Shown: piece after piece, positions 1-64,000 of the stretch
Numbering within the stretch: position 1 is the first letter of the stretch
Layout: each line of letters begins with the position of its first letter
Origin: Craspedostauros australis
Taxonomy: Eukaryota > Bacillariophyta > Bacillariophyceae > Mastogloiales > Achnanthaceae
Direction: 5' to 3'
NCBI GenBank assembly: GCA_026770025.1
Contig: JAMXDE010000024.1
Coordinates: 868,001-932,000 of the forward strand
Length of the DNA: 64,000 nucleotides
Translations under genes and position numbers: made by a program
Notes under the pieces: model-generated
Told to the model about the DNA's origin: nothing
What the model saw: the letters and a program-made list of their open reading frames with translations, nothing else
Database searches by the model: none

Positions 1-258
1 CACCAACACACGGATCCAATTTCGTTCTTGATTGCCAGAATCCGAACCCTCACACTCTTTTCGCGCGCGCAGAACTTCATCGGCACTGACAGCCAACACA
101 TAGTTCTCATAAATTTGCAAACGCCACAACTGAACCACTCCGCGCTTCTCTCTTGCAGTGACCCATCACACAACCACCAACAACCACCAACAAGAACAAC
201 AACCCGAGCAAACACAAACACAAACACACAAAAAAACACCAAACAGAACAGCAACACC

Positions 259-2136
259 ATGAAGCTCTGCAACTCCTTCGCACTGGCAACCGTCGCCACC
301 TCCGCCACCTTCTCCACCGTCCAGGGTCTCTACCTCGACTCTCTCAACAATGGAAAGACCGCCAGCGCCCCCAACGGTTTCGTCGAGACCCCGATAGAGC
401 TCGGTCACATCCAGGAAAGCCTCGTGCCGCCGCCAGCGCAGCAGGAGAAGGAAGCCGAGCAACCCTTCGTCATGTACGAGAATGGACTTGACCCCGACAT
501 GCAGCAGGTGGTCAACGCCGACTTGGCAGCGGCCGCCGTGCAGGGCCTCCAGAAGCTGCAGGCACCCGCCTTCGAGGAGCACCCCCTCTTCCCGGAAGCC
601 AAGATCCAAAACGAGTACAGCATCTGGTGCAACAAGTACGACCGCCCCGCAGACGAGACGCGATACCCCACCTTCCGCCAAAACTGGATCCGCCAGGAGG
701 AGTACGGACGCGCCACGGGACAGTATTTCTGGATGAACGAGTTCGGCGACTGCAGCGAAGACGAGTACATGAACATCATGCAGATGAAGGAGCAGATCAA
801 GAATGACCCGCTTCAGCAGAAGCGCGTCGACGCCGCAGCTTCCGCCGCCGCTGCCGCACCAAGCAGCTGGGAGACATCCGCTGTGGACGCTTCGGCGCAA
901 CTCGGAATGTCCACCTACGAACACCAGCTCGCGCACCCGGAAGCCGTGATCGCCGCCGCCAACCAAGCTGGCGCCACCGTCGAGCCGCTCGACCAGGACT
1001 TCTCCTACCTCCAGAACCAAGATTCCAAGCTCGTCGAGTCCGCCAAGAAGGCGGCCGGCAACTACCTCGAGAACCTGAACCCAGGTGAGACCGCCGGCAT
1101 CCACGGCAAGGGCATCGCTTCGTACCTCGACGAGCTCAACCCCAACGAGATTGAGAATCATGGCGAGGTCAAGCGAACCATCACCGAGTCCTACATGGAC
1201 GGCCTGTCCGCACCAGCGGTCGTGGAGGAGACCCCGGAAGCCGTCGCGGCTCCAGAAATCAAGTCGGAGGATGCCGTCAAGTACCAGCACGCTTTGACCG
1301 ACAAGTACTCCGACATCGACTGCGTCGAGGAGAGGGCCTTCCAGGTCCTCCTGGATCTCGGCATGGTCAGCGCCACCGCCGGCAACCTCAAGGAAGTCTT
1401 CGGTCCCACCAAGGCCGCTGGCGCCGTTGTCGACGTCGCCAAGGAGGAGAGCGTCCACGAACCCGTCTTGGACGTTGGGGAACCAGCCGCATCGCTGGTT
1501 GTCGAAGAACCAGCCATCGAGATCGAGCAAGAACACGAGCTTGAGATCGTCCATGATGTGCAGGACGAGCCGCAGCTGGACCTCGAAGTTGCTGAGGAGA
1601 TTGAGATCGAGGACGAGCTCGAGATCGCTGACGAGCTCGACATGGAGATCTCTGACGAAGTTGAAGCCGAGCCACAGTTGAAGCTCGAGGTCGAAGACGA
1701 ACTCAACTTTGCGTTCGAGATCACCGACGAGGTCGAAGAAGAACCGAAGCTGGAGTTGGACATCGTCGATACGATCGAGATCGAGATCGAGGATGAGGCC
1801 GAACTCGAGCTCAACATCACCGATGAGGCCGACGACGAGAAACCGGAGCTCGAAGTAGTAGGCGCGGAAGACGAGGAATTCGACATCGACCTTTCGATGT
1901 TCGAGATCGCTGGCGACGACGAGGATGATGAGGACGCCGCACTCGACATGGAGATGAATTTGGACATTGGCATCACCGAGGACGACATCGTGACTGAGAT
2001 CAGCGAGGAGGAGCTGGAGAAGGAACGCGAACTGGCCGCATCCACCAAGGCCATCGAGAAGTACAATCTGATCGGAGACCTCAAACACCGCGCCTTCCGC
2101 ATCTTTGCGGATTTGCGCTCGGTCGGAAAGCACTAA
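259..2136 (+). CDS. Secreted acidic protein with one I29 (cathepsin propeptide inhibitor)-like domain
   Basis: 625 residues. The start is the ATG at 259, because it is followed at once by a hydrophobic signal peptide (about residues 1-21) ending near TVQG; the frame is open further upstream but without an ATG and in CA-rich leader. Residues about 115-175 match the I29 fold: W-C, then R..F..NW, then LNEFGD and a final E-Y, equivalent to the ERFNIN and GNFD signatures of papain-family propeptides. No peptidase domain follows. Next comes a module with PLDQ-FSYL and repeated G-x-G-I-x-x-YLD-x-L motifs that recurs in the larger gene at 21394. Residues about 418-578 are a low-complexity tract alternating acidic and aliphatic residues. 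Two similar segments (RAF-x4-DL) lie at about 350 and near the C terminus. Codons are strongly C-ending, suggesting high expression. A role as extracellular or vacuolar cysteine-protease inhibitor, or as a surface scaffold, is inference. Confidence 0.82.
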   Translation: MKLCNSFALATVATSATFSTVQGLYLDSLNNGKTASAPNGFVETPIELGHIQESLVPPPAQQEKEAEQPFVMYENGLDPDMQQVVNADLAAAAVQGLQKLQAPAFEEHPLFPEAKIQNEYSIWCNKYDRPADETRYPTFRQNWIRQEEYGRATGQYFWMNEFGDCSEDEYMNIMQMKEQIKNDPLQQKRVDAAASAAAAAPSSWETSAVDASAQLGMSTYEHQLAHPEAVIAAANQAGATVEPLDQDFSYLQNQDSKLVESAKKAAGNYLENLNPGETAGIHGKGIASYLDELNPNEIENHGEVKRTITESYMDGLSAPAVVEETPEAVAAPEIKSEDAVKYQHALTDKYSDIDCVEERAFQVLLDLGMVSATAGNLKEVFGPTKAAGAVVDVAKEESVHEPVLDVGEPAASLVVEEPAIEIEQEHELEIVHDVQDEPQLDLEVAEEIEIEDELEIADELDMEISDEVEAEPQLKLEVEDELNFAFEITDEVEEEPKLELDIVDTIEIEIEDEAELELNITDEADDEKPELEVVGAEDEEFDIDLSMFEIAGDDEDDEDAALDMEMNLDIGITEDDIVTEISEEELEKERELAASTKAIEKYNLIGDLKHRAFRIFADLRSVGKH

Positions 2137-2909
2137 TCTTGCAGTGCTTTCGATTGCGACTGAGCTTTCGCATCTCACACGACGATGGCGTCCGAGTGGC
2201 GCCGACATGGTTGGCCCCAATCGCACAGGGGACAACGAGCAAGGATGCTCCAACCGCGAAAACGCAAAAAACGAACACGCGCAGACGGCAGCCATCCGCC
2301 ATCGTCATCTCGCACCACCACCACCATCATCATCAACAACATCAAGAATGAACGTTTCGCATACGCATGGGAAGTGCCTCACCACATCACAATTGTACAC
2401 AGAAGCCGAGATATGCTCCACCGTCCTTCCCAACTTGGCAACTCAGGCAACAGCAGTCAACGAATACACATTTCAGTAAAACTATTAGTGATAAATGGAA
2501 ATACATGTACTATTACGCGATACGAGCATCGTGACGGTACACCATGGCGGCAGTGACCCCTCCGCTATCCGATGTTGCGAGTCCGATGAGGGTAATGAAC
2601 CTCGCAAGTGTTCCATGATTCCGAGGCGACTTCACCAGGACCGTCTCGACCACAACAGCCAATTGGCGCGCGAATGGGACCGAAATTATGTACGACCTGC
2701 CTGGAGTAAGTCATGGCATGACACCACATCGCATCCACCTGATGCGACTCTTCGTCGTTTCTTCTGCGCCGGTATCTTCATGACGGGATGCCTCGTTCCA
2801 TCGCTACCTCATTTGAACTGAATTTGTATTCGTCTTAATGGAACGACCAAGCTGATGCCACGTCTTGGCTGCACTGATGGTGTCGCGCATCGCTTTACGA
2901 GTATCACTC
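2137..2909. other. Intergenic spacer between convergent genes
   Basis: No supported gene. It separates the 3' ends of the I29 gene and the minus-strand ankyrin gene, so it should hold both polyadenylation regions. Short ORFs here have no recognisable motif. A CAC/CAT-rich stretch lies near 2310-2345. Confidence 0.5.
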
Positions 2910-5288
2910 TCAATTCACTTTGGCGCGCTTGTTCGGACCTGCTTCACTCAACAAACCAACGGTGTTGTCGTGGCCTTTCCTCTTCGCAATATCGAGCGCT
3001 GTTTCACCCCTCTTGTTTCTGATATCCACACCGATGACCATATCCTCTGCTTCAACCAGCGCCTTAGCGACGCCCCAGGCATTGTGTTCACAGGCCAAGT
3101 GCAATGCTGTGTCACCATCACGATTCTGGATCATCGCGTCCGTTCCCTCTAATCCAATCAATGACATCACCATCTTGATGTGACCTTTCCTGGCTGCGTT
3201 GTGCAACACGGTGTCACCGTCCTTGTTCTGGACGTTTACCGTTGGCTGCGCTGATAAAATTAAGCTGTCCATTGCGTCGTCGCGTGCCATGGCCCAAACT
3301 TGATCCAGATTGTGGTTGGGCACGATGTCCTTTCGGATTTGCTCATACAGTCTGTTCAGCTGCTTTCGAGGGTTGATGGAAAAGAATCGACACTCCTCGC
3401 AGGCAAGATGGGCTGGGATGTCGCCATTCTTGTTTCGGATGCCAAGATCAAAACGTTCTCTGTGCCTCCAGGGGCGCAGCAAGTCACCGAGGACTCCATC
3501 CACGTCATTTTCGTACAAAAGGTGGATGGGTGTGTTGCCATCATTGTTTTGAACATTGACATCCATCCCCGGATACGAGTCGAGTAGTTCCATTATCCCC
3601 GCAAGGATCCCGCGCTCGCATGCTAGATGGAACGGCGTATTGCCGTCATTGTTTCGGATGTTGGCAGCAATAGAGCCGGAGGTGGAGCAAATCAGCCATT
3701 TGATGTAGCCAGCGTAGTGACTCCGTGCTGCAAGGTGAAGTGCCGTGTCGCCGTCGGTGTTCTGAATTGTGAGATCCAGTCCATCAACTTCATTGTCGAC
3801 CATGCATTCGAGGATAGCATAGTCTTCGTTGGTGATCACGAACTCAACCGGCGTATTACCATCGTTGTTTTGCATTGCCATACCTTTCCTGTCTTCGTCC
3901 AACTCGAGGAGGTACTCAAGCAAGCCGCTATTTTCACCGGCGCATGCGATGTGGAGCGGTGTATCGCCAGTCTTGTTCTTGGTGTAAAGCCCAGCATCAA
4001 CTCGGTCCGATTCGATGAGGTACTGGACTACGAGAGTGTTCCCCAACGTGCAAGCGCAGTGAAACGGTGTATCACCCCATCTATCATGACTATCTGAGTC
4101 AACTTCGACCTGTGTTGATTCGATGAGGAACCTGACCAGTGCTTCGTCTTCAATCCCACACGCGCAGTGAAAGGGAGTCTCACCGTTCTTGTTCTGGATA
4201 CTGAATGCATGGTTGATTTGATCTGGCACAAGTGCCACCAGGTTTCTCATTAAATCCACTGATCCGTTTCTGCACACGTTGTGAATCGGGGTATTTCCTT
4301 TTTCGTCTTGTGCGATGAAATCGACGGCAGCTACGTCCAGCTCAGCAAGATACAGTGCCACCTCTTGATCTTTGTTGCCGCATGCATGATGGAATGGAGT
4401 TTGACCAGATCCATTTGTTCTTTTGAGATCGACCCTCATCTTGCCTGACTTCACTGTGAGCTCCACCAGCTCTCTTGGGGCTCTGCTGCAAGCCACAGAG
4501 AACGGTGTGTCTCCATTGCCGTTCGCGATGTTGGAATCAATGTCAACTCGATCCGATTGGAGCAAATACCTCATGACACCATTCCCTGGTCTACGACAAG
4601 CATAATGGAACGGCGTGTTTCCTTTGTCGTCTTGGGCGTTGACATCGAGGCCCGATTGATTGGAGCTGATCAGGTACTCTATCATGTGCACGTCCAACGC
4701 CATATATGCGTAATGAAGTGATGTGCAGCCTTTGTGATCCGGAACGCTGCAAATCGTGTTGGATCGGTCCGCTTCCACCAGGCACTTGATTGCGGGGAGA
4801 ATCTGTTTGTTGCAAGCGATGTGAATTGGCATGTCGCCGCTGTGATTGCGAATGAACTGATCGATCTGAAGTTGATCTGAGTTGCATAGGCACTCCACAA
4901 CGTCTGCGGCCCCCCTTCGGCAGGCAAGATGCAATGCCGTTTCACCTTGGTTGTTTTGAGCGTTGGCGTCAAGCTTGGCTTGGGCGGATCCGATCAAGTA
5001 TTTCACAGCGGCTGTATGTCCCGTGGCGCAGGCCAGCATCAGCGGCGTCGATCCTTGATCGTTCTTGGTGCTCACATCAATGACCTGGCGATGCGATTCA
5101 AGCAGATACTTCATCACGTTGGTGAACCGGCTGCAACAAGCACGATGGAGCAATGCATCGCCTCGTTGATTCCGAGCATTGACGAGATTTTCCCACGGAT
5201 CTGATTCGATGATGGATCGAACCGTGTCAAGGTCGCCGCTATCGCACGCATTGTGCAAGGTGTCCAGAGTGCACACAGACTTTGACAT
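2910..5288 (-). CDS. Ankyrin-repeat protein, about 21 repeats
   Basis: Intronless, 792 residues, start ATG at 5288. Nearly the whole protein is ankyrin repeats with an unusually regular unit of about 36 residues: a G-x-TP-hH-x-AC helix-turn followed by a YL-ES-D segment. I count about 21 copies from residue 7 to 780. Repeat 18 is degenerate with an insertion. No signal peptide or membrane segment is visible; the C terminus (NKRAKVN) is a short basic stretch that could be a weak nuclear signal. Ankyrin arrays are protein-interaction scaffolds and no partner can be named. The gene diverges from the ankyrin-BTB gene at 5923. A frameshifted copy of repeats 13-14 lies at about 31066-31260, so this family is duplicating locally. 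Confidence 0.9.
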   Translation of the reverse strand: MSKSVCTLDTLHNACDSGDLDTVRSIIESDPWENLVNARNQRGDALLHRACCSRFTNVMKYLLESHRQVIDVSTKNDQGSTPLMLACATGHTAAVKYLIGSAQAKLDANAQNNQGETALHLACRRGAADVVECLCNSDQLQIDQFIRNHSGDMPIHIACNKQILPAIKCLVEADRSNTICSVPDHKGCTSLHYAYMALDVHMIEYLISSNQSGLDVNAQDDKGNTPFHYACRRPGNGVMRYLLQSDRVDIDSNIANGNGDTPFSVACSRAPRELVELTVKSGKMRVDLKRTNGSGQTPFHHACGNKDQEVALYLAELDVAAVDFIAQDEKGNTPIHNVCRNGSVDLMRNLVALVPDQINHAFSIQNKNGETPFHCACGIEDEALVRFLIESTQVEVDSDSHDRWGDTPFHCACTLGNTLVVQYLIESDRVDAGLYTKNKTGDTPLHIACAGENSGLLEYLLELDEDRKGMAMQNNDGNTPVEFVITNEDYAILECMVDNEVDGLDLTIQNTDGDTALHLAARSHYAGYIKWLICSTSGSIAANIRNNDGNTPFHLACERGILAGIMELLDSYPGMDVNVQNNDGNTPIHLLYENDVDGVLGDLLRPWRHRERFDLGIRNKNGDIPAHLACEECRFFSINPRKQLNRLYEQIRKDIVPNHNLDQVWAMARDDAMDSLILSAQPTVNVQNKDGDTVLHNAARKGHIKMVMSLIGLEGTDAMIQNRDGDTALHLACEHNAWGVAKALVEAEDMVIGVDIRNKRGETALDIAKRKGHDNTVGLLSEAGPNKRAKVN

Positions 5289-5922
5289 TCTTGTGATGTT
5301 CCTTGGAATGGGCGGGAGATGCGTGTGCAGCAGGAAGGGAAGAAGATAGAGGTAGAAAGGAAGAGAGAGGGAGCAGCCCTCGTTGTTTGTGCGACTCTCT
5401 TTTGTGACAAGAAGGCGTCACCGAAGCAATGATCATTGATTTGTTTGTCGAACCCTTGACGCCGATGCAGCTCGTACCAGTACGATCTACCAATGTGCAC
5501 CCCGCACGTACGAGCTATTCGCTGAACAGTTGTAGAATGGAGTCAGCCAGCGTCAGAGGATCGTTGTTGGCGGGAGCGACGACAATGTTGGCAAATCGAA
5601 AGGGAGGATGGCGGCATGTTTGCCTTGGTTGCGATTTTCCTTCGACCTGCGCAGATTTTTCCGGTTGCGCTGTGCGCGTCCGCGTGACGAGGGGCTCACC
5701 GTTGGCATCCACGAACTGATCCAATCGTGTCGATGAAGTGATCGGATGGGTCAAGGGAAGTGGATTCTCTGGATCTTGGACACAGGATTCCTTTGGTGAG
5801 CGTCTTGTTCGCACATGGACCTGCGCCTCTGCGCTGCGACCATTCACCAAGATTTTGCCCATCAGCCATCCCTCAATCGCCCATCAATCAGCGACCTCCT
5901 TACCAACACCAATAGTATCAGC
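5289..5922. promoter_or_regulatory. Shared divergent promoter region of two ankyrin genes
   Basis: 634 bp between the start codons of the minus-strand ankyrin gene (5288) and the plus-strand ankyrin-BTB gene (5923; an alternative in-frame ATG is at 5815). Both upstream regions must lie here. I see no clear TATA box or repeated operator; purine-rich GAAG/GAGAGAG tracts occur at about 5335-5375. Confidence 0.45.
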
Positions 5923-6899
5923 ATGCCGAGTGTTTCGAACAAGCAACTCCTCTCTGCTGCCGGGGCGGGCAACTTGTCGGTGATAAGGAAATGGAAGAGG
6001 CAGAATGAAGGAGCCGATGTCAATAGGGTCACAAGTTGGTTTGGTGACTCTGCCCTCCACGAGGCAAGCAGCCATGGGCATCTGGAGTGCGTCAAGTACC
6101 TCATCGAATCCTGCAAGGCCGACATCAACTCCCAGAGCAACGATGGTTCAACTCCCCTTCATCGATCATGCTGCAACGGCCACTTGAGGTGTGCAATGTA
6201 CCTCGTTACATTATGCGGTGCCGATGGCGGCTACAAAAGCAAGGATGGATACACTCCATTACATGGAGCATGTGGATGGGGCCACTTGGAGTGTGTCGAA
6301 TTCCTCGTTGAGTCGGGCAAGGCTGACGTCAACTCGAAAAGTAACGAGGGTTACACTCCTCTCCATGAGGCATGCCTCAACGGCAACCTGGACTGCGCCA
6401 AGTATCTCATCGAATCAAACCACGTCAATGTCAACTCCGAAAACAATGATGGATACATCCCGCTTCATGCGGCGTGTCTCGGTGGCCACCTGGAGTGTGT
6501 GAGGTACCTTATTGAATCGTGCAAAGTTGATGTCAACTATAAAAACGCCGACGGTTTTACTCCCCTCCACGGAGCATGCTGCAACGGTCGCTCAGAGTGT
6601 GTCAAGTACCTCATTGAAGCAGGCGCCAATACCAACTGCGAACGCAACGATCGTTCGACTCCCCTTCATGAGGCATGCTCCAATGGGCATCTGGAGTGCG
6701 CCAAGTGCCTCATTGAATCTGGCAAGGTTGATGCCAACACGAGGAGCAGCGATGGTTCAACTCCTCTTCACTGGGCATGCTTCAATGATCATCCGGAGTG
6801 TGTCAAGTATCTCATTGAATTAGGCACGGTCAAAGCTAACGTCAACGACACCAATGGAAATACTCCATTGCATTGGGCATGTGAGCAGGGCAATTCTAG
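5923..6899 (+). pseudogene. Ankyrin-BTB gene, 5' half (disrupted by transposon)
   Basis: First part of a gene interrupted at 6899 by a piggyBac-type element. The start chosen is the ATG at 5923 (then SNKQLLSAAGAGNL), with an in-frame ATG at 5815 as alternative. It encodes eight full 34-residue ankyrin repeats (TPLH-AC-NGHLECVKYLIES) and the first half of a ninth, which stops after EQGNS. As it stands, translation runs into the transposon end and terminates at 7053, giving a 376-residue truncated ankyrin protein without the BTB part. The missing half-repeat resumes exactly at 10819. The coding bases here (977) plus those after the element (1060) total 2037, a multiple of three, so the pre-insertion gene encoded 678 residues with no frameshift. 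The lack of other damage argues for a recent insertion. Confidence 0.88.
6896..6899. repeat. Target site duplication, left copy (CTAG)
   Basis: CTAG directly before the left inverted repeat matches CTAG directly after the right one (10815-10818). Keeping one copy restores the ankyrin reading frame, which fixes the duplication at these four bases. Canonical piggyBac elements use TTAA. Confidence 0.85.
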
Positions 6900-6915
6900 T
6901 GCCTATCCGCTTTTT
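6900..6915 (+). repeat. Left terminal inverted repeat of piggyBac-type element
   Basis: TGCCTATCCGCTTTTT, identical to the reverse complement of 10799-10814. With the palindromic CTAG target the inverted match extends to 20 bp. Confidence 0.92.
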
Positions 6916-7053
6916 TGCCGAAAAGGGGCTCAAAGGGGCTACAATGGGCCACATGGGGCTACAAATTTCCCGGATAAAAACAACCAACCCTTATCACCAA
7001 CAACAATGTATAATAATGGTATCAATCGAAAGCCAAGAGTGAGATCTATCTGA

Positions 7054-7734
7054 TGATGTTGTCAAACTTGCTGTGTGTTGATCGCTTGGATTCCATTTTA
7101 TTGCTTGTGTTGACCCCATTTTGGAGGTTTTCCCCAAACCGACCGCGAAAAAAAAAACGGTGGAAAACGCAGGGGCTACACAGGGGCTACATGTACAATT
7201 CTACTGGGCCCTGGTACAAAATAATTTTCGGAACCCGTTCAAAACAGGCGCGCAAGCCTCTTCCATCCCCGGTTGGCACTTTGTTTCGTCTGTTGGACCT
7301 GTTCGTGGCATCGATGGAATCGCGAGTCTCTTTCGGTTGCGGTGGTGTGGTGGTTGCTTGCTGTGTGTTGTTCGTCGGCCTCTTGTGTGCCGTTGAAGTT
7401 GGTGCTCTCGGCTCGTGATTCGAAATTTGTCGTGTCGGCGACTTCAAACACACCAACACCTGTATTTGAATCCAATGTTCACATGCAGCAATGAACATGA
7501 GGCCATTCCAAGATGTTGCCACCATCTATCAATGATCGTTGCTGGCAACAATGGTTTCAGAGCAGTGCAACAGATCCATAACAGTCGGCGATCGCTCGAT
7601 TTGTTGGGGTGTGACGCTGTATCACTTCTTGCACATCAACATGCACACAACATTTGATTGAGACATGAACACTTTCATCGCACACATTCTGATCATCCCC
7701 CTCCCAACATCTCCGCAACACGAACAACATCAAC
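7054..7734. other. Non-coding left arm of transposon
   Basis: Upstream of the transposase ATG. It contains a poly-A run at about 7147-7156, two GGGGCTACA subterminal repeats and presumably the transposase promoter. No other gene is supported. Confidence 0.5.
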
Positions 7735-10368
7735 ATGAGGATCACTCTCGGAGCCAAGGTCGCTTGCAGATGCGGGCCTCGTCGGTCCAACGCACCTCGC
7801 AAAAAGCATGGCTACATCGTGGGACGCACGATCAAGGTTCTTCCTAAACACAACTGGATCGTCCATTGGGAATCCTTGGGTGTCGTATGCCAACACAGTT
7901 CCCAAACCCTCATTCGCCTGGAAGGCAATGAAAGTCCACTTCCCGACACCAAGGTTGAAGAATACATTCAAACCATCTTCGTTGGAAAAGGAGTTGCAGC
8001 ATTGGATGCTTTTGCAAAGAGCCACAGATTCCTCCTGCCACCAGAGACAATCACTGGACTGGCGGATGCACCTGCAGTCAGCCAAGACTTGGGTGTTGGG
8101 ACAAACTCTCCATCCAGCAACATTCTCCCAAGCAACAATCCGGCTGCAACTTCTCTACCACTGAACTCTCCTCCCATCAACATTCACCTGACCAACGTTC
8201 CGGCCGCGACTTCCCAACCAACAAACTCTTCGCACACGCCCCCAACCAACAAAGTCAGTATTGACGGCAGATCTGAAGAGCCGGAGGATGACGCATCTAT
8301 GGATTGCAACATTGACAACAACTTTGACAACGACGTGTTGAATTATGCAATTGAGATGGAGGAACAAATCCTCCACTATGAACTACATCATGCAGAGAAG
8401 GCCACACTGATCTCCAACAACACCTCCATCAGCATGGGATCTCGAGCCGACGTAATGACGTGGAAGGTTGTACCAGATGACCACATTGGTAGCCCCAAAG
8501 ATGGATCTTCACGGGAGTGGGTGGGGGTTGCAAACTTTGACTTCGCCAACCTAACTGTCGCGGGCAGGGACAGCAGGTACCAACGTATCAACATGCTGCA
8601 TCTCCTACAGCACATGTGGCCTGGCAACTGGAAGGTCCAGGTTGACAAGCTCAATCAAAGGATCATCACAAGGCAGCTTCCCACAAGAATATCAGAGGAT
8701 CAGATTGACAATCACCTCATATCTCATCACGAGTTTTGGGTGTTCTTTGGATTGCTCCTTCTGGGCACTATCGAAGGCACATCCTGCCTGTGGGGCGACA
8801 GAGACACTGAAGGATTCAAACAGCCAATGGACGTCACCGACCACATGAAGAATTATCGGTTTCGTGCCATCCGAGAATCACTGATCCCACACATCTTCGC
8901 AGATGCATCCAAGCAATTCTCGGATCCATGGTGGCAAATTCAACCAGGTGTGGGTGCTTTCAACGCGAAGCGGGCGGAGATCATGTGCACAAGCACACTG
9001 AAGGTGATGGATGAATCCATGAGTGCCTTCAAGACACGAACAACCAAGAATGGGAACCTTCCTCACCTATCCTTTGTCCGCCGCAAACCTGAGCCGCTGG
9101 GCGTGGAATTCAAGACCGTTGCCGATGGAGAGACAGGGATTATGCTGTTCTTGGAGATCCAACGGGGCAAGGAGGGAATGGAGGGTGCGGCCTTCCTTGA
9201 CAGGGTGAAGGGCAAGAACGCTGCATGCACCCTTCGCATGGCAGCAGCAACCAACGTCTGCACCGATCCTTCGAAATCTCCGGATGATCCACAGTTCAAC
9301 CAGGGCAAGAGCATCTTCCTGGGAGACTCGTGGTTCGCATCTGTGGAGGCCACCAAGGCGCTTGAAACAGAGCTGGGTGCGAAGTTCATCGGCATCGTGA
9401 AGACAGCTCATCGGTTGTACCCCAAAGTCTTCCTGGAGACCACAATGAAGGTGTGGCCATCCGGAAGCCAGCTGCTGATGGAAAGCGAGTGCGGCGGCCA
9501 CAAGTACTATGCACTGGGGTACAAGTACTGCAAGGCTAAGGTACTCTGCTTCGTCTTTTCCGCGGGAGCTGGGCATGCAGGCTGCGGGGCGCCGTATTTG
9601 TCGAAGTGGATCTCGGACGATGGGTGCCCCATGACAAAGAAAGTGGATCGGCTGAGTGTCGCTTCGAAGTACTTTGAAAGCTGCAACAAGGTTGACGTCC
9701 ACAACCAGGCTCAACAGGACATCCTCGGTCTGGAGAGAACTTGGCCCACACGCGACGGATACTTCAGGCTTGTCACGACTCTCTTTGGGATAACCGTTGT
9801 GGATGCATGGAGGGCATACCGATGCCACTTGGCGGGCAAGCACCAACACAAGAATGTGCCTCTCATGGATTTCGTGAACATGATGGTCAAAGACATGCTC
9901 CACAACAACGAAGCCCCTGATCCACCAAGCTCATTTGCCAGGATGAGAAGCGACCAGCCATCGGAAGTGCAATGTGGTGGCAATGGTGGCTCCTTGTCTT
10001 TGTTGACAACCGACGGTCCAGTCCATGCGACGACACAGGTGGCTGAGTGGCCCCGAGCAGACTTGATCAATGGCCACCACTTGGTAAAGCACCCAGGTAG
10101 AGTCCGGAACGGGAAGATTGACCATACGAAGCAGGGGATCGCCAGGTTCATGACGAGAGGGAAACGAGGCAGATGCTGTGTGTGCACGAACTCGTCAAGG
10201 TACCATTGCCTGAACTGTCGAACAGGGTCTCCAGGCCAAACTGTTTGGTGCTGCGAAATGAAGGAGTACGACGGAGTATTTCGACGATGTTTCGAAATCC
10301 ATGCAGAGAAACATGCAGGATCAAGGTCGCGTAGTTCCACACACCCAGACACCATGACAGATAGTTAA
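7735..10368 (+). CDS. PiggyBac-type (DDE_Tnp_1_7) transposase
   Basis: 877 residues, start ATG at 7735, no introns or stops. Residues about 1-95 look like a small basic Tudor/KOW-like module (GYIVGRTIKVLPKHNWIVHW), followed by a Ser/Pro/Asn-rich linker and an acidic segment. The catalytic core spans about residues 265-710. The three expected aspartates are visible: D426 in VMDESM, D531 in FLGDSWF and D654 in NKVDVHNQ, corresponding to the DDD triad that cuts and seals at 4-bp targets. The C terminus (about 812-865) is a cysteine-rich zinc-binding region (CCVC...YHCLNC...WCC...C...H), as in other piggyBac enzymes, where it binds the terminal repeats. The enzyme should act in the nucleus. Completeness suggests a functional copy, though expression cannot be judged. 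Confidence 0.93.
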   Translation: MRITLGAKVACRCGPRRSNAPRKKHGYIVGRTIKVLPKHNWIVHWESLGVVCQHSSQTLIRLEGNESPLPDTKVEEYIQTIFVGKGVAALDAFAKSHRFLLPPETITGLADAPAVSQDLGVGTNSPSSNILPSNNPAATSLPLNSPPINIHLTNVPAATSQPTNSSHTPPTNKVSIDGRSEEPEDDASMDCNIDNNFDNDVLNYAIEMEEQILHYELHHAEKATLISNNTSISMGSRADVMTWKVVPDDHIGSPKDGSSREWVGVANFDFANLTVAGRDSRYQRINMLHLLQHMWPGNWKVQVDKLNQRIITRQLPTRISEDQIDNHLISHHEFWVFFGLLLLGTIEGTSCLWGDRDTEGFKQPMDVTDHMKNYRFRAIRESLIPHIFADASKQFSDPWWQIQPGVGAFNAKRAEIMCTSTLKVMDESMSAFKTRTTKNGNLPHLSFVRRKPEPLGVEFKTVADGETGIMLFLEIQRGKEGMEGAAFLDRVKGKNAACTLRMAAATNVCTDPSKSPDDPQFNQGKSIFLGDSWFASVEATKALETELGAKFIGIVKTAHRLYPKVFLETTMKVWPSGSQLLMESECGGHKYYALGYKYCKAKVLCFVFSAGAGHAGCGAPYLSKWISDDGCPMTKKVDRLSVASKYFESCNKVDVHNQAQQDILGLERTWPTRDGYFRLVTTLFGITVVDAWRAYRCHLAGKHQHKNVPLMDFVNMMVKDMLHNNEAPDPPSSFARMRSDQPSEVQCGGNGGSLSLLTTDGPVHATTQVAEWPRADLINGHHLVKHPGRVRNGKIDHTKQGIARFMTRGKRGRCCVCTNSSRYHCLNCRTGSPGQTVWCCEMKEYDGVFRRCFEIHAEKHAGSRSRSSTHPDTMTDS

Positions 10369-10814
10369 AGAAAGATGAGTGAAGAAGTCTGTGTCACAAC
10401 TCTTTCTATGTTCAATGGATTGTATGCAACAGCCAATGCAATGCAGGAAAGGAAGTGAAACGCCGCAGGGGGGGATGATTGGCAGGAAGAAGCGATGCCA
10501 CCAGTTTTCAGTGACCCGACCCGTCGATATTGGATGTGGCAGAACTCAACGAGGAGAAGAGATGTGAACACCAAACTTCGGGGAGGGATGCAACAAATGC
10601 AGGACAGATAACTGGTAAAGTTTGGTGTTGGTAGGATTGAGTGAATGTTAATCCGGAGCAAAAGAGTGCGGATGTTGGTGTTTTTTTGCAAGTTGGTGCT
10701 GTTTCCCTCGTAGCGGCTCCGTAGAGTTGTACCAGGATTCGACTACTTCGACCCTGTAGCCCCTTGTGGCCCTTTGTGGCCCCAAATGGGGGCGACACAA
10801 AAAGCGGATAGGCA
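10369..10814. other. Non-coding right arm of transposon
   Basis: 446 bp from the transposase stop to the right end. It holds inverted copies of the GGGGCTACA/GGGCCACA subterminal repeats and the right terminal repeat. No gene seen. Confidence 0.55.
10799..10814 (-). repeat. Right terminal inverted repeat of piggyBac-type element
   Basis: Reverse complement reads TGCCTATCCGCTTTTT, a perfect 16-bp match to the left end at 6900. Confidence 0.92.
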
Positions 10815-10818
10815 CTAG
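10815..10818. repeat. Target site duplication, right copy (CTAG)
   Basis: Direct repeat of 6896-6899 immediately outside the right inverted repeat. Confidence 0.85.
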
Positions 10819-11878
10819 GTGCGTGGAGTACCTCGTTGAATCTGGCAAGGCCAACTTTGACGTGGAGAATCACAACAACCAAACACCCCTCCATGTGATC
10901 AAAGCAGAGAATCAGATCAGCATGATGAGATCGATCATGACTCGCCTCAGTCACCTCAACTCCCAACTACTGCGGCAAAAAGAACGCGTCACAAACACTA
11001 TCACAGGAATAGCGAATCGCAACAAGCCTGACACCCGCACGAGGACCAACGTCAGCATCGGCCAAGATCGACGCAGCGCTCTTCGCACCGAGACCAAGGC
11101 GGACATTGCTTTCCTGTGCGGAAACGGCGACAAACAAGAGACAATCGAGGCCAACAGTGGAGTCCTCGTGGTCACCGTTCCATCCATCCAGCGATTGATC
11201 GACTCCGGAATCCAATATCAGCCTCCATCCAGTAATGCAAGCAGTGATACACACAGTGATGCCACTGGCCACATCCAAACAGCCGTCTCTCTTCTCAATT
11301 TCCAACCAAAATATGTCCGACATGTCCTCCAATGCATCTATGCAGGTGAGATATCCTTCGACGACAGCGCTCATGACGGCGCGGGTGCTATTGATGACGA
11401 CGATCTTGAGCAGGATCAGGATCTGCCAACACCCACCCTCAATGGACACGATGATCTCCAACAGCTAATTCTTGTGGCCAATGAATTCGGCTTCTGGCGA
11501 CTCAAGCTTGTTCTTGAAGTAGAGTTGGCTCGCAAGTATCTCACAGAGGGCACCATGATAGATGTCTTGATCTTTGCCGATCAGCATCAGTGTGCACTGT
11601 TGAAAGATGCGACAATGAGTGTGGTGACTGAAAATGCCAGAGACTTGTTCACTCATCCAGATTTCAGCAAGCTGATTCCACACCATCAACTCATGAGAGA
11701 GACTCAGACCTATTGCAGTGGACGAGAATCGAGCAACGGGCTTGATGAAATGCACAGCCCCATGTCCATGATGGAGTTGTACAAAGCTTTGGATGAAGGC
11801 GAGGGGAGTGCGCAAATGGACACCTACATGGATCGCGCAACGTTGATACACTTCGTGCGCGCCATGGAATCACCATAG
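10819..11878 (+). pseudogene. Ankyrin-BTB gene, 3' half (disrupted by transposon)
   Basis: Continuation of the gene broken at 6899. It opens mid-repeat with CVEYLVESGKANFDVE, finishing ankyrin repeat 9, then a partial repeat 10 (NNQTPLH). A basic linker with coiled-coil character follows. The rest resembles a BTB/POZ-BACK region: KADIAFLCGNG near its start, FQPKYVRHVLQCIYAGEI in the middle (the BTB core has an acidic insertion), and FADQHQCALLKDATMSVV in the helical tail. BTB proteins commonly bridge targets to cullin-3 ubiquitin ligases, with the ankyrin array as the likely recognition part; that role is inferred from the family. This piece has no start codon of its own in a good position (the first in-frame ATG, at 10766, lies inside the transposon arm), so it is probably not made from this allele. 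Confidence 0.85.
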
Positions 11879-13486
11879 AGTATGGTGAGGAATTCCGACC
11901 AGTGGTGGGACCGGCAAAGAGGCGTGAAGCCCCACAACAACGACCCTTGACGAGCAAACGCGTCATGGAGTGCTCCGTAGTACTTGCACAAGGACGGGAG
12001 ATGAGGAAGATTCGTAGAGTGGAGTAGAGTAGTTGGAATACCATGCATAGTATTTGTAGTCAGAGTAGCAATGATGATGATAATCGGAATGCAATGAGGT
12101 GACGCATCCAATGCTGCGTCGATTAAGGTCTCCAGGACTGTCTCGTTGACGGCGGGGGTGTTGGTCTGGTTACAAGATCGGGCCATTGGACGGCGATGCG
12201 CTAGGAATGTTGGACTACCCTCAGGATGACAGGCCTCTCGGGAGATTGCTCATATGTAATATGATAGACTGTATTGTAACATATGATATGATACAATATT
12301 CCTTAATATATTACACGATATTATACTTGGTACCTATTAGATCGCATGGCTCCTCGGATGGCACCATTGGTCCTGGGGAGAAACAAAAGGTTGGAACAAG
12401 GCCGTAGCCATCGTGGTTATGGTCATGGCCACTGCTCCTGTCATTCTACTTCCACCGTGGTCGTACGCAAACTCCTCTATTATCAAGACATCATCAGCTT
12501 CTTTTTGCGACACCATCCGCATCTACGCAGCCAAGTGCCAACGCAACCACCACAAACGTAGACCCGCCACCATACAGGTGGTTGATGTCGTGATCTTGAC
12601 TCTCATGCGTCCTCAAATTGCGTCCTGGGCTCCCTAACTTCGTTTCGAAGCACAAATGTTCAGCATTGATTATGTCCATCCGCTGTACGGTCGATGCATT
12701 TTCGGACATATTTTTGACGAACAAAACGTCGAACACTAAGAATATGTTGCAAGCTCTTCCTACAACGTCATTGTGTGTTGAAGCATTTGTGAGAAAATGT
12801 CAGTGTGCGGACGTGTCAGGTTAGGGTTGATGTCAAACCGGTGAAACACAAAGTACAAGCGCTCGGCAAGCTTCGGACTTGTTCCGGTGGCACATCTTGA
12901 CCTCGAGTTCGTGAACCAATCGTGATCTTGTGAAAACCACATCACTCCAACGTGCATGCGTCCTCGAACGAGTCGAAATGGTGCACAGAGCATTCGACAG
13001 ACAGCTTCTTCCGTCCATGTCCATGCGAGGAAGCGATTGATGTTCCCGTTCGCGTGATGTGGTGGAGATCGATAGAGATCCGTCGAAATCGAATTGCGCT
13101 GGTACCGGTTGAATCTCGGCGAGGATGCTGCCTGAGCACAACATCGCCGGCTGTTGGAATACGAACACATCTTCGTCGACTTCGATCGTCGTCTTTCGCT
13201 GGTCGCTATGTCTGCTTTCGAACTCCACGTCGTTCTGTGCGCACTCGTACATGTAGTTGTACTGGCGCGGATGATTGCATCTGTGGACCAATCTTGCGAA
13301 ACATCCCAAAAGAGATCCATGGGAGGCGCGTGGCTGGTGTGAAGGGTTGGAGAGAGAGAGAGAGAGAGCCTCAGACATGATCTCGTCTCACAAAAGACGA
13401 ATCTCGAGCACCATAGAAGGCAACACGAAGACCAAGGGCATCAGACTCGCACACAAGCACTCCAGGAGGTATATTCACCTAGAATC
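11879..13486. other. Gene-free spacer with AT-rich stretch
   Basis: 1.6 kb without a supported gene. About 12245-12340 is strongly AT-rich (ATATGATA/TTAATATATTA). A (GA)n tract lies at 13350-13368, about 120 bp before the next start codon. Several overlapping ORFs of 140-190 codons on both strands (12760-13380) lack motifs and overlap one another, so I do not call them. Confidence 0.5.
13350..13368. repeat. (GA)n microsatellite
   Basis: Nineteen bases of GA repeat in the presumed promoter or 5' UTR of the PRXL2-like gene. Confidence 0.85.
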
Positions 13487-14464
13487 ATGACGACAGCACT
13501 ACCATACGCTCGATCCGCCACTCAGGCGGGAACACCACCCTCAAAACAGCAGAGGCGACAGCGCCGCAAGCAGCAGTTGCAATTGCAGCACGAGGATGAG
13601 CAGGAGGAGATGGCGGAGGATCCCACCATGTTCTTATCCTCCTCACATCCGCAGGACATGAACTGCACAAGCGATCACTGCGGACCACGCGCCGTCAGCG
13701 CTTCGGGAGGACACCGCAAGAAAGCCACCGACGGCAGTCTGCGCGAGAAGTACGGCAAGCGCATTCAACCGGAGCGGCTGTACCAGATCCCGCTGGTCCC
13801 GGTCGATTGCCGCTTCGGCGTCGTGCGCGACGATGAGGATGCCTGCCATCCGCTGCATTCCACCATCAAGTCCCAGCGCCGCATGCAGGCGTCGACGATG
13901 ACGGTGGTGTTCTGCATCCGACGTCCTGGCTGCGGCAGCTGCCGCGATCATGCGCAGCAGCTCGTGAAGCTCGTGGAAGACCTGAATCAGCAGGAGCAGG
14001 AAATGCGGATCATCGCCAATTCGGGCGGCGTCGTGCGCGAGTCATCGCGACGCAGCAGCTCCAAGCGTGCGGAGGGGCAGAAGGTGGCCCTCGTGGGGAT
14101 CACGAAGCACGGGCAAGGCGTCGACGACGAGGCGATGATCAACTTCTACCAGACCTACTTCCAGCGCTATCCCGTGCTCAAGGACGAGCAGTGGCAGACG
14201 TACCAGGCGCTGGGAGGCCGCAAGATTTCGCTGATGAAGCTGCTGCGCATGGCGCCGCGCATGATGCGACGCTACGAAGACAACAACATCGAGAACGTTC
14301 CGTTCGGCGGCGATATCTGGACGCAGGGTGGCGTCTTGATCTTTGATCGCAGCGGCGAGCTGCGGCATGTGCAGTATGAGGAATACGGCAAGCGTTTGGA
14401 CGTGGACGAGATCAAGACGGTGCTGCGCAACGTTCAGAGAGAGCAGCGTGCGTCCACGGCATGA
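13487..14464 (+). CDS. PRXL2/AhpC-TSA-like thioredoxin-fold protein
   Basis: 325 residues, ATG at 13487. The N-terminal ~125 residues are Gln/Arg-rich and probably disordered. Residues about 138-310 resemble the peroxiredoxin-like 2 (FAM213/SelU-type) fold: a beta strand (MTVVFCIRRPGCGSCRDHA) carrying C149-G-S-C152, helix, an ALVGITKHG strand, then the characteristic GGDIWTQGGVLIFDRSGELRH strand-turn-strand and EYGKRLDVDEI helix. The CxxC pair suggests thiol redox activity; family members that conserve it are small-molecule or lipid oxidoreductases. An Arg/Ser insertion (about 180-198) interrupts the fold. I see no clear targeting peptide. The C-x-x-C could instead be structural. Confidence 0.75.
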   Translation: MTTALPYARSATQAGTPPSKQQRRQRRKQQLQLQHEDEQEEMAEDPTMFLSSSHPQDMNCTSDHCGPRAVSASGGHRKKATDGSLREKYGKRIQPERLYQIPLVPVDCRFGVVRDDEDACHPLHSTIKSQRRMQASTMTVVFCIRRPGCGSCRDHAQQLVKLVEDLNQQEQEMRIIANSGGVVRESSRRSSSKRAEGQKVALVGITKHGQGVDDEAMINFYQTYFQRYPVLKDEQWQTYQALGGRKISLMKLLRMAPRMMRRYEDNNIENVPFGGDIWTQGGVLIFDRSGELRHVQYEEYGKRLDVDEIKTVLRNVQREQRASTA

Positions 14465-14686
14465 ACGTCGTGGTGCGCATGGACAGTTTGGTCTCTCCGT
14501 TCATGTTCTTCTTGCTGGTTGCACATTCTTCAACATCGAGTACTCCACTCTATTACACACCAATAATGCATGAACAGTTTTTTTCCAAACACCGTTGTTT
14601 ACTATATTTCTTGTTTGTATTATTGTCGGTTCGTCCATGTTTGCTGCAGGTCAGTCTGCGCATGTTTGTGTCTCCGTCATTATCAT

Positions 14687-15337
14687 TCAATCCAAGAGGA
14701 TGGATCGCAATCGCTGCGTTCGGATCATGCGGCGCCACTTCTTGGGAGACGTTGGCTGTTTGCGCTTGGAGACGGTCTTCTTGGGTGTTGCCTTCTTGGT
14801 GAGGCGTCTGGTGGGGGATCTTGCGACTGGCGCTGGAGTGGCATGCGCCACGCTGGCCTCCACGCTGCGATCGTCGCTGTCGCCATCGTTGCTGGCTGGG
14901 GGGATGGAGCTCATGCCATCATCGTCACTGTCGCTGCTGGAAGATGTCACAGAGGTCATGTCTTCGTCTTGGTCGTCGTTGCTGACTGGCGGGATGGAGC
15001 TGATGTCGTCATCGTGGCTCTCGCTGTCGTCGTCCTGAGTGGCTGGCAGCGCGACTTGGTTTGCGGGCTTCTGCTCGACCGTCTCGTTCTTCTTGGCTTC
15101 CAGCGCTTGCATCTCTTGGTTGAGGGCGTTGCATTCTTGCTTCAGAGACTTGATGCTCGCCTTGAGTCCATCTTGCTTGGTCCGCATGCTGTGCGCTTCG
15201 CGTTCGATGGCCCACATGGCGATCTTGGCATCTTGCATGCACTCCAGCAGAGTCGTGAGGTTGTCCTTGATGTCATGGCTATCGGTGTTGGCAACATTGT
15301 TGACAAAGGTGTTGGTGGTGGGAGCTGCGGCTGGCAT
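14687..15337 (-). CDS. Small coiled-coil protein, acidic middle, basic tail (unknown function)
   Basis: 216 residues, ATG at 15337 chosen because the preceding frame is leader-like. Residues about 22-95 form a continuous predicted coiled coil (IKDNLTTLLECMQDAKIAM, then SIKSLKQECNALNQEMQAL). A Ser/Asp-rich segment holds two copies of DD-I/M-SSIPP-SNDD, and the C terminus is Lys/Arg/Pro-rich (SPTRRLTKKATPKKTVSKRK), which looks nuclear. No known domain recognised. It is convergent with the PRXL2-like gene and divergent from dUTPase. A chromatin or kinetochore role is possible but unsupported. Confidence 0.7.
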   Translation of the reverse strand: MPAAAPTTNTFVNNVANTDSHDIKDNLTTLLECMQDAKIAMWAIEREAHSMRTKQDGLKASIKSLKQECNALNQEMQALEAKKNETVEQKPANQVALPATQDDDSESHDDDISSIPPVSNDDQDEDMTSVTSSSSDSDDDGMSSIPPASNDGDSDDRSVEASVAHATPAPVARSPTRRLTKKATPKKTVSKRKQPTSPKKWRRMIRTQRLRSILLD

Positions 15338-16270
15338 GATTGAGGTGTTGGAGTGGCTGCGGAACGGAATGGCAATGAGAATGTTGGATTGTGTGTTTGA
15401 TTTGTGAGGAAGAAGATGAGATCTTTTCTTTGTTCTGTGCTTCATCATTTGTTCACATGTGTGAGGTCCACCATGTCGCCACTTCTGCAAGAAACGCCAA
15501 ACAAAAAGCGGCGCGCCGTCGCGAAACTTGACTCCGACACCAATTCATGACAACCAACACACTTTCTGTACGTGGTCTAGCATATAGATTGAAAGGTATA
15601 ACACCACCATCCCCTTGAAACCCTACTCCATTAGATGATTATAAAAGTCTCATATGATGATTCACATCCTCCAAATAGGATATATCTTCATATTGATGTC
15701 AGTAGGGAGCGTCATAAGATGCACATAGTCTACATCTACAGAAGGTGAGAATTTCGAGAGCGTGTATTTTCTGGCGCGGCCATTTCTTCCTCGCGCTGCG
15801 TCTGTCTGTCGTCCGATGAGGAAAGCGTTGAACTTCGCGCCAAAAATATTGCGGAACTCGCTGGTCACGTGGCCGGTGTGTTTGGAACAATCGGTTCTGC
15901 CGTTTCGAACAACGGGCGTTTTCGGTCACGCGAAAAAAGCGGAACGATGTTTTGTGCAGCGTCGCCATCTCATCACAAACACGTCAACAGCGAGCAACGG
16001 AGAGGAACAAGGAGCGCACAGGCAACGGTCGTCAAGACTTGAACACACGTACTTTACGCAAAGCACAGTTCTGCGCGACGACAACCAACGCACTTCAACC
16101 ACAATCTTTCCACACCACTCTCCACCATTCGGTTCTTTCGCCCCCTTTCGTGGTTTGTCCGAAGCCAGAGCTTGCTCTCCTTCCAAACTTTGGCGAGAAC
16201 AACCACAGCAACAACCACAGGAACAACCGCAGTATCAGCAGCAACAAGGGCAGCGACAACAACTACCACA
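15338..16270. promoter_or_regulatory. Divergent upstream region of coiled-coil and dUTPase genes
   Basis: 933 bp between the two start codons. The right part (about 16190-16265) is CAA/CAG-rich leader. No RNA gene or conserved motif recognised; short ORFs near 15660-15970 on the minus strand were not convincing. Confidence 0.45.
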
Positions 16271-17650
16271 ATGACTCCAACCGCAACAGCAACTGTCGCC
16301 TTCATCCTTCCGCGGAACAGGAACAGCGGCGCCATCGGCACCAGCGGCCTCGTGCAAGCACGCACAGCACAGCAAACTGCCGACAAGATGTTCTCCAGCT
16401 CCTCTCAATCATCGGGCAGCATCGATCCCAGCGACGAGATGGCGCACTCCTCGCAGGAACCGCTGCGCGTCAAGAAGCTCAACGAAAACGCCACGATCCC
16501 AACCCGCGGCTCCCCACAGGCTGCCGGCGTCGACCTCAGCAGCTGCGAGGCCGTGACCGTGGCGCCCAACTCCCGCAAGGTCATCAAGACCGGACTCGCC
16601 ATCGCCTGTCCGCTTGGCACCTACGCGCGCATCGCACCGCGCAGCGGACTCACCGTCAAGAAGGGCATCCACGTGGGCGCGGGCGTCGTCGATGCTGACT
16701 ACCGTGGCGAGGTCGGCGTCGTCGTCTTCAACCTCGGCGACGAAGATTGGGAGATCAAGGTCGGCGATCGCATCGCGCAGCTCATCCTCGAGGAGGTCCG
16801 CATGGTCCCCGTCGAGATCTGCGACTCGCTCGATGACACCGATCGTGGTGCGGGTGGCTTCGGGTCCACGGGAGTCTCGCGCTCCGTCAGCCCCGTGCCG
16901 GAAAGCGCGCCGAGTGCGAAGCGTGCCAAGCTCGAAGAACCGGACTGCGCCATGAGCAGTGCCAGCGGCAGCGACAGCGTTTCCATGTCGAGCGTCGAGG
17001 AGTCCTCGCAACCAGACACCGCAACGGGCAACGACAACGTTGCGCCACCACAGATGACATCCAGCACCAATGACGTTGCTGCGCTCGACGCGCCAACCAG
17101 CGTGGATGTCACGTCCCCCCAACCGGACATGATGCCCAACCATGACGGCACCCTGCGACCAGATGCGCCGACCAACAATGCCGTGCCAATGCAGACCGAT
17201 ACGGTGGTTAGCGATGACTTGACGGTGCAGCCTGGCGTCGCCTCCAGTGCCAAAGCCACAGAAGAAACAACCAGCAACGCTGAACCGACACAGGTAGACA
17301 CGGCTTCCAGCGACCCTGAGTCGATGCCGACGGACCCATCAATGAGTGATGATACAACGTTGCAACAGCCAGACCTCACCGCCAGTGCCAATACTACCCC
17401 AACTCCGGAAGCGCCAGCCAGCAGCGACACTCCGATGGAACCAGATGCCACCATGAACACCCACACCACATCCACTCCAGACGACACGCGCAGCAACGAT
17501 GCTCCAATGGAACCCAATGCGACAGCTACCGACGCCATCTCACCCACACACGAAACATCAGCGAGCTGCGACGATCTTGGTCCAAAGCCAGACCCACCCA
17601 CCAGTGCCAACACCACTGTGAAGCCAGATCCGACAACCGGCACCAACTGA
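16271..17650 (+). CDS. DUT: Deoxyuridine triphosphatase with long C-terminal extension
   Basis: 459 residues from the ATG at 16271; an internal ATG at 16388 (MFSSSSQ) would give a form without the Thr/Ala/Arg-rich N terminus, which could be an organelle-targeting peptide. All five motifs of trimeric dUTPases are present and in order: AGVDLSS (about 85), RIAPRSGL (about 120), GVVDADYRGEVG (about 138, with the catalytic Asp), GDRIAQLILEE (about 165) and RGAGGFGSTG (about 192). The enzyme hydrolyses dUTP to dUMP and pyrophosphate, preventing uracil incorporation and feeding dTMP synthesis. Odd: dUTPases normally end just after motif V, which folds over a neighbouring subunit's active site. Here about 260 further residues follow, rich in Thr, Pro, Asp and Ser with a loosely repeated PD-x-TSSD-x-M pattern. 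Confidence 0.93.
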   Translation: MTPTATATVAFILPRNRNSGAIGTSGLVQARTAQQTADKMFSSSSQSSGSIDPSDEMAHSSQEPLRVKKLNENATIPTRGSPQAAGVDLSSCEAVTVAPNSRKVIKTGLAIACPLGTYARIAPRSGLTVKKGIHVGAGVVDADYRGEVGVVVFNLGDEDWEIKVGDRIAQLILEEVRMVPVEICDSLDDTDRGAGGFGSTGVSRSVSPVPESAPSAKRAKLEEPDCAMSSASGSDSVSMSSVEESSQPDTATGNDNVAPPQMTSSTNDVAALDAPTSVDVTSPQPDMMPNHDGTLRPDAPTNNAVPMQTDTVVSDDLTVQPGVASSAKATEETTSNAEPTQVDTASSDPESMPTDPSMSDDTTLQQPDLTASANTTPTPEAPASSDTPMEPDATMNTHTTSTPDDTRSNDAPMEPNATATDAISPTHETSASCDDLGPKPDPPTSANTTVKPDPTTGTN

Positions 17651-18177
17651 GCTTCACAAACCACGAACAACGACAATGGGGCCAAGAGTAGCTGGAGGAC
17701 TGGGAGTGTCAATACAGCCAAGCTTCAGGTTCACTGAGGTACTCGTGTGAAGTGAACTGCAACAGTAACATAAACTTAGGGTTTGAATATCATCATCATT
17801 CCAACTCTATCATGTGTCACGTCACTCATCTCAAATGTAACATGGAACAAGAATGCGGCGAACCTGTCGGCTGTCGCAGTCAGGAACGTGAATTGGCCAC
17901 GAGGATTGCCAAATCGACACCTTCGACTAAACTTTGAACAACCACGACCAAAATCATCCTTCGCTTCGGTCACACCATCAAGAACGCGCAAGTTGCGCGT
18001 ACAATCACATGGGACAACGCAGACAGGTGCTGTCAACATGACACACAAGAGCGAAGGAACCAGGCACAGAAGGTTTCCATTGTGTAGAGGCAGCATCCAT
18101 CACTCTGATACTCAAGAGCAACTCCTCCACAAAGAAAGAGCGAGAGAGATTGCCCCATCAGCATTCTCTATTGGAAG
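17651..18177. other. Intergenic spacer
   Basis: 527 bp holding the dUTPase 3' region and the upstream region of the oxygenase. No feature recognised. Confidence 0.45.
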
Positions 18178-20073
18178 ATGATGGAGGCAACGATGAAGAA
18201 GACAGGCATTTGGAGGTTCCTGCTTCTGGGTCTGGGTCTGCGTCTGCGACTGGCCAGTGCCGAGGCTGCCTCGGTCACAAACGACAATGTGATTGAGTAC
18301 GGTGTGGACACGGTAAGCATCGACGCCTCATCTTCACTTGCTGTCTTGGTGTGCCGTGATCTGTTGTTTGTGTGGTGACCACTCTGGCATCGATCATATC
18401 ATACTGCGAGCACACGAACGTTGGCGATGCGCCAACGTTGCCGATGGACGAATGAGCGAAATTGTCAGATATAATAATACCTCATTCGCAACATTCGCGC
18501 TGTTCGATTGTGCAACAGTCCTTCCCGATGCATTACAACCACGTTCACACCAACTACGCATGGCTCGCATCGAGCAATTCCAATTCCGACAACAACGGCA
18601 ACGGTAGCAACAGGACGAAGGACGATGGTAGCCGACAGAATCCTCATGACGAACCGATCCAACCGCTTGGTGACAAGCAGAGCTTCTACGACAGATACCT
18701 GCAAGGCTGCATGAAGTACCACGAAGCGTTCAACCGATCCAACGACTGCATCACCAACGAGAAGGGACGCATCGCCATGTCCCTGCGACAACCGAAAAGC
18801 ATGCACAACTACACAGAGCTGGGGTATGCCAAGATCCGTGCACCAACGGAACTCTTCGACATGATCCAAAGGTTCTGGAGTGCCAACCGCGATCAGATGG
18901 TGCTGGAGAGCTGGACCACCGGCGTCTCCTACGTCAATCACTGGGAAAGTCCGACGTACATGCTGTACGTCGAGGATGCTGAGTACGAAGGTGGTGGCGC
19001 TGTGCTGCAGCAGGCCATCTGGAATTCGGCACGCGATATCCTGTCGAAATGGACGCAGCAGGAGCATCTGGCGGAATGCAGCTTGTATGGGATCCGCATT
19101 TACAAGCAGGATGCCATCCTGGCACCGCATGTCGATCGCCTGCCGTTGGTGATATCCGCAATCATCAACGTCGATCAAGATGTCGATGAACCGTGGCCGT
19201 TGGAAGTGATCGGCCGTGATGGCAAGGCAGTCAACGTCACGATGGAACCGGGCGACATGGTGCTGTACGAATCCCACTCCATCATCCACGGACGTCCGTT
19301 TCCACTGCAAGGCAAGTTCATGGCCAATGTGTTCATCCATTTCGAACCCACGCCAACCGATAACATCGAGGACATCAACCCCACGGAACTGCCGCAGTAC
19401 ATCATTCCGGGATCCGAAGAAGAAGCGAACTGGCGCAAGTCCTTCCCAACGGGATATCCTGCACCCATCAAACATCTGGAAGCGAAGGATGCGGCTATTG
19501 ATGGCGACACGCAGTTCTTGAGGGACATGTTCACGGTGGATCCCTCCGCCATCCGCGCATCCGATTCCAACGGATGGCAACCGCTGCATGTAAGTGGCAG
19601 TATGCGATAGTCTATTGCAAAGCACGACATGGCATGTGTTTCATGATGAAAATATTGACAGTCCACATGCAGGAAGGATAGGTGCTTGCAGAAGTCTCAC
19701 TCCATCTACCTCATGCTCACTGCTGCTCACGTCTGCTTTCTCCCTCGTTTGCGCCTCTTTCTCGTTCTGAGCACCACACCTTGTGCAATCGCAGCAAGCA
19801 ATCCGGTATGGTCACTTGGACACCGTGAAAGCTTTGATCGATGAGTTTGGCGCCAACATAAACAGGCGCACGTACCGAAATAAGATTCCGAACGAGGGCG
19901 GAACTCCTCTGTATTGGGCAAAGCACTTCCGCAAAGACGATGGATCCATCGTGAAGTTCTTGCAGGATCGTGGTGCAATATATTTGGCGCCAGGCGACAA
20001 GTATGATGATGCTGGCAACACTGCAGATGATACTGAGTCTGGAGAGGTGGGGAATGGATCCGGCGAGCTGTAG
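18178..20073 (+). CDS. Secretory 2OG-Fe(II) dioxygenase (prolyl-4-hydroxylase-like) with C-terminal ankyrin repeat, three exons
   Basis: Exons 18178-18312, 18519-19589 and 19795-20073; 494 residues. Introns have donors GTAAGC and GTAAGT and acceptors AACAG and CGCAG, both phase 0. Exon joins give GVDT-SFPMHYNH and WQPLH-QAIRYGHLD, the latter rebuilding an ankyrin helix across the junction. An N-terminal hydrophobic signal (about residues 10-28) predicts entry to the secretory pathway. Residues about 130-320 form the double-stranded beta-helix: H249-V-D251 and H302 are the iron ligands, and a basic residue in the GRPFPLQGKFMANVF strand should bind 2-oxoglutarate. N-glycosylation sequons occur. 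Known relatives hydroxylate prolyl or aspartyl residues in the ER; the substrate here is unknown. The ankyrin part may position a protein substrate. One of only two genes here with mappable introns. Confidence 0.9.
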
Positions 20074-21393
20074 CAGTGTCAGAAATGTGGGTGACATCGC
20101 TACTCAACATGGACCAATCAGAGGCCTCCAAACTTTAGCTAGCTTCGTTTCGAGTAGACTGATTTATTCAAAGTTTATCACAATTGTCGCAGCTTCCGAA
20201 GAATTATCACCAGACTCAACGGACCAATCAATCAAGCCAACAGCCAATCAACCAAACCGAGATCTTTGATGCCAGAAGGACGTTTTGTCTGGCGCACACA
20301 AGATTCGGTTTGTGGGTTGCGATCGGTGGCAGATGTGTTGTGTTGCGGTCTTTACTGGTGGAGGAGACAAGATGAGAAGCCATCAACCTGTTCCACTCGA
20401 TGACACACACATTCTTCGCGCACAAGCAAATACCCGAACCCGAACGGATTCCAAACCCCACAAAATTGCCGACGAGCACACAACAGAGCAGAGCAGAACA
20501 AAGCAAAGCAAAGCAAAGCAAAGCAAGAGGAGGAATCCAACAGCGAAGGTGCGTACTGTGCAGCGCAACGCCGCGAAAGTTGCCTCTTCGGAGGACGACG
20601 CCATGGCGGTGCCGATCTTTCGTTTGACCATGGCGGTTGGAAAGGAGTATCCTGGCGTGATGCGGTCATCGGTGGATCGGAAGCATTCGTGATGATGGCC
20701 AGCAGCTGCTGCCTCCTTTCGCAAATTCCGCTGCTGCCGACATCATCATCGCGGCGGCCAACCAGATCGGTCATGTGTCCCAGGTGATGCTCTGCTGTTC
20801 CTTCGCTTTGGTGTTCTCACCGATCGTGTCTCTTCGTTCTTCACTCCGTCTCCGTCAATGGAGTTCGCACCCACCTTTCCATCCATTCCTCCACCCAATG
20901 CACTGCCACCGCGAACAACAACAACACGACACAACTGGTGGATCCATCACCACGCGACGACCTGCCATGGATCTCCGCTCCGGGCACAAAAAAAAAACAG
21001 CAGCTGACAGCAATCGGTGGAGGGCACACAAAACACAAAACAATACTCGCACCGAGTTGCCAACCACAAAATCAAATCAAACCAAATCGAAGCACATCAC
21101 ATCACAATCCAGAGAGCAACACCATCCAGAGCGAAACCAGCACATCAGCAAATTGGACGATCGGCATCGTTGCAATACCTACCTGCTCTGTGCCAACACT
21201 GCCAAATCCGAACGAGTGGGCCCGACATCAACGTCCTGTCCCAATTTCGCCTCTCTTGGTGACTAATCTTGAAAGCCAAGTCAGGACAAGTCAAGACAAG
21301 CCAGCACAAGCGCTGAGCAACAACAAGCGAAACGAACCATTCCACAACAGCGGCAGCACCAACAGGAAGCAAGCACATCGCCATCATCTCATC
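20074..21393. other. Spacer and long upstream region of the ten-I29-domain gene
   Basis: 1.3 kb with no supported gene. Contains an (AAAGC)n tract at 20499-20526. The last ~450 bp stays open in the frame of the next gene and includes CA/AA-rich leader sequence, but there is no upstream ATG that improves on 21394, which starts a clear signal peptide. Confidence 0.5.
20499..20526. repeat. (AAAGC)n microsatellite
   Basis: More than five perfect CAAAG units in tandem. Confidence 0.9.
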
Positions 21394-24300
21394 ATGAGAT
21401 TTTGTGGAAAAGCCGTGCCGTTGGCATTGATGGTCCTTGCGACCGCCGCTCCCGCTTCTGTGGCGTATCAGAACAGTGGCACCAACCCCCACCACGGCAG
21501 CAGTCACAGCAAGCGCACCTCGCCTTCCCCCATGAAGGATTCCAGATTGGAATACGCTTCGAATGCCTCTGTCGACAGCTCCCTGTTCCTCAAGGGCGCC
21601 GTCCAAGTGCGGTACTCGGATGATACCATCCGCCAGGAGTACCAGACGTGGTGCACCAAGCACAGCAAATCCCTGCAGGACAGCACGGACAATGCCCGCT
21701 ACACCCAGTTCAAGTCCAACTGGATCCGCCAGCAGGAGTACGGCAAGAAGACTGGCCAGTACTTCGAGCTCAACGAATTCGGGGACTGCTCCTACGACGA
21801 GTACCTGGAGCGTGACATCATCCGCAAGGAGTACGGCGACTGGTGCGCAGAGTATGGCAAGACGGCCGACTTCGAATCGGACCGCTACGCCAACTTCGCC
21901 ACCAACTGGAAACGCCAGGCCGCGTACAACGAGCAGCACAACATGTACTACAAGCTCAATGAATTCGGCGACATGTCGCAGGACGAATTCACCCGCGTGC
22001 AGCCCAACGACGCTGCCGCCGGTACATCTGCCGTCACCCCACCGGCAACGGCCGCATCCTCGTCCTCCGTCTCGAGCCTGTACGCGGCTCCATCATCCTC
22101 GGCATCCCCGCCGGCTTCCACGGGAGCCTCCGCCACCACCACCGACGACGATCTCACCATCCGATCTGAGTACGCCAATTGGTGTGTCAAATTCAACAAG
22201 GTGGAGGACGATGCCAGGTTCGCCCAGTTCAAGATCAACTGGACCCACCAGAGCGAGCACAACCTCCGAACCGGTGCATCCTTCCAGCTCAACGAGTTCG
22301 GCGACATGTCCCAGGATGAGTTCCAACACCAGTTGCAGGGTGCCAAATCCTCCACCGCCTCCTTCGTCACTGACGATGACACAGACGAGGATGCTCTCAT
22401 CAAGGGAGAGTACGCGGACTGGTACACCCGCTACAGCAAGCTACCAGACGAACATCGTTTCGCCCACTTCAAGGAGAACTGGAAGCGCCAGAGCGAGTAC
22501 AATGCCCAGGTCGGGATCAACTACCTCCTCAACGAGTTCGGTGACATGTCCCAGGAGGAATTCACCTCGATGAAGGAAGAAAAGGAGCAGGATGCGTCTG
22601 CCTCCTCCTCCTCCGACCCGGATTCCACGTCTGCCATGTCGTCGCTTTACTCCGCACCGACGGCAGACAAGGGCCCCAACATGGCTGACGAGAGCAAGCC
22701 ATTCGCTGCCGTGGCATCCACCCCCGCACCACCCCTGCCGGTCGTGTCCACGGCAGCGAAGAGCGCGAGCGACGTCACCATTCGCTCCGAGTACTCCAGC
22801 TGGTGCGCCAAGTACAACAAGAAATCCGACGAAGCTCGCTACGTCCAGTTCAAGCAGAACTGGATTTGCCAGAACGATTACAACATCGAGAATGGCACCA
22901 GCTTTGATTTGAACGAATTTGGCGACATGTCGCCAGAAGACTTCACGTCCATGCAGCAACAAGAGCAGGCAAGCAGTCTCAACACCAGCAGCACCAGCGA
23001 TGCTACCATTGAGACCAGCCCAACGATCGATGCCTCATCCTCATCGTCGGTTGAATCTCTCTACGCTGGCCCTTCGTCCATCGTTGAACCAGAAGCGACA
23101 TCGGGATCGTCGTCGTCGTCTTCGGTGTCCTCGTTGTACCCCGCACCGACCGACACCAAGAGCGAAACTGAGGTTGCTGATGTTGTCATCCCACCTCCTG
23201 TCGACGTTGACATCGGTGCCGGCACTGACACCGACATTGCCATCACTACTGACTCATCTGCAGTCGATTCGAACGTCGTCGACGATGCAACGGTCCGCTC
23301 CAAGTACTCGAGCTGGTGCGCCACGTACGGTAAGCGACCAGACGAAGACCGTTTCGTCAAGTTCAAGCAAAACTGGATCCGCCAATACGAGTACACCCAG
23401 CAGACCGGGAACACCTTGGAGCTCAACGAGTTCGGCGACCTCTCCGAAGAGGAGTTCCACGAGCACAGACAGCTCCAGCAGCGCAAGCAACAGCAGCAAC
23501 TCCAGCAACAGCAGAGTGATGTTGACGCTGCGATCGCCCCCAAGACAGCTCCAGAGATCCTCGATGAAAGCAAGATCCGCTTCGAGTACACGGCATGGTG
23601 CATGAAGTACGACAAGAAACCCAGCGAGGCCCGTTTTGAGCAGTTCAAGATCAATTGGGAACGCCAGCACCAGCACAATCTCGAAAATGGATCGGAGTTC
23701 GAGCTCAACAAGTACGGCGATCTTAGCCCGGCCGAGTTTAGGGAGGTTCTACAGGACGAAACGAGCGACGAGACTGATGTCGTTGAGAACGCAGCACCAT
23801 CAGTTGTCTTCGACGAACCCACTGTGGACAACTTCACACCACCTGTCCCCGCCAAGACGAAGGCCAGCATCGACCTTTCAACCCCAACTGAAGCGCACCG
23901 CGATGTTGCTGACGCTGTCGACCTTACCACGGGTGCAGTCGAGGTGCCGTCCGCACTAGAGGAAGTTGCGGGGTACAGTATTCCCGATGTTACCCCCGAC
24001 GTTGCCTCGGATATCATCGACGAGACTGCGACCGAAGACGCCACCGACGATATCGAAGATGAAGACGCCAAGATCAGATCGGACTACCAGGAATGGTGCG
24101 TCAAGTATGAGAGACAAGAAGACGAGACTCGCTTCCCCAACTTCAAGCAGAACTGGATCCGCCTGAACCAATACAACGCGGACAATGGAAGCTCTCATTT
24201 CCTCAACGAATACGGCGACTACTCCGACGATGATTTTGCGTCCATGCAAGCAGAGGCAGACGCAGAGGCGAAGGTAGCAGCAGAAGCTGCAGAGGCCAAG

Positions 24301-26901
24301 GCGAAAGCCCAGGCGGAAGCAGAAGAGGCCGCCATCGCAGAGGTTGCAGCCATAGCAAAAGCAGAGGCCGAAGCTGAAGCGGAAGCCGAAGCAACTGCCG
24401 CCGCCGCCGTTGCTGCTGCCGCCGAATCTGCAGAGCCTGCTGCACAAGTCGAAGTTCCCAAACCAGCAGCTCCAGAGCGCCTTTCCAAACCAGCGGCTCC
24501 GGAACCTCCGTCGCTCTTGCAATCACCAAAGCCCATGCAGGGTGGCCTTCCGGTCGAGGAGAGTGTTTGGGATACGCCCATGCCGAGCCTCTCGCTCGGA
24601 GCCACCACTCCAGCACAGCCAGCCATCCCGGATCCAGCCCAAGAAGATGACTCGAAGATCCGATTCGAGTACGCGGCATGGTGCATCCGACACAGCAAGG
24701 AGCAAGATGAGAACCGTTACCTTCAGTTCAAGCAAAACTGGATCCGCCAGAACGATCGCAACACAGAGACCGGCGAATCCTTCGGCCTCAATGAGTACGG
24801 AGATCTCTCACCTTCCGAATACCAGCAGATCTCGCAACAGGAGGAGGAGATGTCGCCCGACGCAGGAAGGTCAGACTACGAGGAGTGGTGCGTCAAGTAC
24901 GATAAGACGCCCGAAGACCATCGCTTCGAACAGTTCCAAGTCAACTGGCTTCAGCAGCAAAAGTACGGGAAGGAGACTGGCGACTACATCGAGCTGAACG
25001 AGTTCGCCGACTGTACAGCCGCTGAGTACCATGCTCTCAAGAGTCTGGCGGAAGCAACCGGCGCCACTCTCGCCCAGCCACCCCCGCCAAAGGTAGAGGA
25101 AGCGAAGGAAGCCAAAGAGATGACAGAAGAGAGAGGTGACGAACTATCATCTGCCTTCATCGCCGCCACCACCACCGCCGGCAAGGGATACTTGGACACC
25201 TTGATGCCCTCCAGCTCTGATCGCGTCACTGGAAGCGGAGCTGACATTAAGGGCTACGTCGACTTCCTCAAGTCGACCGCAACCGACAACCACGGAGAAG
25301 GAATCCGCTCCCACCTCGACTCTGTCGCTTCTGCCGATGCCTCGGCATTCTCGACCGATGCATTCCCCAAGGCTCCACCAACAGGTCCATCCCACACCCC
25401 ACAGGCCACGGTGATTCCTGACGTGAGCAGTATGAACGCATACTCCGCACAAATGCAAGATCCAGACGCTGCGTTGGCCGCTGCGGCGGCTGATGCGGCG
25501 AAAAACGCCGTGAAGCCACTGGACCAGAACTTTTCGTACCTCAAGAAACCAGCCATGGCGACCCCTTCAGGATTGTCCAACGGAACTGGCTTCAAGTACT
25601 TGGATCGTCTCAAGACCTCCAAGCCAACCCGCAGCAATGGTGCAGGAATGAAGGGATACCTCGACGGAATGAAGCCGAAGCCAACGGCCTTTGTTGGTCG
25701 CGGCAAGGGCATCCCATCCTACTTGGATCGTGTCAGCAATGTGAATGCTTCCCAGCTATCACCGCCAGAGAGCAGCAAGGTGCAGGCGGCCCCGGCACCC
25801 GCGACTGTGGCTCCAACCAAGACAGGTGAAGCATGGATGCCACCGCCTCCCCAGACCGAGACGGCGGAAGCACCTCGCATGCCCGCGCACGAGCAGCAGA
25901 TGTCAAGCCATCAGCAAGATATAGCACCACCAAATGCTCCAGACCTGACCTTGCAGCAAGGCGCCCAGGGAAATGCGACTCCACAGAGCGGTGGATCGCA
26001 GCCTGGGGTTCGCACATCGAACGCGTTTGGCTTCCCACCCAGAGATGGTATCTCGCAGTTCGTTGACGGGGTGACCAACTCGGATGCGCCAACTTACTCT
26101 GCCAATGCGTTCCCACAATCGCCACCATTCGCGGGTGGCTCGGACGGGATCATCGAGAAGATCGAGCATGATTCTGTCATGTCCGCGTACGACCAGCAGC
26201 TCGCAGAAGCAGCACCCAAGGCAGAAGCAGCACCCAAGGCAGAAGCACCGTCCAAGGCGGCAACACCCAAGAAAGATGGCATCAAGGGATTGGACGACAT
26301 GTTTGCCTACAAGAAAGAGACGGTCGTTTCCTCGATTCCGGGCAATGCCAGCCCTGAAGTCGAACCACCGCGTCAGTCCGCGGCAACCAAGACTACGAGC
26401 CCGACGCAAAAGGGCAACCTGCTGCTTGGAAAGCAGCCGCAGGCACAACAGCAACCACAAACACCAACCAAGAACAAGCCACCCGCCGCCGCAACCGCCA
26501 GTAGCAAGGCCATCAACCCACCAAAGGACATCATTGCGACACCGTGGGAGAATGCAACACGCACAGGAAGTTCGTACTTGGACGACATGCCGCGCAACGC
26601 CACGACCACGGCAGCCAACCAAACAAAGACCGACAACTTCCTGGACTTCGTCTCCAAAGAGGAGGAGGAAAAGAAGAAGGCGGAGGAGATCCGTTCCACA
26701 TTCGCGGTGGAACGCACCAACCTGCTCGGGGCTTCAGGCACTCCGCAGCAACAGCTGGAAGCCCAGGAGGCCCGCGGAAAGCTTGCCAAGATCGATAAGC
26801 AGAAGGCGGGAGAGGATGGCTCCGACAACTTCTTCAATGGATTGCGCAGCAACATCGTCGGCATGTTGAAGGGCTGGGGCTTCCTCGACAACGGAAATTA
26901 G
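21394..26901 (+). CDS. Secreted protein with ten tandem I29 (cathepsin propeptide)-like domains
   Basis: 1835 residues, intronless. The ATG at 21394 begins a signal peptide (MRFCGKAVPLALMVL, cleavage after about residue 24). Ten domains of about 60 residues start near residues 76, 140, 253, 333, 459, 630, 725, 890, 1086 and 1159. Each has EY-x-x-WC, R-(F/Y)-x-x-FK-x-NW, an N or G turn and LNE-(F/Y)-GD-x-S-x-x-EF, i.e. the ERFNIN and GNFD signatures of papain propeptides. Nine of ten keep the Cys after Trp (domain 4 has Tyr). Linkers are Ser/Ala/Pro/Thr-rich; between domains 8 and 9 is a long Ala/Glu helix. The C-terminal 600 residues hold at least seven copies of G-x-G-(I/M)-x-x-YLD-x-(L/M) plus the PLDQNFSYL block shared with the gene at 259. 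No protease catalytic domain. Multi-I29 proteins such as fish salarin inhibit cysteine proteases; inhibitor or matrix function here is inferred. Codon use is strongly C-ending. Confidence 0.88.
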   Translation: MRFCGKAVPLALMVLATAAPASVAYQNSGTNPHHGSSHSKRTSPSPMKDSRLEYASNASVDSSLFLKGAVQVRYSDDTIRQEYQTWCTKHSKSLQDSTDNARYTQFKSNWIRQQEYGKKTGQYFELNEFGDCSYDEYLERDIIRKEYGDWCAEYGKTADFESDRYANFATNWKRQAAYNEQHNMYYKLNEFGDMSQDEFTRVQPNDAAAGTSAVTPPATAASSSSVSSLYAAPSSSASPPASTGASATTTDDDLTIRSEYANWCVKFNKVEDDARFAQFKINWTHQSEHNLRTGASFQLNEFGDMSQDEFQHQLQGAKSSTASFVTDDDTDEDALIKGEYADWYTRYSKLPDEHRFAHFKENWKRQSEYNAQVGINYLLNEFGDMSQEEFTSMKEEKEQDASASSSSDPDSTSAMSSLYSAPTADKGPNMADESKPFAAVASTPAPPLPVVSTAAKSASDVTIRSEYSSWCAKYNKKSDEARYVQFKQNWICQNDYNIENGTSFDLNEFGDMSPEDFTSMQQQEQASSLNTSSTSDATIETSPTIDASSSSSVESLYAGPSSIVEPEATSGSSSSSSVSSLYPAPTDTKSETEVADVVIPPPVDVDIGAGTDTDIAITTDSSAVDSNVVDDATVRSKYSSWCATYGKRPDEDRFVKFKQNWIRQYEYTQQTGNTLELNEFGDLSEEEFHEHRQLQQRKQQQQLQQQQSDVDAAIAPKTAPEILDESKIRFEYTAWCMKYDKKPSEARFEQFKINWERQHQHNLENGSEFELNKYGDLSPAEFREVLQDETSDETDVVENAAPSVVFDEPTVDNFTPPVPAKTKASIDLSTPTEAHRDVADAVDLTTGAVEVPSALEEVAGYSIPDVTPDVASDIIDETATEDATDDIEDEDAKIRSDYQEWCVKYERQEDETRFPNFKQNWIRLNQYNADNGSSHFLNEYGDYSDDDFASMQAEADAEAKVAAEAAEAKAKAQAEAEEAAIAEVAAIAKAEAEAEAEAEATAAAAVAAAAESAEPAAQVEVPKPAAPERLSKPAAPEPPSLLQSPKPMQGGLPVEESVWDTPMPSLSLGATTPAQPAIPDPAQEDDSKIRFEYAAWCIRHSKEQDENRYLQFKQNWIRQNDRNTETGESFGLNEYGDLSPSEYQQISQQEEEMSPDAGRSDYEEWCVKYDKTPEDHRFEQFQVNWLQQQKYGKETGDYIELNEFADCTAAEYHALKSLAEATGATLAQPPPPKVEEAKEAKEMTEERGDELSSAFIAATTTAGKGYLDTLMPSSSDRVTGSGADIKGYVDFLKSTATDNHGEGIRSHLDSVASADASAFSTDAFPKAPPTGPSHTPQATVIPDVSSMNAYSAQMQDPDAALAAAAADAAKNAVKPLDQNFSYLKKPAMATPSGLSNGTGFKYLDRLKTSKPTRSNGAGMKGYLDGMKPKPTAFVGRGKGIPSYLDRVSNVNASQLSPPESSKVQAAPAPATVAPTKTGEAWMPPPPQTETAEAPRMPAHEQQMSSHQQDIAPPNAPDLTLQQGAQGNATPQSGGSQPGVRTSNAFGFPPRDGISQFVDGVTNSDAPTYSANAFPQSPPFAGGSDGIIEKIEHDSVMSAYDQQLAEAAPKAEAAPKAEAPSKAATPKKDGIKGLDDMFAYKKETVVSSIPGNASPEVEPPRQSAATKTTSPTQKGNLLLGKQPQAQQQPQTPTKNKPPAAATASSKAINPPKDIIATPWENATRTGSSYLDDMPRNATTTAANQTKTDNFLDFVSKEEEEKKKAEEIRSTFAVERTNLLGASGTPQQQLEAQEARGKLAKIDKQKAGEDGSDNFFNGLRSNIVGMLKGWGFLDNGN

Positions 26902-27380
26902 GTAAGGACGAAGACACGATGAGGCATGATGACAGTACCAACAGCACCAAAAGCAGGAACAAGAACAAGAAAGAACGTCGACACCACCAACAACAACGAC
27001 ACCAACAACGATGGCGCCATGAAGCGGCACGGAGAAAGGCAGACAAACAGGTCAACAACAGTAACAAGAAATGATAAGATGAAGTGAAACACAACAATCG
27101 AAAACAGAGTATCAGCATCGCTGCATGACAAGTAGTCCGCTCATGCGGACTTGCTGTTGCACCTTGGGGACGCGGGTTCGTGCTTCGCGATGTCCAACCA
27201 GCGGCACTTTCATGCAGGTGACTCAAGAGGATCACAAGACAATCAGGGAGCGCAACGGCCTCATGCAAAAAGCTTGTGTGTACTGGCATTCGTTGGGTTG
27301 ATTTGTTGTGATGTTTGTAAGTTTACAGGATAAGATGTTGTGTTTTGCAGCGCATGAATAGTTGCATCGCGCTTGACGAT
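26902..27380. other. Spacer between convergent genes, with hairpin
   Basis: About 480 bp between the I29 gene and the V-ATPase-like gene. A perfect 7-bp stem with a 4-base loop (AGTCCGC TCAT GCGGACT) sits at 27133-27150; its role is unknown. Confidence 0.4.
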
Positions 27381-28542
27381 TTAGTCGTAGACACATGGGG
27401 CATTGGATGACGACGTGATGATGAGCGCGACGATGAAACCATACAGACCAATGGCTCCGCTGAAGGACAAAATTGTGACCTGGCCGATGTAGAGCTTTCC
27501 TGCATCACCCTCCTCAACGATCTCTCCTCCTCGGCCGCCGCCTCCGAATGCGTTTGCCTTGGCGTGGTTGAGCTCGGCACGCAGACCCGTCGCTCGGATG
27601 CCGACATCTCCAGCAACTCCGGTGGCACCGCCAGCCGCCAAACAGCAGAGACCGCACGAGATTCCAGCAGCGAAATGGGCCCAGCCAGTGTATTGCGAGT
27701 ATGTGTTTCCATTCTCAGTTGGTGCAGAGATTCCTCCGCTGATGATGATGGAAACGATAAGTCCATAGATTCCGAGCACTCCAGCCATGATGATAGCCAC
27801 CAGGTTCTTAATGATACCGTTTGGATGCGTGATACCCATTCCGCACAGTCCCAAACCGGACTTCCATGTTCCCCATCTGTAGTTTTGCAACGTCGAAGCG
27901 TGGCGTGTTGTTGCGGATCGATTGTAGCAGAACAGAGCAGACATGTGTCAGATGGCAGTATGTGACGGGTGTGCACAGATGGATACGAACGCAGCCTGTG
28001 TTGAAAGCTGCTCAGAGAAGACTTGATTCCAAATCCATCCGCAGCCAAGATGACTCCAACAGGCCTGTCTCCGTGCAGTTCAAATCCATGCTGTCACGCG
28101 CATCCTGTCCATCGATGCAATCATGCACTTACGCAGCTCCCCAGTTGGCGAAGACAATGCAAAGGGCGGCGCCCAGGTAACCACTGCGAAACGGAGATCA
28201 AGTCGTGTGCAACAGTGGCAGCGTGCACACATGAAGCCAAGCAAATGGACGTGAGGAAGGAACGAAGGTGGGAGTGCAACCCAAATGAACGCTGGTGTGA
28301 GTGATTGAATGATTGATACCATCGTGTAACATAACATAACATAGCGCAACGCAGCGCAATACAACACAAGCCATTGCGACGCTGCCCAACACACATCGCA
28401 TCGCGCTGCAAATCAATCCAGGAAAGCGCGCCAAGACCGCTCCGCACCCAAATCCCGGCATTGGTGACAACGAAATCGACACTTACAGAACTGGTGCCCA
28501 TGATGGGCAAGTCTCATATCCCACTGGTGAATCGTCTGCCAT
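27381..28542 (-). CDS. V-type H+-ATPase proteolipid subunit c-like, three exons, proton-binding Glu absent
   Basis: Exons on the minus strand: 28542-28487 (start ATG), 28183-28133 and 27876-27381; 200 residues. Donors are GTAAGT and the acceptors CGCAG and TACAG; joining gives CPSWAPVLGYLGAALCIVF and FANWGAAWGTWKSGLG, as expected for the family. Four membrane helices are visible: GYLGAALCIVFANWGAA, LVAIIMAGVLGIYGLIV, GWAHFAAGISCGLCCLAAG and GQVTILSFSGAIGLYGFIV. Subunit c forms the rotating membrane ring that carries protons. In known c subunits helix 4 reads as LIFAE-LGLYG, with an essential Glu; here that position is Gly (codon GGA), and no helix contains another buried acid. A 25-30 residue Gly-rich insertion lies between helices 3 and 4. 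It may be a non-pumping paralogue, a structural ring member, or a mutated copy. Confidence 0.85.
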
Positions 28543-29183
28543 CTTGTCGTCTGTGTTTTACTTTGTTTGCTTCGTCTATTGTATCGGTATTGTACAGTCG
28601 TCGTGTCGTCAAGGTTGCGGATGCTCTCTGGATGTCCGAGATGGGGCGGTCCTTCTTGTTGCTCCTTCGTTGTCGCCTCAACCGCTTCTTGCTTTGCTCT
28701 CTCTCTCTCTCTCTCTCTGCGTTGCCGAGGATTGGCCATTGCCGTCTTGTTGGCTCCTTCGGACCAAACGCCTGGTCGTGCTGTTTCGCCGTGGTTGTGG
28801 TACGGTTCTCGGGCATTGCGTGCGGCCAGCGTTCAACGCGAAGGCAATCATTAATTTACATGCATGCATCAATATAATAATAATGTTGGATAGTATTAGA
28901 GAATGCATATAATTTGAAGCCCTGTATGTCGCACTTGAGCATACGCTGACCTTCATGACTGTATGTCAACAAATTCAAGCAGCCCAACTTCGAGCCATCC
29001 GGGCCATGAGATCAGATGAGTCGTCATTCAGTCGTGTACATATCATGGAGCACGTCTGAAAACAAACTTCACAATTCTTCGAAATCCTTGCCAAACAGGA
29101 CTGTTGCAGCAGCGACGTTGATCAACTGATCCACCGACACATGCTCCATCCAACAAGGGCGACGAGATAGCATCATTTGAAGA
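28543..29183. promoter_or_regulatory. Divergent upstream region (V-ATPase-like / methyltransferase)
   Basis: 641 bp between start codons, with a (CT)n tract at 28697-28718 and an AT-rich stretch near 28850-28915. No gene supported. Confidence 0.45.
28697..28718. repeat. (CT)n microsatellite
   Basis: About eleven CT units upstream of the V-ATPase-like gene. Confidence 0.85.
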
Positions 29184-30140
29184 ATGATCACGGGCACGAT
29201 GATGGAAATGAAGGGCGGAGTCATCAGAAGGAGAAGGAGAGGGCACATTGCATTGCTCGTCGGTGCATTCATGACCCGAGCTGCTGCGGCGCTTTCTTCT
29301 CCTGTTCCCAAACAACGACAGCGCAGATGCGTGCTACGGCCATGGCACAACAAAGAGATCTCCCTCGGTTGGTGCTTGGAAGTCATCGACGAGGACAGCC
29401 GGAAGCACACCGTCACGACCTACTGGAATGATGAGGCTGGAAACGACGGCGCGGGCACAACGGTCCAAGTCCCAACACCATCCTCTGTCGAAGCGCTCTC
29501 CGATTCCTTGTGGCCACCATCCTTCGCGTCTTCCATCCTGCTCTGCTCACCCACATTCCAACGCAATCTCGCCGCCACCCCGAACATCCTCGAAATGGGA
29601 TGCGGATTGGGATTGACGGGCACCACGTTGGCCACCAAATTGCAGCAAAAGGTCAACGTCACGCTGTCCGACATCAATCCCGTACCGCCCGATGCCATCG
29701 CTTTCGATTGGCGCGACGCGACGCCCGATATGCCCTGGGATTGCATGATCGGATCCGATATTGCCTACTATCACCATCTGCTGCGTCCCATCCTCGACAC
29801 CATCTCACCACATCGTGACGCCATCGTCGTGGGGCAGGCCAACCGCGAATCGCAATGGGATCTGTACAAGATGATGCGCGATGGCGGATACAACCTTCGG
29901 ACGGATGAACAGGATGCACCGTGGGATGGCAGCGATCTGCAGATGCTGCTGTACGAGCTGGAAATGTCCGAATGGAATCAGGACTTTGACGTCATTGACG
30001 GTGTCGTGCCGATTGCGGCTCTGGTGTATCGCAGCAAGGATAGCAGCACCTTCACGGTGGAAGATGCGGCGCCTTGGTTTTCCGAGCATGACTACAAGGC
30101 GACCGACGAAGATGATGAAGCCATTGTGAAATCATTTTGA
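29184..30140 (+). CDS. Family-16 (METTL21-like) methyltransferase
   Basis: 318 residues, ATG at 29184. Residues about 130-250 form a Rossmann SAM-binding core: NILEMGCGLGLTGTTLA is motif I, TLSDINPVP the next acidic strand, and DCMIGSDIAYYHHLLRPIL the post-II segment typical of methyltransferase family 16, whose members mostly methylate lysines on proteins such as chaperones and elongation factors. The upstream PSSVEALSDSLWPPSFASSILL helix, where a Trp-Pro precedes motif I, is also family-like. Residues about 21-40 are hydrophobic and Ala-rich after an Arg cluster, which could be an organelle transit peptide. The exact substrate cannot be told. Confidence 0.82.
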   Translation: MITGTMMEMKGGVIRRRRRGHIALLVGAFMTRAAAALSSPVPKQRQRRCVLRPWHNKEISLGWCLEVIDEDSRKHTVTTYWNDEAGNDGAGTTVQVPTPSSVEALSDSLWPPSFASSILLCSPTFQRNLAATPNILEMGCGLGLTGTTLATKLQQKVNVTLSDINPVPPDAIAFDWRDATPDMPWDCMIGSDIAYYHHLLRPILDTISPHRDAIVVGQANRESQWDLYKMMRDGGYNLRTDEQDAPWDGSDLQMLLYELEMSEWNQDFDVIDGVVPIAALVYRSKDSSTFTVEDAAPWFSEHDYKATDEDDEAIVKSF

Positions 30141-30869
30141 AATGCGAGTGCATGATGCATGCGGCGTCTGCATACTTCCGATAGATATTATACAACTTAC
30201 GGAGGGGCAATGGAGGTTCCTTCTTTTTGCCTTCGCGAAACCGAGAGGCAATTGCAGCGATCGAGAAGGTCGAAGTACGTCGCATCGCTGCGGAAGAAAA
30301 GGATATCTTCTGCATCGTCGTTCCGATCTCGTCGCACGGTTTCGTCTGCACACGATGCTCGTGATAGCGAAGCTCATGGCGATGGAATCGTATGGTGTGT
30401 AACAATCACGTTGCAAGACGACGAGCGCAACTCGAAATCCAATGGTGCGGAAACGGATAGTACTTGCAGAACGCAAAAGAGAAATATTTGACGACGCTTG
30501 TAAGACGAAACAAGGCGCCTGGAGCGCCCGAAGGCGATCAGGCTTGTAGTAGAATACATAGACTGTCAACATGTATCATGGGCTTACATGTCCATCACAA
30601 GGAAGAGATGAGATCCTATCGATTGTGACATAATACTAGTACTGTTATTTTCGTCCTGCCATGATGCACATGTGGCAACAACAACTCTCAAGAGTACCAT
30701 CCCATCAGATGGTTTGCAGCACGGATCCCCACAGAAGCAAGAACGGTATCCATTCCTCTTGGGTGCGATTGCCGGTTCCAGAGAGCCTGGCGATGACGAA
30801 ATATCCAAAGTCAACCTCTCACTGGAACGTCGAAAGCATGGCATCACCTTGCAGCGGCAGTTCGTAATC

Positions 30870-30985
30870 GTTGCCAGCGCGTATGCTGTCAGATCGCAAC
30901 AAAGACTCGACACCATCGTTCCTGTTGGCGTAGTGCAGCGGTGGGCAACCGCGGTGGTCTGCTGTGCTGACACTACGACTACAAA
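30870..30985 (-). pseudogene. Ankyrin repeat relic (weak)
   Basis: On the minus strand a frame encodes DHRGCPPLHYANRND followed by LLRSDSIRAGN. This resembles DHKGCTSLHYAYMALD and the following repeat segment of the intact ankyrin gene at 2910-5288. It has no start codon or neighbouring repeats in frame. Confidence 0.45.
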
Positions 30986-31065
30986 TGGCATTTTCGGCGA
31001 CCTTCCATTTGCGTGTGGAGGCAGAGTTTGTCTCCACAGACAAGCAGACCCTCATACGGGATATC

Positions 31066-31260
31066 GGCTTGCTTGAGTACCTCCTCGTGATGGACGAAGC
31101 CAGGAAAGGTATGGCAATGCAAAACAACAATGACAATACGCTGGTATATTGCTGATCATCAACGAATACGAGGCTATGCTGGGATGCATGGTCAACAATG
31201 AAGTTGATGGACTCGATCTCACAATTCAGAACACAGACGCTGACTCAGCTAGCGTGGCAC
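31066..31260 (+). pseudogene. Frameshifted copy of ankyrin repeats 13-14
   Basis: About 190 bp closely matching part of the ankyrin gene at 2910-5288 but on the opposite strand. The first frame gives GLLEYLLVMDEARKGMAMQN (intact gene GLLEYLLELDEDRKGMAMQN). After a one-base loss near 31143 the next frame gives MLGCMVNNEVDGLDLTIQNT, again nearly identical to the intact gene. Similarity stops abruptly at both ends. A fragmentary duplicate that has lost coding capacity. Confidence 0.85.
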
Positions 31261-33530
31261 CACCTTCACCATATTGGCAGTGACACTCACATGCATACGT
31301 ACCAACTCCATGGCGTGCCTGTTGCTGTCATCTCTGGAGAGATTGTGCGGGGGCCAATCGATTTCGAAATGTGACATCAAGGAAGGTGTGGACGGTCCCG
31401 TCAAGATCGGTGACTTCGAGTTCACAGGGTAGGTCTCCATCCGGTTGCGTGGATCTCTCGAGCAGCGCACCAGTTGCTGTTGGTTGCTCTGTCTCGCACA
31501 AAGATCCTTGCCATTGAAATGATGCGACTCGTCCCGATAAGGATACTGGCGGCATCGCCAATGCCCTTCTTTCTGTTTCGACTCTGGCTTTGGTTGCGGA
31601 GGGGCTTTGAAGTGAAGCGCATCCTCAAAACGCGACTTCCTCCATTTGGACTCGTTACGTCCGATCGTATGGCACGGTATTGGTGAATCGCGAAACCGTC
31701 GTTGGCGCGGCCTTGATCATTGGCTGCTGATGAAGCTGTCGCAAGCAACGTTGATGGTTCTGACCATGAGATGCGACGGTCAATACTGGTCGGGTACGTC
31801 ATCGCATCTCACGCTGCCTCCTTCACTCAATCGTTGATGAGGATATCGTGGATGCCGTCGTGTGTGGCACGCGCCCGGTTGGACGCAATGGAGCCGAGTC
31901 AGCCTTTGGACTTCCAGCCGACTGCGGGTACCTTGATACTGTTGTTGTTGCTGCTGTTGCCGACCTTGTAGGTGCTTGCGTCGCTATTACTGTTGGCGGC
32001 ATGATCGTTCCGGCATTTCGGCGGAGCGCAATGCGTGTATTGCTTGAAGCTGCTGTTGATGCTGCTCTGTCCTTCGTGCATTCCTCCGATGTGCATCTGT
32101 TGTGCGAGCATGCGCTGGAGAGGCTCTTCAGAATCCTTGTTGGTGACGCTGCCTTCATTCCCATGTTGTGGCGAACTGCCGTTCACGATCAAAAGACGGC
32201 CAACACGCGCACACAGCCAATGTCAATCGAGAAACAGCTTCAACCACGCGTGACACCTGGTCAGCGCCGTGGATGGTTGTTGTTGGCATCACGCCATCGA
32301 AGTCTCTGGCAGTTGGTTGGTTCCTCGCTGAGGCAAACAAGTTCAAGGAGCATCGTCTGCGTGCTTGATGCGAACGGTCATCTCCTTGCTCGAAGAGGAA
32401 TGGTGCTCGTGTGCAGAAGCGAATTGACATTCCACGTGGGGCGCAAGGTGAAGCAGATGGTGTTGTGGCCATTGCTGAATCCTAGTCTTGCTTGTGACCA
32501 TAGGCCCGTTGCGAGGGCGGCTTTGTCTGTGCAACCGAACAACGTATTTAGCTCTGCCGATAGATCACGCCTGCGTGGGTGTTGAAGTCGTCTTTTCCTT
32601 GATTCTCGCCCAGCGCATTTCGTTTGCAGATGGTGACGTTCGTCAAGGGAGAGTATGGTGGACCACGCAAACAACTTGGCGCTGTTACTCTCTTGAGTAG
32701 AATACGTTACTATGTACCTGCCACTACTATTCTACAGTAGACACAATTCGCTCGCGTTCTGCACGATGTTGTTGTGCCCAATGGGTCTCATCCAGCGAGC
32801 GTCAATCAACCACAGCAAATCGTGACCTGCGCTGTGTCCTCTTCCACGTACTATTAATTACGGAGGACGAAAAAGTTTTGGCGGTCATCGTGGTTTGATG
32901 TGACGCAGGGACACACACGAAGAAGTGAAATGCTACTGAAGGCGGAACAGCTGATCCTGAGTGCCGTATCGGAATTGTCGTTGCACAGTGAGAAGGTGCG
33001 GGCTGTATCGCAAGGAGGGGAAACAGCGAGAACAAAATAAACCACGACAAGTACCGTTGAAGGCGGGCGCAACACGGCGTGAAGTACTGCACACTATCGA
33101 CCATGGGCCACGGCGAAACAGAGAAAGCACGAGCACGGCATCGCAGTAGGCGGAGTCGGTTCTATCAGCGGCAACTGCGTAACGAGAGGAGAGAGCGCGG
33201 GCAGTTGTTGGTGTCCCTCATGAGAAACCAACAGAAGGCAACCGCCCTGAGGCGAAGGAGCCACAGCCACAACAGCAACCACTGCAGCAACCGCATCCTC
33301 GATCCACCACTCTCTCTGGGGCACAATCCGTGTACTGCACTGCAACAACCCCAACGACAGTAACCAGATCAACGAGGCAAAGCCAGAAGGCATCCGCAAC
33401 AATAACATCCATCATACTCAACCCTACTCAACCCTACTCTACTCTGCATACTGCTGGTGCTGCTGGTCCTACGAGTAGGAACATCACCAGCATTGACAAG
33501 CTCCATCAACAGGCAACGCAGAAGAGGAGA

Positions 33531-33563
33531 GTGAAGTGAAGTCAAGTGAAGTCAAGTGAAGTC
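33531..33563. repeat. Tandem 10-bp repeat (AAGTGAAGTC)
   Basis: About three head-to-tail units upstream of the histidine kinase. Confidence 0.8.
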
Positions 33564-33660
33564 GAATACTCCACGTGCTCCACGTACTCCGCCATCCTCC
33601 GTTGCATTAGCCCTCCCTCGTTGAGCACCTTCACATAGCTCGTATAATACCATACGAATA

Positions 33661-33750
33661 CGATCTGTTATACAACGATCTGTTATACAGCGATCTGCTA
33701 TACAACGATCTGCTATACAACGATCTGTTATACAACGATCTGTCATAGTC
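33661..33750. repeat. 15-bp minisatellite abutting the histidine kinase ATG
   Basis: Six exact-length units of CGATCTGTTATACAA with a few substitutions; the sixth (CGATCTGTCATAGTC) ends on the base before the ATG at 33751. It occupies the immediate 5' leader, so copy-number change would alter leader length or spacing but not the protein. Confidence 0.93.
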
Positions 33751-36700
33751 ATGCAGCAGCACACCATGAAGCCAAAGCGCAACAGCAGCAACAACGGCGA
33801 AGACGCCGACGATGACGCCGACGATGCCGCGGACATCGAGAACGCGCGGCAGAGGGTGGAAGTCAGCGTCGACTTCCGCGCACCGCCGCAGCGCGATGAG
33901 ATCAGCGACATCCACGACCAGCACAGCGACGGCGGCGCCTCGTGGATCGGCAGGGTCTTCGAATCGGGCAAGGCTCGCAAGCGCGGTCACGCGCGTCGGC
34001 GCCGTCGCAAGTCGTCGCGCAGCGGAGATCTCGTGGGCCTCGTCGACACGGTCGAGAGCTACGGACAGGTGCAGCCCGACACGAACAGCCGCCGCCATCG
34101 TCCCACCCTCATCTCGCACGTTCCGCTCGTGGACCTGTTCCGCGAACAGCGGGACCATGCGAGGCTGCGACGCCAGACGTCCAGCTTGTCGAGCCAGATC
34201 CATGGGGGCACGCGCCACAAGCCCGGCGGCAGCAAGTTCGGCATTGATCATTATTCCGATGCCGTCTCGCGCACATCGAGGCGCCGCCACATCCTCGACG
34301 CGGCCGGCATCTCGCCCACCTCCTTCCAGGCGCGTTCCGTCGCCTTGTTGCGGTGGGCAGTGATCATTGTCTGGCTGACGGCGGCCTGCATCATCAGTCT
34401 CGTTCTCGTCAAGAGGTACGCCGAGGGCAAGGAGGAGGATGAGTTCCAGTTCCAGTTCAAGGCCAACGCTGACAAGCTGGTCAACAGCTTCCGAACCTCC
34501 ACGGACAACCGCTTGAACGCCGTCAACGCCTTGGCCACCTACATCACCGTCTTCGCTCGAGAGACCAGCGTGGAGTTTCCATTCGTCACGCTGCCAGGTT
34601 TCGTCATGGCCGGTGCGAATACCCGCATCTCCGCAGAATCCATCGTCGTCTCCTGGTTGCCCCTGATCACGGATGCCAACCGGGAACGGTGGGAAGCCTA
34701 CGCCTACACCAGAAGGTTCCACGCCAACAGGGCCCTCAAGCAAGATACATTCTTTCGCAAGCAGCAGGATATCGAGCACGGTTACCTCGATGCCGAACAG
34801 GGCGCCAAGGAGCTGGCCAAGTACGCAAGCTACGCGGAGGACGTATACGTCAATCCTCCCCTGGAAAACGTCACGGTCATCAACAACACCGTCAGGGACG
34901 GGACCTCCTACCATCCCCAGATTTGGGGAAGCAGAGATGGCGATGCTCCCAGACCAAAAGGATCCGGCCCGTATCTCGTCACGTGGCAGCGCTCACCGGC
35001 CAGCAACTTCATGCAGTTTGGGCTGAACACCGATGCTGCCACGAATCCTATCCGACGCGGCGTTGTTGGTCACATCCTCAATCAGAAGAAACCCGGCATC
35101 CTCTTCCATCCTTCGTCGTTTCCACGACCAGAAACTGTTGCATTTGCCAACCAAACCATACAGCAATCGCAATATCGGCACGACGGTGAGGCCTATCTCG
35201 GCGATCCAGCGGCCGTGGTCTCCTACCCCATCTACGACGATTATGGCAAGGGCAATTTCATCGGGGTGTTGTCGTTGACCTTGTACTGGAGACTCTTCTT
35301 CATCAACATCCTGCCACGCAACGCCAAAGGATACATCTGCGTCCTGCAAAACAAATTCAACCAGACGCTCATCTACAGAGTGGACGCTGATCAAGCGCGA
35401 TTCATCAGAAGCGTTCCACCAGACGAAGTCGATAGCCTGAGCTTTGGCTTCGACGACATGGTCGTCACGTCGGAGATCGGCATGGACGACAGAGCCAACG
35501 CACGATCAAAGGTGGAGACGCAAGCCTACACCACGCTCCCCATCGACACCGACTACAACACCTACACCATCCGCATCTACCCCACGCAGGAAACGTTCGA
35601 CGTCTACAAAACGGACGATCCCATCTTCTACACCTCCCTCGTCGCCGGGATCTTCGCTGTGGCGGCCATGGTCTTCCTGGCCTACGACTTCTGCGTGCAG
35701 AAGCGACAGCAGCTCATCGCCTCCAAGGCCATCGAGAATGCACAAAAGGCGGCGGCGGCCGAGCGCGATCTCAACGAGTACATCGCGCACGAGGTCCGCA
35801 ATCCCTTATCGGCAGCCCTCAGCGCCTGCAGCTTCGTCGACTCGGCCGTCAACGAGGTGCGTCCTTTGTCCGACGACGAGTCCAAGCAGCTCGTGCGCGA
35901 AGATGTGCAAATCATCAACTCCTCCTTGACCTTCGTCAACGAGCTCTTGCGCAACCTGCTGGATCTGCATCGTGCCACGGATCGGCAGATTCGAATTCGC
36001 AAACGGCAGACGGATATCTTCGAGGAAGTGTTGCGTCCCGTGGCGTCCATCTTGTATCGTCGCGATGCGAGTTACGAGCTGATCGTGGAGTGCTGTCCGA
36101 GGCAGCTGCTCGTGGATACGGACTGTCTGCGTTTGAAGCAGGTGCTGTTGAATTTGGGTCGCAACGCGTCCAAGTTTGTGGAGGGCGGGTTTCTGCGTTT
36201 GCGAGCGGAGATCGAAGGGGAGGACGATGCTGCTGCTGTTGGTGGTGACGGTGGTGGTCGCACTGATGGTGGCAATGGAGGGACAGACGCCAACATGAAC
36301 TTGGACAGCACGATGGATGGGAGGGGGCAACTGGGTCGTTCCGTGAAGATATACGTGGAGGACTCAGGTCCTGGCATTCCAGCGGAGAATCGTAAGCATC
36401 TCTTCTCCAAGTTCAAGGAAAGTCTGGATGTGGCCACGCAAGGGGCTGGGATTGGGCCGTGTCTCTGCAAGAATCTCATGGACATCATGGGAGGTGACAT
36501 CAGTCTGGATGAAACGTACGACAGCGGTGTTCCGGGCAGGCCAGGAACACGCTTCGTCATCGATTTGAAGGAGATGCCATCGGAGCCGCCGAATGCGCAA
36601 GGCACAAACCGCACGGCCGGGACAGGTGGGGCCGCTGGCAACACACAGAAGCCTGCACGATCTGTTGCGTTCGCCCCTCTTCATCCATCCGAAGCCATCG

Positions 36701-37938
36701 AAACGCCGGCAACGGGTCCACATGGGGGGACGGAGGCCATGCCTCAAGAATCAACTGACAAGACGGAGATCGATACTGGCAAAGGAAGCACCGACGGCTT
36801 GTACAGCGGGGATGGGGATGACAACGACGACGATCGACACTCGATCGTGTTGACATCACCCGTCACATGTGATGCCTTCCAGGACTTGGGCTCGAGTTCG
36901 CACAGCAAACGGCGCACCATGAAACGCAGCTACTCGAATCTGTCTTCCTTGTCTAACGAGCCGATCGACGAAGGCTTTGAGGATGAGACGAGCAGCGGAG
37001 GGAATTCGGGATTGACGCCTGTGCTATCTCTAGGGGACGAAGAAATGCGTGACATATCCGGTTCGACCAGCACCGAGCCAGGCAGTGCTGACAAGGGCAG
37101 TGAGGGAGCTGCTGCTTCACCTTCCAAGCAGCAACAGCAGCATGAAGAGCAGCAGGGTGATCCGGGGACAGATGTGGCAACGCCTCAGACTGTGGTCACT
37201 GGGAGTGCGAATACTGCAGACGCTGACGACGCGGCCCAGCAAGCGATGTCACCAGGCCAGTCCATCTTCGCAAGTCAATCGCCGCAGCATCCCTCCAAGT
37301 CCCTGTCATCAAGTGATCTCGTTCAGTCCGCGCTTCTGGGCAACTCGGACAGTTCAGGCTTGCTAGAGGCATCGCTGTCGTTTGACCAGGAACCTCCAAC
37401 GAGTCCTCGGTCACTGCCCGCAATTCCTCTGTCGCCATCACAAAATGTCGACGTCTCTGATACCAAAACGACGAATGAGGAACATGACGACGCAGCAGAC
37501 AAGAAGGACGACGAAACTAGCGAAAAACAACGCAGCGATTCAGTGCCGACCGACGAGCTCCCGGAGAAGCTGTCCGTTCTGTTCGTTGACGACGACAAGG
37601 TGCTGCGCAAGCTCTTCGGACGCTGCGTGAAACGAGCATTCCCCGATTGGACGGTGAAGGAAGCACCCGACGGCGAAACGGCGTTGCAGATGGCTGACAA
37701 GGGACTTCACGATTTGATCTTCATGGACCAGTACATGTCGACGGCGGAAAAGAAGCTGCTCGGCACGGAGACGGTGGAGGAAATGAGACGGCGCGGCATC
37801 ACGAGCAAGATCTGCGGTCTGTCGGCCAATGATGTTGGTGAGGCATTCTCTGCGGCGGGCGCAGACGCCTTCATCTGCAAGCCGTTGTCGTTTGACAAGG
37901 CCCGGTTGCAAGAGCAGATTAAATGGATCATGTCGTGA
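33751..37938 (+). CDS. CHASE-domain hybrid sensor histidine kinase
   Basis: 1395 residues, intronless. Residues 1-200 are basic, Arg/Ser-rich and cytosolic. A first membrane helix (about 201-223, WAVIIVWLTAACIISLVLV) is followed by an extracellular CHASE-type sensor (about 240-610; core FVTLPGFVMAG and SWLPLITDANRERWEAYA) and a second helix (about 626-648). The HisKA dimerisation domain has the phospho-acceptor H680 in IAHEVRNPL. The ATPase domain shows the N box (N805), DSGPGIP (about 871) and GAGIGPCLCKNLMDIMGG. A 370-residue Ser/Gln/Asp-rich linker leads to a receiver domain (about 1277-1393) with the acidic triplet 1280-1282, phospho-acceptor D1326 and K1377. It should sense an external ligand at a membrane and relay phosphate from His to Asp, then to a histidine phosphotransfer protein. 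The ligand is unknown; cytokinin binding is not implied. Confidence 0.93.
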   Translation: MQQHTMKPKRNSSNNGEDADDDADDAADIENARQRVEVSVDFRAPPQRDEISDIHDQHSDGGASWIGRVFESGKARKRGHARRRRRKSSRSGDLVGLVDTVESYGQVQPDTNSRRHRPTLISHVPLVDLFREQRDHARLRRQTSSLSSQIHGGTRHKPGGSKFGIDHYSDAVSRTSRRRHILDAAGISPTSFQARSVALLRWAVIIVWLTAACIISLVLVKRYAEGKEEDEFQFQFKANADKLVNSFRTSTDNRLNAVNALATYITVFARETSVEFPFVTLPGFVMAGANTRISAESIVVSWLPLITDANRERWEAYAYTRRFHANRALKQDTFFRKQQDIEHGYLDAEQGAKELAKYASYAEDVYVNPPLENVTVINNTVRDGTSYHPQIWGSRDGDAPRPKGSGPYLVTWQRSPASNFMQFGLNTDAATNPIRRGVVGHILNQKKPGILFHPSSFPRPETVAFANQTIQQSQYRHDGEAYLGDPAAVVSYPIYDDYGKGNFIGVLSLTLYWRLFFINILPRNAKGYICVLQNKFNQTLIYRVDADQARFIRSVPPDEVDSLSFGFDDMVVTSEIGMDDRANARSKVETQAYTTLPIDTDYNTYTIRIYPTQETFDVYKTDDPIFYTSLVAGIFAVAAMVFLAYDFCVQKRQQLIASKAIENAQKAAAAERDLNEYIAHEVRNPLSAALSACSFVDSAVNEVRPLSDDESKQLVREDVQIINSSLTFVNELLRNLLDLHRATDRQIRIRKRQTDIFEEVLRPVASILYRRDASYELIVECCPRQLLVDTDCLRLKQVLLNLGRNASKFVEGGFLRLRAEIEGEDDAAAVGGDGGGRTDGGNGGTDANMNLDSTMDGRGQLGRSVKIYVEDSGPGIPAENRKHLFSKFKESLDVATQGAGIGPCLCKNLMDIMGGDISLDETYDSGVPGRPGTRFVIDLKEMPSEPPNAQGTNRTAGTGGAAGNTQKPARSVAFAPLHPSEAIETPATGPHGGTEAMPQESTDKTEIDTGKGSTDGLYSGDGDDNDDDRHSIVLTSPVTCDAFQDLGSSSHSKRRTMKRSYSNLSSLSNEPIDEGFEDETSSGGNSGLTPVLSLGDEEMRDISGSTSTEPGSADKGSEGAAASPSKQQQQHEEQQGDPGTDVATPQTVVTGSANTADADDAAQQAMSPGQSIFASQSPQHPSKSLSSSDLVQSALLGNSDSSGLLEASLSFDQEPPTSPRSLPAIPLSPSQNVDVSDTKTTNEEHDDAADKKDDETSEKQRSDSVPTDELPEKLSVLFVDDDKVLRKLFGRCVKRAFPDWTVKEAPDGETALQMADKGLHDLIFMDQYMSTAEKKLLGTETVEEMRRRGITSKICGLSANDVGEAFSAAGADAFICKPLSFDKARLQEQIKWIMS

Positions 37939-38030
37939 GGGGGCTGTGGACACAGTAGTAGAGAGATTAGCAACAACTCGATTCTTCATCTGATTGGTCT
38001 ATGGATTATGTACGATCGTACCAAAACTGG

Positions 38031-40973
38031 TCATGTGGATTTTCGTTTCGATTTCGATGTTTTCTTGGTGCTGCGCTTCGATTTCTTCGTCGAAACCGAG
38101 ACATCATCTGATTTCTTCTTCTTCTTGGAGGACTTCGTCGTCTTGCGTGTTGTATCGTATTGCTGAACTTGCTGCCTCTTCTGAAGTTCCGACAATTCGT
38201 CTTGTAAAATTGGTGATTGCTTCGGCGATTTGGAGAGCTTGCGGCGCGGCGGATCCGGCGTCATGGTGGCTGCTGTCGAATGCGTGGAGGTGCTGCGATC
38301 GTGCTTGATGGATGCCCTGCGTCCGTCCGATGGGGCAAAGTAGCTGATGCTGTGGCGTTTCTTGGCCGTCAGCGACGACGATCGTCGTTCGCCCGACGGA
38401 TCTCTGCTACGTCGCGACGCTCGTCGCGAGGATACGGATGAATCGCGTGGTGACTTGCGTCGCGACGATGACGACACGGACGAATCGCGGCGTGGCTTCT
38501 TCTTTGATTTCTTGGGCTTCTTGGAAGTCTTTGCCAACGCCGGCAACGAGACGCACGTGCGATCCATGGCAGAATGCGATGATGAGGACGATGACGACGA
38601 CAGCTTGTCGGCCAACGTTTTCTTCTTGGGCCGCGTGGGAACGTACATAACACGACGACCCGACTTTTCCGGTTGCCTTGCATCATCGGACGACGAGGCA
38701 TGCTGGATCTGCGACGCCGTCGGTGGTTGCAAGGCGCCGTAGGAGTAGTTCAATCGCGGCGAGGCGTATTCATCCGTCATGATATCGCCATCATCCATGG
38801 ACAAGGCCGGCTGCGGTCGGAATGGCGCCAACGATGGCAGCAATCGCGCCGGCGGATCCTTGGGCGCGCTGTCATCGAACACGGGCGGTGGCAAAACAGC
38901 GGCAGGCACGATGGCGGATTTCTTCTTGCGAGGCGAGGCGGAGCGCACGAGCAATTGCGACAGGATGTTCTTCTTCTTCTTGCGCGAGGACGAGGACGTG
39001 CTGGCCGCATCCGACGAGGCCTTCTTGGACGAGGAATCGGACGACGACGACTTTTTGGAAGACTTCTTTGATTTCTTCTTGTTCTTTTTGGCTGGCATGG
39101 TGGAGACGGATCGATCCGCCGAAGATTTGCTCTTTTTGGACGACTTCTTCTTGGTGGTGGCAACCGGACTGTCGTTTGTGATGATGGTGGCAGTGTTGGG
39201 CATGGACTGGATGGAGCGATCCGACGACCCCTGATGCTGCAGCAGCAACTCCGTTGGCTCGTAGGGAATCGCCATGGATTCTGGCAACAAGAGGGACAGA
39301 TTGAACTCTTCCGACGGCGTGCGCACTTGCACGCGCTTGCGACGCTTGGAAGGGCTCGTGCGATTGTGCAAGGACAGGAGGATGGGTTTGATGGGTTTGG
39401 ATCGATGGTCCGATTGGATGGCACCCGGCATGAGGCTCTTGCGGCGCAGCGATCTGCCGTGGTCGCTGTTGTTGGCAATGTTGTGAGTGGACATGGGCGG
39501 AAGGCTGGGGATGCGCCTGAAGGTTCCCGGCATGCGGATCGATGGCTCCTCCTCCGACGCGATGGAGTTGGAATCGTCATGTAGATCATCCTCGAAGGAC
39601 GGCATGCGGCGCGGCGGTCTGGGCGGAGATCCGTGCAATGGGACATGATGCTGCAGATGGGGATGATGATGCACGGCCGTGTCGCTGTCGATGCTGTTCT
39701 GGCGTTCCAGCATGGACAGGCTCTGCATGCTCTCGTCGCCCAGCGACTTGTCGTCGTCGTCTTCGTGTGGCGGCGGGTGGTTGAAATGCAAGCTGTCGTG
39801 GATGTCGGAGGCCGTGGACAGGAGACTGCGCGTGCTGTCCAATGCTCTGTTGGAGGGTTTGGCCGTCACGACGGTGCTGTCCTCGTCGTGCGTGGATTCG
39901 TCGAGGGTCTTGGCGACGCTGGCCCGCAACCGGCGACGCACGACGGACAATGGCACATCGACGGACTTGCTGCGGGTCCTATTGGCCTTGGTCCTTGTGC
40001 GCGGCGCGTCCTCCCATCTCGCGTTGCCCTTGAGCAGCGTCGTGTCGGGCCTGGGAACGCCGTGCTCGCTCTTGGACAATGGCGAGGTGCGCTTGGGCGG
40101 CAGCGGCGGTTTGGACAGGGTGGTGAAGCTCTGATGCAGCGGTCCGTTGGTGGTGGCCTTCCACGCGGACGTGAAGGAGCGCTGGCTGCTGTTGGAGGTG
40201 CTGCGCGTGGACTCGCTGGGTTGCTTCAATGGCGCGTCGTGCGCGTTCTTCTTGAACTGTCGCGACGACGTGGATTCGGAGGCCGTGGAGGCCGTGCCCA
40301 TGCTGCCGTTGGCCACATGCAGCGGACTGAGCATGTCCACGCTGGCCGCCCGCTTCGTCTCGTCGTCGTGCAGCGTGTCGTCGAGGTCGAGGTCGGCGTT
40401 AAGATCCGACTGCCGGAAGAGGCTGGGATGCCGCCTGTGGCTGTCGGAGTTGTTGCTGATGCGGATGGGCTTCACTGGGGTGGAGTCCGTCTCGTCCTCG
40501 ATGATGATGTCGTCGTCGCCGTCGTCCATCTCCACGCGTATGCCGTCTGCCGATGGATACGAGTGCCGCGTCCGAGCGCTCTTGTGTTTGTGCTTATGTT
40601 TGTGTTCGTGCTTGTGGTTGCTCATGACGAAGGTGGAGCCGCTAGTGAAAGATTCCGAGCTGTTGTTGTGGCTGTGGCTATGGCTGTCGCTATGGCTGTT
40701 GCTATGGCTGTTGCTATGGCTGGCAGACGTGCCGACGCTCTTGGACTCTGATCGCAGGCTCATACTGCACGATTCCAGCGCCGACGCGGCCATGGTTGAT
40801 TGTGTCTGCTTCTCTTGTGAAGTTCTTTGCTGGACTTCTCTGGTGGCAGTTCTGTGCCTTTTCTTGTTTGTCTTCTTGCTTGTCTTCTTCTTGGTCATCT
40901 TCTCAGTGTTGCTAGCAATGGCAATGGCAATGGCAATGGCAACAGTGGTACTCCGCTGCACTCCACCCTGCAT
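38031..40973 (-). CDS. Large Ser/Lys-rich disordered protein (unknown function)
   Basis: 980 residues from the ATG at 40973; in-frame ATGs at 40898 (MTKKKTS) and 40793 (MAASALES) are plausible alternatives, because the first 25 residues come from a GCAATG microsatellite (VAIAIAIAIAS). No folded domain is recognisable. It contains an SHSN/SHSD tract, a HKHEHKHKHKHK run, many SKKSKKSS and SSRRKSPRDSSVSS segments and a Lys/Ser/Thr-rich tail ending SKRKST. Repeated (D)SSVSS and SVST motifs next to basic clusters look like kinase target sites. Nuclear localisation is plausible. Composition resembles two other minus-strand genes at 47378 and 50348. It is convergent with the histidine kinase, with only about 90 bp between stops. 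Confidence 0.8.
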   Translation of the reverse strand: MQGGVQRSTTVAIAIAIAIASNTEKMTKKKTSKKTNKKRHRTATREVQQRTSQEKQTQSTMAASALESCSMSLRSESKSVGTSASHSNSHSNSHSDSHSHSHNNSSESFTSGSTFVMSNHKHEHKHKHKHKSARTRHSYPSADGIRVEMDDGDDDIIIEDETDSTPVKPIRISNNSDSHRRHPSLFRQSDLNADLDLDDTLHDDETKRAASVDMLSPLHVANGSMGTASTASESTSSRQFKKNAHDAPLKQPSESTRSTSNSSQRSFTSAWKATTNGPLHQSFTTLSKPPLPPKRTSPLSKSEHGVPRPDTTLLKGNARWEDAPRTRTKANRTRSKSVDVPLSVVRRRLRASVAKTLDESTHDEDSTVVTAKPSNRALDSTRSLLSTASDIHDSLHFNHPPPHEDDDDKSLGDESMQSLSMLERQNSIDSDTAVHHHPHLQHHVPLHGSPPRPPRRMPSFEDDLHDDSNSIASEEEPSIRMPGTFRRIPSLPPMSTHNIANNSDHGRSLRRKSLMPGAIQSDHRSKPIKPILLSLHNRTSPSKRRKRVQVRTPSEEFNLSLLLPESMAIPYEPTELLLQHQGSSDRSIQSMPNTATIITNDSPVATTKKKSSKKSKSSADRSVSTMPAKKNKKKSKKSSKKSSSSDSSSKKASSDAASTSSSSRKKKKNILSQLLVRSASPRKKKSAIVPAAVLPPPVFDDSAPKDPPARLLPSLAPFRPQPALSMDDGDIMTDEYASPRLNYSYGALQPPTASQIQHASSSDDARQPEKSGRRVMYVPTRPKKKTLADKLSSSSSSSSHSAMDRTCVSLPALAKTSKKPKKSKKKPRRDSSVSSSSRRKSPRDSSVSSRRASRRSRDPSGERRSSSLTAKKRHSISYFAPSDGRRASIKHDRSTSTHSTAATMTPDPPRRKLSKSPKQSPILQDELSELQKRQQVQQYDTTRKTTKSSKKKKKSDDVSVSTKKSKRSTKKTSKSKRKST
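40915..40941. repeat. (GCAATG)n tract at the 5' end of the Ser/Lys-rich gene
   Basis: Four hexamer units, read on the minus strand as Ile-Ala repeats if translation starts at 40973. Confidence 0.8.
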
Positions 40974-42518
40974 TGCTCGATGCGACTCTCACGCTCCTTC
41001 GCTGACGCTCTTCCTTCGACTCAAGGTCTTGGGAAGTGTTCTGCTATTCCTATCCCCAGTGGGCCAATCAATCGATCCTCCCAAGGCACATGTCTGATGG
41101 CAACGAGCAACAACCCAGGCAAATAGCAGAGCAGAGTCGGGCATACCAATACCTTGCATGTTACTCGTACTCTGTGTGTGACGCAAATACAACAGATCCA
41201 GGGACGAAAACAAGAGCCACGACCACAACATACGTAGTATGGCGATTCCGCGTAACGCGGGCAATGTCTGCGGGAGAAAACCGCCTGTTCCAATACCTTA
41301 AGTGGAATGCTGCCAAATTTGTCGCAAGAATATCCATTACTCTGCCCATTGACATTTATGGTGGGTCTTTTCCGTTCGAACTTTATCGGGGTTCCGTCGC
41401 TGTGTCTGGGATCACGCTGATTCACAACGTTGGCGCGCTGTCTTGGCAACATGTGGTCCAGTAACGGAATGAATCCATTTCGGTGGCGCCAAGCACAGTT
41501 ATGGTGCATTGTTCGAGTGAGCCTCGTATCATCACAAAGATGCAATACCAGTGGACTCCCCTCCCCGTCTACTCAACGACATACCAACCAAACGCATCTT
41601 GAGGACTCTACAATCCATTCTATTATAATCCATTGGATTCTATCGCAATACCATACATGCTATACCATAGAATACATGTTATACAATGCCAATACACCAC
41701 TGCACCAACCTCCTCCTTCCTTCCCCATCCCCGTCTGCGTTCGGAACATGTCCAACATCGGACAAAAGACACGAACATGTGCGGTATCACTGGCATTCGT
41801 GCGAGTGATGCTTTTGGCGGGCAACGTTTGTCATGAGTCGGTTCCCGCATGACTCATTAGACTAAAGGCAACGAGAATGCGAACCCTTCCGAAAAGGGAA
41901 GGCTTGATTTGATGCGATGCATCTGTCGCCAAGGCGCTCTTGCGTGGGAAGTCCATTGAGAAAGTGCTGCCAGCACAACAAAGGTGTCCATCGCATGGAG
42001 CATGTCCGGGCTTCCTTCCTTCGTTCGTGACAAGCCCGGAGCGCAATGTACTTGCGCTTGTCTTGATGACATTGATCGCACTTGTGTTTGTCTTGATGGC
42101 ATTGACTGGATCGTTGATTGATCGTTGATTGATCGTTGATTGATCGTGTCATTCCTCCCAACTCGCGGCTGTCGACATCAATCCCATCCCCTGGTCGCAC
42201 CAACGTGCCTCACCTCATCACTCAATCTCATACGAGTCAAACAAGTGGAAGAAGCATCTCGTCACAAGAGCAGATCTTGGCTTCGTTTCGCCTCCCAAGC
42301 GTGCGACTCAGTTGTGCCATCAACAAAAGCGGCAGTACCGGGGAAGCTTGCGTTCGGTTCACACCCTCACTATCATCGCCATCACCATCACCATCAACAG
42401 CACTCTATCCTCCCCATCCCTCATAAAGTCAAGTCAGCTCAGACAATACATCACATCGCCAAGCAAAGCAACACAACACGCCACAACGTACCACAATTGA
42501 TCGCTGCCAACAGCGACG
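40974..42518. other. Divergent upstream region of Ser/Lys-rich gene and glutamate dehydrogenase
   Basis: 1.5 kb with no supported gene. It includes an 11-bp tandem repeat at 42109-42147. A region near 41220-41460 gives somewhat protein-like frames on both strands but no motif, so none is called. Confidence 0.45.
42109..42147. repeat. Tandem 11-bp repeat (GATCGTTGATT)
   Basis: Three perfect units plus a partial fourth, about 370 bp upstream of the glutamate dehydrogenase start. Confidence 0.9.
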
Positions 42519-45500
42519 ATGACCAATCTCCTGCTGGCCGTCTCATCGGCGTCTCGCAGACGCTCCGCCATGTTGGCACGCAGGCTCCTGGCCTCCTCCA
42601 GGAGCGGTGCCATTTCGACTGCTCCGGCCTCCATGCCATCGATCCGTTCCAACGCCTTCAGAGCAATCAGCACCACCCTGGCAACCGCATCTCCGCTTCT
42701 CGACCCTCCAACAACGAACACCATCGCCAAGCGCTTCAGTCACGACGGCATGCAATCGCTGGGAGATCCCTCGCGCCTCACGCAGGAATCGCAGGCCCAA
42801 CCATGGCAGGCCGAGAACAACGTCGACGTGCAGCGCGTCACGCGACAGGCACTCATCTACGAACTGGCGCAGCAATCCAGCGGCACCCTCGAACGCGTCG
42901 TGCCATGGTTCTTTGACAACATGCCCAAGTCCTACTTCAAGCAGGTCCCAGACCACATGCGGTTGGATCACATCAAGGCCATCGCCGCCGTCTTCGCCTC
43001 GCCGCATCTGGGTCGCAGCCAAACGGCCGACACCATGCACACCGCGACGCACTGGGATTCGGCCAATCTGCATCTCAACCTCAAGACGCCGCTGCCCGAT
43101 GGTCGCATCGTGTGGACCTTCATCCGACCCGGCACCAAACCCGGCACGTTGCTCGGCATGATCGAGGAGCAGAAGCATCTCGACATGACGGCGTCGGCGG
43201 GATCCGCGGAGCCGCATCCGCTCGATCTGCACGGCAAGTTCCAACCCAATCTGAAGCAGCGATCGTACGCCGCGGCGGTATCGGCCCAGGACTCCACGGC
43301 CGGCGCATTCGCCAACACCAAGCTCCCGTTGAGCCGGCTTCTCGTCTTCAGTTCCAAGGACGAGTCCGTCTCCCTCAACATGTTCGTCTACGGTCGCAAG
43401 ACTCTCACCAAGCATCAGCAGAGCCCGGCAGCGACGACCACCGCCGCGGCTGATGCCCCCAGGACCTCGGCGTTGACGGAACGTCCCATGACGCGCGAGC
43501 AGTCCATCCAATCCATCATCTCGCATGCGCAGGAGCATGTGCAGTCGGGCAAGCTCGAAGGTTCGCCACACAACCTGTCCTCGTCGCCGCTCTTCGAACC
43601 GGAGGCCTTGCGCGAGTACATGGAAACATCCTGCTCGGACAATTACATCAGCATCGGTCAGAAGGTCCCACGACGCTTCCTGCGACAGCGCTTGATGGTG
43701 GACAAGGTGTCGGGCACGGAGGGCACCGAGGTGCACATCGAACCGGGCACGATCCATGGCTTCGATCTGCTGTCGGAAGACGTCGCCACAGACGAGTCCT
43801 ACTACTGGGTCGATGTGGCAGTTGCCAATTCCTTGCCGCAGATCGCGCTGGAGCACACGTGCCGTCTGCTTTACATGCACCAATTCGATGTCTCGCGCGC
43901 GCGTTTGGACATCATCCAGGATGGTGAGAACGGCAGCATCACCATGCTGCGCCTGCTCGTGCGACCCATCGAAGGTGGACGCGCCGCGTTGGAGGAGATC
44001 TCCAACAAGCTCGTCGGCACCTCCATTTCCGAACCAGGAGATATCGGGATGGATGCCGCCACCTCCAACCTCCTGGTCAACAATGACGATGAAGGTGGCG
44101 ATATTGCGGGAGAGGTGTGCCGCATTGCGGGCGTCAGGCAATCCGAAAAGCTCTTCCCCTTGCTGGCGCAGGAGATGAAGCGCATCAAGTGGCTGGATCC
44201 GTCCACGATCAACCTCGTCTTTGACAGCCACATGCGCTACCACAATGCCAGCAGCAACCCCAAGACGACCGCCAACCCCAAGGGCGTTGTGGGCGTCGTG
44301 CAGGGCGAGATCATCACGGCCATGGCAAGTCTCATGCATCCCATCCTCGCACGCGACGGCGGCGACGCCCTTCGCTACAGCAAGGCCAGCATCCTCCAAA
44401 CGCTGTCCAAACCGCGCCTCCTGCCATGGGCCATCCAGATCGCCAACCTCTTCCTGGAGCGATTCAACCCCAAGAATCCCCTCAGCGATGACGCGCAGCT
44501 GCAACGACGCATCGACCAGCTCAAGCAAGACATCTCCAAGAACGTGGAGGATTCGCTGGCCGTCGAATTGCTGCACAAGATGATGGACATCGTCACTCAC
44601 ACGCTCAAGACGAACGTCTACATGGAGAATCGGTACGGGTTGGGCGTGCGGTTGGATCCCGCCCTCATGGCGTCGCACAAGGAGGAATTGCCCTACGGCA
44701 TCTTCTTCGTGCATGGCCGGCGCTTCAATGGATACCACGTCCGTTTCCGCGACATCAGCCGCGGTGGCATGCGTCTCGTCACGCCCAGCAGCAGCGAACA
44801 GCTGGCCTTGGAGAGTGCGCGTCAATTCGATGAGTGTTACGGATTGGCCTTCGCGCAGCAGCTCAAGAACAAGGATATTCCAGAAGGAGGCAGCAAGGCC
44901 GTGTGCTTGATCGACACGGTCGACCTCGCCAACGCCACCAACGACACGGAGGATGCCCGTAACTTCGCCGTGCGCAAGTCGGTCAAGGCGTTCACGGACA
45001 CCATCCTGGATCTGGTCGTGTCGACGGACGAAACGAAGAGCACCATCGTCGATTACTGGGGTCAGCCGGAGGTGCTCTACTTGGGTCCCGACGAGCAAGT
45101 CATCCCGGAGGACATCAACTGGATCATCTCGCGTGCCGCCGAACGCGAATACCCGACGCCGCCCGCATTCATGAGTTCCAAACCAAAGGCCGGCATTAAC
45201 CACAAGGAATACGGTGTCACGAGCGAAGGCGTCAACGTGTATTTGGACGTGGCGTTGCGCGAGACGCTCAACATCAACCCCGACGAGGACACCTTTACCA
45301 TCAAGATGACTGGCGGGCCGGATGGCGACGTCGGCGGCAACGAGATCAAGATCCTCGCACGCGAGTATGGCGACAGATGCAAGATCGTTGGCGTCGCCGA
45401 TCACTCCGGTTGCGCCGAGGACCCGAACGGGTTGGATCAGGACGAACTTGTGCGCTTGGTCGATTCCAGCTTGCCGATCGTGCACTTCGATCTGAGCAAG

Positions 45501-46418
45501 CTCAGCGCCGATCCTGCCAGCATCGTGCATGATGTGCAGGACTCGGAGGAAGCCGTCAAGGCTCGCAATACCATGCACAACCGCTTGGTCGCCGATGCCT
45601 TCGTGCCGTGCGGTGGCCGGCCCAACACCATCGACAAGACCAACTACAAGAACTTCTTGCTCAGCGAAGGTGTGGGAGACAATCTGGCGACACCGTCGTC
45701 GCGGCTGATCGTGGAAGGCGCCAACCTGTTCGTCACGAACGAGGCCCGACAGGCGCTTTGGGATGAAGCCGGTGTTTCCATCGTGAAAGACTCATCCGCC
45801 AACAAGGGCGGCGTGATCACCAGCTCGTACGAGATCTGCGCCGCCATGCTGATCCCCGACCAGGATGACTTCTTCGCCAACAAGGACGCCATTGTGTCCG
45901 AAGTGCTGGCCAAGCTGCGTGGTCTAGCCAAGCTGGAAGCCGAGCTGCTGTTCCGCGAACAGAAGGCGTACGGCAACACCGTGGCGTTGCCCAAGATCAG
46001 CCAGATCATCTCCAACAGCATCAACACCGCCACCGACGCGTTGACGGAGGCGTTGGACGCGCTATCGGACTCCGAACGCAACGACCTGCTGCCTTTGTTC
46101 CGCGCCCACCTGCCACCGACGATGGCTGACATGTCCTTCGACAAGGTGCACGAGCGCGTTCCGGCGCAGTACATCAAGAACGCCATCGCGTCCTGCCTCG
46201 CATCCAAGCTGGTGTACAAGGAGGGAACCAAGTTCGTGGATTCGCAACCACGCGAGCAGCTGGCCCAGATGGCGTTGAAGTACATCCAGAAGGAGCGCGA
46301 GATCGCGGTATTGATGAAGTCGATCGAAGAGGACGCGCCCAACATGCCGGACGACGAGAAACAGCACATCCTGCGTTTGTTGGAGGCCGGTGGCGCCCGC
46401 ACGGCCTTGAACTTCTGA
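42519..46418 (+). CDS. GDH2: NAD-specific glutamate dehydrogenase, large mitochondrial type
   Basis: 1299 residues, intronless. The first ~75 residues (TNLLLAVSSASRRRSAMLARRLLASSRS) are Arg/Ser/Ala-rich without acids, a typical mitochondrial targeting peptide. The long regulatory N-terminal region is followed by the catalytic domain: FFVHGRRFNGYHVRFRDISRGGMRLV, then NKDIPEGGSKAVCL, where K793 should be the catalytic lysine; a substrate-binding segment LGPDEQVIPEDINWI; a Rossmann segment FTIKMTGGPDGDVGGNEI for NAD; and CGGRPNTIDKTNY with LIVEGANLFVTNEARQAL near the end of the catalytic part. The enzyme (EC 1.4.1.2) oxidatively deaminates glutamate to 2-oxoglutarate and ammonium, linking amino-acid catabolism to the TCA cycle. 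Its length exceeds the usual ~1050-1100 residues of the 115-kDa class, mainly through the leader and low-complexity inserts. Confidence 0.95.
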   Translation: MTNLLLAVSSASRRRSAMLARRLLASSRSGAISTAPASMPSIRSNAFRAISTTLATASPLLDPPTTNTIAKRFSHDGMQSLGDPSRLTQESQAQPWQAENNVDVQRVTRQALIYELAQQSSGTLERVVPWFFDNMPKSYFKQVPDHMRLDHIKAIAAVFASPHLGRSQTADTMHTATHWDSANLHLNLKTPLPDGRIVWTFIRPGTKPGTLLGMIEEQKHLDMTASAGSAEPHPLDLHGKFQPNLKQRSYAAAVSAQDSTAGAFANTKLPLSRLLVFSSKDESVSLNMFVYGRKTLTKHQQSPAATTTAAADAPRTSALTERPMTREQSIQSIISHAQEHVQSGKLEGSPHNLSSSPLFEPEALREYMETSCSDNYISIGQKVPRRFLRQRLMVDKVSGTEGTEVHIEPGTIHGFDLLSEDVATDESYYWVDVAVANSLPQIALEHTCRLLYMHQFDVSRARLDIIQDGENGSITMLRLLVRPIEGGRAALEEISNKLVGTSISEPGDIGMDAATSNLLVNNDDEGGDIAGEVCRIAGVRQSEKLFPLLAQEMKRIKWLDPSTINLVFDSHMRYHNASSNPKTTANPKGVVGVVQGEIITAMASLMHPILARDGGDALRYSKASILQTLSKPRLLPWAIQIANLFLERFNPKNPLSDDAQLQRRIDQLKQDISKNVEDSLAVELLHKMMDIVTHTLKTNVYMENRYGLGVRLDPALMASHKEELPYGIFFVHGRRFNGYHVRFRDISRGGMRLVTPSSSEQLALESARQFDECYGLAFAQQLKNKDIPEGGSKAVCLIDTVDLANATNDTEDARNFAVRKSVKAFTDTILDLVVSTDETKSTIVDYWGQPEVLYLGPDEQVIPEDINWIISRAAEREYPTPPAFMSSKPKAGINHKEYGVTSEGVNVYLDVALRETLNINPDEDTFTIKMTGGPDGDVGGNEIKILAREYGDRCKIVGVADHSGCAEDPNGLDQDELVRLVDSSLPIVHFDLSKLSADPASIVHDVQDSEEAVKARNTMHNRLVADAFVPCGGRPNTIDKTNYKNFLLSEGVGDNLATPSSRLIVEGANLFVTNEARQALWDEAGVSIVKDSSANKGGVITSSYEICAAMLIPDQDDFFANKDAIVSEVLAKLRGLAKLEAELLFREQKAYGNTVALPKISQIISNSINTATDALTEALDALSDSERNDLLPLFRAHLPPTMADMSFDKVHERVPAQYIKNAIASCLASKLVYKEGTKFVDSQPREQLAQMALKYIQKEREIAVLMKSIEEDAPNMPDDEKQHILRLLEAGGARTALNF

Positions 46419-46792
46419 TGGGGTTGTGTGCAGGGTGGTGGTGCGAGTACGTAAGAATGGTACCATAGACAATACAATGGAAAAGCATAGGTAATGCTCC
46501 AGAGGTACCACTCATTGCTCAATGCTCTCCACTTTCTCTCTCTCTATTGGATCTGCAATTCCATCACAAATATAATACAATCACCATGATTTGCATTCCT
46601 AAAAGAGCACATCTAAGGACTGCAGGTCCAAGTACTCTATGGCACGTAACAGCACTAATACTCCAATTCCACACGTATAGTATTATAGTTGCATCACTGC
46701 CGTGTCCTATTACTCTCATCTTTTTACTATGGTATTCATTCTATAATACTTTGTTCGTTCGTTCTTTCGCTTTGTGCATATCGTCGCGTGCT
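46419..46792. other. Spacer between convergent genes
   Basis: 374 bp between the glutamate dehydrogenase and SERF stop codons; nothing recognised beyond a short CT tract at about 46531-46543. Confidence 0.4.
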
Positions 46793-47077
46793 TCACTTCT
46801 TGCCGCCCTTCTTCTTGGAGGCGCTCAATCCCGCCATGAGCATGTCATCCATCGTATCCTCCTTCTTCTTGGGCACGCGCTTGCGTGGGACGGGCCCCGA
46901 ACTGACGGGCACCGCGTTGGCACCCTCCTTCAGCTTCTTGGCAGCCACCTTGGCCTGCAGCTTGGCGGCATCGTTGGCATTGCGCTGCTGCGGATCACCG
47001 TCACGCTTCGCCTTTTGCTGATTGAGCTTGGCCTGCTTCTTGGCACGGTCGCGTTCACGTTGGTCGCCGCGGGACAT
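46793..47077 (-). CDS. SERF: SERF/4F5-family small basic protein
   Basis: 94 residues, ATG at 47077 (cat at 47075-47077). The N terminus (MSRGDQRERDRAKKQAKLNQ) matches the 4F5 motif of small EDRK-rich factors, a conserved signature of about 35 residues. The rest is Lys/Ala-rich helix and a basic tail (PRKRVPKKKED, SASKKKGGKK). SERF proteins bind acidic or amyloid-prone proteins and RNA and alter their aggregation; they are cytosolic or nucleolar. At 94 residues it is slightly longer than the ~60-residue minimum. The frame extends upstream but without a better ATG. Confidence 0.85.
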   Translation of the reverse strand: MSRGDQRERDRAKKQAKLNQQKAKRDGDPQQRNANDAAKLQAKVAAKKLKEGANAVPVSSGPVPRKRVPKKKEDTMDDMLMAGLSASKKKGGKK

Positions 47078-47377
47078 GGTGTTGTCTATTATTCTATTAT
47101 GAATGAATGAGTCTGTGGTGGTTGCTGGAGTTTGGCCACGACGGCATCGACGAATGTTTGTGCCAAAAACGGCCATGGTGGCCCGCCAATGCCGCCCAAC
47201 AACAACAACGGAGAAGCACCGATAGACGGACAGACGTGCACACGATCAATCTCTCTCTATTCTTGCTTTGGCGCCAACCAAGAATGCACGTAGACCTTCT
47301 CCTGCAAGCAAGATTCTAACCTAACAGTCCTATCCTAATCCTTTTCTATTATAATGTTCCGTTGCCTCCATTCCATA

Positions 47378-49648
47378 TCATGATGATACTTCATTCCGCC
47401 GGCACGCGGGTGCACGTTCCTTGCGCCGCTTGCTGGACGAACGTCCGCGCAGCTTCTTCGTCTTGTTGTTGGTGGTGGGCGTGGCATCATCCGATGGCGA
47501 TTTCTTGCGATCGCGTGTCATCTTCTTCTTGGATTTGGATCGGCGTCTAGATTTGGAGCGTCGCTTGGTCGATGTGGGCGTGGACAAGGCAAAGTCGCCT
47601 TCTTCGAATGAGAAGTTGTTGCTGTCGTTCAAGGTTTCGGTGGTGGTCGAGTTGGTGGAGGTTGATTTGGGTGCCGGCACGTCGTTGTCGTCGTTGAGTT
47701 TGGATTTGGTCTTGGTGCGCTGTTTGGTCGATTTCCTGGTCTTCTTCTTGTTGGCGGCGGTCTTCTTGGGCTTCTTGCTCGCCTCTTGCATTGAGGGTTC
47801 GATAAGCGGCGCGGGCGGCAACTGTGGCGTCTCATTTTCGTACGTGGCGATCGTGACGGCCGTGTGGATGGAGCGTCCTTCCGTGTGCGGCGAGTAAGCC
47901 GTGCGCGTGTGGTTGGTGTTGAGGATGGTGTCATCGTCTTCATCTTCCGCGGGACAGACAATATCGGAGGGCAGATCGCGAGAGAGCTTGTAGTCATCTT
48001 CATCATCGGGTATGCAATCGAGGGAGGTGGATCGGCTGCGCACGCTGCGTCTGTGATGCGAGGAGGTGCGCGGCGATTCCATGATCTCGGCATGGCGTCC
48101 GTAGGATCTGACCGGCGACATGGTGTAGATGGTGGAGCTGCCGCCCTGCGTGGAATGCATGCTGCGCGAATGGTAGCTGTGCTGCGGACGCTGCGGCGCT
48201 GTGGGCGGCATGGCGTCGCGCTGGTTGGAGCCCGTGTTCATGGCGGCCAGCTTGCGGTTGGAGGATTTGGTGTTGAAGGAGGTGGGCTTCGGCATCTGGA
48301 TGGTGAAGGTGTCGTCCTCCCAGGGATCCGTGGTGAGCATGGTGATGGAGGAGGCCTCGGAGGTGAAGGAGGACTTGAACCAGACGTCGAAGTTGGTGTC
48401 GTCGCCGAGTTCCATGGTGAGAGAGCCGCGCCTGGGTCGGCGGCTGTTGTTGGCGCTGGGGTTGGCGCCGCCCATGCGGTAGGCCTGGTGGTTGCCGTAG
48501 CCCGAGCCATCGAACTGCTTCTTCTGGTAGTACTCGATGGAGTTGCGGCGCGGTTGTCTGTACTGCTGCCGTCTGTGGTCCGAGATGTTGTTCTGCTTGT
48601 GTTGCTGTTGCTTGTGTTGCGACTGCTGTTGTGGCTGTGAGTGCTGCTGATGCGGCTGCTGCTGACTCCTGTGGTAACTGTTGTGGTTGCTGTGGCTGCC
48701 ATGGCGCTGCGGCATCATGGGAGGCAGAGAATGGCGCGGGTTGGAGGGACGTGACACGCTGCCACTCCTTAGTCTGGCAGGCATCTGAGACGGCGACATG
48801 CAATCCTCCATGACATCATCAGTATCATCATACTGCTGCTGCAGTCTGCCAGGCCTGTGGGTCCCCATGGATGCAAGCACGGCTGCGTCCGTTGCGTCGG
48901 AGCTCCGCTGCTTGTTCGTGTGGCGTCGCGCCGTGGTCTGCGCAGTGGGTGGAGCCGCGGGCGTTGCTTGTCCCATCTCCTCGTCCAGCGAAATGGAGAC
49001 GGAGGTGTCGTCGTCGTCTTCTTCGTCGTTGTCTGATGAAGAAGAAGATGATGATAGGGAGATGGAGGTGGTGGAAGCCGCGGGCGATGCGTGATAGCTC
49101 TGGCTGAGACCGAGATCGTCCTTCCTGCCGCTTCCCTTCTTGTGCTTGCTCGCGTTCAGGCTGACTCCCAGGATCTTCGTCTTCGTCTTTGTGTTTGTAG
49201 TTGTGTTTGTAGTTGCGCTGCTCCTCTTCTTCTTCTTCTTCTTGCCGTGGTTGCTGCTGTGGTTGCTCATGTGGTTGCTCATGTGGATGCCGTTGCCGTT
49301 GCTGTTGCTATGGTTGCTGCCGTGGTGGCTGCTGTTGCGAGACCGCAGGGACTTGTTCCTCTTCTTCTGGTTGGACAAGACGGGGGTCTTGGAGGTTGGC
49401 GACAGCAAGGGAGGTCCTGGGATGGCCAGATGCTGGCCTGCGCCTTCGCTCTGAGCGTTGCTCTGAGTGTTGATGCTGCTGCTCCTGCTCTTGCGATGAT
49501 CGCTGCTTCTGCCGAGCCTGCCCTTGAGGCTCTTGCCGCTGTTGACGTTGTTGATGCTGTTGCTCGTGCTCGAAACCTTCCTCCTGGGGCTCTTCATGGC
49601 GCCCTCCACGGCTGCGTTGCCGTTGCTGCGTCCGAACGGCATCTTCAT
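47378..49648 (-). CDS. Ser/Gln/Lys-rich disordered protein A (unknown function)
   Basis: 756 residues from the ATG at 49648 (MKMPFGRS). No known domain. The N-terminal third holds basic blocks (KKKKKKRSS) and NHMSNH-type repeats; then an Asp/Glu/Ser stretch, a His/Gln-rich tract (about 330-385), and a more conserved-looking patch GDDTNFDVWFKSSFTSEASSITML with WEDDTFTIQMP. The tail is Lys/Arg/Ser-rich (KRRSKSRRRSKSKKK). Basic clusters suggest nuclear localisation; many S/T-P and RRxS sites suggest phosphorylation. It neighbours a compositionally similar gene on the same strand (50348-52633), 700 bp upstream. Confidence 0.78.
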   Translation of the reverse strand: MKMPFGRSNGNAAVEGAMKSPRRKVSSTSNSINNVNSGKSLKGRLGRSSDHRKSRSSSINTQSNAQSEGAGQHLAIPGPPLLSPTSKTPVLSNQKKRNKSLRSRNSSHHGSNHSNSNGNGIHMSNHMSNHSSNHGKKKKKKRSSATTNTTTNTKTKTKILGVSLNASKHKKGSGRKDDLGLSQSYHASPAASTTSISLSSSSSSSDNDEEDDDDTSVSISLDEEMGQATPAAPPTAQTTARRHTNKQRSSDATDAAVLASMGTHRPGRLQQQYDDTDDVMEDCMSPSQMPARLRSGSVSRPSNPRHSLPPMMPQRHGSHSNHNSYHRSQQQPHQQHSQPQQQSQHKQQQHKQNNISDHRRQQYRQPRRNSIEYYQKKQFDGSGYGNHQAYRMGGANPSANNSRRPRRGSLTMELGDDTNFDVWFKSSFTSEASSITMLTTDPWEDDTFTIQMPKPTSFNTKSSNRKLAAMNTGSNQRDAMPPTAPQRPQHSYHSRSMHSTQGGSSTIYTMSPVRSYGRHAEIMESPRTSSHHRRSVRSRSTSLDCIPDDEDDYKLSRDLPSDIVCPAEDEDDDTILNTNHTRTAYSPHTEGRSIHTAVTIATYENETPQLPPAPLIEPSMQEASKKPKKTAANKKKTRKSTKQRTKTKSKLNDDNDVPAPKSTSTNSTTTETLNDSNNFSFEEGDFALSTPTSTKRRSKSRRRSKSKKKMTRDRKKSPSDDATPTTNNKTKKLRGRSSSKRRKERAPACRRNEVSS

Positions 49649-50347
49649 TGTGGATCTGCTAATGCTGCTACAACACCGGCGCTCTGCAACACTGCTACGA
49701 CTATAGAAGTGATCTATTGGTATCCACTTCGATACACTCCGATGCACTTCAATGCACCTCTGCTACACATTCACTCTCCTCTTCTTGTTCTCTTCGTTCC
49801 GGAGTCCGATTTATTCCTTCCTCGATCTCTGCCTCAGTCTCTTCCTCCCATCGCCTTTCTTGCTCTCTCGGCCCGCGCGAGACTGCGTGGGTATGTTTGC
49901 CATGGCTTATTACTGCCAGCACCACATCGCGGCACTCCACCAGCGCGCAGTGCTCAATGACGGCCCGCACTTCGAATCACAGCGGACAAATTCCAGCTGC
50001 TTGAACCATTGATCGTGGAGTAATTATGGGCGGCCAGTATACGCTCTGGCAAGGCAATCACGTTTGTTTGGCCTAAGTGTCGCTGTCGTGATCACGGGTT
50101 GGGATGCGATTGCGTTTTCGTCATTTCATGCACGTCTTGTTTTTGTTTCATTTTTGAAATGGCGGTTACGATTACCGTTCATTTCCAAACAGGTTATTTG
50201 AAGAGTCGCAGCGAATGTGTCACGTCAGGTTCTACATTCTATCATTTTGCTCTATCGGCTCTGATTTCGGAGGATGACATTCTGTTCAAAATACACTATG
50301 CTCTATTCTTCTTACCGCCGTTGCTATCATCATCATCATCATCAACT
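49649..50347. other. Spacer between two disordered-protein genes
   Basis: 699 bp, containing the upstream region of gene A and the 3' end region of gene B. A CAT microsatellite lies at about 50325-50343. Confidence 0.4.
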
Positions 50348-52633
50348 CTAACTTTCATCTTCCAGGATACACGCCAAAGCATCATCGACAAAGGTCTTGC
50401 GATGCTTCTTCTCCATCTGCTTGCGATGATAGGCATGTTGGTTGGATCGTGTAGCGACGGACACAAATTCACCTCCCTTCAAAGAATACTTGATCGAGGC
50501 GCGGAAGGCGGGTGGGATGGTATCCTTGTCTCCAGCAGCATTGTTGCGTGGAATGATGATACTGCTGCGTTTCAACGAGCGGCGCGAGCGTGATGGGTTC
50601 TTCTTGGATGCTGTTGCGACGTTCTGCTGCTGCTTCGGGAATGGCGGCGCGAGATCCTTCTTCAGTTTCCTCTTCAAAATTGCATTCGGTGTGCGTTTGC
50701 GATGTTTGCCAGGCGATGCTGGACTCTTCGTGACGGTCTTCTTCTTGTTGCTGCTGGCGCTTGCAGTCGTGGCGCTGTCATTCCCACTGCTGTTGTTGCT
50801 GCTGCTGCTGTTCTTTTTCTTCTTCTTGGGTTTCTTCAAATCGAATTTGGTGGGTGTCGTGGAGAGGCTCGTGTCCGTATCCGTGTCGGCGTTGCAACCA
50901 TCGATCGTCCTGGGTGGCGTGGTGGGTGCAGATCGCAGAGGCTGCTTGCGATAGGAGGCTTCCGTGCCGCTGTCCGATGTCACCGTGTCCAAGTCGGTGG
51001 GGATGGAGATGGAGGCGGAAGACACGGACGACGACGAGCAGGAGGAGGATTGGACGAGCTTGGCTTTTGTTGTATTGGAGTCCGCGGACTTGGTCTCTTT
51101 CTGCATCTTCTTCTTTTTCATCTTCTTGACCACCTTCGATCCAATCTCAGGTTTGGTCTTTGCTTTGGTGGGTTCCACGGCTTTCGCTTGTGTTGCTGCC
51201 TTCGAAGCAACTGTGGGGGAGGCTTCTGTTGCTTCGCCCCACGAGTAGCCGCTGGTGGAGTCGTCACCGTGATCATCCGTGTTGAGGGGGTTGGTGGCAC
51301 CGCGTTTCGCTTCTGCAGGACCCACGTCGTCATGCCGCTGCTCGGATGTCGCAGCAGCGCTCTTGCCCTCATCATCGCTGCATGCGAATGGCGGTGTCCC
51401 CCACGTGTACGATGCATGATTGTCCTCGGCAGTCTTCTTCTTGTTCTTGTTGTCCTTCTTTGCATCATCGTCATACTTGCTCGAACGCGTATGCGACGAC
51501 CACCGCGATTGCGGATCCAGCAAGACGGAGGACAGCGTCGACCGAATCGTGTCATCGTACTCATCATCATCATCATCATCGCTGTTCCCATGATACCGCG
51601 CACGCAACGGCGTCTTCTTGACGAGCGAGGGACGCGATCGGGCACGTCGTCCACGCCGCACGCCGGGATCGGATCGATGCGTATGTCCCGATACCGAGAA
51701 TCGCGACAGACTCGTGTGGTTGCTCCAGCTGCGCCGCGATTCCTCCTGCTCCGGCACGACGGAACAGATCTCGTCGTCGCCCCAGCTGTAATCGTCGTCG
51801 TCGTTTGCGTAAGGTGGCAGCTCCATCTCGGACAACCACCGCGATTCCTTGCGCGTGCGCGATGGCGGGCTTGTGAATGGAAACGCTGTCTGTCTTGGCG
51901 TCTTCTGTTCTTCGCGTTGCAAACGCTCCTGCTCTTCGCGCTGTCGTTCCTGCTTGCGCAGCTTCCACTTCTGCGCCGCGATGGAGGATACGGCCGACGG
52001 CGCCAACGATGCCTGAAAGGCGGGCGGCAACGTGTTCTCGGGCTTATTCGACAGCTGTTTCTGCAGTTGCGCGGACTTGCGGGTCGGTGGTTGCTTGTCA
52101 TGGTGAGATCCCCATCTGCGGCGCGGGACCGTGGGCAGGGAGTCCGCGTTCTTGGCCCTCTCGCGCAGTTCCCAACCCGCGAAGGGCTTGTTGTTGGGAC
52201 TGTCCTGCGTCTGCGGCGTCGTCTGCAAATGCAACGGAATGCGCGGCGGCGACGAGGATTCCACCGGTTGACTCTGAAAGTGATCATCGAGCTCCATGGT
52301 GATCTCGGAGCAGATCGTGGCGGCTTCCGTCATGGCCGTTCCGAAGGAGAGGTGGTTGGAACTGGCCATGGGCTTGTGCAGAGTGCCGCTGAAGGCCGCT
52401 CGGTTGAAGCTGCTGCTGCGGAGACTCAGGCTGTTGCTGTTGCTGTTGTGGTTGGCATCCTTGTTGCGCGTTGGAGAGGGGAAGACGTCGCGCGTGCGGA
52501 TGCTGTCCTCAGTGATGAACTGCTGCGAGTGGATTGCTTGCTGCTGCTGCTGATCGCTGGTGGTGTTGGCTGCGGTGGATGGTGACTGCGCCTTTGGGGT
52601 TGGGAGGTTGCGTGCCGCGGGCGTCCTCATCAT
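50348..52633 (-). CDS. Ser/Lys-rich disordered protein B with YxWG motifs (unknown function)
   Basis: 761 residues from the ATG at 52633 (MMRTPAARN). The frame is open further upstream through a (TG)n microsatellite but has no ATG there. No known domain. Features: a helical Arg/Glu-rich segment (AAQKWKLRKQERQREEQERL), three widely spaced Tyr-x-Trp-Gly motifs in acidic settings (DDYSWGDD, SYTWGTPP, GYSWGEA), two copies of a (T/I)-PPAF-x-AS motif (about 210 and near the C terminus), and Lys-rich blocks (KKMKKKKMQKE, KKPKKKKKN). The last 55 residues (KYSLKGGEFVSV..HRKTFVDDALACILEDES) look more ordered. Function unknown; WG-type motifs in disordered proteins can bind Argonaute, but this is only a possibility. 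Confidence 0.78.
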   Translation of the reverse strand: MMRTPAARNLPTPKAQSPSTAANTTSDQQQQQAIHSQQFITEDSIRTRDVFPSPTRNKDANHNSNSNSLSLRSSSFNRAAFSGTLHKPMASSNHLSFGTAMTEAATICSEITMELDDHFQSQPVESSSPPRIPLHLQTTPQTQDSPNNKPFAGWELRERAKNADSLPTVPRRRWGSHHDKQPPTRKSAQLQKQLSNKPENTLPPAFQASLAPSAVSSIAAQKWKLRKQERQREEQERLQREEQKTPRQTAFPFTSPPSRTRKESRWLSEMELPPYANDDDDYSWGDDEICSVVPEQEESRRSWSNHTSLSRFSVSGHTHRSDPGVRRGRRARSRPSLVKKTPLRARYHGNSDDDDDDEYDDTIRSTLSSVLLDPQSRWSSHTRSSKYDDDAKKDNKNKKKTAEDNHASYTWGTPPFACSDDEGKSAAATSEQRHDDVGPAEAKRGATNPLNTDDHGDDSTSGYSWGEATEASPTVASKAATQAKAVEPTKAKTKPEIGSKVVKKMKKKKMQKETKSADSNTTKAKLVQSSSCSSSSVSSASISIPTDLDTVTSDSGTEASYRKQPLRSAPTTPPRTIDGCNADTDTDTSLSTTPTKFDLKKPKKKKKNSSSSNNSSGNDSATTASASSNKKKTVTKSPASPGKHRKRTPNAILKRKLKKDLAPPFPKQQQNVATASKKNPSRSRRSLKRSSIIIPRNNAAGDKDTIPPAFRASIKYSLKGGEFVSVATRSNQHAYHRKQMEKKHRKTFVDDALACILEDES

Positions 52634-52634
52634 G

Positions 52635-52649
52635 GTGTGCGTGTGTGGC

Positions 52650-52679
<30 letters not shown>
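52635..52679. repeat. (TG)n microsatellite
   Basis: About 29 bases of uninterrupted GT repeat inside a 45-bp GT-rich tract, just upstream of the disordered protein B ATG. Confidence 0.9.
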
Positions 52680-52681
<2 letters not shown>

Positions 52682-54141
52682 CTCGGCTGCGTAACTCCAA
52701 GTATAGTCGTCTGTGGAACTGAGTTGCAGCGGGAGCGGCGCAGCGGATGCAGCAAACAATGAGATCACCGCACCGCAAGCACCGTGGGTCTCCTTCCAGT
52801 CGGTCCTCCTCAGCTGTGCTTCTCAGTTGTGCCCCTCTCTCTCTCTCACTCAATGCTGCCTGTTGCTCTGATGGGAAGGGCTGTATGGTGCGACTCCTTG
52901 CACCCGCAGAGTATAGAAGTCTTGCGGAGTATGGTAGAGTCTTATGAATGTGCTGGAACAACACGCTTGTGGCAATGCGGGCAATTGGAGTATAATATGA
53001 AGTATGGAGCACCTGGACACGTTGTGCAATGATGCAACGTTGTACGTGAATGTAGTAGTACTCGTCGTCGTCGTCGTTGTGAAGTATAGATGGTATAGTT
53101 GTGATAGTACTCCGCTCTGCTCTATCGAACTCCGCTCTGCCATGCAATCCTCCCAGAGTATAGTCAGCAGCAGAAACAGAACCAACGCAACTTGAGGTTA
53201 CTCCCGTGGATGGCGATGTGGTGGAATGCGACCTTCTATAGTCGTAGAGTCGTCTTGTCCGTCTCCTGCTTGGCTGTGGCTATTGATGATGCTGGCCTTG
53301 GTCGTATTCGTATTTGTTGCTACTCTCTGGTGGCGCGCACTTCTCTTGTTATATGCTTTGCCGAGACTTGCCGCGATACACAACGCACACTCGATCGACG
53401 GACTTGCACATGCAAATTTGTGTGTGCCCATGCATGTGTGTTGTATAGCTGGTAAGCAATGTATGCGATGCCTTGGCAATTCGATTGCTTGTGGACAATG
53501 GTGCAACTTCAATTGCCGTCGAGCGCGAGTTGGAAACTGTCTCGTATAGCGTTGTGGCACCACGCAGCACCACGACGCACTTGAATCTGACCTTCTTCCA
53601 CAAGGTACCGCTACGGGTGGCGTGATCCAACGATCTACAAGATGGGGACAATCATCACGACGGCTCCACGTTGCTGCTACCATCGTTTCTTTCTCTTGTT
53701 TCTTTTGCTTGTCGCGTACTAACAATCCAACAAACAGACGAACAAACCAAGCTCGTCCACACAACGAATTCCACGGGTACAACGAAGAGAAGCACAGTCG
53801 TGGCTGTTATCTAACGATATGCCGGCGGCATAATTCAACAACATTTAACCACATCGTCACTTATTTGCGTTGTTTTGTCTTTCACCCGAAATCACGATCA
53901 CGGCGCTTTCGATTGTCATTTTTCAAACTGCGCAAAACGAGCCGCCTGTGCTTTTCATTGAACCTCGCCGATGGGCCTGCGTGCAGAATGACGTTGAGAG
54001 TGTGACAACGATCGAGTGTGGTGACTTGCAAGGAGGAGGTGGCACAATCCTGCACGCGAGATGTCGAAGGAAGACAGGCGGCGCGAAGAACATTCATGTG
54101 TGGCCACAAGGGAAACAAATGGATTGAAAGGAAGACCTCAA

Positions 54142-54420
54142 TGGCTCGCAACTCCAACCTCAACCTTCCAAACAAGCTAATCTACGAGTACTCTCCCGTT
54201 CCCAACGAGGCCACGTCTCGGATTGAGATCGAGGATGCAACCAAACAAGTCGTCCAATCGAACAGGGTGGATAGTAGCGGATGCTCTGAACAAGGCGTTG
54301 CATGAGATGATCGGAACTGCATCCGCAGACCTGTTTTACTCTTTTCCGGATCAACCCGGCAACTGGTTGGAGGAAATCGAGCCTGGTTCGTTTGGGTCCA
54401 GACATGGGCAGCTTGGTTGA
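54142..54420 (+). pseudogene. Possible decayed coding fragment
   Basis: A frame starting at 54142 gives a protein-like stretch (NKLIYEYSPVPNEATSRIEI) that ends at 54305. An overlapping second frame continues with ADALNKALHEMIGTASADLF and NWLEEIEPGS to 54420. This looks like one coding piece with a frameshift or an unrecognised intron. No family recognised. Confidence 0.3.
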
Positions 54421-56271
54421 CTTGCATGTCCGAGGAGCTGGTTGACCTCTCTGGAGGTTGATTACTGAAGGTGTATTGTTAGTATTGCATCGCCATCATT
54501 TGCAAAGACGAGAAGAGATGGGACCACGACAGCCAACCATGATGGTCGCAAGAGGCGACACTTTACCCTTGCCAGCTACGAGGCCGCAATCCAACCCACG
54601 ATACGAAAGAGTACTTTATCTCGCACACATGTCCATTGCGATGCTGGCAAGGATCACACGATTGGCACCAATCCGAACTATTGCAGGTCCGGCGTTCCTC
54701 TCTGTCTATTTGGTATCCGAAACACCATCACATCACGCTGCTCAGAACACCGCAACCAAAGTCAACACGCACAGTGCAAGATGACATCCAGATTAAATGG
54801 CCACCTTCACTGCCATGAATTCAATGAGTCTTGGCATCCTTAGCGGCAGAACCGAACAGGAACCAGAGACGTGTTGTTGCCGACACGAAGAGTATCTTTT
54901 GTGCCCACCACGTGATGCGAAGCGCCGACCTTATCCATCCGTCCGCATCCAAGAGGGGAGCTATCAGCTCCTCCTGGAGAGTTGCGGTGTGTCAGTATTT
55001 ATACGAGCCGGTGGCCATGCACCACCAGTACCAACCAAAAGAAGAAGCAGACTAAGAATAGCATCGGCATCGACACCGTCAGCGAGCATCCACGAACATC
55101 GAATCCATACTATTTGCGGATGAATGGATGCTCCTCCAGGTCCACCCGGGGTCACTCTTTCAATGCCGCGCATCGGCGAGGTCCACAGAATACCCACCCT
55201 CATGACGATGCGCATCGCAACCCTCTGCCATCGCTTCAAATGTTGTTCCTGCAATGATCCAAGTTCCATCGTCCGTGACAACAGAGCAGCTCGCTTTAGA
55301 TTGCGCTTGGCATCACTGTACCAAAAGCAACTGCCATCCCACGCTCTTTCTCCGGAATCTTGGCCAGTCAGCAACACTCATTCCAAGACGATCTTCATCT
55401 GTCTCTCTGTCTCTCTCCTTTCTCAGCTCATGATGTGTTCACCTGAGCTTGCCCTCTCCAAAAGGTGACGACCGAAGTCCATCAAGCCCAACCACGTTCT
55501 GTTTCTCGTTGCCCCTCTTTTCAACATCCCCCAAACCCCTTTTCAATTCCCTCCTTTCAACATCCCCCCAATTTAGAGTAGTCGACCACACGGACTACAT
55601 TAGAGACTAAAGAATATCGCATTCACGACATCGGACAGGCAAAGCCCTCTTGACGATTCATTTAAGCCGCAATGACCGGAAGAAAAGTCACACTCCATTG
55701 CATTCAGTCATCCTCGGGGTCTTGAATCGAATGTCCTGCCATAAGTAATAGGCCCGCTTTCACGATCAAACCGCGTTGCAGCGCTGCCGGCAAAGTCGGG
55801 ACAGGCGGAATTGCGCTCTTTGGGTGCGTCGCTGTGTGCGTGTGTTGCCTTTTTCCTCCCACAACGCGTACGGTGTGAGACCAACAAAAAGAGCCAGCAC
55901 TGTGCGTGGTGGAAACAACGCAGGCAAAATAGGCGCAAACAGGCAACTGCATCCCCTTTCTTGGCACAACCGGAATTGCTCAATTGCACATTCCTGCATC
56001 GTCTGACCATTACTTCGGAGCTGTGCGAGTTGAGCCTTCCATCATAGCAACACAACGCAAACCCATTCAAACGCCTCCGGAGCAAGCAGAGCAACAACCA
56101 GACAAGAGAGAGAAGAGATATAGCAAGCAAGCAGGAGAGCAAGCAAGCAAGAGACCACGAGAGATCGAGCGAGAGAAACCATACGATTGGCGCCAAACGA
56201 ATTCGGCCAACCGCAACCCACACTCGCAGAGCATCTGAACGCATCCAAACACCCATAAACACACGATCACG

Positions 56272-58875
56272 ATGATCATGAAGATGCTGTCGCCGATGCT
56301 GCTGACGGTGGCGGCGCTCAGCGTGGGCACCGCCTCCGCGAACACCTGCATCAACGCTGGAAGCCTCTGCACGGAACCCGACACCCCGGACAACTGCTGC
56401 GAGGGCATGTACTGCAAGCAGTACTCGGTGTACTGGAGCTCGTGCCTCCAAGGAACCGCGCCTCCGCCGCCTCTGGTCACCAACACGCTCTCCCTGCGCA
56501 TGACCGTGCAGGAGGACAACCTGGACCAGATCCGCATCATCACGGAGTCCAACCTCGAGGTGCCGCAGTGCCTGTACGAGCCGGGCGTCGACGGCGAGAT
56601 CACCCTGATCCCGGGACCATGGTCGTCGCAGATGAACAAGCTCGAGAGCAACAGCGGCCTCTTCATGTGGCAGGAGAAGTCCGGCGTCGTGCTGCCCGGC
56701 GACCTCAAGGTGGACGTGCTCAAGACCTACGACCACACCAACGACTGCGAGGTCTACGAAGCCCAGGACGTCGACTACACCGTCTCCCAGTGGTGCGGAA
56801 CCTCGTGGGCCGAGGCCTCCGACAAGTGCAACGCCTCCTGCATGCAGACCGGCTACGACCAGGAGTGCATCGACCAGCTGGGACCCGGCTCCAAGTGCTT
56901 CGGACAGATCAGCAACTGCGGCCGCTTCAACCGCAAGCTGCAGGTCCCCCCACCGGACTTCTCCGACACCCTCGTGGCCGACGGAAAGCGCAAGTTCAAC
57001 AGCTACATCATCCACGGCGACACCCTCACGGGCATCTCCGGCACCTACCAGGGATTCATCCGCTTCTTCGGCCAGACCATCGTGGCCGTGCAGTACACCA
57101 AGGACGGACTCGACATCACCGATGGCCTGTTCGGCATGTCTGACACCATCTACCCCACCAAGCCCGGCGCCGTGGGATCCACCGGCCGCGGCTTCGAGCT
57201 CGGCGGCAACGGCAACGGAGACTTCTTCACGATCTGCCGCAACAAGTTCATCACCCTCCAGGGCCAGACCTGCCCTGAGACTGCGGCCAGCGCCTGCACC
57301 CAGACCGTCAACCTCGGCTACAACGTCGGACCGTCCTCCGGCAACAACGCCTTCGGGGAGGACTACCCCATCACCGACCCCCTGGCTTCCATGTCCAGCC
57401 CCTTCGGACGCGACGACTCCATCGCCTTCCTCACCCTGCAGAGCTACCACTCCTTCCGGGCAGCCGAGGTGGAAGGAAAGATGGTCATCGGCAGAGACCT
57501 AATCATCAAGCCGGACGGTGCCAACTCCCTCGTGCAGGCCGGACACGGGTCCGGAATCATCCCCAACGTGGGAGAGGACATCATGATCGTCGGTGGCAAC
57601 ATCAAGGTGGAGAGAGACGTCTCCGTCATGGAGACCGGAACCCCGGGAGGCAACATCATCTACGCCGGAACCTACGAGGACTTCGGCACCGACGGCCTCA
57701 GACTCGGGTTCGGTGGACAGCGCATCAACAAGCCAAACCTAGACATGGCACCGTACATCGAGATCATGGAGAACGTCCTCCTCAAGTCCGAGTACTGGGC
57801 CAGCCTCTCGCCAAATGGGGTCTTCCTCCCGTACACCGAGGGACCAAACGACAACACCATCCTGTTCAAGGCTGGCCAGGACAACGCCTGCGTCCAGATC
57901 TTCCACGTCGACCAGAAGGACTTGGGCAACCTCGCGTACGGTGTGAACGTCCAGTTCGATGCCTCCCTCGCCGGCAAGACCATCCTCATCAACGTCGCGG
58001 CCGACCCAACCACCGGCCTTGCCAAGATCAGCCACCTGTCCAACTTCATCGACCCATTCGGCAACGGCGGATTCGACTTCACGTCGAAGACCACCGCCAG
58101 CATCATGTGGAACTTCTACGACGCAACTCACGTCGAGCTGGGTAACGACGAGATTTCCAACGGCCAGTTCCGCGGAACCGTCATCGTCCCCAAGGGAAGC
58201 CTCCGCATGACCATGCCTGGACAGTCCGGACGCATGCTCGTCGCCGCGGACATCATGCACGACTTCGTCGGCAGCGAGTTCCACAACTACAAGTTCGACC
58301 CAGTCTGCGAGCTCCCAGACCCACCGACATTCCCAATTCCACAGGAGTGCCAGACGCCCGCACCATATGCCATGGCACCAGACACCGAGACCGGGGCACC
58401 CACCATGGCGCCAACTCCGTACCAGTGCCCAGAGGACATCGAGCTGCTGATGCAGGTCGGCAACACCACCTGGACCAGCGCTGACCTCCCCATCATCATC
58501 ATCGAACAGAACACCACCAGCGTGACGTTCCGCATCAAGCAGGAGTGGGCCGAGGAGCTGTCCTTCATGTACATCCTCTTCGATCAGGAGATCACCAGCG
58601 ATGAAATCTGCTACACCCACGCGGACATCCCGCCGGAGGCCACCTTCACCTACACCGCCATGTGCACGCACGAGAGCAAGGTCGCCATGGTGGAGATCTG
58701 GACCGCCGACGACAGCTTCCTCGTGGGGACCGACAACGCCGTCGTGCCAGAGTGCTGCCATTCCCCAGATGATGACACCTTCCCCAAGGTTCAGTACTGC
58801 TTCGAACTGCACTGCGTGACGCAGTGTCCCGATGCGGAACCTGTCGAGGGACGCAGACTTCGCGGGTTCAATTAA
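56272..58875 (+). CDS. Secreted choice-of-anchor-A surface protein with cysteine-rich N terminus
   Basis: 867 residues, ATG at 56272. Signal peptide about 1-23 (cleavage after TASA). Residues 24-60 hold a knottin-like cysteine pattern (C-x6-C, CC, C, C). Residues about 170-215 form a second Cys-rich block (WCGTSWAEASDKCNASC...C...C...C) of a type I associate with stramenopile secreted proteins. Residues about 350-675 match the choice-of-anchor A beta fold: NAFGEDYPITDPLA, a SFRAAEVEGKMVIGRDLIIK entry segment, GTPGGNIIYAG, SNGQFRGTVIVPKGSLRM and the diagnostic closing GSEFHNYKFDP. A Pro/Thr linker leads to a C-terminal domain of about 145 residues with further cysteines. Likely an exported wall, mucilage or adhesion protein. 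Codons are almost entirely C/G-ending, pointing to high expression. Confidence 0.87.
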   Translation: MIMKMLSPMLLTVAALSVGTASANTCINAGSLCTEPDTPDNCCEGMYCKQYSVYWSSCLQGTAPPPPLVTNTLSLRMTVQEDNLDQIRIITESNLEVPQCLYEPGVDGEITLIPGPWSSQMNKLESNSGLFMWQEKSGVVLPGDLKVDVLKTYDHTNDCEVYEAQDVDYTVSQWCGTSWAEASDKCNASCMQTGYDQECIDQLGPGSKCFGQISNCGRFNRKLQVPPPDFSDTLVADGKRKFNSYIIHGDTLTGISGTYQGFIRFFGQTIVAVQYTKDGLDITDGLFGMSDTIYPTKPGAVGSTGRGFELGGNGNGDFFTICRNKFITLQGQTCPETAASACTQTVNLGYNVGPSSGNNAFGEDYPITDPLASMSSPFGRDDSIAFLTLQSYHSFRAAEVEGKMVIGRDLIIKPDGANSLVQAGHGSGIIPNVGEDIMIVGGNIKVERDVSVMETGTPGGNIIYAGTYEDFGTDGLRLGFGGQRINKPNLDMAPYIEIMENVLLKSEYWASLSPNGVFLPYTEGPNDNTILFKAGQDNACVQIFHVDQKDLGNLAYGVNVQFDASLAGKTILINVAADPTTGLAKISHLSNFIDPFGNGGFDFTSKTTASIMWNFYDATHVELGNDEISNGQFRGTVIVPKGSLRMTMPGQSGRMLVAADIMHDFVGSEFHNYKFDPVCELPDPPTFPIPQECQTPAPYAMAPDTETGAPTMAPTPYQCPEDIELLMQVGNTTWTSADLPIIIIEQNTTSVTFRIKQEWAEELSFMYILFDQEITSDEICYTHADIPPEATFTYTAMCTHESKVAMVEIWTADDSFLVGTDNAVVPECCHSPDDDTFPKVQYCFELHCVTQCPDAEPVEGRRLRGFN

Positions 58876-59529
58876 ATTTGATCAAAGGCCTGGCGCGGAA
58901 TGAAACGACGTTCTGACGGGAAGCGCAAGTGCAGTGTCTACGGCTGGCATGGTGTGGTATGGTATGATATGATACCATTCTGTACTACTATGGACTCAAT
59001 ACTCGGACGATACTCACTCACACTTGGGAGATCTGCTGGGAGCAGTCCGCTGACCAACACTCAAACGAACATGGCGCGCCATAGAAACGAAAGACATGAG
59101 AATAAAGAAAGAAGCAAGGCCACATCCATCCCATACACACAGATGGAACCCCAAACACAATACCACTAGTTGCATATTATCATAACCATTATTTCCAACA
59201 CTATGATGCGGCCATCGTGCTTGTGTTATCGTTACGCCTCTGGCGTGTCGCCGTACGAGTGAGGTGCGGATGTTCTCCACGCACAAACACTGCAGCGAGG
59301 CAGCTGAGTTCTGTTTGGTCTGGACAGAATCTCTGCATGAAAGGCGCACCACCATAAAGGAGCAGTTGTTGTCCAGGAACTCCCTTTCCACTTGATGAAC
59401 AAGCAGAGAACGATCGATGCCATCTGGCGAGCGGATCGTGATGCGTTGCTGTCATATAACATGATACCATACTGCGCAATCCAGCCATAACTATAACTGC
59501 TGCCACACGAATACACTTTGACAATCATC
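58876..59529. other. Intergenic spacer
   Basis: 654 bp with no supported gene; contains a short ATGGTATGATATGATACC repeat-like stretch near 58955-58977. Confidence 0.4.
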
Positions 59530-60522
59530 ATGGAGCTGATTCAGCGACGATGGCGCGACAGAACCGCTCTCTGCGTCGCTCTTGCGATTGCCATCTGCGT
59601 TGGCTGGCATGGTCGTTTGATGATGATCCAGGAATCCAACACGGCGATCTCCGTTCAGCAGCGTCTGCAGGCGGTGGATCATGTCATGATGCAGAATGGC
59701 GGACCATCTGCAACCACCACGATCCACATCTACCACCTCATCAACCTCTACTCCGTCCCATCCGATCCAATCTACTATCCATTCAACAAAGCACAGAACG
59801 TCACGATCGCAAGCATGTTGCGTGCCAAACAACATGCGCATCGTCACATCGTCGTCCATCTCGTCGCTGCCATCTTGGTCAACGACACGGCCGCTTCAAA
59901 CGTCGCCTTCGACGCCATCTTACCACTGCACAAGTCCTACCACAAGCTGCCCTTCCTGCAGGAAATGTTTGATGCCTTGCGACAGTACATGCCGCAGGAT
60001 CCAACGGCGCTGATCGTCTTTACCAATTCTGATATAGGTCTACATCGTGACTTTTACAATTTCATCGCGGATGTGCCGCACGCATCGTTCACGATCAATC
60101 GGCGCATCGTGCCTGCGTCAAATACCGATCTCGATTGGATATATGAGCGCATACCGCAGGGCGGGTACCATCCTGGCAAGGATTGTTTTGTGATGCGTCA
60201 GCATATCGACGTGCAGTTCGGTGATCTGTTCGTGGGGCATCCGCCTTGGGGGCGCGCCATCGACGTGCAGCTGCATCGTGCAGGTCACGGCCATGTCAAT
60301 CTGGACAGCGGAACCAATGCGACGTTTCATCTGGGGGATGATGCGGGCTGGATGCGCAAGACCAACCTCGTTTACATGCACAGCAAGCAGCGCAAGGCCA
60401 TTCGCGATTGCGTACCCATCCAATGGAAGTTGGGACAGATCCGGTCCATGACGCAGGAGCGCTATCAGAACACCATCAACTGCGCCAAACTATTTCGGTC
60501 CTTGGATCGGGACAAGCAATAG
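59530..60522 (+). CDS. Type II membrane protein, possible glycosyltransferase
   Basis: 330 residues, ATG at 59530. A single N-terminal membrane helix (about 12-29, TALCVALAIAICVGW) after a short basic segment gives a type II, Golgi-like topology. The luminal part contains IVFTNSDIGLHRDFY (D168), resembling the strand-end acidic motif used by nucleotide-sugar-dependent transferases, and GGYHPGKDCFVM, VGHPPWGRAIDV and DDAGWMRKTNLVYMH, which look like conserved active-site loops. Several N-glycosylation sequons are present. I do not recognise the exact family; donor and acceptor are unknown. It is convergent with the acidic ORF at 60650. Confidence 0.72.
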   Translation: MELIQRRWRDRTALCVALAIAICVGWHGRLMMIQESNTAISVQQRLQAVDHVMMQNGGPSATTTIHIYHLINLYSVPSDPIYYPFNKAQNVTIASMLRAKQHAHRHIVVHLVAAILVNDTAASNVAFDAILPLHKSYHKLPFLQEMFDALRQYMPQDPTALIVFTNSDIGLHRDFYNFIADVPHASFTINRRIVPASNTDLDWIYERIPQGGYHPGKDCFVMRQHIDVQFGDLFVGHPPWGRAIDVQLHRAGHGHVNLDSGTNATFHLGDDAGWMRKTNLVYMHSKQRKAIRDCVPIQWKLGQIRSMTQERYQNTINCAKLFRSLDRDKQ

Positions 60523-60649
60523 GCTATGACACCGTGGTCTGGAACATTGATAGAACGTGCGAGTGTACCCACACAATAGTCTGTTCTCTATGATTAGGCC
60601 GCCTTGCGACGACTGCTGCTTCTCGTGCTGCGAACGCTCGTTGCGCTGG

Positions 60650-63600
60650 TTACCGATTGCTCGTCCGGGTCGGCCTTCTTGGCGCGTGTGCCACGTGTGG
60701 ACCGTGTGGCGGGGTTGCGCGCTTGCGTGGCGTGGGAGCCGTGGGTTCTTTCTCCTCGACCTCGGCCATTGCTTCCTCTGCTTTGCCTGCGCCTTCGTCT
60801 TCGGATGCCGCCGCTATTGCCTTTGCAGCTGCTCTGGTGGACGATCGCGTCGAACGTCGGCTGGAAACGGACATGACGGAGGCCGTGTCATCATCTTTTG
60901 CTGCGCTTGCCTCCTCATCCGCGGACTTGCGGCTTCTTGCTGTTTGTCGACGACTGCGCCGGGTCGGAGTTTTGGGAATCGTTGATGTCGGCGGCTTCTT
61001 TTTGCGGGCACTGCGCCGGGTGAGTGGCCTCTCCTCTTCCGCCTCTTTCTCGTTCGCACCATCTTGCTCTGGACCCTTCTCGGCATCGGCTTGCTTGTCA
61101 CCATCCTGAGGTTGAGCGGCAGCATCTCTTGCCTCCGTCTTTTCAGCTGTTGTTGCCGCCTCGCCTTGCAAGACTGTGGTGATCTCCACAGGGATGTCGG
61201 AGCCGTCCTTCTCCTTTTCCTGTTCATCATCCGCCTTGGTCGCGTCGTCGTCGTCGTCGTCGTCGTGGTTCCCATGATCTTCTTTGTGATCGTCGTGATG
61301 AAGCTCGCTGACGTCGTCGTCCGCATTGTCGATGACGGCTTTGCCAGCGTCTGCATCGTCGTTGACTTCGGGCACTGGTGGCAGTGCTGCCTCCATTTCT
61401 TCGACACGTTTCTTCTTCCGCCGCGGCGTGCGTGCCATTGCACTGAGTGCGGCAGCCTTGGTCGTTGGCTTCCTCGACCGGGTGCTTCGGCGCCGTTCAC
61501 TCACAGTGGACTTCGAACCGACGCTCGAAATGTCGCTCTTGTCATCCTCGCTGACCACTTCTTGAGGTGTCTCACTTTTCTTGGATCTCGTTCGCCTGCG
61601 TGGTTTTTTCGGCGCCGGCGACTCAGCTGTCATTGGCGATGGTTCCTCCGCTGCTGCCTTGTCGTCAGTCTCTCCCTCTTGCCCCTTGGGATCGTCCTGC
61701 TGCTGAGCTTCCGTTGGCTGCTCTTCGTTGGACGGCTGCTGATCCTTGGCTGTTTCCATTGATTCCTTCACGGCTGGAATTGGCACAGGTTCTGCTTCTG
61801 CTTCGGCCTCCGTTTCTACTTCTGCTTCAGCCTCAGCCTCAGCCTCCACTTCAGGAGCACCCTCGTCCGAGACATCGATTTCAATGACTTCACTCGCTTC
61901 TGGAATATCTACATCTTGCGCCTCGTCAGATTCCAGCTTCACTGCCTGATGGAGCGTCTCTTCCGGCTCCAGCTTCGCAGATTCTCGTGGAGGTGTAGCT
62001 TCTATCTTCGCCTCCTCTTGCTCAGCGACTTGCTCTTCTGCGACGGCCTCCTCGACATCTGCTACATCGGGTGGGGCATCCGATGCTGGTCCAGCAGATT
62101 CCAACACAGCTGCATCAGGAGCATCAGGAGCATCAGCAGTATCGTTTGGTTGCTCGATCTCTCTTTCGTTTTGCATTGGCGAATCGGCCTCCGCTTCGGC
62201 CGTTTCGATTGGTGCGTTCTCGTCTTGTTGCTGTACTTCTGATGCAGTAGGGACGGTCGACTCGGTGGCATCTTTCCCGACTGCCGGAACTGACAGCTCC
62301 GGTTCATCTTCACCTTGGTCAGCGTCGATTACGGGGCTGGCTGATGCCTCGTTGTTCGCTACCTCCTTGGTCGTCTCCGCTTGTGCGTCTGCATTGGCAT
62401 CCACTGTTGTGGTCATCTCCGCATCTTGAGCCGCATCCTCATTCTTGCTGCTGTTGTCGTCATCATCCTTGTGATCGTGGTGTTCGTTGCGAGCTTCACC
62501 CTCGGTATTTACCTCAGCCTTAGCCTCGCCATCTTCATTGTCGACAACGGGGGCAGAAGGAGCAACAGAATCAGCGACTTCATCTTCTTGAGCCTCACTA
62601 TCGACCAATTCGACCTGTTCTTCTTTTTGCATTACGACGTCGGTGCCTTCAACAGGTGGATCCGTATCTGCATCTGCATCGACATCTGCATCGATATCTG
62701 CATCGGCATCTGCATCGGCATCCGCATCCACAGCATCTTCAACTGTCATGCTTTTCGTAGCATCATCGTCGTCAACGTCAACTTCCATGCTTTCCGCGGC
62801 ATCAGCAACTTCCATATCATCGCCATCGCCATTGCCTGCATCAACATCAACGTCCACATCTTCAGCGGCGTCTTCAGTTGCAATCTCATTATTGGCATCG
62901 GCAATTTGCACATCATCGCCATTGCTTGCATCGTCGTCCACGTCGATGGCGACAGCAACAGTCGCACCCGTTTCACCCACATCTGCGTCTTGTCCCTCCA
63001 TGGCTTCATTGCTGTCATGAACTTGCTGAGCCTCAAGTTCAACTGCAGTGTCTGCCACGACAGTTGCGTCAGCCTTGACATCCGCCTCGACATCTTCCAC
63101 AACGTCCGCGTTGGCCTCCGCACCACCGTCGCCTTCACCATCTTCATCGATGTCTGCCTCGACATCAACGTCTGCGTCGGTGTGTCCCTCCGTGTGGTTA
63201 TCCTCGACATCCATCGCACTCGATTCGTCGTGAGCCTCCGTGGCCGAATTCATCGACTCGAGGTTGTGCAAGGAGGCTTCTTCCTCCTCTCTGCTGCCAC
63301 GACCGTGACCAATGATCTCGATGGATGGCTCCTGATCGGTTTCTGTCACAGGATCCTCAGCAGACGTTTCAGAGCCGGCCCCCTTTTCGTCGTAGGCCTC
63401 GGACGCACCGTCCACTGGTGCCGCGACCATCGATTCTTGCTCCTTCGAATCGGGGGGAAGCATATCGCCTGTTCCACCTTCTTGTTTGGATCTCGATCTG
63501 ACCATCAGCCTGGAGCCTGGCCCGCCACGAGAGTCGCCTTCAACTCTGGCTTCGGGCAGGATCTGTGTTGTAGGCATGTCGACGACCTCTTCGCGCCCAC

Positions 63601-63982
63601 TTGATTGCAGGTGCGGCGGGAGAGACGCGCTAACATCCACAGCGAGTCCTTCTGCAGCACCATCCATTGAGCCCAAAGTGTGAGCTGGTTGGTCCGCTTC
63701 GAGACCTGCGGTAGCGACATCGCCTGCAACCATAGATGCTGGTACCGAGGATGCACCGGGACTTTCGGCAATGGCGCCACCCCCCTCCACATTCGAAGCC
63801 GATACCGCCGCCTGTTGAGCTGGCGGGGAGGTGGGTTGATCGAACGTCGTCTCGGTGTTGCTGCTCATGGCCCCATGCATGTCGCGTGAGATATCTCGGT
63901 CCGCACGAGCTGCCGCGTCCACAATCGGATCATCCTGCTTCGTGTCGGCACCTTCGTGTGTCTTTGCCTTCTCCATGTCCAT
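60650..63982 (-). CDS. Long acidic, Asp/Ala/Glu-rich protein with basic C terminus (chromatin-like; may extend past the window)
   Basis: 1110 residues from the ATG at 63982, but the frame stays open to the window edge at 64000, so the true start may lie outside. Most of the protein is acidic low complexity, including a DADADADADIDADVDADADTD run near 62660-62740. The C-terminal third alternates acidic stretches with basic, AT-hook-like or PEST-flanked clusters: PKKPRRRTRSKKSE, RRSTRSRKPTTKAAAL, RTPRRKKKRVEE, TRRSARKKKPPTS, TPTRRSRRQTARSRKS and SSRRSTRSSTRAAAK. Acidic domains with such basic clusters are typical of histone-binding or chromosome-associated proteins, but no fold is identifiable. 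Many GAT/GAC triplet runs make it prone to slippage. Confidence 0.75.
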   Translation of the reverse strand: MDMEKAKTHEGADTKQDDPIVDAAARADRDISRDMHGAMSSNTETTFDQPTSPPAQQAAVSASNVEGGGAIAESPGASSVPASMVAGDVATAGLEADQPAHTLGSMDGAAEGLAVDVSASLPPHLQSSGREEVVDMPTTQILPEARVEGDSRGGPGSRLMVRSRSKQEGGTGDMLPPDSKEQESMVAAPVDGASEAYDEKGAGSETSAEDPVTETDQEPSIEIIGHGRGSREEEEASLHNLESMNSATEAHDESSAMDVEDNHTEGHTDADVDVEADIDEDGEGDGGAEANADVVEDVEADVKADATVVADTAVELEAQQVHDSNEAMEGQDADVGETGATVAVAIDVDDDASNGDDVQIADANNEIATEDAAEDVDVDVDAGNGDGDDMEVADAAESMEVDVDDDDATKSMTVEDAVDADADADADADIDADVDADADTDPPVEGTDVVMQKEEQVELVDSEAQEDEVADSVAPSAPVVDNEDGEAKAEVNTEGEARNEHHDHKDDDDNSSKNEDAAQDAEMTTTVDANADAQAETTKEVANNEASASPVIDADQGEDEPELSVPAVGKDATESTVPTASEVQQQDENAPIETAEAEADSPMQNEREIEQPNDTADAPDAPDAAVLESAGPASDAPPDVADVEEAVAEEQVAEQEEAKIEATPPRESAKLEPEETLHQAVKLESDEAQDVDIPEASEVIEIDVSDEGAPEVEAEAEAEAEVETEAEAEAEPVPIPAVKESMETAKDQQPSNEEQPTEAQQQDDPKGQEGETDDKAAAEEPSPMTAESPAPKKPRRRTRSKKSETPQEVVSEDDKSDISSVGSKSTVSERRRSTRSRKPTTKAAALSAMARTPRRKKKRVEEMEAALPPVPEVNDDADAGKAVIDNADDDVSELHHDDHKEDHGNHDDDDDDDATKADDEQEKEKDGSDIPVEITTVLQGEAATTAEKTEARDAAAQPQDGDKQADAEKGPEQDGANEKEAEEERPLTRRSARKKKPPTSTIPKTPTRRSRRQTARSRKSADEEASAAKDDDTASVMSVSSRRSTRSSTRAAAKAIAAASEDEGAGKAEEAMAEVEEKEPTAPTPRKRATPPHGPHVAHAPRRPTRTSNR

Positions 63983-64000
63983 TTCCAGGGCTTCACGAGC

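Follow-up and report, generated by a model that had tools for sequence, protein, structure and literature searches.

Ten I29-like propeptide domains without a protease in one protein of the diatom Craspedostauros australis: a candidate multivalent plastid scaffold

In Craspedostauros australis, four genes were found of a family whose members carry the I29 propeptide fold and lack the protease. One of them, in the stretch of 64,000 nucleotides analyzed here (the window), encodes ten I29-like units in a single chain, separated by long, acidic, low-complexity linkers and followed by a C-terminal tail of 623 residues. With ten folded modules, acidic linkers that hold four SLYxxP motifs, and some ten YLDxL motifs in the tail, the protein has the architecture of a multivalent scaffold, and a protease-inhibitor function for this protein is not favored. 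We see about an even chance that the protein is imported into the plastid and acts there as a multivalent scaffold, either of the pyrenoid, which contains Rubisco, or of the area right around it. Coordinates of all features are given in Table 1.

Table 1. Features of the window and of the related genes on contig C10
Feature	Coordinates	Strand	Remarks
CDS, ten-domain protein	21394..26901	+	Single open frame, 1835 aa, predicted pI 4.6
Signal-peptide-like N-terminus, ten-domain protein	21394..21465	+	Residues 1-24; by eye ...APASVA/YQNSG, Tyr at +1
I29-like domain 1	21640..21804	+	WC ... FGDCS type; Pfam, alignment, tree
I29-like domain 2	21832..21990	+	Best Pfam stretch
I29-like domain 3	22171..22323	+	
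I29-like domain 4	22411..22563	+	Tyr replaces Cys after Trp
I29-like domain 5	22792..22944	+	First row of structure prediction
I29-like domain 6	23305..23457	+	
I29-like domain 7	23587..23739	+	
I29-like domain 8	24085..24237	+	
I29-like domain 9	24670..24822	+	Query of whole-genome search
I29-like domain 10	24877..25029	+	In the tree, groups with domain 1 and with the second window gene's domain
Span with four SLYxxP linker motifs	22051..23163	+	Within 22051-22107, 22618-22674, 23032-23088, 23107-23163
C-terminal tail, ten-domain protein	25030..26901	+	YLDxL motifs; weak PF25195 match
PLDQNFSYL element, ten-domain protein tail	25516..25542	+	Common to second window gene
Second family gene, 625 aa	259..2136	+	Signal-peptide-like N-terminus then LYLDSL, one I29-like domain, PLDQDFSYL, YLDxL, acidic tail
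I29-like domain of second window gene	604..768	+	
PLDQDFSYL element, second window gene	985..1011	+	
C10 gene a	C10:2088818-2098684		Met at C10:2088818; open frame 3300 codons; two I29-like domains, then WSP motifs
C10 gene b	C10:2102110-2105549		Met at C10:2102110; about 3.4 kb beyond the end of the C10 gene a frame

Results

The Ten-Domain Gene

The frame opens at its first in-frame ATG (21394) and comprises 1835 codons, no Met being encoded between the preceding stop, which ends at 20787, and this ATG; inspection by eye of the 1.1 kb upstream of 21394 revealed no alternative start with a better plastid leader. The GC content at the three codon positions (0.58/0.46/0.69) resembles that of the GDH and histidine-kinase genes in the window.

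The original prediction, made from the sequence alone, had described a protein of about 1835 residues without a protease, and both statements hold: the Peptidase_C1 domain that, in the same gene, characterizes papain-family proenzymes is lacking, and none of the at least 15 Peptidase_C1 matches in the genome lies on the contig of the ten-domain gene. A downstream peptidase exon joined by splicing, which the prediction had named as an outcome that would overturn it, was looked for on the contig and not found; it is rejected, since no Peptidase_C1 match lies on the contig and a gene on the opposite strand follows, the next downstream ORF tested encoding an ATP-synt_C domain on that strand.

Elsewhere in the window are an ORF with a DDE_Tnp_1_7 transposase domain (7735-10368), a hybrid histidine kinase with HisKA, HATPase_c, and response-regulator domains (33751-37938), and a protein with a putative ice-binding-like adhesive domain (PF20597) and DUF7633 (56272-58875).

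Sequence and Fold of the I29-like Units

The Pfam-A search assigned ten stretches of the protein to Inhibitor_I29 (PF08246) with E 2.1e-51 and 172.5 bits, well over the curated cut-off of 24.4 bits, so that the ten I29-like domains predicted earlier passed the profile search proposed for checking them. The units span residues 83-1212, with successive gaps of 9, 60, 29, 76, 120, 43, 115, 144, and 18 residues, and each measures 51-55 residues when counted from its first conserved Tyr through the Phe or Tyr at its end. According to the alignment, Y, W, R, F, N, W, L, N, and D are invariant in all ten. The residue following the first conserved Trp is Cys in nine units, as had been noticed before, and Tyr in unit 4; the Cys is also kept in the unit of the second window gene.

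The ERFNIN motif of the I29 prodomain, given as ExxxRxxxFxxNxxxIxxxN in the cited part of a study of dinoflagellate peptidases (PMC6355014), is incomplete in the ten units. Its R, F, and first N are invariant, the Ile position is occupied by Gln in nine units and by Leu in one, and the loop before the R is shortened, with no conserved Glu four places before it; compared with the proenzymes of this genome, the units also have a shorter loop between helices 1 and 2. Due to the incomplete motif, we call these units I29-like rather than typical I29 prodomains.

Structure prediction for a single unit, the other check proposed earlier, yielded the helical I29 propeptide fold with a mean pLDDT of 92.5, and the closest solved structures to this model are cathepsin propeptides. 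Similarly, a profile of the ten units, when compared with PDB sequences, matched papain, procathepsin H, and other proforms (best E 1.8e-6). The single-sequence model of domains 9-10 was poor (pLDDT 47) and was left aside.

Units 2-10 are 43-55% identical to unit 1 at the protein level, and Tandem Repeats Finder, applied to 15500-27000, detected no array over the I29 domains; it reported a short array in the tail (26203-26271) and a few others outside the gene. The I29 array is therefore not recent, and its origin from a recent tandem DNA repeat is ruled out.

The Protease-Less Family in the Genome

All whole-genome match counts for I29, Peptidase_C1, and domain 9 are lower bounds. At least 14 I29 matches in the genome exceed the cut-off, at least eight of them in the ten-domain gene and at least six elsewhere, and each of the six other I29-matching genes listed is accompanied on its own strand by a nearby Peptidase_C1 match. 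When domain 9 was compared with the whole genome at E up to 10, at least 14 matches were obtained, the weakest with E 0.34. Those listed belong to four genes: the ten-domain gene accounts for ten of them, the second window gene for one, and two genes of contig C10 together for three; none of the six I29-peptidase genes is among them. The scanned I29 stretches of the two C10 relatives score 22.2 and 19.2 bits, just below the cut-off of 24.4; in C10 gene a, Pfam found a further I29-like domain, with the whole-stretch score below the cut-off.

In the tree of domains (57 columns, midpoint root, a long proenzyme branch), the 15 protease-less domains are set apart from three proenzyme domains of the same genome with support 88/89, values that the tree tool itself does not yet rate as firm; these are three of the six proenzyme domains, the other three having been found as fragments and left out. 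The domain of the second window gene joins the first and last units of the array with support 96/97. Scans of viral contigs (one stretch matching a pattern) and of bacterial and archaeal genome contigs (five stretches matching) confirmed no relative.

Comparison With Known I29 Proteins

Stand-alone I29 inhibitors exist, and in CTLA-2alpha, crammer, BCPI, and procathepsin L the inhibitory contacts are made by residues C-terminal to the helical core, the cleft-reaching segment being M75-Q79 in procathepsin L, L77-R80 in BCPI, and C75 in CTLA-2alpha, as described in the cited sections of PMC4089206. Among the ten units, conservation stops with the helical core and none is seen past the EF end of the unit; when the unit of the second window gene is added to the alignment, there is likewise no fully conserved column past the core. 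Thus, judged by conservation alone, the units do not have the cleft segment of I29-type inhibitors. The conserved Cys, which had been proposed as a possible site of disulphide links or of contact with a protease active site, lies in helix 1 of the model, outside the region of CTLA-2alpha C75.

The ten-domain protein resembles the stand-alone inhibitors (MEROPS I29/PF08246: CTLA-2alpha, crammer, BCPI, salarin) in the I29 fold and sequence and in that its chain carries no protease. It differs from them in having ten units, long linkers, a shortened helix 1-2 loop, and a C-terminal motif region, in lacking a conserved inhibitory tail, and in that its relatives carry plastid-type leaders. Another protein with more than one I29 prodomain per chain is VLKP, a tandem-repeated pro-peptidase of the dinoflagellate Symbiodinium; however, according to the part of the description cited (PMC6355014), it has two copies, each paired with a C1A peptidase of its own, and its prodomain contains an ERFNIN motif.

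Motifs of the Tail and the Link to DPC2

The second window gene matches the tail of the ten-domain protein with E 5.3e-7, the two having PLDQ(N/D)FSYL and YLDxL motifs in common. YLDxL-type motifs number ten in the tail by a loose pattern and seven by a stricter one, and none of 2000 shuffles reached seven, with the pattern written after the motifs had been seen; the four SLYxxP motifs of the linkers were likewise matched in number by none of 2000 shuffles, this pattern, too, having been written after the motif was seen. YLDxL is absent from four unrelated window proteins and present in three of the four family genes, C10 gene a being devoid of it.

The link to DPC2 (PF25195, "Diatom pyrenoid component 2"), with which YLDxL-type motifs, present in few genes of the genome, are shared, is a weaker one and needs caveats. 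The curated cut-off of PF25195 is 70 bits, whereas the whole tail of the ten-domain protein scores 32.6 bits (E 1.1e-7) and the second window gene 20.8 bits (E 5.4e-4). No single stretch of either passes E 0.01, and hence their scores are sums of weak repeats. The product of C10 gene b (E 1.4e-5) and two C12 proteins (E 3e-14 and 1.8e-10) are also below the cut-off, the best score among the scanned genome proteins, 53.7 bits, belonging to C12. The genome-wide PF25195 search at E up to 10 matched eight places, spread over four genes and all short of the cut-off; the ten-domain gene is one of the four, its tail appearing with E 0.25 and 1.35 only. With a C12 DPC2-like protein as the query, independently of the PF25195 profile, the window tail was matched with E 1.3e-4 and the second window gene with E 0.16; a PDB sequence search with the same query produced one chance-level match.

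Several proteins elsewhere in the genome bear related motifs. The two small DPC2-like proteins, near 1031093 and 1070379 of C12, have FSYLDNL after a signal-peptide-like start. A protein with long EEARVKAE-type repeats (C18:261113-264208) ends in six GxxYLDxL-type motifs; its gene had E 0.009 in the genome PF25195 search, and as a protein it had no match at E up to 1. A KYxxIDxxEDRAFxILxDLGM-like motif of the second window gene (1273-1380) is common to two C2 proteins (C2:1521066-1525240), one of which has, by eye, a plastid-type leader with VDAFSV; a PDB sequence search with the motif region (1255-1380) gave no match.

Leader Sequences

Diatom plastid leaders also open with a signal peptide. 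Therefore, the signal-peptide-like N-terminus of the ten-domain protein, recognized by eye, does not establish the secretion that was claimed originally. The ASAFAP motif with Phe at +1 marks diatom plastid leaders, the Phe being described as crucial, and proteins over the ASAFind cut-off may lack it, according to the passages of PMC4329603 cited here. By eye, the ten-domain leader is atypical for plastid, as it has Tyr, not Phe, at +1; the net charge over the following 40 residues is +1. The leader of the second window gene is poorer still, with Leu or Gly at +1 and a net negative segment after it. Both C10 relatives have plastid-type leaders by eye, namely, IDA-FTSWAP in gene a (IDA/FTSWAPRSF, ...IDAFTSWAPRSFVSRTG) and AAFAPAR in gene b, the N-terminus of which contains AAFAPARIQRSRH.

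The C10 Relatives and Rubisco-Type Stickers

C10 gene a contains 38 WSP motifs, 37 of them as NPFxxWSP, compared with a mean of 0.8 and a maximum of 4 in shuffles. They are mostly 25-46 residues apart, and 36 of the 41 exact genome matches to the DNA pattern for NPFxxWSP are inside this gene. In PYCO1 from Phaeodactylum tricornutum, the sticker KWSPRGGS binds the Rubisco small subunit, the Trp being required; PYCO1 is basic (pI 10.03) and mostly disordered, and its authors report, in the text cited, that BLAST found no homologs in other sequenced algae (PMC10288592). C10 gene a resembles PYCO1 in its plastid-type leader and many W-S-P motifs (KWSP in PYCO1), and may be considered a candidate PYCO1-type Rubisco linker. 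The residue before WSP is Ala in 33 of its 38 motifs and Lys in none, and the pI of the protein is 5.5. A PDB sequence search with part of the WSP region gave no match.

RbcL and RbcS of this genome match PDB Rubiscos over nearly their whole length, among them 5mz2, identified as the Thalassiosira antarctica enzyme in the cited part of PMC10288592. Of the three small-subunit residues named in the interface with the PYCO1 sticker, N105 and N133 are present in RbcS of this genome, and the third, G137, is Ser at that number.

The likeness to PYCO1 does not extend to the ten-domain protein, which contains no WSP and thus no KWSP sticker, has no PYCO1-like large-subunit motif by the pattern tried, and is acidic, unlike PYCO1.

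C10 gene b opens with two I29-like domains, separated by a frame break that we read as an intron; YLDxL motifs and numerous GTQVIQRA-type repeats follow.

Discussion

The sequence shows the I29-like domains, their fold, the gene family, and motifs that recur among its members; from these we infer where the ten-domain protein would be located, what partners it would have, and that it would scaffold them, possibly by condensation. In proenzymes, the I29 fold is a protein-binding module; in the ten-domain protein, it probably binds one repeated partner. In the proposed mechanism, the propeptide fold, freed of its protease, would serve as a folded interaction module; the protein would be imported into the plastid, where its ten modules on flexible linkers would bind the repeated partner and the C-terminal YLDxL motifs would bind a second one, common to DPC2-like proteins, while the two-module relative would link Rubisco to this network through its 38 WSP motifs. 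The pyrenoid appears the most likely site, since a sister with the same module carries Rubisco-type stickers, and others carry motifs resembling those of a pyrenoid family.

More tentatively, the I29-like modules might bind Rubisco or another pyrenoid component directly, in the manner of the CcmM SSUL domains, which we take to be Rubisco small-subunit-like, with the 38 WSP motifs of the sister clamping the small subunit. CcmM of beta-carboxysomes has repeated small modules in one chain, and its SSUL domains bind several Rubiscos, as stated in the cited portion of PMC13159521; we claim no relation of fold, and Rubisco binding by the I29-like units is putative. The literature search listed no paper joining I29 domains and the pyrenoid among its matches, although two 2024 Cell papers on the diatom pyrenoid may touch on the finding; for YLDxL peptides, one unrelated paper was among the matches listed, and in a diatom paper (PMC9731442) "I29" is a page number only.

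An extracellular, cell-wall, or adhesion scaffold, exported via the secretory pathway, in which the I29-like modules served as structural beads and the WC cysteines formed cross-links, would agree with a signal-peptide-like N-terminus lacking Phe at +1, with the Cys kept in nine of the ten units and in the unit of the second window gene, and with the acidic, low-complexity linkers. We nevertheless consider it unlikely, given the leaders of the two C10 relatives and the Rubisco-type sticker motifs of one of them; moreover, the number of Cys per unit varies (one in six units, two in three, none in the remaining one), and disulphide pairing within a unit is therefore not the rule. The original prediction had offered a multivalent inhibitor or an extracellular scaffold. 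The idea of a scaffold is retained here, its extracellular location is weakened by the plastid-type leaders, the YLDxL motifs, and the WSP-rich relative, and the inhibitor is weakened by the unconserved cleft segment.

A plastid scaffold that served not the pyrenoid but the thylakoids, the envelope, or the periplastidic compartment would be compatible with the leaders of the relatives; the WSP motifs belong to another member of the family, so that Rubisco binding need not extend to every member. This alternative seems to us improbable, as the YLDxL region weakly matches a family named for the diatom pyrenoid.

Finally, there is little probability that the protein is a secreted multivalent inhibitor of papain-family proteases, blocking one enzyme molecule per unit like the stand-alone I29 inhibitors (PMC4089206, in the part cited): the strong I29 similarity, the propeptide fold of the model, the existence of such inhibitors, and the signal-peptide-like N-terminus would suit it, but the ten units show no conservation in the stretch that makes inhibitory contacts in known inhibitors, the ERFNIN Ile is replaced, the units lie apart in the tree from the three proenzyme domains of this genome, the domain 9 matches listed include no proenzyme domain, and the tail motifs and the plastid-type leaders of the relatives are left unexplained.

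As to the pyrenoid-associated scaffold, which we prefer, the analysis has yielded a candidate Rubisco linker with 38 WSP motifs. If this reading is true, a protease-inhibiting fold has been turned into a building block, and a folded domain detectable by profile would mark such scaffolds and provide a handle for finding them across diatoms.
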